The notes below the pieces were generated by a model. That model saw only the letters and a list, made by a program, of their open reading frames with translations. It did no database searches and was not told the DNA's origin. The translations under genes were made by a program, and so were the position numbers. From contig SYLI01000017.1 of NCBI GenBank assembly GCA_005809105.1, positions 1 through 35,393 of the forward strand: a stretch of DNA of 35,393 bases, read 5' to 3'. The DNA is from Verrucomicrobiales bacterium. Lineage in GTDB: Bacteria; Verrucomicrobiota; Verrucomicrobiia; Limisphaerales; UBA1100. This document shows positions 1 through 35,393 of this stretch, one piece after another (within the stretch, counting starts at the first letter, position 1; every line of letters starts with the position of its first letter).

Positions 1-492
1 ATCTTCGGCAAAGGCTCGAAAAACGCCGCCGACCAGATGTGGGTTGCCCGTTATCTGCTGATGCGCCTCTGCGAACAATACGGCGTGGACGTGAACTGGC
101 ATTGCAAGCCGCTGGGCAAGGACGTGGACTGGAACGGTTCGGGCATGCACACGAACTTCTCCACGACGCATCTGCGCGAAGTGGGCGGCAAGGAATACTT
201 CGAGGCGCTCATGGCGGCGTTTGACAAATACAAGGGTGAGCACATCGCCGTCTATGGCCCGGACAATCATTTGCGCCTGACCGGCCTGCACGAGACGCAG
301 GCCATCGACAAGTTCAACTATGGCGTGGGTAATCGCGGCGCTTCTGTCCGTCTGCCGCAGACCTTCATCCCCGACGGCTACCGCGGCTATCTGGAAGACC
401 GCCGTCCGAATTCGCAGGGCGATCCCTACCGGATTGCGGGGCGCATTCTGCAGACCATCGCCACCGTGCCCACCAAGAAGGGGAAAAAGTAG
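1..492 (+). CDS. glnII: Glutamine synthetase, class II (GSII), 3' part only
   Basis: The visible 163 C-terminal residues belong to the class II, eukaryote-like glutamine synthetases, which make glutamine from glutamate, ammonia and ATP in the cytoplasm. The frame is open from base 1, so the N-terminal beta-grasp domain and part of the catalytic domain lie outside the window (the family is usually about 340-360 residues). Family signatures seen are NGSGMH (bases 133-150, metal and glutamate binding), RLTGLHET (274-297), NRGASVR (331-351) and EDRRPNS (394-414). These distinguish it from the class I enzyme encoded just downstream, which has NGSGMHTH and the adenylylation loop. A perfect terminator hairpin follows the stop by 22 bases, so this gene probably ends its own transcript. 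Class assignment is firm; the symbol follows class usage only. Confidence 0.93.
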   Translation: MFGKGSKNAADQMWVARYLLMRLCEQYGVDVNWHCKPLGKDVDWNGSGMHTNFSTTHLREVGGKEYFEALMAAFDKYKGEHIAVYGPDNHLRLTGLHETQAIDKFNYGVGNRGASVRLPQTFIPDGYRGYLEDRRPNSQGDPYRIAGRILQTIATVPTKKGKK

Positions 493-514
493 CCTCCATT
501 TAAACTCCATCATC

Positions 515-549
515 AAGGCGCAGGATTCTCCCTGCGCCTTTTCTTTTTT
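515..549 (+). terminator. Rho-independent terminator after the GSII gene
   Basis: A perfect 10-base-pair stem (AAGGCGCAGG at 515-524 with CCTGCGCCTT at 531-540) has a six-base loop and is followed directly by a T-rich tract (541-549). It should end transcription of the class II glutamine synthetase and isolate it from the class I gene at 676. Confidence 0.93.
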
Positions 550-550
550 G

Positions 551-576
551 GCAGGAATTGCATTGCGAATTCCCGC
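551..576. repeat. Imperfect inverted repeat upstream of glnA, possible operator
   Basis: GGAATT (554-559) and AATTCC (568-573) form perfect arms around an eight-base centre, and the outer GC/GC bases (551-552, 575-576) extend the pairing past one mismatch. It lies about 100 bases before the glnA start, in the only sizeable gap around glnA, directly after the terminator T tract. It could be a regulator site or a small RNA hairpin. No known nitrogen-regulator consensus is matched, and such a repeat can arise by chance. Confidence 0.35.
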
Positions 577-675
577 GCTGCTGATGAGCATCCCTGCCGC
601 AAGCCCAGATTTCTCACTCCGGAGCAGGGCATCGGGTTTGCACCGCAAGTAAAAGCCTCAACACCTGACCCCTTC

Positions 676-2088
676 ATGAGCACGCCAAAGCAGGTACTGG
701 AAATGGCCCGGAAGCACGGTGCCAGGCTGGTGGACATCAAGTTTGTGGACACCTTCGGCACGTGGCAGCACTTTAGCATGCCCATTGCGGAATTGACGGC
801 CGAGGTGTTTAAGGAGGGCATCGGTTTTGATGGCTCGTCCATTCGGGGATGGAAATCCATTGAGTCGAGCGACATGCTCGCCATGCCCGATCCTGGGACG
901 GCGTTCATGGATCCCTTCTGCAGCGCGCCGACCCTTTCGCTGACGTGCACCATCGCCGAGACCGGCACGCTTGAGCCCTATCCCCGGGATCCTCGCGGCA
1001 TCGCGCAGCGCGCCGAGGCCTATCTGCACAAGACCGGCATTGCTGACACAGCCGTGTTTGGTCCTGAGGCGGAGTTCTTCATCTTTGACAATGTGCGCTA
1101 CGACAGCAAAGCCAACGGCTCCTTTTATGAAGTGGACAGCGGCGAGGCCGTCTGGAACACGGGCGCCGAGGAGATGCCCAATCTCGGCTACAAGATCCGC
1201 CACAAGGAAGGCTATTTTCCTGTCGCCCCAACCGATTCGCAGCAGGACCTCCGCAGCGAGATGGTGCTGGTGATGGAAGAGCTGGGCATCAAGGTCGAGC
1301 GTCAGCACCACGAGGTGGCCACCGCGGGCCAGGCGGAAATTGACTTTCGCTTCGACAGCCTCGTGAAGACGGCCGACACCATGATGCTCTACAAGTACAT
1401 CATCAGGAATGTCGCCCGCAAGCACGGCAAGACCGTGACGTTCATGCCCAAGCCGCTCTACGGCGACAATGGAAGCGGCATGCACACCCACCAGTCGCTG
1501 TGGAAAGGCGGCAAGCCGCTCTTTGCCGGCAAGGAATACGCCGGGCTCTCACAAATGTCCCTGCACTACATTGGCGGCATTCTTAAACACGCCAAGGCCC
1601 TGTGCGCCCTTTGCAACCCCACCACCAACTCCTACAAGCGCCTTGTTCCGGGATACGAGGCCCCGGTGAATCTTGCGTACTCCGCGAGAAACCGCTCGGC
1701 CGCCATTCGCATCCCGACCTACAGCGACAACCCCAAGGCGCGGCGCATCGAATACCGTCCGCCCGATCCCGTCGCCAATCCCTATCTTTGCTTCGCGGCA
1801 CTGCTCATGGCCGGATTGGACGGGATCATCCACAAGATTTCACCGGGCAAGCCCATCGACAAGAACATGTACGAGCTCTCTGCCGAGGAGCACGCCAAGA
1901 TCCCGCAGGTTTGCGGCAGCCTGGCCGAGGCGCTGGATCATCTGGAAGCCGACCACCAGTTCCTGCTTCAGGGTGGCGTGTTCACCGCCGACTTTCTTGA
2001 AATGTGGATCGGCCACAAGCGCAGGGAGCACGACGCGCTCCGGCTGCGCCCGCATCCCTACGAGTTTTTCCTCTACTACGACGCTTGA
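676..2088 (+). CDS. glnA: Glutamine synthetase, class I-beta (adenylylation type)
   Basis: At 470 residues this is the standard length of a dodecameric class I glutamine synthetase, the main ammonia-assimilating enzyme. Seen in order: N-terminal beta-grasp region with [12 protein letters not shown] (about residues 50-60), the PEAEFFIFD metal-binding strand, [10 protein letters not shown] (glutamate and metal site), NRSAAIRIP and the EYRPPDP segment (ATP and glutamate contacts). The loop [10 protein letters not shown] carries Tyr399, equivalent to the adenylylated tyrosine of the enterobacterial enzyme. This suggests control by a GlnE-type adenylyltransferase, which is not in the window. No Shine-Dalgarno site precedes the ATG. 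The gene stands behind a class II glutamine synthetase gene but is separated from it by a strong terminator, so it should have its own promoter in 550-675. Its end lies 62 bases before thrH. Confidence 0.97.
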
Positions 2089-2150
2089 GGCGCCCGGCAA
2101 GGGAGCGCCAGGCTCGACTTTAGCGTGCCCGCCCGCTATCACCTCGCGCG

Positions 2151-2753
2151 ATGAAGCAGACCTTGGTCGCGCTCGACGTGGAAGGCGTGCTGGTGCCTGA
2201 AATCTGGATCGCGCTCTCAGAGAAAACCGGAATCGCCGCCCTGCGGCGCACCACTCGCGACGAGCCCGACTACGACAAGCTCATGCGCGGGCGCCTCGCC
2301 ATTCTTGACGCGCACGGCATCAAGCTCTCCCAAATCCAATCGGTCATCGAGACCATCGTGCCGCTGGAGGGCGCGCCTGGGTTTCTCGCCAGCCTGCGCC
2401 AGCGCCTGCCGGTCATCCTGCTCTCCGACACGTTTGTGCAATTCGCCGCCCCGCTCATGCGCCAGCTCGGCTTGCCTGTGCTTTTCTGCAATCACCTGCT
2501 GGTGGAGGGCGACCGCATCACCGGCTACCAATTGCGCCAGCCCGACCAGAAACGCCAGTCGGTGCGCGCCCTGCGCCAGCTTGAGTATCAGGTGATTGCC
2601 GCGGGCGATTCCTACAACGACACCACGATGCTTTCCGAGGCGGATCACGGAATCTTCTTCCGCGCGCCCTCCGCCGTGCGCGCGCAGTTTCCGCAATTCC
2701 CCTGCGCGGAGGATCACGAGCAACTACTGCGCCTCATCGAGGAGCGGCTCTAA
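2151..2753 (+). CDS. thrH: ThrH: phosphoserine phosphatase / phosphoserine:homoserine phosphotransferase
   Basis: This 200-residue HAD-superfamily protein closely follows the Pseudomonas ThrH pattern. ThrH removes phosphate from phosphoserine (last step of serine synthesis) and can pass it to homoserine, feeding threonine synthesis. Visible motifs are motif I LDVEGVLVPE with the nucleophile Asp9 (Glu rather than Asp at the +2 position, as in ThrH), motif II with Ser92 in LLSDTF, the conserved segment QKRQSVRAL with a likely motif III Lys134, and motif IV GDSYNDTTML (residues 152-161). The start follows glnA by 62 bases on the same strand, with no terminator in between, so co-transcription with glnA is possible. 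A classical SerB is less likely because the DxE motif and the EIWIA segment are ThrH hallmarks. It converges on gpsA with a six-base gap. Confidence 0.93.
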   Translation: MKQTLVALDVEGVLVPEIWIALSEKTGIAALRRTTRDEPDYDKLMRGRLAILDAHGIKLSQIQSVIETIVPLEGAPGFLASLRQRLPVILLSDTFVQFAAPLMRQLGLPVLFCNHLLVEGDRITGYQLRQPDQKRQSVRALRQLEYQVIAAGDSYNDTTMLSEADHGIFFRAPSAVRAQFPQFPCAEDHEQLLRLIEERL

Positions 2754-2759
2754 AAGGAC

Positions 2760-3782
2760 TCAGTCTTCCGGGCGCGACTCGCGCGTCATGAGGTCGCGCA
2801 CGGCCTGCGCCGGATTTTTGCCGGCATACAGGATGGCGTGGACTTCGTCGATGATGGGCGCGGCGATGCCCATGCGCTGGGCCAGGTGGTGCGCCGAACG
2901 GGCCGTGGGATGCCCCTCGGCCGTGGCGCGCGCCAGCGCGTCAGCCAGGGGCTCGCCTTTGGCGAGGCGTTCGCCCAGCGTTCGATTGCGGCTTTTTTCT
3001 GAGAAGCACGTCACCATGAGATCGCCCAGGCCGCTGAGCCCGTTAAACGTCTCCACTCGCGCCCCGCAAGCCACGCCCAGCCTCCTCATCTCTGCCAGCC
3101 CGCGGGTGATGAGGGCCGCCTTGGCGTTGTCGCCCAAATGCAAGCCGTCGCAAACGCCCGCGGCGATGGCCATCACATTCTTAAGCGCGCCGCCCAGCTC
3201 CACCCCGCGCAGGTCGGTGGTGGTGTAGACCCGCAGCGTGGGCCTGTGAAAGAGATCCTGCACCACGCGCGCCGCCGTCTCATCCTCGCTGGCGGCGACG
3301 AGCGCGGTGGGAATGCCTTGGGCCACCTCAAGCGCCAGCGAAGGCCCCGACAAGGCCACGGGGGTGGCGCGGGGTGTCGTCTGCCGCAGCACCTGGCTCA
3401 TCGTGAGCAATGTGGAATGCTCAATGCCCTTGCAAACCGAAAGCGCGATGCCCGCAAAGGAGCCCGTTTGCTGCGCGACGGCTCGAAAGGCCTCCGAGGG
3501 CACCGCCAGCAACGCCAGATCGCTGCCTTCGAGTGCGCGGCCAAGGTCGGTCTCCAGCCGCCAGTCGGAGGGAAGCTCCACCCCGGGCAGGAGCGACTCA
3601 TTGCGGTGCGAGCGCGCCAGATCAGCCAGTCGCGCCGCGTGCCCCCAGAGCGTCACAGCGTGATGGCGCTCGTGCAGGACCTTGGCCAGCGCCGTGCCCC
3701 ATGCGCCGGCACCCAGCACAGAGATTTTCACAGACGATTTAGGAGGCAAAGGCTGCGACGGGGGCAAGCGCAATCTCCCCAT
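2760..3782 (-). CDS. gpsA: Glycerol-3-phosphate dehydrogenase [NAD(P)+]
   Basis: GpsA reduces dihydroxyacetone phosphate to sn-glycerol 3-phosphate, the backbone for phospholipids, in the cytoplasm. The protein shows the Rossmann loop GAGAWGTALA, the SGPSLALEVAQG segment, the ELGGALKNVMAIAAG helix carrying the catalytic lysine, and GLSGLGDLMVTC followed by RNRTLGERLAKG, all family hallmarks. The start is uncertain. The ATG at 3782 overlaps the stop of the upstream gene (TGATG), which suggests coupling and gives 340 residues, but it adds about 16 proline-rich residues before the first beta strand. A GTG at 3731 would give 323 residues starting VKISVLG, nearer to the family norm. Neither has a Shine-Dalgarno site. 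The enzyme assignment does not depend on this. Confidence 0.96.
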   Translation of the reverse strand: MGRLRLPPSQPLPPKSSVKISVLGAGAWGTALAKVLHERHHAVTLWGHAARLADLARSHRNESLLPGVELPSDWRLETDLGRALEGSDLALLAVPSEAFRAVAQQTGSFAGIALSVCKGIEHSTLLTMSQVLRQTTPRATPVALSGPSLALEVAQGIPTALVAASEDETAARVVQDLFHRPTLRVYTTTDLRGVELGGALKNVMAIAAGVCDGLHLGDNAKAALITRGLAEMRRLGVACGARVETFNGLSGLGDLMVTCFSEKSRNRTLGERLAKGEPLADALARATAEGHPTARSAHHLAQRMGIAAPIIDEVHAILYAGKNPAQAVRDLMTRESRPED

Positions 3783-4822
3783 CACATCCTGCATGCCGCG
3801 AGCAGGCACTCATGCACGAGCAGGTCGGTCTCGGGCGTCACAGCCAAAGGGCGCCTGGTGCGGATGGCGTCGGCAAGGTCGGCCAGCTCCGGCGCATATC
3901 GTTGGTACTTGGGCAGGGGCACGACATAGGGCTTTGCGGGATAGGGCCCGGCGGGCTCTGCCAGGTCCAGCTGCAGTTGGGGCGGTTCCAGAGGCTGCAT
4001 GCGCGCTGTGCCGCGCGTGCCCACCACTTCGATGAATCGGTGCGCCTGCGCGTTGGGATGAAGCAGGTTGACGCCGAGGGTGACGAGGGTTTTCGGGTAC
4101 TCGAAGAGGCAATGGGTATTGTCGGCGAGCGTGTCGTCCATGCGCCCGTGATGGTGGAGGACTGGTGTGATGGCACGTGGTCGGCCGAGCATCCGCACGA
4201 TGACGTCAATGAGGTGGCAACCCAGCTCGAACATACCGCCGCCGCGGAATTCCGCGAGGGCCGCCCGCGACGCCGGCGCGGTGATGTGCGAGTCAATGGC
4301 GCAGCGCACGGAAGTAATTTCACCCAGCCAACCCTCCTTCACGGCTTCCAGGAGTTTTGAAAAGCCCGGATGGTAGCGCCACATGTAGCCCATTTGCATC
4401 CGGCACCGGTGCTTTTGCGCCAGCTCCAGCAATTGCTTAAACTCCGGCAACGAGGCCGTGGGTGCCTTCTCCAAGTGCACGTCCTTGCCGGCCAGGAGCG
4501 CGGCCTTGGCATGTCGGAAATGATCGCGCACGCCGGACTCCACCGCCACCACCTGCGAGCCTTCGATGAGCGGAGCAATGTCCATGAGCTGCACCCCCTG
4601 CTTGTCCAGTCGCTGGCGGGTGGCGGCGTCCTCCTCGCACACGCCCACCAGCTTCCAGTCCGGAGATTCCTGCACGACGGCCAGTTTTCCCGCCGCATGC
4701 GAGTGCGTGGTGCCTAGGAATCCAATGCGAAGGGGCACTCGTGGGGCAGGCACCGGCGCGGCGCCGGCAGAGGCGAGCGCCGGTGCGGCAAGGGCTTTGC
4801 CTAAAAAGATGCGGCGATTCAT
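3782..4822 (-). CDS. Exported Gfo/Idh/MocA-family oxidoreductase
   Basis: This belongs to the NAD(P)-dependent sugar or sugar-acid oxidoreductases of the Gfo/Idh/MocA family. It begins with a twin-arginine type leader (NRRIFLGKALAAPALASA), so it is probably exported folded with its cofactor. A Rossmann domain follows (LRIGFLGTTHSHAAGK, residues 31-46, then the EKAP lysine motif at 118-121). The C-terminal alpha/beta domain has GYMWRYHPGF (145-154) and ELGCHLIDV, where the catalytic His and Asp are expected. The substrate cannot be read from sequence; related planctomycete/verrucomicrobial proteins are mostly uncharacterised. I chose the ATG at 4822 because it gives the shortest usual Tat n-region; an in-frame ATG at 4834 would add four residues. 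The gene is transcribed into gpsA with stop and start overlapping, although no metabolic link to GpsA is obvious. Confidence 0.87.
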   Translation of the reverse strand: MNRRIFLGKALAAPALASAGAAPVPAPRVPLRIGFLGTTHSHAAGKLAVVQESPDWKLVGVCEEDAATRQRLDKQGVQLMDIAPLIEGSQVVAVESGVRDHFRHAKAALLAGKDVHLEKAPTASLPEFKQLLELAQKHRCRMQMGYMWRYHPGFSKLLEAVKEGWLGEITSVRCAIDSHITAPASRAALAEFRGGGMFELGCHLIDVIVRMLGRPRAITPVLHHHGRMDDTLADNTHCLFEYPKTLVTLGVNLLHPNAQAHRFIEVVGTRGTARMQPLEPPQLQLDLAEPAGPYPAKPYVVPLPKYQRYAPELADLADAIRTRRPLAVTPETDLLVHECLLAACRM

Positions 4823-4908
4823 GATGGAAGGCATGAAACAAAGCAGAGCACGAGTGCGCACTGCGGTTCAAGCTTTCAACTTGCAAGGCGGCCTCCTATA
4901 CCTCCGTC

Positions 4909-5928
4909 GTGAGTGGAGCCCTCAGAGTTGCGGTGGTGGGCACGGGTGCGCTGGGCCAGCACCACGCTCGCATCTATCGGGAGATGGCGGCGGTGGGACT
5001 GGTGGATTTTGTGGGCTTGTACGACCTCGACGCCGACACGGCGCGCAAGCACTCGCAAAAACTCGGGGTGCGTGCCTTTGAGTCTGTGGACCAAGCGGCG
5101 GCCGCCAGCGACGCGCTGAGCGTGGCCACGCCCACCCGCACGCATTTTGAACTGACGAAATCACTGCTGGAGAAGGGGCGACATGTGCTCGTGGAAAAGC
5201 CCATGACCGACAACGGCGCGCAAGCGGCCGTGTTGGTAGAGCTGGCGCAGCAGCGTGGTGCCGTGCTGCAGGTGGGGCACGTGGAGCGGTTCAATCCGGT
5301 TTATGAATTCCTAGAACGCGCCGCCCCGGAGCCGCGGTTCATCGAGGCCCACCGGCTCTCGCCCTTTCCGGCGCGCAGCACGGACATTGGCGTGGTGCTC
5401 GATCTCATGATCCACGATCTCGATGTCGTGCTGGCCTTCGTGAAGTCGCCCGTCACGGCCGTGGACGCCGTGGGCATCCCCGTGCTGAGCGCCAGCGAGG
5501 ACATCGCCAATGCGCGGCTGCGCTTTGCCAATGGCTGCGTCGCCAATCTTACCGCCAGCCGGGTCAGTCCGGAGCGGCTGCGCAAGATCCGCGTGTTTAG
5601 CGGCGGCGAAACGCCCAGCTACATCAGCCTCGACTACCGTGCGCAGGAGGGATTTCTCTACCGCATCGCGCGCGAGGGAGAGTCGGAAAGTTCCGTCCTG
5701 CAGAAGCTGCTTCATGCGCGGGACCGCGCCATCGTCAGCGAGTTTGCCGGCCGCAAGATCGTACGTGAGCCGGTGCCGATTGAAAAAGACGAGCCCTTGA
5801 AGCTGGAGCTCATGCACTTTGTGCAGTGCGTGAGCCAGCGGCAGACACCCCGGGTGAGCGGGGCCTCGGCAAAACAGGCGCTGGATCTGGCCTTTGAGAT
5901 CACGCGCCAGATTCAGGCCGCGTCATGA
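4909..5928 (+). CDS. Gfo/Idh/MocA oxidoreductase coupled to lpxB (GnnA-like?)
   Basis: This cytoplasmic 339-residue NAD(P)-dependent oxidoreductase has no signal peptide. It shows the Rossmann loop VGTGALGQHHAR (residues 10-21), the EKPM lysine motif (96-99), GHVERFNP (123-130) and DLMIHDLDVVL (165-175) with the catalytic His/Asp. The ERFNP and DLMIHDLD pattern is typical of family members beside lipid A genes. One characterised case, GnnA, oxidises UDP-GlcNAc at C3 before GnnB aminates it for 3-amino lipid A. Here the stop overlaps the lpxB start (ATGA), so a role in lipid A sugar processing is a reasonable inference, but no gnnB is in the window. The start is GTG at 4909 without a Shine-Dalgarno site; an upstream start is prevented by lack of a suitable codon near the Rossmann strand. 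Confidence 0.86.
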   Translation: MSGALRVAVVGTGALGQHHARIYREMAAVGLVDFVGLYDLDADTARKHSQKLGVRAFESVDQAAAASDALSVATPTRTHFELTKSLLEKGRHVLVEKPMTDNGAQAAVLVELAQQRGAVLQVGHVERFNPVYEFLERAAPEPRFIEAHRLSPFPARSTDIGVVLDLMIHDLDVVLAFVKSPVTAVDAVGIPVLSASEDIANARLRFANGCVANLTASRVSPERLRKIRVFSGGETPSYISLDYRAQEGFLYRIAREGESESSVLQKLLHARDRAIVSEFAGRKIVREPVPIEKDEPLKLELMHFVQCVSQRQTPRVSGASAKQALDLAFEITRQIQAAS

Positions 5929-7073
5929 GCGGGATCCTCGCGCCCCAGTTCATGGTGATCGCCGGCGAGGCCAGCGGCGACATGCTGGCGGCGGAGCTGG
6001 TGGAAGCCCTTCGCACGCAGTTGCCGCAAGCCCGGTTCTTTGGCGCCGGTGGCGAAAGGATGGCGGGAACCGGCTTGGCGCTGTTGGAGGACATGACGCG
6101 CCACTCGGTGATTGGCCTGTGGGAGGCACTCAAACGATACCCGTTTTTTCGGCGGCTGATGAACCGGCTGGTGGACGCCGCCTGCGAGCGCCGGCCCGAT
6201 GTCATCGTGTGCGTCGACTTTTCAGGCTTCAACCGGCGCCTGGCCCGCGCCATCCGCGAGCGATCGCGTCTCTCCTCATGGCGGCCTCGGATTGTGCAGT
6301 ACGTCTCGCCTCAGGTTTGGGCGTCGCGCCCGGGACGCGCGCGTTCGATGGCGCGCGACTTTGACTTGGTGCTGTGCCTGCTGCCTTTCGAAAAGGCTTG
6401 GTATGCGCGGCACGCGCCAGAACTGCGCGTGGAGTTTGTGGGCCATCCTTTGGTGGATCGCCATGGAGGCGTGGCAACGGAGGAGGCCCAAGGTGCAGCC
6501 ACCAAGACCCTGTTGCTTCTGCCGGGCAGCCGCGTGGCAGAGTTGTCGCGGCACCTGCCGCCGATGCTCGATGCCGCCGGACGCATTCTCGCGGCGCGGC
6601 CGGGCACGCCCGTTCGCCTCGTTTTGGCTGACGCATCCATGGTGGCGCCGGCACAGCTCGCGATTGCGCGGTTGCCTGGGCTTGGCGTTAGCATCGGCGG
6701 CCTCTCCCAGGAATTGCGCCAGGCGGCCGTTGCCATCGCCTCCACCGGCACGGTGACCTTGGAATGCGCGTACTTTGGCGTGCCCACCGTGGCGATCTAC
6801 CGCACGTCCTGGCCCACGTACCTCATCGCGCGTTGTCTTATCCACGTGGATTATCTGGCCATGCCCAACCTGCTGGCGGACGAGGCGCTGTTCCCGGAAT
6901 TGATCCAGGGAGCGGCGACGGGAGAGCGCATCGCGCAGGCCGCGCTCCATCTTTTCGACGACACGGCTCGCCGGCAGGCATTGAAGGCGCGACTGGCGGA
7001 TGTGGTCGCCACGCTCGGGGGAACTGGCGCCAGCAGGCGCGCCGCGAAGGCCATTGCCGGCCTGCTGCGCTAA
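5925..7073 (+). CDS. lpxB: Lipid-A-disaccharide synthase
   Basis: LpxB joins UDP-2,3-diacylglucosamine and lipid X to form the tetraacyl disaccharide of lipid A at the inner membrane surface. The 382-residue length is normal for this GT19 family. Diagnostic segments are VIAGEASGDMLAAELVEAL (residues 11-29), FFGAGGERMAGTG, SVIGLWEALKRYP, DVIVCVDFSGFNRRLAR, the QYVSPQVWASRPGRA strand-loop, LCLLPFEKAWY, FVGHPLVD and the C-terminal nucleotide-binding STGTVTLECAYFGVPTVAIYR. The ATG overlaps the preceding oxidoreductase stop as ATGA, showing translational coupling. Its presence indicates that the organism makes lipopolysaccharide with a lipid A anchor. Confidence 0.96.
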   Translation: MSGILAPQFMVIAGEASGDMLAAELVEALRTQLPQARFFGAGGERMAGTGLALLEDMTRHSVIGLWEALKRYPFFRRLMNRLVDAACERRPDVIVCVDFSGFNRRLARAIRERSRLSSWRPRIVQYVSPQVWASRPGRARSMARDFDLVLCLLPFEKAWYARHAPELRVEFVGHPLVDRHGGVATEEAQGAATKTLLLLPGSRVAELSRHLPPMLDAAGRILAARPGTPVRLVLADASMVAPAQLAIARLPGLGVSIGGLSQELRQAAVAIASTGTVTLECAYFGVPTVAIYRTSWPTYLIARCLIHVDYLAMPNLLADEALFPELIQGAATGERIAQAALHLFDDTARRQALKARLADVVATLGGTGASRRAAKAIAGLLR

Positions 7074-7131
7074 GGGGCGTTGCCATCGCGAAGGCTTTTC
7101 ATTTGGTCTCATTACGCTATTGCTTGGGCGG

Positions 7132-9891
7132 ATGAAGCGATTGCAGTTGCTTGGATGGGCACTTCTGCTGGCGGCGCTGCCCGCAGGCGCCCGCGCGGCA
7201 GATGATGAGCTTTTTGAGAAGAGGGTGCGCCCCTTGTTGGTGGAGCGTTGTTATGAATGCCACAGCCAGGCGGCCGGCAAAGCGAAAGGCGGCCTGCGCC
7301 TTGATACCAAGACAGACCTGCGCAAGGGCGGCGAGCGCGGACCGGCCATCGTGCCCGGAGCCCCCGAAAAGAGCCTCTTGGTCGCGGCCGTGCGCCACAC
7401 CCATGCCACGCTGAAAATGCCGGCCAAGGGCCCGGCGCTTTCGGAACCGCAGCTTCAAGCCCTTGAAGAATGGATCCGACTTGGCGCGCCCGATCCGCGT
7501 GAAGCCGCGGGGCAAACCGGAGGGGCTGCACTTTCCGATCCAGCAAGGGTGCGCACCCACTGGGCGTTCCAACCCGTCGGGAATCCGGCTGTGCCGGCGG
7601 CCGGGGCTTGGGCGCAGACTTCCATTGACGCCTTTGTCTGGGACTCGCTCTCCCGCGCAAAGCTCGCCCCTTCAGCCATGGCCGACAAACGCACGCTCCT
7701 CCGGCGGGCGTACTTCGACCTTATCGGTCTGCCGCCCACGATGGAGGAGGTGGAGGCGTTTCTGCGCGATGCCCGTAAAGACGCATTCGCACGCGCGGTG
7801 GATGGGTTGCTCGCCTCGCCGCAGTACGGCGAGCGCTGGGCGCGCCATTGGCTGGACGTGGCTCGCTACGCGGACAACAAGGGCTATGTCGGGGTGAACG
7901 TGGAGCGGCGCTTTCCCTACTCGTACACCTACCGCGACTACGTCGTGCGCGCCTTCAACGAGGACATGGCCTTTGACCGGTTCATCGTCGAACAAATCGC
8001 CGCGGACCGCCTGCCCTTGGGAGAGGACAAGCGCGCGCTGGCCGGGCTGGGGTTTCTCACGCTGGGCCGTCGCTTCCTGGGCAATCCCCACGACATCATC
8101 GATGATCGCATTGATGTGGTGACTCGCGGGTTCATGGCACTCACCGTCACCTGCGCGCGCTGTCACGACCACAAGTATGATCCCGTGCCGAGTGCCGACT
8201 ACTACTCGCTCTACGGCGTCTTTGCCAGCAGCCACGAGCCCGAGGAGAAGCCACTCTTGGGCGCGGGCTCCCTCCCGCCTGAGCACGACGCCTATCGGGC
8301 CGAGCACGCGAAACTCTCTGCGGAGCTGGAGCAGTTTAAGCAAAAAACCATTTCTGCTGGAATGGAGACGCTGCGCCGCAGGGCGGGGGATTACCTGCTG
8401 GCGGCCCACCAGGCCAATGAGCGGAGTCTTAAGGGAGAATCCATGGCGCAGTTCGTGGCGAAAAACAAACTCAACGGGCGTGCGCTGGAAGCATGGCGCC
8501 GCCGTCTGGAGCAATGGCAGCGCGACAAGAACCGGGTTTTCGCCGCTTGGTTCGAACTCTCCGGAATGCCCGCGCCCCAATTGAGGGCGAACGCCACCCG
8601 TGTCGCCCAGGCAGGATTCCCACTATTGGCTCAGCAATGGAAAGAAGTGCCTCCCGGTACGCCCGAAGAACTGGCGGCGGCGTACGGCCGACTTTTTAAC
8701 GTCGTCGCCCAACAATGGGCCGAGCTTCGCGCCCGAATTCCGGAAGCCAAGGCATTGCCCGATGCTGACGCAGAGGCGGTGCGGCAGGTGCTTTATGGGC
8801 CGGACACTCCGGCGACGGTTCCCGCCGATTTGCCCCCCGACAATTCTGAGAGCCTGCTCTTTGGCGAACGGGAGAAAATCAAGCAGATCGAATCGCGTCG
8901 CGTGCGACTTGAAGCCAGCCACTCCGGCGTGCCGCCGCGTGCGATGGCGCTGGTGGACAAGCCCGCGCCGGAGGAGCCCGTGATTTTCCTGCGGGGCAAC
9001 CCCGCCAATCGCGGCCCGCGCGTGCCACGGCAGTTTCCAAGTTGTCTCGATTCGAAGCGGCAACCCTTCACCCAGGGCAGCGGAAGGCTGGAGTTGGCAC
9101 GCGCCATCGCCCATCGGGACAATCCACTCACGGCGCGAGTCATCGTCAACCGCGTCTGGCTGCACCATTTCGGCCATGGACTCGTTGCCACGCCCAGCGA
9201 CTTTGGCCTTCGCGCCGATCCGCCTTCGCACCCGGAGCTGCTCGACCATCTGGCGACGCGCTTCATGGAGGAGGGCTGGTCGCTGAAGAAGCTCCATCGC
9301 CACATCCTTCTCTCCGCCACGTATCAGCAGCTGGGCAATCCCCGCGCGCAAGTCATGGCGGTGGATCCCGACAACCGGCTGCTGTGGAAAATGAATCGGC
9401 GCCGGCTTGACTACGAGGCCATGCGAGACAGCCTGCTCTTTGTTGCCGGCCGGCTGGACGCGACTCGCGGCGGCCAGCCCGTGGATCTGGCGGAGGACAT
9501 CCGCGCCACGCGCCGGTCGCTCTACGGGTTCGTGGACCGCCAGAACCTGCCCGGTCTCTGGCGCACGTTTGACTTTGCCAATCCCGACACCCACGCGCCG
9601 GTGCGCTTTGCCAACACGGTGCCTCAACAGGCGCTCTATTTCATGAACAGCCCCTTTGTGCTGCTGCAGGCGCGTTCGCTTCAGGCGCGGCCGGAGATGG
9701 CCCGGGCAAACGACGCGCCCTCGCGTGTTCGGGCGCTCTATGCGATCATCCTCCAGCGCCTGCCAACGGGCGAGGAGGACGCCGAGGCGCTGGCGTTTTT
9801 GGGCGCGTCGGCCGCGGACGCCACGGCGGCGGGATGGGCGCAGTTTGCGCAGGCCCTGCTGATGTCCAACGAATTCCTGTACGTGGACTGA
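7132..9891 (+). CDS. Secreted PSCyt1-DUF1549-DUF1553 cytochrome-like protein
   Basis: This 919-residue protein starts with a Sec signal peptide (MKRLQLLGWALLLAALPAGARA). The PSCyt1 cytochrome c-type domain follows, with heme motif CYECH at residues 40-44 and a likely Met ligand in KMPAKG (Met96). DUF1549 (PSCyt2, about 160-380) has WARHWLDVARYAD and a second CARCH motif (341-345) followed by DHKYDP. A long helical linker with charged residues comes next, then DUF1553 (PSD1, about 620-880) with NPANRGPRVPRQFP, NPLTARVIVNRVW and SHPELLDHLA. Family members sit next to DUF1501 genes in Planctomycetes and Verrucomicrobia and are suspected of periplasmic polymer breakdown, but no reaction is established. 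Here no DUF1501 partner is adjacent. An in-frame open stretch reaches 7000, overlapping lpxB, but the ATG at 7132 directly precedes the signal peptide. Confidence 0.92.
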   Translation: MKRLQLLGWALLLAALPAGARAADDELFEKRVRPLLVERCYECHSQAAGKAKGGLRLDTKTDLRKGGERGPAIVPGAPEKSLLVAAVRHTHATLKMPAKGPALSEPQLQALEEWIRLGAPDPREAAGQTGGAALSDPARVRTHWAFQPVGNPAVPAAGAWAQTSIDAFVWDSLSRAKLAPSAMADKRTLLRRAYFDLIGLPPTMEEVEAFLRDARKDAFARAVDGLLASPQYGERWARHWLDVARYADNKGYVGVNVERRFPYSYTYRDYVVRAFNEDMAFDRFIVEQIAADRLPLGEDKRALAGLGFLTLGRRFLGNPHDIIDDRIDVVTRGFMALTVTCARCHDHKYDPVPSADYYSLYGVFASSHEPEEKPLLGAGSLPPEHDAYRAEHAKLSAELEQFKQKTISAGMETLRRRAGDYLLAAHQANERSLKGESMAQFVAKNKLNGRALEAWRRRLEQWQRDKNRVFAAWFELSGMPAPQLRANATRVAQAGFPLLAQQWKEVPPGTPEELAAAYGRLFNVVAQQWAELRARIPEAKALPDADAEAVRQVLYGPDTPATVPADLPPDNSESLLFGEREKIKQIESRRVRLEASHSGVPPRAMALVDKPAPEEPVIFLRGNPANRGPRVPRQFPSCLDSKRQPFTQGSGRLELARAIAHRDNPLTARVIVNRVWLHHFGHGLVATPSDFGLRADPPSHPELLDHLATRFMEEGWSLKKLHRHILLSATYQQLGNPRAQVMAVDPDNRLLWKMNRRRLDYEAMRDSLLFVAGRLDATRGGQPVDLAEDIRATRRSLYGFVDRQNLPGLWRTFDFANPDTHAPVRFANTVPQQALYFMNSPFVLLQARSLQARPEMARANDAPSRVRALYAIILQRLPTGEEDAEALAFLGASAADATAAGWAQFAQALLMSNEFLYVD

Positions 9892-9903
9892 CCCCGTTTT
9901 GGA

Positions 9904-11082
9904 TTACCAGTCGCCCACGCTGCCGTCGGCGTAAAACACCTGCTGCGGCAGTTCCTGCTGGAAGGGATGACGTGCGATGGCAGCCTCGTTAAGTTCGATG
10001 CCCAGGCCCGGGCGTGACTGGGGACGCACGATGCGGCCCTGGCGTTCTACCGTGAACCCCTCGTCCACGATATCGGCGCGCCAGGGCACGTCGGCGTGGA
10101 CCGTCTCGCAAATGATGTAGCCCGGCTGGGAGAATCCAAACTCCAGCGAGGCCGCCGTGCTTACCGGCCCCTGCGGGTTGTGCGGTGCCAGCGCAATGCG
10201 GTAGGCGTCGGCCAGTGCGGCGACGCGACGGCCCTCGGTGAAGCCGCCGCAATGGGTGAGGTCCAACTGGCAGACGTCGCAGGCCCGCTTCGCAAAGAGG
10301 TCGCGGAAGTCCGCCAGGCGCGTCACGCGCTCTCCGGTGGCCACCGGAGTGGTGATGGCGGCATTGATCATGGCCAGGCCATCCACGTGCTCGGGCCAGC
10401 AAGGCTCCTCGAAGAAATAGAGGCCGAAAGGCTCGAGCGCCTTGCCAAATTGAAGACCCATCGCGGGCGAGGGACGCGCGTGGCAATCCACCATGATGTC
10501 GATGTCAGGCCCAACGGCGTCGCGCATGGCGCTCACGCACGCCTCGGCCGCGCGCAGCGGTCTCTGCCCTTCCAGTGGCATCGTGGGGGGCACGGCCATG
10601 CTCTTGAAGGCGGTGAATCCGTCGGCCACGGCAGCGCGGGCCAGATCGGCAAAGCGCCGGGCCTCATCGGCGGGCGTGTTGTAAAAATCCTCCATGCGTC
10701 CGCCGCCCAGATGGCAGTACGTGCGAATGTAGTCGCGCACCGCCCCACCAAAAAGCTGGTGGCAGGGCTTGCCCGCAACCTTTCCGGCGATGTCCCAGAG
10801 GGCGATGTCGATGGCCGAAATGGCCGTGGCCCGCACGATGCCGTGCCCGTGCCAGAAGTGCTGGCGGTGCATCATCTGCCAGAGATGCTCGATGCGGGAG
10901 GGATCCTGTCCGACGACAAGGCTGGCCAGATCCTCGACCGAGCCCACCACGCCGCGCGTGTGCCATTCGAGCGTCGCCTCGCCCCAGCCCCACAGCCCCG
11001 GCTCGCTGGTGAGCACCTTCACGAACACCCAGTTGCGCATACGCGCGTGGCAGACGTGGGTTTGGATGGCCGTGATCTTCAT
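9904..11082 (-). CDS. Mandelate racemase/muconate lactonizing-family dehydratase, galactonate dehydratase-like
   Basis: This 392-residue cytoplasmic enolase-superfamily enzyme has the N-terminal capping domain (1-125) and TIM barrel with Mg ligands Asp199 (VDCHARP), Glu225 (FFEEP) and Glu251 (TGER). His201 and His301 ([10 protein letters not shown]) are the likely acid/base pair. The spacing D, +2 H, +26 E, +52 E, +102 H is the same as I recall for E. coli D-galactonate dehydratase DgoD, so beta-elimination of water from a sugar acid is the best guess. The exact sugar acid is unknown (galactonate, fuconate and others share this layout). It is the last gene of a three-gene unit: its ATG overlaps the stop of the ceramidase-fold gene (ATGA), and a sugar-acid type transporter is first. 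Confidence 0.88.
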
Positions 11083-12521
11083 GGGAGGTGCAGTCGCTGG
11101 ATTTGATCGCTCACGGCATCGATCACGCGCTCAAGGCTGCCCGCGGCAACGACGGCGATGGATTCTTGATAGATGCCGCGGTCGTAGAGTTCGCGCGGGG
11201 GCAGATAGCTCGCACCCCAGTGGCTGGCGATGGTGGCGACCACGATGGGCACGCCCTGAAACTGCGCGCGCAGGCGGGTCTGCAGATGGCTGTAAAACTC
11301 GCCCTGCAGAATCACCCACACCGCGCCACCCATTCGGAGCACGGTGGCTTCCAGCGGAAACTCGTCGCCCGGCGGCAGTTGTTTCAAGCGATGAAACATG
11401 CGCCGCTTGCGCTCAGCCATCGCGCGAGCATCACGAGCGGCATCGGCCGCTCCAGCGCGGTGTGCCGTCTCTTCCTTCCCGGACCATTCCCCCAACTCCT
11501 TTTCGAGCTGCGCCAAGGTCGGCGTTCCGGGGCGCAGGGGCAGGGGAATCATCTCTGCATGACGCCTCCAGAGTTCGTGGCCATGCCGCTCCTGTGGGGT
11601 GATGGGAACATGATGCCAGGTGGCGATGGTGGCGCCGGAGACGACCGGGCCGGCATAGTCAAAACAAGTGCCCGGTTCGGGCAGCGATTCCAGCGTGGAG
11701 AGTGCAGCGTGGGCCAGCTGGCGGCCGTGGCGGTCTGCCACTGCGGGATCGGCGACAAATCCTTCGCGCGGGCCCAGCTCGCCCGATGCGCCCTGGAGAA
11801 AGAGGCACGGCGCACCGGTGGCGGCCTCCACCACTTCGCGCATCGCGCCGGGAAAATCGGGACTGATGAGCGTGTTGCCCCACGCCAGCGTGGTGGGGTG
11901 GCAGGCGTAGTTCACCAGTGTGGCCAGCGTGCCCTGTGATCCGCACACTTTGGCCACGAGCAGGGTGTCATCGGCCGGCTCCAGAGGATTAAAGCCGCAG
12001 GCAAAGATCCGGCGTTGCTCATCCCAGAAATCGCGGTGCGCGGCCAAGTTGCACCGCCCGGTGCCGTAAACCATCGTGGCCGGTTGCAGTGAGCGCTGCG
12101 TCTGTAGAAGCAGATCGCCCACGCGCTGGGCCAGAGTGTCCAGATAGGGCGCAATGAGGTCGCCCCCGGGCAGGCTGGCCCGCTCCAGTCCCATGAGGCC
12201 GGCGGCGTGGGTGTGCGAAAAGACGACGGCACATTGCTCGCGCGAAACGTTTGCGTGGCCGCAGGCCGAGTCGAGCAGTCGTCCTAGTTCCTCGCGGCCC
12301 AGCACGCAATGATCCAGCGCGATGAGGAACTGCCGGCCTGGCGCGGTTTCGTCCAGCGGGGCCAGAAGCGTGACGGTGGCGCGAAGGGGGCGGTGGATGC
12401 CCGTGGCGCGCTCGTGCGTGGCCGCGCCCCACATGCGGTGGTAGATGTTGGCAGGTGGGGTGATGTCGGCGTGCGCGAGGGCGAACCGGCATCGAGATTG
12501 TGGGGTGTCAACGCGCAGCAT
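11079..12521 (-). CDS. Neutral ceramidase-fold hydrolase, short cytoplasmic form
   Basis: The 480-residue product resembles the N-terminal catalytic domain of neutral/alkaline non-lysosomal ceramidases. It has ADITPP near the start (18-23), SHTHAA (102-107), NYACHPTT with His208, a SPDFPG segment (220-225) and [10 protein letters not shown] (242-251), matching the conserved histidine and glycine-rich positions of the zinc amidase fold. True ceramidases are usually secreted and have about 650-700 residues with a C-terminal immunoglobulin-like domain. This protein has no signal peptide and lacks that domain. The company of a sugar-acid transporter and dehydratase suggests it hydrolyses an amide, ester or lactone of the imported compound, which is inference. 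The ATG at 12521 lies 14 bases inside the end of the transporter gene, and its TGA overlaps the ATG of the dehydratase gene. Confidence 0.8.
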
Positions 12522-13842
12522 GCGATGAGGGGGTTGTGGTGGGCTCTTCGAGCACCGTGCCCGAGGGGTTGATTCGCCACCAGCAAAAAGCCGACAGCAC
12601 GAACAGGACGGCGAAGCAAACCATGACGCCATTCCAGCCGACGGCGCGTTCGACGAGCGGCACGAGCACCGTGAACGCCAGCGCGCCGACATTGCCGACC
12701 ATGTTCATGGTGGCAAAGAGCGGCGCAACCTGCCGGCCGCCCTTGTCCACCGTGATGGTGTAGCCGCAGGGGCCGGTGGCGCCGGCAAAGAGGCTGCCCG
12801 CGCTGATGAGCAGCACGGCCGGCGTGGTGCCCTCGACGAAGATCGCCAGAAGGGTGAAGGCCGCGCACACCAGCGAGGCACCGATGGCCACGCCGTTGCG
12901 AGAGTGCCACAGGCTGCCCGTGCGGCGGTAAATCCAGTCCATCACCGCGCCGCCCAATGCCGCGCCCGCAAAGATGCCCAGCGAGGGAAGCATGGAAAGG
13001 AAACCCGACTTGGGGATGTCCATTTTGTGGCGTTCCTGAAGGTAGGTGGCGAACCAACTGAAAAAGAACATCACCGCGCCGGCGCGACAGAATTGCTGCA
13101 GGCAGATCCATTGGGTGGCGCGGCTGGAGAGGAGCCGTCGCCACGGCGTGGGTTCGGCCACCGCCGCGGCGGTTTCGCCGGTGTCGTTGCGCCCGGACTG
13201 AATGTGCGCCAGTTCCGAGCGCGTGACGCGGTCGTGTTCCTCGGGTTGATTTCGAAACCAGTAGAGGAACCAGGGAGCAAACAGAAACCCCGGCAGGCTG
13301 AAGAGCAGAAACATGCCGCGCCAGCCGACGCGCTCGTCGACAATCAGGTATCCGGCAATCCATGCCCCCAGGGCGCCGCCCAGGGACATCGCGCTTCCCA
13401 GCGCGCCGTTGGGAAAGGCGCGCTCGCTCCGCGGAAACCATCGGGCGATGGTTTGGGTGGCGCTGGAAAAAATGCCCGCCTGCGAAAGTCCCATCCCGGC
13501 GCGCGCGGCGATGAGCCCGGCAAGCGTGTGCGCCATGCCAAACATCAATGTGGCCGCCGACCAACCCATGGCGAAGAGCGGCAGGGCGTAGCGCGTGCCC
13601 TTTCGATGGGCGATGAGGCCGGCAGGAATCTGCCCAAGAGCGTAGGGCAGAAAGAAGGCACCCATCAGGATGCCGGTCTCTTCCTTGGTGAGCCCCAGAT
13701 CGCTGCGGATGGTGCTCTCGGCCACCGAGATGGTGTTGCGGCAGATGTAGGATACGGCTGCGGCGGCGCACAACGCCAAGGCAACCTGGTATCTCACCCA
13801 GCCGCGCCGGGGCGGCACGCCGCTTGGAGCGGAATCGGGCAT
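12508..13842 (-). CDS. MFS transporter, anion:cation symporter type (sugar acid uptake)
   Basis: This 444-residue inner-membrane permease has about twelve hydrophobic segments. The first half carries NTISVAESTIRSDLGLTKEE and the loop GLIAHRKGTRYAL, the second GSLFAGATGPCGYTITVDKGG. These resemble the anion:cation symporter branch of the MFS (hexuronate, glucarate and galactonate carriers). The ATG at 13842 (MPDSAPSGVP) is taken because the residues before it are not transporter-like. It is the promoter-proximal gene of a unit with the ceramidase-fold hydrolase and the galactonate dehydratase-like enzyme, so it probably imports their substrate. It diverges from rex across 136 bases, but no Rex-box-like palindrome is visible there. 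Confidence 0.88.
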   Translation of the reverse strand: MPDSAPSGVPPRRGWVRYQVALALCAAAAVSYICRNTISVAESTIRSDLGLTKEETGILMGAFFLPYALGQIPAGLIAHRKGTRYALPLFAMGWSAATLMFGMAHTLAGLIAARAGMGLSQAGIFSSATQTIARWFPRSERAFPNGALGSAMSLGGALGAWIAGYLIVDERVGWRGMFLLFSLPGFLFAPWFLYWFRNQPEEHDRVTRSELAHIQSGRNDTGETAAAVAEPTPWRRLLSSRATQWICLQQFCRAGAVMFFFSWFATYLQERHKMDIPKSGFLSMLPSLGIFAGAALGGAVMDWIYRRTGSLWHSRNGVAIGASLVCAAFTLLAIFVEGTTPAVLLISAGSLFAGATGPCGYTITVDKGGRQVAPLFATMNMVGNVGALAFTVLVPLVERAVGWNGVMVCFAVLFVLSAFCWWRINPSGTVLEEPTTTPSSHAAR

Positions 13843-13915
13843 GGCAGGGCGAGGACTTTCCGCCAGCAATCCCACCGGTGGCAATGCAATAGTGCTGGCG
13901 CATCCCGCTATTCCC

Positions 13916-13943
13916 TTGACCGGAACAAGCCCGCCCTGACAAT
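13916..13943 (+). promoter_or_regulatory. Candidate sigma-70-type promoter of rex
   Basis: TTGACC (13916-13921) and GACAAT (13938-13943) are separated by 16 bases and would start transcription near 13950, about 30 bases before the rex ATG. Five of six and four of six bases match the usual -35 and -10 boxes. The gap is shared with the divergent transporter gene. Confidence 0.45.
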
Positions 13944-13978
13944 GCCACGCCGCCACACCGCTGCCTTTTGAGCGCCGC

Positions 13979-14626
13979 ATGAACCCGCCCAAAAACCATC
14001 GCACGCAGCGCCCGGAGATTCCTCGCAAGACGATCTACCGGCTCTCCATCTATCTGCGATGCCTGCAGCGCTTGGCGGCGAATGGCATTCACACCGTCTC
14101 CAGCGAGGCCATGGCGCTGGCGGCGGGCGTCAAGTCGCCCCAACTGCGCAAGGACCTGGCGTACTTCGGACAGTTTGGCACGCGCGGCCTGGGCTATGAT
14201 GTGGACCAGCTCTCCAGCATGATCACCCAGTGGCTGGGCACGAGCAGCCTGCAGCCGGTGATTCTGGTGGGCGTGGGCAATCTGGGCACGGCGCTGCTTT
14301 CTTACCGCGGTTTCCAGAAGGAAGGATTTTCAGTGGTGGGTGCCTTCGACATCCGACCGGTGTCTCGACAAGCCCGACAGTCCGAACCTGTGGTGATGAC
14401 CATGGGGCAGATCGAAGGGTTCGTGCGCGAGCGGGGTGTGCGCCTGGCCATCCTTTGCGTGCCCCCTGAAGCCGCGCAGGAGGTGGCCAACCGGCTGGTG
14501 GCGGTGGGCATTGTGGGCATCATGAACTTTGCGCCCACGGTGCTGCACGTGCCCGAGGAGGTCGTCGTCAATAACGTCAACCTGGCCATTGAGCTTGAGA
14601 ACTTGAGCTTCTTTATCCAGCAATAG
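13979..14626 (+). CDS. rex: Redox-sensing transcriptional repressor Rex
   Basis: Rex binds DNA when NAD+ is abundant and releases it when NADH rises, adjusting fermentation and respiratory genes. The 215-residue protein has the N-terminal winged helix (about 20-85) with IPRKTIYRLSIYLRCL and the recognition region SPQLRKDLAYFGQFGTRGLGYDV. The Rossmann domain follows, with the dinucleotide loop GVGNLGTALLSY and the acidic strand end GAFDIRP. The C-terminal domain-swapped helix ends NLAIELENLSFFIQQ. The length and all blocks match the family. It leads a plus-strand run (DUF1501, sufT, tRNA) with a 51-base gap to the next gene, so its own regulon may start here. I saw no clear TTGTGA-N6-TCACAA type site in the upstream gap. 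Confidence 0.95.
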   Translation: MNPPKNHRTQRPEIPRKTIYRLSIYLRCLQRLAANGIHTVSSEAMALAAGVKSPQLRKDLAYFGQFGTRGLGYDVDQLSSMITQWLGTSSLQPVILVGVGNLGTALLSYRGFQKEGFSVVGAFDIRPVSRQARQSEPVVMTMGQIEGFVRERGVRLAILCVPPEAAQEVANRLVAVGIVGIMNFAPTVLHVPEEVVVNNVNLAIELENLSFFIQQ

Positions 14627-14677
14627 CCCCCCCTTTGCGATTGGCGCGTGGCTTGGCGTGTGGCAGGTTTTGTGGCG

Positions 14678-16105
14678 ATGAGGCACCACGCCTTGAATTC
14701 GGAGCATCTGGGGCTGACGCGGCGCGAACTGCTCTGCCGGGCCGGGATGGGGCTGGGCGCGCTGGCGCTGGCACCGCTTATGGGAACGGCGGCCGCTGCG
14801 GGGAGTGGGCCGCTTTCGGAGCGCGCACCGCACTTCGCGCCGCGCGCGCGACGCGTCATCCATCTCTTCATGAATGGCGGGCCCTCGCACCTGGACACGT
14901 TTGACCCCAAGCCTGCGCTGGCGCGTTACGCGGGCAAACAAATTCCCGGCGGGAACCTCGCCACCGAACGCAAGACGGGCGTCGTGATGCCTTCGCCATA
15001 CACTTTTTCCCAGCACGGGCAGAGCGGTCTGCCCGTCAGTGATATCTTCCCCCACACCGCACGCTGCATGGATGACATCTGCGTCATTCGCTCGATGAAG
15101 GCCGACGTGCCCAACCACGAGCCTTCGCTCATGCTGATGAACTGCGGCGAGGCGCGGCAGGTGCGGCCCAGTCTGGGTTCGTGGCTGACGTACGGACTGG
15201 GTACGGAGAACGAAAACCTGCCGGGATTCGTCGCGTTGTGCCCCGGCTATCCCATCCAGGAATCGCAGAACTGGCAGTGCGGCTTTCTGCCGGGCGCCTT
15301 CCAGGGCGCGCACATCGACACGCGCCGCAAGAAGCTTGAGGAGCTCATCGAACACATCCGCAATCCCGAGCAGTTGCCTCTGGCGCAGCGCCGGCAATTG
15401 GATCTTTTGCGCCGCATCAATGAACGCCACGCGCAGGCGCGGCAGAACGAGGGCGCACTGGAGGCGCGCATCCATTGTTTCGAGCTGGCCTACCGCATGC
15501 AGCGCGATGCGGCTGAGGCATTCGACTTGAGCCGCGAACCTGAGTCCATTCGCCGCATGTACGGCGACACGACGCAGGCGCGGCAGATTCTCATCGCACG
15601 GCGGCTGGTCGAGCGGGGAGTTCGATTTGTGCAGGTGTGGCACGGCGATGGCCAGCCGTGGGACAGTCACGACGATCTGGAAGTCAACCACCGGCGCCTC
15701 GCGCGCGAGTGCGACCAGGCCATCGGCGCGCTGCTGACCGATTTGAAGCAGCGCGGCCTGCTCGATGACACCCTGGTGCTTTGGGGAGGCGAATTTGGCC
15801 GCACGCCTTCGGTCGAGCTGCCCAAGGCCGGATCCAACGCCGGCAAGATCAACGGCCGCGACCACAACCACCACGGATTCACTATGTGGATGGCCGGTGG
15901 CGGCGTCAAAGGCGGCCTTGCCTACGGCGCCACCGACGAGTTTGGATTTCGGGCTGAGGAACGCCCGGTGCATGTTCATGACCTGCATGCCACGCTCCTG
16001 CACCTCATGGGATTTGACCATGAACGGCTCACCTTCCGCCACGCCGGGCGCGACTTTCGGCTGACCGATGTCCACGGCACCGTTCTCCACGACCTCATCG
16101 CTTAG
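14678..16105 (+). CDS. Tat-exported DUF1501 protein (alkaline-phosphatase clan)
   Basis: This 475-residue DUF1501 family member begins with a twin-arginine leader (LTRRELLCRAGMGLGALALAPL). The alkaline-phosphatase/sulfatase-like core follows: HLFMNGGPSHLDTFDPKP (metal-site motif), RQILIARRLVERGVRFVQV, WDSHDDL, LWGGEFGRTP and the histidine-rich GRDHNHHGFTMWMAGGGVKGG. The C-terminal HVHDLHATLLHLMG completes the family pattern. DUF1501 proteins normally accompany DUF1549/DUF1553 cytochrome-like proteins; here the gene is alone, between rex and sufT. The function is unknown, though the fold clan suggests hydrolysis of a phosphate or sulfate ester in the periplasm. The ATG at 14678 was chosen; the GTG at 14648 would add ten residues before the Tat leader. 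Confidence 0.92.
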   Translation: MRHHALNSEHLGLTRRELLCRAGMGLGALALAPLMGTAAAAGSGPLSERAPHFAPRARRVIHLFMNGGPSHLDTFDPKPALARYAGKQIPGGNLATERKTGVVMPSPYTFSQHGQSGLPVSDIFPHTARCMDDICVIRSMKADVPNHEPSLMLMNCGEARQVRPSLGSWLTYGLGTENENLPGFVALCPGYPIQESQNWQCGFLPGAFQGAHIDTRRKKLEELIEHIRNPEQLPLAQRRQLDLLRRINERHAQARQNEGALEARIHCFELAYRMQRDAAEAFDLSREPESIRRMYGDTTQARQILIARRLVERGVRFVQVWHGDGQPWDSHDDLEVNHRRLARECDQAIGALLTDLKQRGLLDDTLVLWGGEFGRTPSVELPKAGSNAGKINGRDHNHHGFTMWMAGGGVKGGLAYGATDEFGFRAEERPVHVHDLHATLLHLMGFDHERLTFRHAGRDFRLTDVHGTVLHDLIA

Positions 16106-16130
16106 GTCGGCCTAAACCCAGACTCCCACG

Positions 16131-16667
16131 ATGCAATCAATCCCCACCAAAACCCTCCTGCGCGACTGTGATGCGGTGCAAATTCCTTCAGGCAACCGCG
16201 TGACTCTGGGAAAGGGAGCGGTGGTGGATCTCACCCAGACGTTGGGCGGAACCTACACCGTGCGCGCTGGGAGCGGGCTTTATCGCATCGGCGGCCACGA
16301 TGCCGACGCCTTGGGATTGTCCACGGGCGAGGCTGTCGCACCAGACGACGGGCCGGTTACTCCAGAGCGGGTGCACGCGGTGTTAAAGACTTGTTTCGAT
16401 CCTGAAATCCCCGTCAACATCGTGGACTTGGGGCTGGTGTACGACACGGTGGTGGAGCCGCGCGTCGCAGGCGCCTTCGCCGTTTCGGTGAAGATGACCC
16501 TCACCGCTCCGGGCTGCGGAATGGGGCCGGCCATTGCCGGCGACGCGCAGCAGAAAATCCTGCAACTTGCCGGTGTGGAGGAAGCGACCGTCGAGGTGGT
16601 CTGGGATCCGCCATGGCACCAGTCCATGATTTCAGCCGATGGCCGCAAGGTGCTTGGGTTGGAATAA
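16131..16667 (+). CDS. sufT: SufT-type iron-sulfur cluster assembly protein (DUF59/MIP18)
   Basis: SufT proteins help mature iron-sulfur proteins in the cytoplasm. The 178-residue product has the SufT-specific N-terminal part (VQIPSGNRVTLGKGAVVDLT, then LGGTYTV and DADALG) and a C-terminal MIP18 domain (about 78-165). That domain shows FDPEIPVNIVDLGLVYD and LTAPGCGMG with conserved Cys129, and ends with VWDPPWHQSMIS. The N-terminal extension separates it from plain MIP18/PaaD-like proteins. No other suf genes are nearby. It follows the DUF1501 gene by 25 bases on the same strand and precedes the tRNA by 48 bases. Whether it is co-transcribed with rex is unproven, but a redox sensor next to an Fe-S factor is a sensible pairing. 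Confidence 0.93.
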   Translation: MQSIPTKTLLRDCDAVQIPSGNRVTLGKGAVVDLTQTLGGTYTVRAGSGLYRIGGHDADALGLSTGEAVAPDDGPVTPERVHAVLKTCFDPEIPVNIVDLGLVYDTVVEPRVAGAFAVSVKMTLTAPGCGMGPAIAGDAQQKILQLAGVEEATVEVVWDPPWHQSMISADGRKVLGLE

Positions 16668-16673
16668 AAAACT

Positions 16674-16703
16674 TTGACTCGGGCCGAATGCCCGGCCGAT
16701 ACT
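16674..16703 (+). promoter_or_regulatory. Promoter of tRNA-Ala with GC-rich discriminator
   Basis: TTGACT (16674-16679) and GATACT (16698-16703) are 18 bases apart and place the start a few bases before the tRNA 5' end at 16716. The -10 box is followed by CCCCGCCCC (16704-16712). GC-rich discriminators of this kind mark stringently controlled stable-RNA promoters in well-studied bacteria; that it works so here is inference. Confidence 0.7.
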
Positions 16704-16715
16704 CCCCGCCCCGGT

Positions 16716-16791
16716 GGGGTCGTAGCTCAGTTGGTAGAGCACCACAATGGCATTGTGGGGGTCAGGAGTTCGAATCTCCTCGGCTCCACCA
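16716..16791 (+). tRNA. tRNA-Ala (anticodon GGC), CCA encoded
   Basis: The 76 bases fold into a full cloverleaf. The seven-pair acceptor stem includes the G3:U70 wobble, the identity element read by alanyl-tRNA synthetase. A GCTC/GAGC D stem and a CCACA/TGTGG anticodon stem follow, the latter with a loop whose bases 34-36 are GGC. The T arm is AGGAG-TTCGAAT-CTCCT. Discriminator A73 is followed by an encoded CCA. It decodes GCC (and GCU by wobble), a common alanine codon in this GC-rich DNA. A T-rich stretch (16792-16799) follows, immediately before the stop of the convergent DUF1501 gene. Confidence 0.97.
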
Positions 16792-16800
16792 TTCTTTTTC

Positions 16801-18216
16801 TTAGCCCAGAACCTCGCGGATCACTTCGCCGCGCTCAAGAATGGGGCGTGGCCGGCCTTGGAAGTCTTTGACAATCGTGTGCGGTGCGATGCCCAGTGCC
16901 GAGTAGAGCGTGGCGGCGATGTCGGCGGGCGTGATGGGACGCGTAGTGGGTTCGGCCGCGTGCTTGTTTGTGGCGCCGATAACTTGGCCCGTGCGCGTGC
17001 CGCCGCCGGCAAAGAACATACTCCCGGCGGCTCCCCAATGGTCGCGTCCGCCGTTGCTGTTGATCTTGGGGGTGCGCCCGAATTCGGTGAGATATACCAC
17101 GAGCGTGCGCCCGAGCATGCCGCGTGCTTTAAGATCGGTCAGCAGTGCAGCAAAGGCCCGGTCCATCCCCGCCAGATGATAGCCGCGCCGCACCATGTCC
17201 TGTATGGGAGGATGGTTCTGCGTGGGCGCGTTATGGTTGTCCCAGATGTTGCCGTAGTCGGAGTCGTAGCCGTAGTCGACCATGACAAAGCGCGCGCCGG
17301 CCTCGACCAGTCTGCGCGCGAGCAGGCAGCGGCCGCCCAATTTCGTGCGGCCGTACTCCTCACGCACGGCGGGTGCTTCGCGGTCGAGGTCAAAGGCGTC
17401 GCGGATCCGGGCGTTTCGAGCCAGTCGCAGCGCGCTCTCAAATCCAGCGTCCTGTGCAGCCACCTCTGGCTGGCGATCCAGCCGGCGAAGCAGGGTGTCA
17501 AAACCTTCGCGCAGCCCGGCGCGCCGGTCGAGCCGGTCGCCCGTCAACTCCAGCGGCGCAGCCAGCGATTGAGGCTGCAGCTTTTCGTCGGCCAGCGAGG
17601 GCGGGTTGTCGAGTTTCTCGGCGACGGTGAAGTCCGGTTCGGCCGGCACGCCACCCACGCAGAATGGCGCGTGGTGCGCGCCCAGCCATCCGCCACGGAA
17701 GAAGTTGTACGGGGGCGGTCCGGGCCGGGTGGTGCCCGGCACGGCAATATAGCCGGGCAGGCCGCCACGCGGGCCGTGAAGGTGCGCAACGAGCGAACCG
17801 ATGTTGGGGTGCGTGTAAAGATCGCTCATCGCCACCTTGTGGCCTGAGAGCGTGTACACCTGACTCAGCAGATGGTCGTCGCTGTCGTGTGAATAGCTGC
17901 GCACCAACGCCAGCTCGTGCGCGACACGCGCAAGACGAGGCATGGTCTCGCAGAACTGCACTCCCGGAAGCGTGGTGGGGATGACACCGAGCTTGCCGCG
18001 AATCTCCGCGGGCGCATCGGGCTTGGGGTCAAACGAGTCGATGTGCGTCACCCCGCCGGCCATCCACAGAAAGATGACGGCGTCGGCGCGGGCGGCACCT
18101 GCCGCGGCGTCCAAGTGGGCGGGCAGCGCTGAGGCGGCGAAGCTGAGTGAGCCTGCGCGCAGAATATCGCGCCTGCTCCATGCGCGCCCCGGTGATGGAA
18201 ACACGGCCGCCTCCAT
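16801..18216 (-). CDS. Tat-exported DUF1501 protein
   Basis: This is a second, clearly different DUF1501 protein of 471 residues. The leader is SRRDILRAGSLSFAASALPAHL. The core shows VIFLWMAGGVTHIDSFDPKP (metal-site motif), RSYSHDSDDHLLSQVYTLSG, GGRCLLARRLVEAGARFVMVDYG, WDNHNAPTQNHPPIQDMV, VYLTEFGRTPKIN and GRDHWGAAGSMFFAGGGTRTG. The end ITPADIAATLYSALGI is typical of DUF1501. Periplasmic location is expected and the activity is unknown. No DUF1549/DUF1553 partner is adjacent; it faces the tRNA with a nine-base gap and diverges from a small secreted protein gene. The ATG at 18216 is used because the residues before it do not resemble a Tat n-region. Confidence 0.92.
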   Translation of the reverse strand: MEAAVFPSPGRAWSRRDILRAGSLSFAASALPAHLDAAAGAARADAVIFLWMAGGVTHIDSFDPKPDAPAEIRGKLGVIPTTLPGVQFCETMPRLARVAHELALVRSYSHDSDDHLLSQVYTLSGHKVAMSDLYTHPNIGSLVAHLHGPRGGLPGYIAVPGTTRPGPPPYNFFRGGWLGAHHAPFCVGGVPAEPDFTVAEKLDNPPSLADEKLQPQSLAAPLELTGDRLDRRAGLREGFDTLLRRLDRQPEVAAQDAGFESALRLARNARIRDAFDLDREAPAVREEYGRTKLGGRCLLARRLVEAGARFVMVDYGYDSDYGNIWDNHNAPTQNHPPIQDMVRRGYHLAGMDRAFAALLTDLKARGMLGRTLVVYLTEFGRTPKINSNGGRDHWGAAGSMFFAGGGTRTGQVIGATNKHAAEPTTRPITPADIAATLYSALGIAPHTIVKDFQGRPRPILERGEVIREVLG

Positions 18217-18306
18217 GGCCGCAGTATGCGCCTCACGTGTGGCCCGGCAAGGCCAAAGGCCACTTCGGGGCTTGCGCGGTGGGCACGGCACAGCCATGCT
18301 CGGAGT

Positions 18307-18768
18307 ATGCAATCACTACGGGGACTCCTGCTATGGGCCTTTGCCTCAGGGCTGATGTTGACGGCCCTTCGCGCAGCCGATGCGCCCACCGAGAAGGAAC
18401 GGTTCGACCAGTTCACCAAGGCGATGTCGGGCGTCAAGTTCTCAGGCCATTTCACCGTTGCCGGTCAGGAAGGCGCGCCGGCCAAAGAGGAGTACACCAT
18501 CCTCGAGGTGAAGAAACTCCCCCAAGGCGATCTGTGGCTTTTCCGGGCGCGGGTTAAATTTGGCAAGACGGACGTGACGGTGCCGATGCCCCTTCCGGTC
18601 AAGTGGGTGGGAAACGTCCCGGTCATCGCGATGGACAACGTGGCCATCCCGGGGCTGGGCACTTTCAGCTCGCACGTCGTGATTGAAGGCAACAAGTACG
18701 CGGGCACTTGGGTGCATGGCAAAGTCAGCGGGCACCTTTTTGGCGTGGTGGAAAAACTGCTCCCGTAA
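18307..18768 (+). CDS. Small secreted beta-rich protein of unknown function
   Basis: The 153-residue product starts with a Sec-type signal peptide (MQSLRGLLLWAFASGLMLTALRAADAP). The mature part (about 128 residues) alternates short polar and hydrophobic stretches, which predicts beta strands: EEYTILEVKKLPQGDLWLF, RVKFGKTDVTVPMPLPVKW, TFSSHVVIEGNKYAGTW, HGKVSGHLFGVVEKL. The pattern is reminiscent of a lipocalin-like or calycin barrel. It looks like an uncharacterised protein type shared by Planctomycetes and Verrucomicrobia, but I cannot name a family. The gene sits 39 bases before the large M28 peptidase gene on the same strand and could be co-transcribed with it. The coding nature is supported by the signal peptide and the tight fit between neighbours. 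Confidence 0.8.
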   Translation: MQSLRGLLLWAFASGLMLTALRAADAPTEKERFDQFTKAMSGVKFSGHFTVAGQEGAPAKEEYTILEVKKLPQGDLWLFRARVKFGKTDVTVPMPLPVKWVGNVPVIAMDNVAIPGLGTFSSHVVIEGNKYAGTWVHGKVSGHLFGVVEKLLP

Positions 18769-18795
18769 AGCCTACTGCGCGGGGCACAGGATGCC

Positions 18796-18800
18796 GGAGG
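18796..18800 (+). promoter_or_regulatory. Strong ribosome binding site of the M28 peptidase gene
   Basis: GGAGG lies seven bases before the ATG at 18808, separated only by T residues. It fixes the start and is unusual here, since most genes in the window have no such site. Confidence 0.8.
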
Positions 18801-18807
18801 TTTTTTT

Positions 18808-21741
18808 ATGAAATCAACGTGGTGGATTGGCGGAGCGTTGGTGGGTGCCGTTGCGATGACGACGGGGCAGGCGGCTGCTCCGGACGCACCAAAGGGCGAG
18901 GCCCAGTTTCTTGTCCGCACGCGGCAGCTAACGCTGGAGGGCAAGCGCAGCGGCGAGGGGTATTTCTCGCCCGAGGGCAACGCCGTTATTTTCCAAAGCG
19001 AGCGCGAGGAGGGCAATCCCTTCTACCAGATCTACATTCTCGACCTCGTGACGGGGGACACTCAGCGCGTGTCACCGGGCACGGGCAAGACGACCTGCGC
19101 CTTCTTCCGGCCGGGCAGCAACGAGGTGCTCTTTGCCAGTTCGCACACGGATGCGAATGCCCGTGTAAAGCAGAAGGAGGAGCTCGACTTCCGCGCCGCC
19201 GGCAAGCAGCGGCGTTACGCGTGGGACTACGATGAGCACATGGACATTTTCACCGCCAAGCGCGACGGCTCGGGCCTGCGCCGGCTGACCAGCCAAACGG
19301 GTTATGACGCCGAGGGGGCGTTTTCTCCCGACGGCAGCCAGATTGTCTTTTGTTCCATCCGCGATGCCTACGCCAACGACAAGCTCTCTGCGGCCGACCG
19401 CGAGCGGCTCAAGTCTGATCCCTCCTACTTCGCCGAGATCTACATCATGAATGCCGATGGCACGCAGCCGCGCCGCCTCACCCAGCATCCGGGCTACGAC
19501 GGCGGGCCCTTTTTCTCCCCCGACGGCCAGCGCATCATCTGGCGGCGTTTTTCCGAGAAGGGCGACACGGCTGATGTGCACACCATGAAGGTGGATGGCA
19601 CCGACGTGCGGCGGCTCACCGACTTTGGCGCATTGTCCTGGGCGCCTTACTTCCACCCCAGTTCGCAGTACGTCGTCTTCGCCAGCAACAAGGAAGGCTT
19701 CTCTAACTTCGAGGTTTATCTCGTGGACGCTGCCGGCGCCCGCCAGCCCATCCGCGTGACGCACACCGACGGGTTTGATGGCCTGCCTGTTTTTTCGCCC
19801 GATGGACGCAAGCTGATGTGGACGAGCAACCGCACAGAGAATGCCAAGTCGCAGCTCTTTATCGCCGAGTGGAATCATGAGGAGGCGCTGGCGGCCTTGG
19901 GGAAGGCAGAGCGCCGTGCGGTGGTGGCGGTGCCGGCAGTGCCGGGCGCCGCGGCAGGAAAACTCACGCACGAGCTGGCCACGGCGGATTTTCGCGCGCA
20001 GTCAGAGGTGTTGGCTTCCGATGAGATGGAAGGGCGCCTCACCGGCACCGATGGCTCGCGCAAGGCGGCCGAGTACATCGTCTCGCGCTTGCGCGATTTG
20101 GGATTGCAGCCGCGCGGCGACAACGGAACTTTTTATCAGCGCGTGCCCTTCAAGTTTGGGGTGGATGTCATCAAGGAGCGCAATGAGCTCATCGTCACCG
20201 GCAAGGATGGGCGCGAGACCCGTTTTGAGGTTGAGAAGGACTACTCGCCGCTCTCGTTCACTTCGAATGACAACGCCACGGCCGGAGTGGTGTTTGGCGG
20301 CTATGGCATTTCGGTGGCTGGCAACGCGGGCGAAGGCTACGATTCCTACGCGGGACTCAACTGCACCAACAAGGTGGTGATGGTGCTGCGCTATGTGCCC
20401 GAAGGCGTGGAGGCCAAGCGGCGCGAAAAACTGCTCGCCAACGCGGCGCTGCAGTTTAAAGGCCTTCTCGCCCGGCGACAGGGAGCCCGGGGTGTGATCA
20501 TCGTCTCAGGCCCCAACTCGGCCAACGCCGGAAAACTCATCCCCCCCAACTACGACCGCGGCGCAGCGGGCAGCGGCATCGTGGCCATGTCGGCCAATCA
20601 CGCGGTGGCCAACGCGCTCATGGCGGCCGTGGGCAAGGACATCAAGAAGGCGCAGGACGAGCTGGACAAGGAAAACCCTCACTCACGACTTGGCTATGAT
20701 CTGCCGGGCGTCACGGTGCGTATGCGCGCAGCGGTGCGGCAGGTCGATCGCGAGGATCGCAACATCGTGGCTGTGCTCCCGCCGGGAGTGCCCGGAGCGC
20801 AGGACGAATACGTCATGGTGGGCGCACACTATGATCATCTGGGTTACAACGACGGCGGACTGCAACCCAAGGGCGGCAACCCGGGTTCCATCCACAATGG
20901 CGCCGACGACAATACCTCGGGCAGCGTCACCTTGCTGGAATTGGCGGCATGGCTGGCCGAACAACGCCGGCTTAAACCCCAGCAATTTAAGCGCGGCGTC
21001 ATTTTCTGTTGGTGGACCGGCGAGGAGCTGGGACTCCTAGGCTCAGCCCAATACGCCCGGACGCCGACGGTGCCCTTTGAGCGGACCGTCGCCTACCTCA
21101 ACTTCGACATGGTGGGCCGGCTGGCCGACAACAACCTCATCATTCAGGGCATGGGCACCTCGTCGGTGTGGAAGAAGGTTATTGAGAAGGCCAACGTCGC
21201 CGCCGGCTTTTCGTTAAAACTGCAGAACGACCCCTATCAGCCGACCGACATCACCTCCATCTATCCCAAGGGAGTGCCCTCGATTGCGCTCTTCACCGGC
21301 CTGCACAAGGACTATCACAAACCCAGCGATGACGCGCCCACGCTCAACTACGAAGGCATGGAACGCATCGCGCAGTTCTCGGCGCGGCTGCTGGTGGAAC
21401 TCTGCGGGGAATTGCCGCGGCCTGATTATCTCAAGGTGGAAAGGGGCGACCGCGGCGGCCAGCGCGACCAGTTGCGCGCCTACATTGGCACCATCCCCGA
21501 CTACGCGGCCGAACTGGAAGGGGTGAAACTGAGCGGCGTGCGCGCCGGCGGTCCGGCGGAGAAGGGCGGTCTCAAGGGCGGCGACATCATCGTGGAATTC
21601 AATGGGCAGAAGGTGAAGAACATCTACGAGTTTACCAGCGGGCTCGACAGCGTGAAGATCGGCAAGCCCGTTCCCGTCGTCGTGCTGCGCGAAGGCAAGC
21701 GCGTATCCTTGAGCGTCACGCCCGAGCCGCGCAACAATTAA
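18808..21741 (+). CDS. Secreted beta-propeller / M28 metallopeptidase / PDZ protein
   Basis: This 977-residue exported protein joins three parts. After a signal peptide (ends near residue 24), a TolB-like propeller (about 35-380) has repeated PD40 units such as AFSPDGSQIVF, FFSPDGQRIIW and VFSPDGRKLMW. An M28 aminopeptidase domain (about 395-890) is interrupted by a PA-like insert (about 470-630). Its two-zinc ligands are His674 (GAHYDH), Asp700 (NGADDN), Glu740 with the catalytic base Glu739 (GEELG), Asp767 (NFDMVG) and His837 (DYHKPSDD). A C-terminal PDZ domain follows (about 895-975, VRAGGPAEKGGLKGGDIIVEFNG). All catalytic positions are present, so it is expected to be an active aminopeptidase or related amidohydrolase in the periplasm or outside. 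The propeller and PDZ could hold peptides or partners. The start is fixed by a GGAGG site seven bases upstream. Confidence 0.94.
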   Translation: MKSTWWIGGALVGAVAMTTGQAAAPDAPKGEAQFLVRTRQLTLEGKRSGEGYFSPEGNAVIFQSEREEGNPFYQIYILDLVTGDTQRVSPGTGKTTCAFFRPGSNEVLFASSHTDANARVKQKEELDFRAAGKQRRYAWDYDEHMDIFTAKRDGSGLRRLTSQTGYDAEGAFSPDGSQIVFCSIRDAYANDKLSAADRERLKSDPSYFAEIYIMNADGTQPRRLTQHPGYDGGPFFSPDGQRIIWRRFSEKGDTADVHTMKVDGTDVRRLTDFGALSWAPYFHPSSQYVVFASNKEGFSNFEVYLVDAAGARQPIRVTHTDGFDGLPVFSPDGRKLMWTSNRTENAKSQLFIAEWNHEEALAALGKAERRAVVAVPAVPGAAAGKLTHELATADFRAQSEVLASDEMEGRLTGTDGSRKAAEYIVSRLRDLGLQPRGDNGTFYQRVPFKFGVDVIKERNELIVTGKDGRETRFEVEKDYSPLSFTSNDNATAGVVFGGYGISVAGNAGEGYDSYAGLNCTNKVVMVLRYVPEGVEAKRREKLLANAALQFKGLLARRQGARGVIIVSGPNSANAGKLIPPNYDRGAAGSGIVAMSANHAVANALMAAVGKDIKKAQDELDKENPHSRLGYDLPGVTVRMRAAVRQVDREDRNIVAVLPPGVPGAQDEYVMVGAHYDHLGYNDGGLQPKGGNPGSIHNGADDNTSGSVTLLELAAWLAEQRRLKPQQFKRGVIFCWWTGEELGLLGSAQYARTPTVPFERTVAYLNFDMVGRLADNNLIIQGMGTSSVWKKVIEKANVAAGFSLKLQNDPYQPTDITSIYPKGVPSIALFTGLHKDYHKPSDDAPTLNYEGMERIAQFSARLLVELCGELPRPDYLKVERGDRGGQRDQLRAYIGTIPDYAAELEGVKLSGVRAGGPAEKGGLKGGDIIVEFNGQKVKNIYEFTSGLDSVKIGKPVPVVVLREGKRVSLSVTPEPRNN

Positions 21742-21762
21742 TCCGGCTGCCGGGGCGCGTGC

Positions 21763-23973
21763 TTACAGCCGCTGAAAGAGTTCGAGGAGCCGCTCGCGAT
21801 TGAATCCGGGCGGATCGTGGTCGAGCAGCCACTGCACATCCTCTTTCGCCGCGGCGTTGCGGCCCAGCTTCATCTGCATGAGCGCGCGGTTGAGACGTTC
21901 GCCGGCGGCCGTGGGGTCGAGCAGCAGAAGCGTGTCCAGATAGCGCAGCAGGGTGGCGGGCGGTTCGCGATCGTTGGAGATGGAAATGAGATTGCGCAGC
22001 ATGCGCACGATGATGGCGCGCTTAGTGGCCGGCTCCAGATCCTGATCGCGCAGCGGGCCGTCGCCCTCGCGCCGCGCCAGAGCCGCGGCCTCGGCGCGGG
22101 AGAGCAGCCGGGCGCCATCGTAGGCGTCGATTAACTGGACTGGTTGTCCCGGGCGGAGGTGGCCGACGACAAAGTGGCCGGGCAGGGGAATGCCCGCCAG
22201 CTTGAGCCCCAGCCGCTGGCCAATTTCCATGTAGAGCACGGCAAGCGTGATGGGGATGCCCTCGCGGTCGTCGATGACCTCGTTGAGGTAGCTGTTGGCG
22301 CGGTGATAGTAGTCGCCGCGGCTGCCGTGATATCCGTTCTGCTCAAAGAGGTGGCGGCCCAGTGCGGCGAGCTTTACCGTGGCATTGGCGTCGGCGGGCA
22401 GCGTGGACTGGATGTCCGCGGCCATGCCATCCACGAGGCCCAGATAGTGCGGCACGTCCACGTCGGGATTATCCAGGCGCGATACCAACAGGGCTGCACG
22501 CAGGAGGTTGATCTTTTCCTCGGGCTTGGAGAGCTCAGCATGCAGGTCGTTCTGCAGGGAAGTTTCGTGGAGGCGTTGGGCCAGCGCGCGCAGGTGTCGC
22601 GCCTGTTCTTCCATCCGGTCGGCGCGGCTGCGCAGCAATCCCTGCGCGGGGGCGGCATTGGTCTTGAGTCGAGCCATCAGCACGGCGTCCGCCTCGGCGC
22701 GGGGTTCCCATCCATCCACAGCCTTTGTGATGAGGGCGAGCGCTTCGGGTGTTGTGGCCAAATCGGCGAGCTGTGCGCCCGCACGGAAGTTTCTAAACTG
22801 CGCCTTGGTATCGCGAAACTTGGCCAGTCCAACTTTGCCGTGTGGCAAACCGCCGTCATCGAGCTGGTACGCAAGCTGGCCGTTGATGTGACAAATGATC
22901 TGCTGCTTCTCATGGCGAACTCGGAGCGTGTTCCAATCCCCGGGGCGATAGGCGGGGTGCGCCTGATCCTTGAGGATGACCCAGTTGAAGACCGTCGGGC
23001 CATCAAAGCGCGTGAGGCGCAGCTTGCCCGCACTCGGGTAGAAGCCGTAGTGCCGTTGGTCGCCATCGCTTCCAAAGACCAAGCCGGCCGCGCCCGCTTC
23101 GTCGTCGAGCTTGAGGGTCACTTCCAGCTCCTGCGCGCCATCGAGCTGAGCCGCCTGCCAGAGGCACAAGGCGCGCCCGCCAAAGCCGCTGCCTGGGTCG
23201 CTGACGCTGATGCGTCCTGCGCGCTGGCTCCAGCTTGCGCCCATCAGGGGCTGCCATTCGCGCGGGTTAAGGCGGCCCAGCGTGAGCCAGCGATCCATCG
23301 TCGTGGGGTTGGGTTTGTCCAGCAGGGGCTTGAGCGCGTTGATGGGCACCGCGAAACCCAGGTTGGCCGTCACCATGGATTTCATCGTCATCACACCGTG
23401 GACGTTGCCCTTCAAATCCAGCACGGGGCCGCCGCTGTTCCCCGGTTCCACGGGGATGGCGATTTGCAGCATGGTTCCCATTTCCATTTCCCGGCGGGCC
23501 GAGAGCACTCCCTGCACGACGCTTCCGACGAGTCCCATGGGGTTGCCGATGGCCAGAAAGGGCGCGCCGGTGGGCAGCTTGTCCGAATCGCCCAAGGGAA
23601 GCGGCACCAAGCCCGCCGCCTTGACGCGCAGCACGGCCAGATCGCGCTGGCGATCCCATGCGTGCACGGCTTCCACGGCCACTTCGCGGTTGTCGGCCAG
23701 TCGCACCTGAATGGCGCGGCCCTCCTCGATGACATGCAGGCAGGTGGCAATGAGGTTGGTGCCCACGACAAACCCCGTTCCTGAGCCTTCGCGCGCGCCC
23801 GCCCGGCTGGCGTGGCTGACGGTGACCACCGACGCCTTTACGCGCGCGGCAAGCGCTTCGACCGGCAGCGTTGCATTATTTTGATCGGCCGCCGCGCAGG
23901 TGGACGCGGGCTCAAGGTGGGCCACCCAGCAGGCAAGCCAGAGGAGGCAGGGGACGCGAAGGCCCGATTGCAT
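21763..23973 (-). CDS. Trypsin-like protease / lectin-fold / SirB1-like transglutaminase fusion
   Basis: This 736-residue exported protein has a signal peptide (MQSGLRVPCLLWLACWVAHL), an HtrA-type serine protease domain (about 38-220) with triad His80 (TCLHVI), Asp111 (RDLAVL) and Ser180 (PGNSGGP), and no PDZ domain. Residues 240-400 look like a concanavalin/DUF1080-type beta sandwich (GLVFGSDGDQRHYGFYP, WNTLRVRHEKQQIICHINGQ). A helical stretch leads to a SirB1/transglutaminase-like domain (about 470-640) with NSYLNEVIDDREGIPITL (560-577) and PGHFVVGH (598-605), then TPR-like helices to the end. In the SirB1 part the usual transglutaminase Cys seems to be missing, as in most SirB1 proteins. 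The combination is unusual. The ATG at 23973 is chosen because the signal peptide starts there. It converges on the M28 peptidase gene (21 bases). Confidence 0.88.
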   Translation of the reverse strand: MQSGLRVPCLLWLACWVAHLEPASTCAAADQNNATLPVEALAARVKASVVTVSHASRAGAREGSGTGFVVGTNLIATCLHVIEEGRAIQVRLADNREVAVEAVHAWDRQRDLAVLRVKAAGLVPLPLGDSDKLPTGAPFLAIGNPMGLVGSVVQGVLSARREMEMGTMLQIAIPVEPGNSGGPVLDLKGNVHGVMTMKSMVTANLGFAVPINALKPLLDKPNPTTMDRWLTLGRLNPREWQPLMGASWSQRAGRISVSDPGSGFGGRALCLWQAAQLDGAQELEVTLKLDDEAGAAGLVFGSDGDQRHYGFYPSAGKLRLTRFDGPTVFNWVILKDQAHPAYRPGDWNTLRVRHEKQQIICHINGQLAYQLDDGGLPHGKVGLAKFRDTKAQFRNFRAGAQLADLATTPEALALITKAVDGWEPRAEADAVLMARLKTNAAPAQGLLRSRADRMEEQARHLRALAQRLHETSLQNDLHAELSKPEEKINLLRAALLVSRLDNPDVDVPHYLGLVDGMAADIQSTLPADANATVKLAALGRHLFEQNGYHGSRGDYYHRANSYLNEVIDDREGIPITLAVLYMEIGQRLGLKLAGIPLPGHFVVGHLRPGQPVQLIDAYDGARLLSRAEAAALARREGDGPLRDQDLEPATKRAIIVRMLRNLISISNDREPPATLLRYLDTLLLLDPTAAGERLNRALMQMKLGRNAAAKEDVQWLLDHDPPGFNRERLLELFQRL

Positions 23974-23979
23974 GCCGCG

Positions 23980-23999
23980 CAAGATAGCGTGCGCTCTTG
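23980..23999. repeat. Interrupted inverted repeat in the divergent gap
   Basis: CAAGA (23980-23984) pairs with TCTTG (23995-23999) and GCG (23987-23989) with CGC (23992-23994), leaving TA unpaired on one side. It lies just upstream of the protease-fusion start in the 108-base gap shared with the DUF3500-like gene and might bind a regulator. Chance occurrence is not excluded. Confidence 0.25.
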
Positions 24000-24081
24000 G
24001 GTGGGCGAAGTCCAAAGTATCCCCGAAGAAACTTCCCAGTTTGTGCTGGCCAAAGTGGCGGGGCGGCCTAGGGTTTCATTC

Positions 24082-25092
24082 ATGAACACACCTTCTTCCC
24101 ATGCGCCGGAGCCATGCACCTGTTCCGGATTAAACCGCCGGGATTTCATCCGCCATGCCGGCACCGGGCTCGCCGTGGCGGGTCTGGCTGGCGCGGCCGT
24201 TGCCCCGGCGCTGGACGTCGCGCTAAAGCCCGTGGCCAGTGAGACGCTGGCGGCCACGCTCTTTAAATCGCTCTCGGAGAAGCAGCGCGCCTCGCTGTGT
24301 TTTTCCTTTGACCACGAGCTGCGCTCCAAGGTGGATAACAACTGGCATATTACCAAGTCGACCGTGGCGGACATGACCAAGGATCAGCAGGACATGGTGA
24401 AGGCCATCTTCGATGGGCTGCACAGTCCCGAATACCGTGAGACGGTTTACAAGCAGGTCGTGCACGACGCGGGCAAGGCTGGGTTTGGTGGCTCTGCCGT
24501 GGCGTTCTTCGGCGAGCCGGGCACGGGCAAGTTTGAGTTTGTCTTCACGGGGCGCCACGTGACGCGCCGCTGCGACGGAGATTCGGTGGCGGGCGCAGCG
24601 TTCGGCGGCCCGATTTTCTACGGGCACGCGGCCAAGGAGTTCAACGAGACGGCCGACCATCCGGGCAACGTGTACTGGTTTCAGGCCAAGCGCGCGAACG
24701 CGCTGTATCAGGCGCTGGATGGCAAGCAGCGCAAGGCGGCGCTGCTGGGCGAGTCGCGCGGAGAGAATGGAACTGACACGATCAAACTCAAAGGCAAGTC
24801 GGCCAGCATGGAAGGACTCCGCGTGGGCGAGATGACACCAGACCAAAAGGGTTTGGTTAAAAAGGTCATGGCCGACCTGCTGGCACCTTTCCGCAAGGCC
24901 GATGCAGATGAAGCGATGAAGCTCATCGAGAAGAGCGGGATGGACAATCTGCACATGGCCTTTTTCCAGAAGGAAAACATCGGCGACGACGAGACGTGGG
25001 ACGTGTGGCAGATCGAAGGGCCCGCCATGCTGTGGTATTTCAGGGGAAAACCGCACGTGCACACTTGGGTGCATATTCGCGAGACGGCGTAA
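24082..25092 (+). CDS. Tat-exported DUF3500-like protein
   Basis: The 336-residue product carries a twin-arginine leader (LNRRDFIRHAGTGLAVAGLAG), so it is exported folded. The rest follows the DUF3500 layout: an opening helix LSEKQRASLCFSFDHELR, MTKDQQDMVKAIF, the central FFGEPGTGKFEFVFTGRHVTRRCDGD, AAFGGPIFYGH, a second LDGKQRKAAL helix, MTPDQKGLVKKVM, and the end VWQIEGPAMLWYFRGKPHVHTWVHI. The histidines in TGRH and near the C-terminus (HVHTWVH) could bind metal, but no activity is known for the family. It diverges from the protease-fusion gene (108-base gap) and is closed by a strong terminator, so it is probably a single-gene unit. A Cys-rich start (EPCTCSG) before the RR motif is slightly unusual. 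Confidence 0.8.
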   Translation: MNTPSSHAPEPCTCSGLNRRDFIRHAGTGLAVAGLAGAAVAPALDVALKPVASETLAATLFKSLSEKQRASLCFSFDHELRSKVDNNWHITKSTVADMTKDQQDMVKAIFDGLHSPEYRETVYKQVVHDAGKAGFGGSAVAFFGEPGTGKFEFVFTGRHVTRRCDGDSVAGAAFGGPIFYGHAAKEFNETADHPGNVYWFQAKRANALYQALDGKQRKAALLGESRGENGTDTIKLKGKSASMEGLRVGEMTPDQKGLVKKVMADLLAPFRKADADEAMKLIEKSGMDNLHMAFFQKENIGDDETWDVWQIEGPAMLWYFRGKPHVHTWVHIRETA

Positions 25093-25112
25093 CGCCAATA
25101 AATCCTCTGCAG

Positions 25113-25143
25113 CGCCCGGCCCTGATGCCGGGCGTTTTTGTTT
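25113..25143 (+). terminator. Rho-independent terminator after the DUF3500-like gene
   Basis: A perfect eight-base-pair GC stem (CGCCCGGC at 25113-25120 with GCCGGGCG at 25127-25134) has a six-base loop and is followed by TTTTTGTTT. It separates the DUF3500-like gene from the downstream cytochrome-like cluster. Confidence 0.92.
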
Positions 25144-25206
25144 ACCTCGATTGAGGCAATCCCCTGCTTGTTTTTCCGGCGCAATCCCACCATCCTTCCA
25201 GGCGAG

Positions 25207-27837
25207 ATGAGTGCCTGCTTGCCGCTGCGGTTTCTTCTGTTCAGCGTGGCAGGTGTTGTGCTTTTGGCCGACGCGGCCGATGCGCCGCCTCGCGGCAATG
25301 CCACGGCACCTCTCGCAGCCGTAGCCGTCGAATGGAAGCTCGACGTGGCGTCCATTCCCAAAGGCCTCGTGCAGGTTCAGCTCGTCGAGGGCATTGGCGA
25401 GGACTGGACGCTCAAGGCGGGCAAGCTCACGGAAGCGTTCGCTGAGCCCGCGTTTGCTTTTCCCCATTTGCCCACGTCCTACGCCGCGGGTGGCGCGCGC
25501 GGCGAACGTGCCAGCCCCACGTTGCTTCGAGCCGCTGCGCTCATCAGGCTTCCCGCCGGCGAGCATCGCATCCTCCTGCGAGCCCGCTCGGCCGCGCGAC
25601 TGAGAGTGGATGGACGCATCGTGGTCTCCACGCCGTTTATTAAGCGTAACTCCAGCGGCCATGAAGAGCTTCCCACACTGCCGCCGCCCTTGACTCCCGA
25701 ACTGCGTGCGCTTCGGCTGGGCCATCAGGAATCGGTAGCCACGTTCATCAGCACTGGTGCCGAGTGTGTCTTCGCATTGGAGGCATTCCTAGGCGGCAAG
25801 AATCTCCGGCCGGAGCCGGCCGAACTTTCAGTCGGCATTGCTGCTAAAGGTGCCGAGTTTGTCCTGCTCTCGCCTGGAGCAAAGGTGCCATTTACTGAGG
25901 AGCAAGTGGACCAGTATGCCGAGGCAGCCCGACTGCGGCATGAAGAGGACGACGCCCTTCGGCGCCGCCAACTGGCGCAACGCGACGCGCCCTACTGGAA
26001 CAAGCGGCACCAATGGGCCCGCGATGTGTGGTCCAAGAAACCGCCGCGGCCGGTGCCCACGCCCACTTCGGGATGGGGTGCCCACAATGAGATTGACCAT
26101 TTCATCAATCACAAGCTGGCGGCCGCGGGGCGCCAGTCGCAGCCACTCACCACGGCCGAGTCTTTCCTGCGCCGCGCTGCGTTGGACATCAGGGGCGTCG
26201 TGCCGTCGCCTTCCGAGATCGCGGCCTTCCAAAATGATTCGGGCCAAGGCAGCCGGGCTCGGGCCATTGACCGCCTGCTTGCGGACTTGGGATGGGCCGA
26301 CCACTGGACGGCGTACTGGCAGGATGTGTTGGCGGAGAATCCCAATATCCTGAAGCCAACCCTCAACAACACCGGGCCCTTCCGCTATTGGCTGCACGAG
26401 GCGCTCTCCGACAACAAACCCGCGGATCGATTTGTTACCGAGCTCATTCTCATGGAGGGCAGCGCCCATTATGGCGGCGCGGCGGGATTTGGCATGGCGG
26501 CAGAAAACGACGCGCCCATGGCCGACAAGGCCCAGATTCTCGGTCAGGCTTTCCTGGGTCTACAGATGAAATGCGCGCGGTGCCACGACGCCCCGTTTCA
26601 TCCCACCGACCAACGGGACCTCTTTGGCCTTGCAGCGATGTTGAGGCGTGCCCCGCAGGAAGTTCCCGCCACCAGCTCGGTGCCTGCCGCCAGCGCCCGT
26701 GGCAAAGTGGAGGTCAGCCTCAAGCCGGGGGCGAAGGTGCCGCCCGCATGGGGATTTCACTCCCTGTCCAAGGCGGATGTTCCGCAGGAAATGCTGCGCC
26801 GGGCCGATGACACGCGCGAACGCATGGCGCTCTTGGTGACGGGGCCTGCCAACGAACGATTTGCCCAAGTGATGGCAAACCGCCTTTGGAAGCGGTATCT
26901 GGGCTGGGGGCTGGTCGAGCCGGTGGAAGACTGGGAGCACGCCCAGCCCTCGCATCCTGAGCTGCTCGATTGGCTGGCGCGCCAGCTTGTGGCCAGCGGC
27001 TACGACCTTAAACACCTCGCCCGCCTCATTCTCAACTCCCATGCCTACCAGCGCCAGGCCGACCCTGCCTTCACGCGCCCGGGCGAACCGGCAAGCCGGC
27101 TTTTCGCAGGCCCGGCTCGCCGCCGTCTTTCGGCAGAGCAAACGGTGGACTCGCTCTTCGCCATCGCGGGAAAGTCGATGGGAGTGGAAGAGCTGAACAT
27201 GGACTTGGATGGGCGGCGGCCCGTGACCGAACATTTGAACTTAGGCGTCCCGCGGCGCGCGTGGCAGTTTGCTTCTCTCTCCAACGAGCGCGACCGGCCC
27301 GCACTGGCCATTCCCAAGGCACAGACGGTGGTGGATTTGCTGAAAGCTTTTGGCTGGCGTGATGGTCGGCAGGATCCGGTCACCGACCGCGAAATCGCGC
27401 CGAGTCCGCTGCAGCCGGGGACGCTGGCCAACGGTGTTGCCGGCCGCCGCGCCACGCAGCTTTCCGAGGACAGCGCCTTCACCGAATTGGCGCTGGGCGC
27501 CCATGCGGTGGAGGGCCTGATCGAGGCAGCCTGTCTGCGCGTCCTTTCCCGAAAACCGACTGTCGAGGAAGCCGGAATGTTTAGCGAGTACCTGCGCGAG
27601 GGATTCACAGGCCGCGTGGTTGCCGGCGCGGCAAAAGCTGCACCGCGCCGCACGTATCACGCCGTCTCGTGGTCGAACCATCTGAGCCCGGAATCCACCC
27701 GAACCATCCTGGCGATGGAACGCGAGGCGCGTCTGGGCGATCCCCCCACAACGCGTCTGCGCGCCGACTGGCGGGAGCGTTTTGAGGACGTGCTGACGGC
27801 CTTGGTCAACTCACCCGAGTTCATTTTCATTCCATGA
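25207..27837 (+). CDS. Secreted DUF1549-DUF1553 protein lacking the PSCyt1 heme domain
   Basis: The 876-residue product has a signal peptide (MSACLPLRFLLFSVAGVVLLADAADA). An N-terminal region (about 30-220) looks like a beta sandwich, perhaps PA14-like (VQVQLVEGIGEDWTLKAG, LIRLPAGEHRILLRARSAA). It occupies the place where the PSCyt1 cytochrome domain sits in the related gene at 7132. DUF1549 follows (about 290-480) with FLRRAALDIRGVVPSPSE and a CARCH motif (456-460) before DAPFHP. DUF1553 is about 530-870 (TGPANERFAQVMANRLWKR, HPELLDWLARQL, ARRRLSAEQTVDSLFAIAG). A single heme-type motif remains. Its stop overlaps the next ATG (ATGA), coupling it to a DUF1501 gene, the usual partner. The start at 25207 lies beyond the upstream terminator; an earlier open stretch from 25138 overlaps the terminator hairpin and is not used. 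Confidence 0.9.
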   Translation: MSACLPLRFLLFSVAGVVLLADAADAPPRGNATAPLAAVAVEWKLDVASIPKGLVQVQLVEGIGEDWTLKAGKLTEAFAEPAFAFPHLPTSYAAGGARGERASPTLLRAAALIRLPAGEHRILLRARSAARLRVDGRIVVSTPFIKRNSSGHEELPTLPPPLTPELRALRLGHQESVATFISTGAECVFALEAFLGGKNLRPEPAELSVGIAAKGAEFVLLSPGAKVPFTEEQVDQYAEAARLRHEEDDALRRRQLAQRDAPYWNKRHQWARDVWSKKPPRPVPTPTSGWGAHNEIDHFINHKLAAAGRQSQPLTTAESFLRRAALDIRGVVPSPSEIAAFQNDSGQGSRARAIDRLLADLGWADHWTAYWQDVLAENPNILKPTLNNTGPFRYWLHEALSDNKPADRFVTELILMEGSAHYGGAAGFGMAAENDAPMADKAQILGQAFLGLQMKCARCHDAPFHPTDQRDLFGLAAMLRRAPQEVPATSSVPAASARGKVEVSLKPGAKVPPAWGFHSLSKADVPQEMLRRADDTRERMALLVTGPANERFAQVMANRLWKRYLGWGLVEPVEDWEHAQPSHPELLDWLARQLVASGYDLKHLARLILNSHAYQRQADPAFTRPGEPASRLFAGPARRRLSAEQTVDSLFAIAGKSMGVEELNMDLDGRRPVTEHLNLGVPRRAWQFASLSNERDRPALAIPKAQTVVDLLKAFGWRDGRQDPVTDREIAPSPLQPGTLANGVAGRRATQLSEDSAFTELALGAHAVEGLIEAACLRVLSRKPTVEEAGMFSEYLREGFTGRVVAGAAKAAPRRTYHAVSWSNHLSPESTRTILAMEREARLGDPPTTRLRADWRERFEDVLTALVNSPEFIFIP

Positions 27838-29144
27838 CGACGCCCGCCAATCCGTCCTTGTCGCGCCGCGACTTCCTTGCCGCCGGTGCGGGAGCAGCAT
27901 TGTGGCCGGCCGTGGCGGGCGCGGCGCCCGTAGCCACTCCTGCCAAATCCCTGCCCAAGGGCACTGCCGACCACTGCATTTTTCTGTGGCTGGGTGGTGG
28001 CGCGTGCCACGTGGACACGTGGGATCCCAAAGTTCGCGGTGATGCGAAACTCAAGAAGGCGGGATCCTACTACGATTCCATCGAAACCAGCGTGCCCGGC
28101 GTGCGCGTGTGCGAGCACCTGCGAGAGTCGGCGCGTGTGATGGAGTCGCTTGCGCTTCTGCGCACAGTGCATCACGACGTGGTGGACGAGCACGCCGCCG
28201 CCACCAATCGGCTGCACACGGGTCGTCCCACGAGCGGCACCATCGTGTATCCGTCGGTGGGTTCCATCGTGTCGCATGAACGCGGCAAGGTGGCTCCGGG
28301 AATCCCGGCGTATGTCGTGGTGGGGTATCCCAACTTGACGCGGGGACCGGGCTTTTTAGGCGCACGACACGGATACGTCTATCTGACCGACACGGAATCG
28401 GGGCCCGAAGGACTGACGCGTCCCGCGGAGATTCCCACCGCGCGACAGTCGGAGCGTGACCGCCTGTTGGGCGGGATGCGCCGGCGGTTTCTTGCCGCCC
28501 ATCCGCAAGACACGACGCTCTCCGACTATGACGCGGCCGTCGAGGAGGCGCAGTCGCTGACGCGCGGGGAGTTCATGAATGCCTTTCGTCTTGCGGACGA
28601 GCCCGGCGCGTTGCGAAGCCGTTACGGCGACGAGTTTGGCCAGCGCTGCCTCTTGGCGCGGCGGCTGGTGCAGCGCGGCGTGCGGTTTGTCGAGGTCTCG
28701 TTCAATCTGAATTTCATCAACGGCACCGGCTGGGACACCCACAATCAGGGACAAATCAACCAGCACCTACTGATACAGCAACTTGATGCGGCACTGGCGA
28801 CGTTGATCGCAGACTTGAAGGATCGCCGCCTGCTGCAACGCACGCTGGTGGTGGTGGCGACAGAATTTGGTCGGCCGCCAGAATTCGATGGCGGTGGCGG
28901 ACGCGGCCATTACGCCAAGGCCTTCAGCATCGTGCTGGCGGGTGGGGGGCTGCGCACGGGCCGCGCGGTGGGCGTCACCGATGAGCTGGGCAAGGTGATT
29001 TTGGAGCGGCCCATCTCGGTGCCGGATTTGCATGCCACCATCCATTGCGCGCTGGGCATCAATCCCGGCAAGGCGCTCAAGGCCGGCGACCGCCCTGTGC
29101 CCATCACCGATTTGGGCAGGCCATTGGAGGAGTTGTTCATTTGA
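27834..29144 (+). CDS. Tat-exported DUF1501 protein, partner of the DUF1549/DUF1553 gene
   Basis: This 436-residue DUF1501 protein is translationally coupled to the preceding DUF1549/DUF1553 gene (ATGA at 27834). The leader is LSRRDFLAAGAGAALWPAVAGA. The core shows CIFLWLGGGACHVDTWDPKV, RTVHHDVVDEHAAATNRLHTG, GQRCLLARRLVQRGVRFVEV, WDTHNQGQINQHLL, VVATEFGRPPEF, GRGHYAKAFSIVLAGGGLRTG and VPDLHATIHCALGI. Compared with the other two DUF1501 proteins here, the EFGR motif is followed by PPEF rather than TP, and the HH pair of the histidine-rich block is reduced to GHY. The family is placed in the alkaline-phosphatase clan and its reaction is unknown. The stop TGA overlaps a TTG start of the next gene (TTGA). 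Confidence 0.93.
   Translation: MTTPANPSLSRRDFLAAGAGAALWPAVAGAAPVATPAKSLPKGTADHCIFLWLGGGACHVDTWDPKVRGDAKLKKAGSYYDSIETSVPGVRVCEHLRESARVMESLALLRTVHHDVVDEHAAATNRLHTGRPTSGTIVYPSVGSIVSHERGKVAPGIPAYVVVGYPNLTRGPGFLGARHGYVYLTDTESGPEGLTRPAEIPTARQSERDRLLGGMRRRFLAAHPQDTTLSDYDAAVEEAQSLTRGEFMNAFRLADEPGALRSRYGDEFGQRCLLARRLVQRGVRFVEVSFNLNFINGTGWDTHNQGQINQHLLIQQLDAALATLIADLKDRRLLQRTLVVVATEFGRPPEFDGGGGRGHYAKAFSIVLAGGGLRTGRAVGVTDELGKVILERPISVPDLHATIHCALGINPGKALKAGDRPVPITDLGRPLEELFI
29126..29132 (+). promoter_or_regulatory. Ribosome binding site supporting a TTG start
   Basis: GGAGGAG inside the end of the DUF1501 gene lies eight bases before TTG at 29141, which overlaps that gene's stop (TTGA). The spacing is ideal, so TTG is preferred over the ATG at 29168, although the same bases also encode Glu-Glu in the upstream protein. 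Confidence 0.6.
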
Positions 29145-31063
29145 ATCAGGCTCCCAAGTTTTGGGGGATGCGGGCGATCTGGGCCGGCCTTTTCTGGGTC
29201 ATCGGCTCGGGCTGGGCCGCTCCGGCGCCGGTTCCCACGCCAGGAAACTTTGACAAGGACATCCTGCCGCTGCTGCGCACCCATTGTTTTGCGTGTCATG
29301 GCGACGGCCAGAAGAAGGGTGGAATCAGCTTCGACGCCATACGCACCGAGAAGGACGTGTATCGCGAGTATCAACTTTTTGAAAAGATCCGGCGACTGCT
29401 CATGGCTGATGAAATGCCCCCTGAAGGGCGCAAGCAAAGGCCCACGGCCCCGCAGCGCGAGAGTGTGGCGGCATGGATACGGCAGACACTGGATCTTCAT
29501 TACCGCACCTCGCCTCCGGATCCCGGGCGCGTCACCGTGCGGCGCCTCAATCGTGTCGAGTACAACCACACCGTGCGGGATTTGATGCTCGTGGATCTGG
29601 CGCCGGCCGCGGATTTTCCGGCGGACGACGCAGGCTACGGTTTTGACAACATTGGCGATGTGCTCACGCTTTCGCCGCTGCTGCTGGAAAAGTATCTTCT
29701 GGCCGCCGAGAAGATTTCAGAAGCGGCCGTGGCCGTGCCGCCGCGCGGTGAGGCGCTTTCGGCGCAAAAGGCCACGGCGTTTCAGCGCCGCTATTTTCCA
29801 AACCCGCCCGGCAAGGAACGGGGTGCGGCCGCCGCTCAATTCCTTCAAACATTCATGCGCCGTGCCTATCGCCGGCCCGCAACGCCTGAGGAGGTTGCGC
29901 GGGTCATGCGGCTGGCGACCGCCGCCATCACAGCCGATGGCAGCTTTGAACACGGCATCCGGGTCGCGGTTCAGGCGGTTTTAATTTCACCGCATTTTCT
30001 CTACCGATGGGAACTCGATGGGACGCCCAACAACGCGGCCGTGGCGCGGACTCTCAATGAGACCGAGCTGGCATCGCGGCTTTCATATTTTCTCTGGAGC
30101 AGCATGCCCGACGACCGCCTGTTGGACATGGCTCAGGCAGGCACATTGCGCAAGAACTTGGCCGCCGAGGTGGGGCGGATGTTGCGCGACACCAAGGGGG
30201 CGGCGCTGGCCGAGCATTTTGCCGGTCAGTGGTTGGAGCTGAGGAACCTTTCGCGCTCGCAGCCAGATGCAAAGCTCTTTCCAATGTTCAATTCAAGCTT
30301 GCGCGAGGACATGCGGCGCGAAACCACGCTGCTCTTTTCCTCCGTGATGGCAGAGAACCGCCCCGTGCACGAGCTGCTGGGGGCCGACTACACTTTCGTG
30401 AACGAACGACTGGCGCAACTCTACGGACTCAAGGATGTCCGCGGTGAGCAATTCCGGCGGGTGAGCCTGCAGGGGACAGGCCGCGCGGGGGTGCTGACGC
30501 ATGCCAGCGTGCTCACCTTGACTTCCGATCCCGGGCGCACCTCGCCCGTCAAGCGCGGCAAGTACGTGCTGGAAAACATCCTGGGAACGCCACCGCCCCC
30601 TCCGCCCCCCAATGTGCCCGAACTGCCACGGCAGGGCGAAATCAAGGGCACCTTGCGTGAGCAGATGATCGCTCATCGTCGCGATGTGGCTTGCGCAGCC
30701 TGCCATGAAAAGATGGATCCACTGGGATTCGCCTTCGAGCATTTCGATGCCATCGGCCGGCACCGAACCCATGAAAATGGTCGCCCCATCGATGCCACCG
30801 GCAAGGTGGACAACGCACTGGCCTTCGATGGCGCGGCAGAATTAAACAGTCTCCTGTTGACGCAGCGCAGGCCGGAGTTCTTGCGCTGCCTCACCGAGAA
30901 AATGCTGACCTATGCGCTGGGGCGGGGGCTGGAGTTCTACGACCGTCGCGCCGTGGCCGGAATCCTGACCAAGATGGAAAGGGAGGGGGCCCAGTTTGGC
31001 ACGCTGGTGCTGGGGGTTGTGGGCAGCCTGCCCTTTGACATGAAACGCGGCGATGGTCGCTAG
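29141..31063 (+). CDS. Secreted DUF1592/DUF1588/DUF1585-group cytochrome-like protein
   Basis: The 640-residue product has an N-terminal signal peptide (AIWAGLFWVIGSGWAAP) and a cytochrome-like domain with CFACH at residues 49-53 and a MPPEG loop. DUF1587 (VTVRRLNRVEYNHTVRDLM), DUF1595 (FLQTFMRRAYRRPATPEEV), DUF1592 (LNETELASRLSYFLWSSMPDD), DUF1588 (RAGVLTHASVLTLTSDPGRT followed by GTPPPPPPPNVPEL, then CAACH at 518-522) and DUF1585 (LTEKMLTYALGRGLEFYDR) complete the set. The seven-proline run is conserved in this family and should need EF-P for efficient translation. Genes of this group regularly sit beside DUF1552 genes, as here. The TTG start at 29141 has a good ribosome site and overlaps the previous stop; ATG at 29168 would give 631 residues. 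Confidence 0.91.
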   Translation: MNQAPKFWGMRAIWAGLFWVIGSGWAAPAPVPTPGNFDKDILPLLRTHCFACHGDGQKKGGISFDAIRTEKDVYREYQLFEKIRRLLMADEMPPEGRKQRPTAPQRESVAAWIRQTLDLHYRTSPPDPGRVTVRRLNRVEYNHTVRDLMLVDLAPAADFPADDAGYGFDNIGDVLTLSPLLLEKYLLAAEKISEAAVAVPPRGEALSAQKATAFQRRYFPNPPGKERGAAAAQFLQTFMRRAYRRPATPEEVARVMRLATAAITADGSFEHGIRVAVQAVLISPHFLYRWELDGTPNNAAVARTLNETELASRLSYFLWSSMPDDRLLDMAQAGTLRKNLAAEVGRMLRDTKGAALAEHFAGQWLELRNLSRSQPDAKLFPMFNSSLREDMRRETTLLFSSVMAENRPVHELLGADYTFVNERLAQLYGLKDVRGEQFRRVSLQGTGRAGVLTHASVLTLTSDPGRTSPVKRGKYVLENILGTPPPPPPPNVPELPRQGEIKGTLREQMIAHRRDVACAACHEKMDPLGFAFEHFDAIGRHRTHENGRPIDATGKVDNALAFDGAAELNSLLLTQRRPEFLRCLTEKMLTYALGRGLEFYDRRAVAGILTKMEREGAQFGTLVLGVVGSLPFDMKRGDGR

Positions 31064-31120
31064 CGTCTGGGTTGCGGCGGAGTGGCGATTGGGGTACATT
31101 CTGGTCAACGACAAGGTGCG

Positions 31121-32464
31121 ATGAACAATTCTTGGCAAATCCCGAGAAGGACTTTCCTGCGCGGCGTGGGCACGGCGATGGCGCTGCCGATGCTCGACGT
31201 GATGATTCCCTCTGGCGCACGCGCTGCCGACGCATCCAAGGCTCCCAAGCGGATGGCCTTTGTCTACATCCCCAATGGCGTCGTGCAGCGGCACTGGACG
31301 CCGAACGCGGAGGGCAGTTCGTTTGGCCTCCAGCGCATCATGGAACCATTGGCGCCCCACCGGGAAAATCTTTTGATCCTCACCGGTCTGGCTCATGACA
31401 AGGCTCGCGCGAACGGCGACGGCCCCGGTGACCATGCCCGCGCCAATGCGACCTTTCTCACGGGGTGTCAGGCGCGAAAGACCAGCGGCTCGGACATCCG
31501 GGCGGGGGTTTCGGTGGACCAGGTTTTCGTCCAGCAAACGAAGGAGAAGACGCGCCTGCCCTCGCTGGAGCTGAGCAGTGATGGTCCGCGCATGACGGGC
31601 AATTGCGATTCGGGCTACAGTTGCGCCTACCAGTTCAATTTGGCATGGCGCAATGAGGCCACGCCGCTGCCTCCGGAATCGAACCCGGCTTTGGTGTTTG
31701 AGCGGATGTTTGGCAACGGCAACAAGGCGCAGCAGGCCCAGAGCACCCAGCGCCGGCTTGAGACGCGCAAGAGTCTGCTCGACTTTGTAAGGGAGGACGC
31801 GCAGCAGCTGGAACGCAAGCTGGGCCGCACCGACAAGCGCAAGCTCGACGAGTACTTCACCGCCGTCCGTGAGATGGAACTGCGCGTCAATGCCATGGCC
31901 AAGGCACCGCGCGGATTGCCCGAGGGATATTCGGTGCCCGATGGAAAGCCGCGCGACTTTGGCGACCATGTCCGGATGATGTTGGACATGATGACGCTGG
32001 CGTTTCAGACCGACCAGACCCGGGTGGCAACGTACCTTCTGGCGCATGATGGCGACAACCGCAGCTACCCCCACATCGGTGTGCGCGGCGGCCACCACAG
32101 CATCTCACACCACCGCAATAATGCCGACAATCTGGAGATGCTCACCCGCATCAACCGCTATCACTGCTCGCTCTTCGCGCACTTTCTGGACCGGCTCAAA
32201 TCAGTCAAGGAAGGCGATGGCACGCTGCTGGATCACACCCTCATCGTGTATGGCGGCGCGATCGGCGACGGTGACCGCCACAGTCATCATGATCTTCCTG
32301 TCATCCTCGCCGGCAAGGGAGGTGGCGCGGTTCGTCCAGGCCGGCACGTCCGTTACCCCAAGGACACGCCGATGGCCAATCTCCTGCTCTCCATGCTCAA
32401 CATCATGGGCACCCCCACGCAGCGCCTAGGAGACAGCACGGGTTCCCTTCAAGGCCTGAGTTAA
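31121..32464 (+). CDS. Tat-exported DUF1552 (HXXSHH) protein
   Basis: This 447-residue protein starts with a twin-arginine leader (IPRRTFLRGVGTAMALPMLD). It has the DUF1552 pattern: MAFVYIPNGVVQRHW, GLAHDKARANGDGPGDHARA with FLTGC, PSLELSSD, YSCAYQFNLAW, LDFVREDAQQLERKLG and DEYFTAVREME. The signature HXXSHH is present as HSISHH at residues 326-331, likely a metal site. The C-terminus has VVYGG-like IVYGGAIGDGDRHSHHDLPV. DUF1552 proteins are the regular partner of the DUF1592 group; the preceding gene is 57 bases upstream on the same strand with no terminator between. A periplasmic location is expected and the function is unknown. The weak AAGGTG before the ATG is the only ribosome-site-like feature. 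Confidence 0.93.
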   Translation: MNNSWQIPRRTFLRGVGTAMALPMLDVMIPSGARAADASKAPKRMAFVYIPNGVVQRHWTPNAEGSSFGLQRIMEPLAPHRENLLILTGLAHDKARANGDGPGDHARANATFLTGCQARKTSGSDIRAGVSVDQVFVQQTKEKTRLPSLELSSDGPRMTGNCDSGYSCAYQFNLAWRNEATPLPPESNPALVFERMFGNGNKAQQAQSTQRRLETRKSLLDFVREDAQQLERKLGRTDKRKLDEYFTAVREMELRVNAMAKAPRGLPEGYSVPDGKPRDFGDHVRMMLDMMTLAFQTDQTRVATYLLAHDGDNRSYPHIGVRGGHHSISHHRNNADNLEMLTRINRYHCSLFAHFLDRLKSVKEGDGTLLDHTLIVYGGAIGDGDRHSHHDLPVILAGKGGGAVRPGRHVRYPKDTPMANLLLSMLNIMGTPTQRLGDSTGSLQGLS

Positions 32465-32474
32465 GGCCTTTTGC
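32451..32474. terminator. Weak hairpin between convergent genes, possible terminator
   Basis: AAGGCC (32451-32456) and GGCCTT (32465-32470) form a six-base-pair stem over the TAA of the DUF1552 gene, followed by TT. The T tract is short. It lies in the 17-base gap between convergent genes and might act in the plus direction, but it is much weaker than the terminators at 515 and 25113. Confidence 0.35.
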
Positions 32475-32481
32475 TAGAAGG

Positions 32482-33411
32482 CTACCTTGTTGCGGTGGCC
32501 AGCAAGGTTTGGAAATGCGGAGCTTCTGCCTCGCGCGCCACGAGCGCGATTTCAATCGCCTTAAAGCCGGCATCTTCAAGCCACTGGTGCAGGTCGCTCT
32601 CGGCAAAACCCAGCCACGTATCCCCGTAGAGGTCGCGTGCGTTGGCAAAATCGTGCTGGAGTAGGTCCAGAATCAGAATCTGTCCGCCGATCCTCAGGAT
32701 GCGATGCGCGGCGGCGATAGCGAGTTGCGGGCTCTGCGCATGGTGCAGGGCTTGACTAAAGAGCACCAGGTCCATGCTGCGCGGCGGGATGGGGGGCTGC
32801 TCCATGTCGCCATGACGAAATTCAAGATTGCCAAGGCCATTGCGCCGGGCTTTGCGCTGGCCAAATTGAACGATGCGCCTGGAGTTATCAACGCAGACGA
32901 CTTTGCGCGCGCGCCGGGCCAGAAGCTCGCCCAGCAATCCTTCTCCCGATCCCAGATCGGCGATGTCCAGGGGCGGCAGGATGCGCAGCAGGAACTGTCC
33001 GAATGCCTGCCATGATCGGCCCGGGCCGTATCGGCGGTCATAGCGCCCGGCGACCTGGCTGAAGTAGGTCTGTGCGCGATCCGCGCGCAGTTGTAACACT
33101 CGCTTTAGGTTCACCAGATCAGACCGGTGTGTGTGGGTTTCATGGGTGCCCAAGATGGCCAGTCGAAGGCAGTCGGCGGCGCCCGGACTGGGGCTGCGGC
33201 TGAGGCGATAAAAGGTGCGCCGGCCCTCTCGGCGCGACTCGATGAGGCCCGTCTCGCGAAGCATCCCCAGATGCGTGGAAATCCTGGGCTGGCTCAGCCG
33301 GGTGATCCGCTGAAGCTCATTGACCGAAAGCTCTCCCTGTTGAAGCAGGGCCGCCAGCCTCACGCGGGTGGCATCACCGAGGACGCGCAAGCATTTGAGG
33401 ATTTGGCTCAT
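32482..33411 (-). CDS. ArsR-family regulator fused to SAM-dependent methyltransferase (SahR-like)
   Basis: The 309-residue protein has an N-terminal ArsR winged helix (about 5-75: LGDATRVRLAALLQQGELSV, recognition part LSQPRISTHLGMLRETGL, wing RREGRRTFYRLS). No cysteine metal site is evident in it. A class I methyltransferase-like domain follows (about 130-300) with the SAM loop DLGSGEGLLGELLA, the acidic VVCVDNS, FRHGDMEQ, and VLFSQALHHAQSPQ. The late segment DLYGDTWLGFAESDLHQWL is typical of this fused family. Family members next to methyl-cycle genes, including SahR, respond to S-adenosylhomocysteine or SAM. The divergent metK-ahcY pair makes this the likely role here: sensing the SAM/SAH balance and controlling both transcripts. 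Whether the domain methylates anything or only senses the ligand is unknown. The start ATG at 33411 has no Shine-Dalgarno site. Confidence 0.9.
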   Translation of the reverse strand: MSQILKCLRVLGDATRVRLAALLQQGELSVNELQRITRLSQPRISTHLGMLRETGLIESRREGRRTFYRLSRSPSPGAADCLRLAILGTHETHTHRSDLVNLKRVLQLRADRAQTYFSQVAGRYDRRYGPGRSWQAFGQFLLRILPPLDIADLGSGEGLLGELLARRARKVVCVDNSRRIVQFGQRKARRNGLGNLEFRHGDMEQPPIPPRSMDLVLFSQALHHAQSPQLAIAAAHRILRIGGQILILDLLQHDFANARDLYGDTWLGFAESDLHQWLEDAGFKAIEIALVAREAEAPHFQTLLATATR

Positions 33412-33427
33412 GGCCGCAGAAAAACGG

Positions 33428-33494
33428 GTTGACGAGAGTTGACAATGAAATATCTTTCAATCCGGATACGTCAATATGAAATTTGGAAATCCAA
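33428..33494. promoter_or_regulatory. Divergent promoter/operator region of the ArsR-methyltransferase and metK genes
   Basis: The gap is AT-rich compared with its surroundings. Seen directly: GTTGAC repeated ten bases apart (33428 and 33438), a dyad TGAAA-TATC-TTTCA (33446-33459), and a dyad TTGGA-AA-TCCAA (33483-33494). A plus promoter can be read as TTGACG (33429-33434), 16 bases, TATCTT (33451-33456). A minus promoter can be read as TTGACG (33474-33469), 16 bases, TATTTC (33452-33447). The first dyad covers both -10 boxes, an ideal operator position for an autoregulated divergent switch. Assignment to the adjacent regulator is inference. Confidence 0.5.
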
Positions 33495-33498
33495 CCGT

Positions 33499-34671
33499 AT
33501 GACCGGCAACTTTATTTTCTCCTCTGAGTCCGTGGGCGAGGGGCATCCCGACAAGGTTTGTGACACGATTTCTGATGCGGTGCTGGACGCCTGCCTCGCA
33601 CAGGACCGACACAGCCGGGTGGCTTGTGAGGTGTACGCCAAAAGCAACCTCGTCGTGGTGGGCGGCGAAATCACCACCCAGGCGGTCCTCAACGTCAATC
33701 AGATCGTGCGCGATTCGGTCCGCGACATCGGCTACGTCCATGACGACGATGTGTTTCATGCCGACCGGGTTTTTGTGATGAACGCGCTCACCACCCAGTC
33801 ACCGGACATTGCACAGGGAGTGGATGCGCGCAAGGCCGAGGGCAAGGGTACCGGGGAACAGGGTGCGGGCGATCAAGGGCTGATGTTTGGCTATGCGTGT
33901 AACGAGACACCCGAGCTGATGCCAGCACCCATCATGTTTGCGCACCGGCTGGGAAGCGAACTCACGAGGGTTCGCAAGGCTGGAGGCGTGCCATGGCTGC
34001 GCCCGGACGCAAAGAGCCAGGTTTCGGTGCAGTACCGAGACGGCAAGCCGGTGCGGATCACTCATGTGGTGGTTTCGACACAACACGCGGCGAGCGTGAA
34101 GCATTCTGTCATCCGGGATTTCATCGTGCGCGAAATCATTCGCAAGGTGTTGCCAGAGGAAATGCTGGATCGGGGCACGGAGTACCTCGTGAACCCGACG
34201 GGGCGCTTCGTGGTGGGGGGGCCCGCGGGCGACACCGGATTGACGGGGCGGAAGATCATCGTGGACAGCTACGGCGGCATGGGAAGGCATGGAGGTGGAG
34301 CGTTCAGCGGCAAGGATCCCAGCAAGGTGGATCGCAGTGCCGCCTACATGGGTCGCTATGTGGCAAAGAACATCATTCATGCGGGACTGGCGGCGCGCGC
34401 AGAGATTCAATTTGCCTACGCGATCGGGCACCCTGACCCCGTATCGGTGTCGGTGGATACCTTTGGCACCGGGCAAGTGAGCGATGAGCGCATCACAGAG
34501 GCGGTGTGCCGTGTGTTCAACTTCAAGCCGGCCGCGATCATCCAGCAACTCAACCTGCTCCGTCCCATTTATCGCAAGACCACCAACTACGGGCACTTTG
34601 GCAAGAAGGACCGTGCCATCACGTGGGAAAGAACCGACAAGTCAGCCGACCTTCGCAAGGCCTGCCGATGA
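33499..34671 (+). CDS. metK: S-adenosylmethionine synthetase
   Basis: MetK makes S-adenosylmethionine from methionine and ATP in the cytoplasm. The 390 residues match the family length. Signatures are [18 protein letters not shown] (5-22, ATP and metal binding), the [12 protein letters not shown] hexapeptide region, [21 protein letters not shown] split over two strands, and [19 protein letters not shown] (P-loop-like). The C-terminal YGHFGKKD is also typical. The ATG at 33499 is chosen since the conserved N-terminus begins directly after it; earlier in-frame starts (from 33439) would run through the promoter region. ahcY follows after 20 bases, so the two are co-transcribed, and the fused ArsR-methyltransferase regulator is divergent. 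Confidence 0.97.
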
Positions 34672-34691
34672 TCCATCCAGAACCAAAGACC

Positions 34692-35393
34692 ATGCTCAAG
34701 ACAAGGACAACTAAGGCCCGGGCGAAGTCCCGATCCACGGGTGCGCGCGTGGGCGATTTCAAGGTGCGCGACCTTTCGCTGGCCGTCTGGGGACGCAAGA
34801 GCATCGATGTTGCCGAGCACGAAATGCCCGGGCTCATGTCCATTCGCCAAAAATACGCCGGAGCAAAGCCCCTGCGCAAGGTGCGCATCACGGGCTCGCT
34901 GCACATGACCATCGAGACGGCCGTGCTGATCGAGACTTTGACGGCCTTGGGCGCCAGTGTGCGATGGGCCTCCTGCAACATTTTCTCCACACAGGATCAC
35001 GCAGCGGCGGCGGTGGCCAAGGCGGGCTGCCCGGTGTTTGCATGGAAGGGAGAGACGTTGGAGGAATACTGGGACTGCACGCTTGACGCCCTCACTCATC
35101 CGGGAGGCGAGGGGCCCCAACTGATCGTGGACGATGGGGGAGACGCGACGCTGCTGCTCCATCGTGGATTCCAAATGGAGCAGGGCGACCCCTGGGTGCG
35201 CACTCCGAGCGACCATCACGAAGTAGCGGTCATCAAGGCGCTGCTGCTGCGGGTTGGCAAGAAACGGCCCGGCTGGTTTGGGTCGGTGGTGAAGCAGTGG
35301 AAGGGCGTGAGCGAGGAGACGACGACGGGGGTTCACCGGCTCTATCAGATGAAGGCGGCGGGCCAACTGCTGGTGCCGGCCATCAATGTCAAC
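34692..35393 (+). CDS. ahcY: Adenosylhomocysteinase (S-adenosylhomocysteine hydrolase), 5' part
   Basis: The first 234 residues are visible; the window ends inside the gene (the family has about 430-475 residues). The enzyme splits S-adenosylhomocysteine into adenosine and homocysteine and so relieves product inhibition of methyltransferases. Hallmarks are [95 protein letters not shown] and [17 protein letters not shown] basic N-terminal stretch of about 20 residues ([13 protein letters not shown]) precedes the conserved part, as in some long-form enzymes. The gene lies 20 bases after metK without a terminator and completes the methyl-cycle unit. The NAD-binding domain lies beyond the window. 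Confidence 0.95.

Follow-up and report, generated by a model that had tools for sequence, protein, structure and literature searches.

A predicted exported HtrA-type protease fused to a concanavalin-like sandwich and a SirB1-type module in Verrucomicrobiota and Planctomycetota

Within a 35,393-nucleotide stretch of DNA from a Verrucomicrobiales bacterium (assembly GCA_005809105.1, contig SYLI01000017.1; the whole stretch is called the window below), a single gene joins an HtrA-type serine protease domain, a concanavalin-like beta-sandwich and a SirB1-type pseudo-transglutaminase with TPR helices, an architecture that recurs across two phyla and for which we found no description in the literature searched, the coverage of which was partial. 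Our preferred reading, to which we assign a probability of about 0.5, is that the product is an exported, active HtrA-type protease in which the pseudo-transglutaminase/TPR module, instead of PDZ domains, does the recognition, and in which the sandwich is a scaffold and possibly a glycan anchor.

Layout and distribution of the fusion gene

The gene lies on the minus strand, with its ATG at 23973 and its stop at 21763-21765, and encodes 736 amino acids with no internal stop. The original prediction of one exported open reading frame joining an HtrA-type protease, a lectin-like sandwich and a SirB1-like domain was confirmed by Pfam, NCBIfam and the relatives, with export predicted from the N-terminal sequence. 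Its parts, in window coordinates, are as follows.

21763..23973 (stop included), minus strand: whole gene, predicted exported fusion protein of 736 aa (open reading frame; full length kept in relatives)
23872..23973, minus strand: signal-peptide-like N-terminus, residues about 1-34 (sequence judged by eye; in relatives, low conservation with a hydrophobic stretch)
23308..23853, minus strand: HtrA/S1C-type protease domain, residues 41-222, triad His80/Asp111/Ser180 (Trypsin_2 at 65-194, 1.1e-28; DegP/HtrA structures)
22768..23304, minus strand: concanavalin-like beta-sandwich, residues 224-402, at the PDZ1 position (3keto-disac_hyd/DUF1080 at 333-397, 3.4e-6; profile matches to 4azz and 3imm)
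22528..22767, minus strand: variable linker and long helix, likely a coiled coil, residues 403-482 (length variation; model)
21994..22527, minus strand: SirB1-type module, helical lead-in and Transglut_core2, residues 483-660 (PF13369 at 510-660, 1.1e-40)
21766..21993, minus strand: TPR helices, residues 661-736 (TPR_9 at 673-733, 8.7e-10; helical in models)

Pfam detected no PDZ domain in the 736-aa protein up to E=1. Among the NCBIfam models, SirB1 matched residues 514-721, and HtrA-type models matched the first 220 residues with scores far below their own cut-offs. The AlphaFold model of the full chain reached a mean pLDDT of 86.4 and a pTM of 0.82, with low confidence in the signal region and the linker. 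Of the 79 named relatives, just one showed a lipobox-like motif at the N-terminus. A large plus-strand ORF (22144-23784) runs antisense within the protease gene.

In nine of 20 genomes sampled from the family, the window's own (2.99 Mb in 106 contigs) included, the match extended across the sandwich and on into the SirB1 part; a contig end truncates one of these nine. Matches at E<=1e-40 were present in 66/196 genomes of the order, and in nearly all of them one open frame covers most of the 736 residues. A phylum sample outside the order added six more genomes, all of one family. Among named genomes, 293 relatives were found, and of the 80 that were kept, 79 were full length on one ORF. By NCBI lineage these 80 comprised 46 Verrucomicrobiota, 32 Planctomycetota and 2 unplaced, with several titles that look like uncertain bin labels. 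Trypsin_2, 3keto-disac_hyd and Transglut_core2 were all present in each of 25 diverse members scanned with Pfam. An assembly artefact, in which relatives would carry the parts as separate genes and the junction an error, was ruled out because genomes of different families, in both phyla, carry the fusion in a single frame; the fusion is real. The sole exception among the full-length relatives examined was one locus (L139, G195:C147:4500-8600) with its protease-sandwich half and its SirB1 half in different frames and the change, either natural or an error, near the junction.

Protease and sandwich

Conservation figures were drawn from an alignment (A2) of 79 proteins, the window protein included, in which His80, Asp111 and Ser180 were identical in 79/79; the triad had thus been placed correctly in the original prediction, and this invariance and the signal-like N-terminal sequences together support its suggestion of an exported HtrA-type protease. 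With the full-chain model as query, Foldseek returned HtrA proteases, Deg1/HtrA1 being the best structural matches. The window protein has in common with HtrA/Deg proteases (DegP, DegQ, DegS, HtrA1/2; MEROPS S1C) the protease fold, the triad and, as predicted, export; unlike them, it carries the sandwich and the SirB1/TPR module in place of PDZ domains, and the ten families detected in the 25 diverse members at E<=0.01 likewise include no PDZ family. S1C domains without PDZ are already known: in Clostridium thermocellum RsgI9 (S1C-NTF2, 7sjy), an S1C-type domain is likewise joined to a non-PDZ domain, with the differences that RsgI9 is a membrane anti-sigma factor and that its partner domain is NTF2-like.

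The sandwich was matched by profile to a Bacillus subtilis levanase chain in the PDB (4azz, 3.7e-8), named in the database only as levanase and which we take to be CBM66, and to the DUF1080 glycosylhydrolase-like 3imm (1.7e-3). In the window protein, the 3keto-disac_hyd match scored 27.7 bits, just above the curated cut-off of 26.8, and the family was found at E<=0.01 in 25/25 diverse members. Fold and family thus agree with the CBM66 and DUF1080/3-keto-disaccharide hydrolase sandwiches; unlike those, this one is fused to a protease. At least 90% conservation was seen in 52 of its 179 columns, and the protease-sandwich junction (222-229) had a single length in 79/79 proteins. This is contrary to the linker at 403-445, which ranged from 13 to 48 residues and which the full-chain model rendered as a stretch of low pLDDT followed by a helix at 440-481. 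Because the first junction is fixed in length and the second linker varies, we infer that the protease and sandwich probably form one rigid unit, to which the C-terminal module is tethered. Mean majority frequency was 0.69 for the protease, 0.67 for the sandwich, 0.65 for the transglutaminase-like part, 0.51 for the TPR helices and 0.28 for the linker. A disulfide between Cys270 and Cys361 was considered and rejected: each Cys is present in more than 70 of the 79 proteins, but the losses are single (8 and 7) with no double loss, which speaks against a pair.

Glycan binding by the sandwich is plausible because its profile matches the levanase module and DUF1080 proteins, and it may therefore hold a glycan; joined rigidly to the protease where PDZ1 sits, it could equally be a plain scaffold, as such sandwiches also serve elsewhere. 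These same matches, along with a degree of conservation in the sandwich close to that of the protease, are what favours a glycan-targeted surface protease, in which the sandwich would bind polysaccharide like CBM66/LamG and so anchor the enzyme on the cell surface or on polymers used as food, with the SirB1 module as a generic protein-binding arm. We consider this somewhat unlikely, as the rigid junction is no less consistent with a structural role and no conserved polysaccharide gene was found near the fusion gene.

The HtrA family has a role in protein quality control, and a widely kept single gene without an operon partner would also suit a house-keeping HtrA active in general quality control of the periplasm, where the sandwich and the C-terminal module would do no more than build a larger oligomer or cage. 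DegP cages, however, need PDZ contacts, which are absent here; further Trypsin_2 genes are present in the same genome, among them one with a long frame of the classical HtrA-like kind; and the conserved residues of the transglutaminase-like and TPR parts, described below, point to a specific surface, such that we regard a house-keeping role as improbable.

SirB1-type module and its likeness to menin

At E<=10, PF13369 was found in the C-terminal part of all 73 sequences of set A3 and TPR_9 in 72 of them (best E-values 1.4e-48 and 4.6e-16, respectively), the same order of pseudo-transglutaminase then TPR as in other SirB1/Transglut_core2 proteins. No Cys is conserved in residues 483-736 across the 79 proteins, the best column holding 11/79 at position 493, outside the core. 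Asp616, His549, Pro574 and Asn560 are invariant, and His600 is present in 71/79, with Lys or Arg in the other 8; as read from the motif rather than from a computed alignment, Pro574 occupies the place of the transglutaminase Cys and 600 is the His position. The Cys-His-Asp triad of a catalytic transglutaminase is therefore lacking, and because no Cys is conserved the domain is unlikely to have this kind of enzymatic activity. That it is still an enzyme via an unrecognised mechanism (a hydrolase or acyl transfer without Cys) would suit the four invariant residues and the largely kept His600, but is very improbable given the missing Cys, the replacement of His600 by Lys or Arg, and the description of FBXO21, of the same Pfam family, as inactive (PMC10318531).

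Many genomes of the order carry a standalone SirB1 of about 300 aa alongside the fused one. In a tree with 13 standalone SirB1 proteins from the family's genomes, the fused domains formed one clade with support of 100/100, the sampled standalone copies forming a separate clade, a topology compatible with a single fusion origin without proving it. One genome (G066) holds a second, diverged copy (L140:795-2975, minus strand) in which the protease motif and sandwich are retained and the SirB1 part is much changed.

An AlphaFold model of residues 431-736 (pLDDT 91.5) was compared with the PDB using Foldseek, and all 50 matches listed were menin, with E from 3.2e-4, TMq of 0.35-0.51, 9-16% identity and an rmsd of about 7 A. 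Menin has an inactive transglutaminase-like thumb and a TPR-bearing palm, and its pocket binds MLL1 and JunD peptides (PMC8911756, PMC13256885). Human menin is the best PDB match of the module at a TM of only about 0.5 and 14% identity, and it is a nuclear scaffold without a protease. Membership in the menin family was not detected by sequence: the Menin family (PF05053) was absent from the 25 families listed for set A3 at E<=10, no menin chain was found among PDB sequences at E<=1, and no Menin family match was found in the own genome. The likeness that we claim is thus limited to layout. Together with the absent conserved Cys, this modelled fold match supports the original idea of a pseudo-transglutaminase serving as a binding module.

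SirB1-type proteins are found from E. coli to human, where FBXO21 is an inactive transglutaminase-like protein serving a ubiquitin ligase, and a 2023 survey gave the function of Transglut_core2 as unknown (PMC10318531). FBXO21 reportedly contacts ASK1 via its C-terminal coiled-coil/YccV-like part (PMC4887211). The domain legend of one figure, which spans several plastid families, the CLPF adaptor included, also lists SirB1 and Transglut_core2 (PMC8889267). These FBXO21 and CLPF-figure parallels are suggestive only.

Proposed mechanism and genomic surroundings

Under the preferred reading of a protease with its own recognition module, the protein would be an exported, catalytically competent S1C serine protease with its PDZ domains replaced by two other modules. 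The sandwich, set without slack on the protease at the PDZ1 place, would stabilise or position it, perhaps by holding a surface glycan, and the flexible linker and long helix would carry the non-catalytic SirB1-type module, laid out like the thumb and palm of menin. That module would then bind a peptide of a substrate or regulator and either deliver it to the protease or switch the protease on. The two-phylum architecture, the invariant triad, the fixed junction, the missing Cys, the menin match and the FBXO21 and CLPF-figure parallels argue for this reading as a whole, whereas the modest menin match with its lack of sequence-level support, the reported FBXO21-ASK1 contact through the C-terminal part of that protein and the drift of the SirB1 part in G066 argue against it. 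A broader proposal is that a Planctomycetota/Verrucomicrobiota clade of HtrA-type proteases replaced its PDZ sensors by a peptide receptor of the menin-like pseudo-transglutaminase/TPR type, that SirB1-type domains are peptide receptors of proteolysis, and that the module is a bacterial structural counterpart of the menin pocket; we put this forward tentatively, as possible and still doubtful.

A conserved natural fusion to a protease would offer an assayable read-out for the Transglut_core2 domain, in that the targets cut or sensed by the protease should be the ligands of the domain, and it would show that HtrA-type proteases are able to work with a different recognition module. As menin is a drug target, the likeness would also give a bacterial comparison for its pocket.

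The downstream convergent neighbour (window 18808-21741, plus strand, 977 aa) was assigned a PD40 propeller, an M28 peptidase and a PDZ domain by Pfam, and outside the window it keeps its position in nine close relatives only. No operon partner of the fusion gene was found, and because no partner is conserved across Verrucomicrobiota and Planctomycetota, the fusion protein probably acts alone. At one related locus (L060:9104-12073, minus strand) the frame of the M28 neighbour starts with GH32-type glycoside hydrolase-like sequence at a contig end, either a chimeric gene or a misassembly. Genes for DUF1501 proteins and one for a DUF1549/DUF1553 protein lie on either side of the locus (window 16801-18312, minus strand, and 25138-29144, plus strand). 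At its 5' end, a DUF3500 frame (window 23812-25092, plus strand) covers the start of the antiparallel protease gene, and its true start probably lies further in. A tRNA-Ala (ggc) lies at window 16716-16791 on the plus strand and shares sequence with a spurious ORF that runs from 16747.

Follow-up and report, generated by a model that had tools for sequence, protein, structure and literature searches.

Four long open reading frames, P1 to P4, stand in a row on the plus strand of the genome of a lake bacterium and are probably carried on one transcript. The row is kept across the whole of the host's family. It joins two pairs, each of an exported haem protein (P1, P3) and a partner with a twin-arginine (Tat) signal (P2, P4). 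The two Tat partners are homologous, and the two haem proteins are probably related to each other by circular permutation. Whether the row is one transcription unit of two distantly related exported modules that process glycans outside the cytoplasm is, in our judgement, evenly poised.

A row of four exported proteins

The window, that is, the whole stretch of DNA analysed, is 35,393 nucleotides long and belongs to a genome of 2.99 Mb in 106 contigs. The row and its signals are as follows:

25111..25136, + strand: terminator-like hairpin followed by a T-rich tail, lying between P1 and the DUF3500 gene (consensus scan only)
25207..27837, + strand: P1, exported haem protein with PSCyt2 (DUF1549) and PSD1 (DUF1553), Sec-like signal
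25348..25884, + strand: predicted PA14-type sugar-binding beta-sandwich of P1, residues 48-226, missed by Pfam
26572..26586, + strand: CXXCH haem motif of P1, residues 456-460
27834..29144, + strand: P2, DUF1501 (Pfam E 3.4e-97), twin-arginine signal, ATGA overlap with P1
29141..31063, + strand: P3, PSCyt1-like, PSD3, PSD5, PSD4, PSCyt3 and PSD2, start at TTG or at ATG 29168
29285..29299, + strand: first CXXCH of P3, residues 49-53, invariant
30692..30706, + strand: second CXXCH of P3, residues 518-522, invariant
31121..32464, + strand: P4, DUF1552 (HXXSHH; Pfam E 2.2e-105), twin-arginine signal, GTG start at 31082 also possible
32096..32113, + strand: HXXSHH motif of P4, residues 326-331, H331 aligned with H303 of P2

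Pfam recognized PSCyt2 (E 1.8e-38) and PSD1 (E 1.6e-49) in P1, followed by DUF1501 in the adjacent P2 on the same strand. In P3 it placed PSD3, PSD5, PSD4, PSCyt3 and PSD2 each above the cut-off, together with a weak PSCyt1 match (22.9 bits against a cut-off of 22), and P4 follows with DUF1552 and its HXXSHH motif. The original prediction, DUF1549/DUF1553 with DUF1501 and then a DUF1592-group protein with DUF1552, was therefore correct on the layout. It was also correct on the export of all four products, as seen from the N-termini of the translations, which are Sec-like in P1 and P3 and twin-arginine in P2 and P4. NCBIfam gave no match for the five proteins examined, and the sole match in Rfam was a tRNA.

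The predicted ATGA overlap of P1 and P2 is present at 27834-27837, and a 4-nt overlap is available at this junction in 11 of the 12 complete loci of the family (see below). The TTGA overlap proposed for P2 and P3 is possible with the TTG at 29141; however, the in-frame ATG at 29168 would serve at least as well, and the start of P3 is uncertain because this ATG yields the cleaner Sec signal. Among the complete loci an overlap of P2 with P3 is available in four (4 nt in two, 1 nt in two), and the spacing, counted from the nearest possible P3 start, is between -4 and 60 nt in all 12. A consensus scan detected no terminator-like site at the P2/P3 junction, as predicted. The strongest such site of the region is the hairpin before P1 (10 pairs, 8 of them G-C), a candidate terminator that would separate the row from the genes upstream. 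The 4-nt P1/P2 overlaps, the short P2-P3 spacing, the hairpin before P1 and the lack of one at the junction suggest that P1-P4 are probably transcribed together in this genome.

Conservation of the row and linkage of the two pairs

We surveyed 20 genomes of the host's family. The complete head-to-tail row was found in 12 (G000, G001, G003, G004, G005, G007, G011, G013, G014, G015, G018 and G019, with G003 counted as complete though its P4 runs off the contig end). In four more (G008, G009, G010 and G012) the row is cut by contig ends yet consistent with the same arrangement, though P3 itself was not recovered from G009. P1-P2 are absent at the locus in two genomes (G002 and G006), both of which carry a sister lineage of this pair elsewhere. 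G016 and G017, genomes that are 71 and 59% complete, yielded no match to either pair or to the flanking methyltransferase. Orthologous rows share roughly 50-80% amino-acid identity across the family, and the flanking genes (M28 peptidase, DUF3500, ArsR-methyltransferase and MetK) are kept as well. Since the synteny includes these flanks, the row is one inherited arrangement rather than many independent ones, and it is more than a chance juxtaposition: an orthologous row has been kept over the whole family. Both the tight unit of four exported products and its recurrence in other genomes, as originally predicted, thus find support within the family. In G007 an in-frame TGA lies inside P3, reflecting either an error in the sequence or a disrupted gene.

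In two further genomes (L073 and L118) another P1-P2 lineage, grouping with G054 in the tree (100/100), occupies the same syntenic spot in inverted orientation. G005 has a second contiguous row, ordered P3-type, P1-type, P2-type, P4-type, in which one pair is nested inside the other and all four genes are confirmed by Pfam. Because of these cases we conclude that linkage of the pairs arose more than once, yet it is no rule. On contig C39 of the host, P1-type/P2-type genes occur twice and are followed, after a wider gap, by P3-type/P4-type genes. In a general survey of 80 P3-like loci from named genomes, DUF1552 adjoined the P3-type gene in 60, and a P1-type or P2-type gene lay within 3 kb of it in 13, five of them orthologous. 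After exclusion of the orthologous loci (L071-L074 and L118) the latter count was 8 of 75. We rejected the idea that the two pair types attract each other in general, as their near and far densities differ little at these 75 loci (rate ratio 1.85, p 0.14, not significant).

Relatives of P1-P2 with about 50% identity occur at nine loci in eight genomes of other families (L055-L063), with no P3-P4 in view, and at five P3-P4 loci of other families (L045 and L047-L050) no P1-P2 is in view, the upstream sequence being short in L045 and L047. Together with the solitary P3-P4 at the G002 and G006 locus, this separation indicates that neither pair needs the other. Independent transcription of the pairs, which was to count against a joint unit, is indicated in part of the relatives: in L073, L118 and G002 the upstream neighbour of P3 lies on the opposite strand, so P3-P4 there need a promoter of their own.

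Probable kinship of the two pairs

The pairs had been predicted to be unrelated, which did not hold for the Tat partners and probably does not hold for the haem proteins. Comparison of the DUF1501 and DUF1552 profiles with hhalign aligned 367 columns (98.2%, E 4.5e-14), and 302 columns when the N-terminal Tat region was left out (96.3%, E 1.9e-9), whereas unrelated family pairs used as a control scored below 1%. The conserved histidines coincide, H303 of P2 with H331 of P4 and H359 with H387. By these comparisons, P2 and P4 are homologous. The DUF1501 profile retrieved six PDB matches, five of which were sulfatases, with weak E-values (0.046-1.7), and DUF1501 proteins have conserved Asp/His sites. 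No sulfatase was found with the DUF1552 profile in the PDB profile search, and P4 is tied to the sulfatase type solely through its alignment with P2. In the P2 clade the Asp position of GRDH is occupied by Gly in 27 of 28 proteins and by Asn in one; Asp is present in 45 of 51 other DUF1501 rows. We considered a lost metal ligand in P2 (GRGH for GRDH) and dropped it; judging by the phosphopentomutase and iPGM motifs, we take this Asp to be probably second-shell, and the change is claimed as a clade marker alone. CXXCH was found in none of 79 P2-type and 85 P4-type rows.

Plain homology of P1 and P3 failed with shallow alignments (2%). With deeper alignments, the first match between P1-type and P3-type proteins was merely their common PSCyt1 domain, absent from P1 itself, and this domain was therefore trimmed off before the cores were compared. 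Between the trimmed cores, three local matches were obtained (E 4.6e-4, 8.5e-4 and 4.1e-3), the order of which fits one circular permutation. When the P3 profile was rotated, its end being joined to its start, the best match rose from 33 to 89% (E 2.3e-6). It dropped back to 24-44% with rotations that cut this match, and E was about 0.1 for reversed decoys. By segment, the first part of PSD1 matched PSD2 (93.9%, E 2e-7), the end of PSD1 matched PSD5 (88.6%, E 3e-6) and the CXXCH region matched PSCyt3 (57.7%, E 1e-4, over just 15 columns); of the P1-type segments, A1 matched PSD4 weakly (3.8%) and A3b was not seen to match PSD3 alone. These matches point to a circular permutation as the probable relation of P1 and P3. 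A colinear correspondence with internal repeats is possible, because the start of PSCyt2 and the end of PSD1 share a 30-column repeat (E 3e-8).

A segment of this helical core was also matched by DUF1800, namely the first part of PSD1 of P1-type proteins (90.8%, E 1e-6); in DUF1800-DUF1501 operons, DUF1800 likewise has a DUF1501 protein as its partner. In contrast to P1-type and P3-type proteins, where every row (79 of 79 and 106 of 106) has at least one CXXCH, DUF1800 lacks the motif in 30 of 30 rows. Since this haem-less protein adjoins DUF1501, we suggest that the older role of the core was to serve the Tat partner, with haem added or lost. Seven stretches with weak Pfam matches to DUF1800 all hold P1-type proteins at those places; a true DUF1800-DUF1501 pair is present in the host genome, on an eighth stretch fetched. 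We are equally inclined to accept and to doubt the broader scheme, in which PSCyt2-PSD1, PSD3/5/4-PSCyt3-PSD2 and DUF1800 would form one superfamily whose second type is a circularly permuted form of the first, DUF1501 and DUF1552 would be its dedicated homologous Tat partners, and the row would be two diverged copies acting as one machine. If true, all three uncharacterised pair types are one ancient exported module, and a single structure or assay would inform them all.

Proposed function and its alternatives

The model of P1 has a pLDDT of 64.1 and a pTM of 0.60, with local blocks of 35-90, most of them above 62. Residues 48-226 of this model matched PA14 sugar-binding domains with Z of 12-13 in VIA-align (rmsd 2.5-3.0 over 128-143 residues in the best rows), and sugar-bound structures are among the matches; the top ten Foldseek matches of the region have E of 2.4e-4 to 1e-3. 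Pfam does not list PA14 there at E 0.001. The N-terminus of P1 is thus predicted to adopt a PA14-type fold. The core of the P1 model is too poor for comparison with that of P3, which was modelled at pLDDT 87.6 and pTM 0.86. The P3 model had no convincing match in the PDB (best Foldseek E 1.8, best VIA Z 4.8), from which we draw no claim of a new fold.

The PA14 fold and its sugar-bound matches led us to propose that the row acts on glycans, most likely at the cell surface or in the periplasm. Each module would consist of a Sec-exported, mostly helical c-haem protein and a Tat-exported partner of the alkaline-phosphatase/sulfatase type, both modules acting beyond the cytoplasm. The PA14 domain of P1 would grip a glycan, on which P2 and P4, exported already folded, would act by metal-dependent chemistry, removing ester or sulfate groups or performing a related transfer. 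The haem proteins may unite partner and substrate and take away the electrons of an oxidation step. We infer the glycan chemistry, the substrate, the contact among the products and the use of haem for electron transfer, and with them the 'redox/hydrolysis machine' of the original prediction.

The pairs could instead be neighbours by descent only, having met once in the family ancestor and stayed together through regional synteny while functioning separately. We hold this to be a serious though somewhat doubtful alternative. The host, with 71 DUF1501 genes and dozens of PSCyt2/PSD1 genes in 3 Mb, many of them arrayed as on C39, is expected to show some adjacency, and the conserved flanks, the weak general enrichment and the absence of the first pair from the G002 and G006 locus all agree with mere descent. 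Descent, however, accounts poorly for a P2-P3 spacing that exceeds 60 nt in none of the 12 complete loci, for the second P1-P2 lineage that occupies this spot inverted, and for the nested row of G005. It appears unlikely that the function is redox-only, with the Tat partners being structural and the haem proteins passing electrons on to oxygen or to an acceptor outside the cell. The CXXCH motifs are invariant in both protein types (C456, C459 and H460 in P1), and the available text of PMC5615132 associates PSCyt genes with the oxygenated upper layers of the water; but the motifs are few, the haem-less DUF1800 matches the same core and yet adjoins DUF1501, and the PA14 domain indicates glycans. 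A multihaem/porin extracellular electron conduit was rejected, since the haem motifs are too few, with a single CXXCH in P1 and two in P3; there is also no porin among the Pfam-named neighbours.

P1-P2 resemble the PSCyt2/PSD1 + DUF1501 pair of Planctomycetes and Verrucomicrobia in domains, order, spacing and export signals. They differ from it in that P1 lacks PSCyt1 and has in its place the predicted PA14-type fold, which is below the reach of Pfam, and, from other DUF1501 proteins, in the Gly of the P2 clade. P3-P4 have the domains and order of the PSD3/5/4-PSCyt3-PSD2 + DUF1552 (HXXSHH) pair, but here they follow the other pair in a shared row. The sulfatase matches of the DUF1501 profile and the conserved Asp/His sites recall the alkaline phosphatase/sulfatase superfamily, though the E-values are weak and DUF1552 has its own His-rich motif. 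Each pair by itself is known, whereas the kinship between them and the tandem row appear to be new: we found no published report of the kinship, the permutation or the family-wide row in a search that covered few subscription journals. These domains form abundant uncharacterised families in Planctomycetes and Verrucomicrobia, and the row, with just four genes and a predicted sugar-binding domain, is a convenient place to begin testing their function. In the accessible parts of earlier reports, a carbohydrate role is already proposed for PSCyt genes, and PSCyt2 and PSCyt3 genes usually adjoin two families of uncharacterised genes (PMC5615132); DUF1800-DUF1501 operons occur with chitin synthases, and the pairs are in tandem in Agrobacterium vitis (PMC5122149). 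Rhodopirellula baltica, according to the part of PMC2754498 that is available, carries two of the domains in 41 copies each.

Genes flanking the row

On either side of the row P1–P4 (PSCyt2+PSD1, DUF1501, PSD3/5/4-PSCyt3-PSD2 and DUF1552 genes) the window carries:

21763-24015, minus strand: protein with a trypsin-like peptidase, a transglutaminase core and TPR, an uncommon domain architecture
23812-25092: DUF3500 protein, its sequence including a twin-arginine-like segment
32482-33411 and 33439-34671: ArsR-type regulator-methyltransferase fusion and neighbouring MetK

The DUF3500 gene adjoins P1 in most genomes of the host's family, and the peptidase/transglutaminase/TPR gene, whose product matches 3-keto-disaccharide hydrolase at a borderline score (27.6 bits against a cut-off of 26.8), is retained close to the row in several. 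Downstream, the ArsR-methyltransferase fusion and MetK stay paired across the family.

Variant genes in relatives

One relative, G005, has a second row with the gene types in another order:

L070 4809-13369: P3-type gene, P1-type gene (A'), P2-type gene, P4-type gene

The A' protein has an additional laminin-G-like lectin domain and PSCyt1. In G007, the P3 relative (L032 7609-9492) contains a single in-frame TGA, which is either a sequence error or the mark of a broken gene.

Further genes of the same types

Not immediately adjoining the row, the window holds:

7000-9891, 14648-16105, 16801-18312: one additional PSCyt1/PSCyt2/PSD1 gene and two DUF1501 genes

Elsewhere in the same genome, contig C39 (L051, L161-L162) bears a long unidirectional array of PSCyt2/PSD1 and DUF1501 genes with a PSD4-DUF1552 pair at its end. 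Four consecutive DUF1501 genes lie on one strand in G000 (contig C20:29580-34884).
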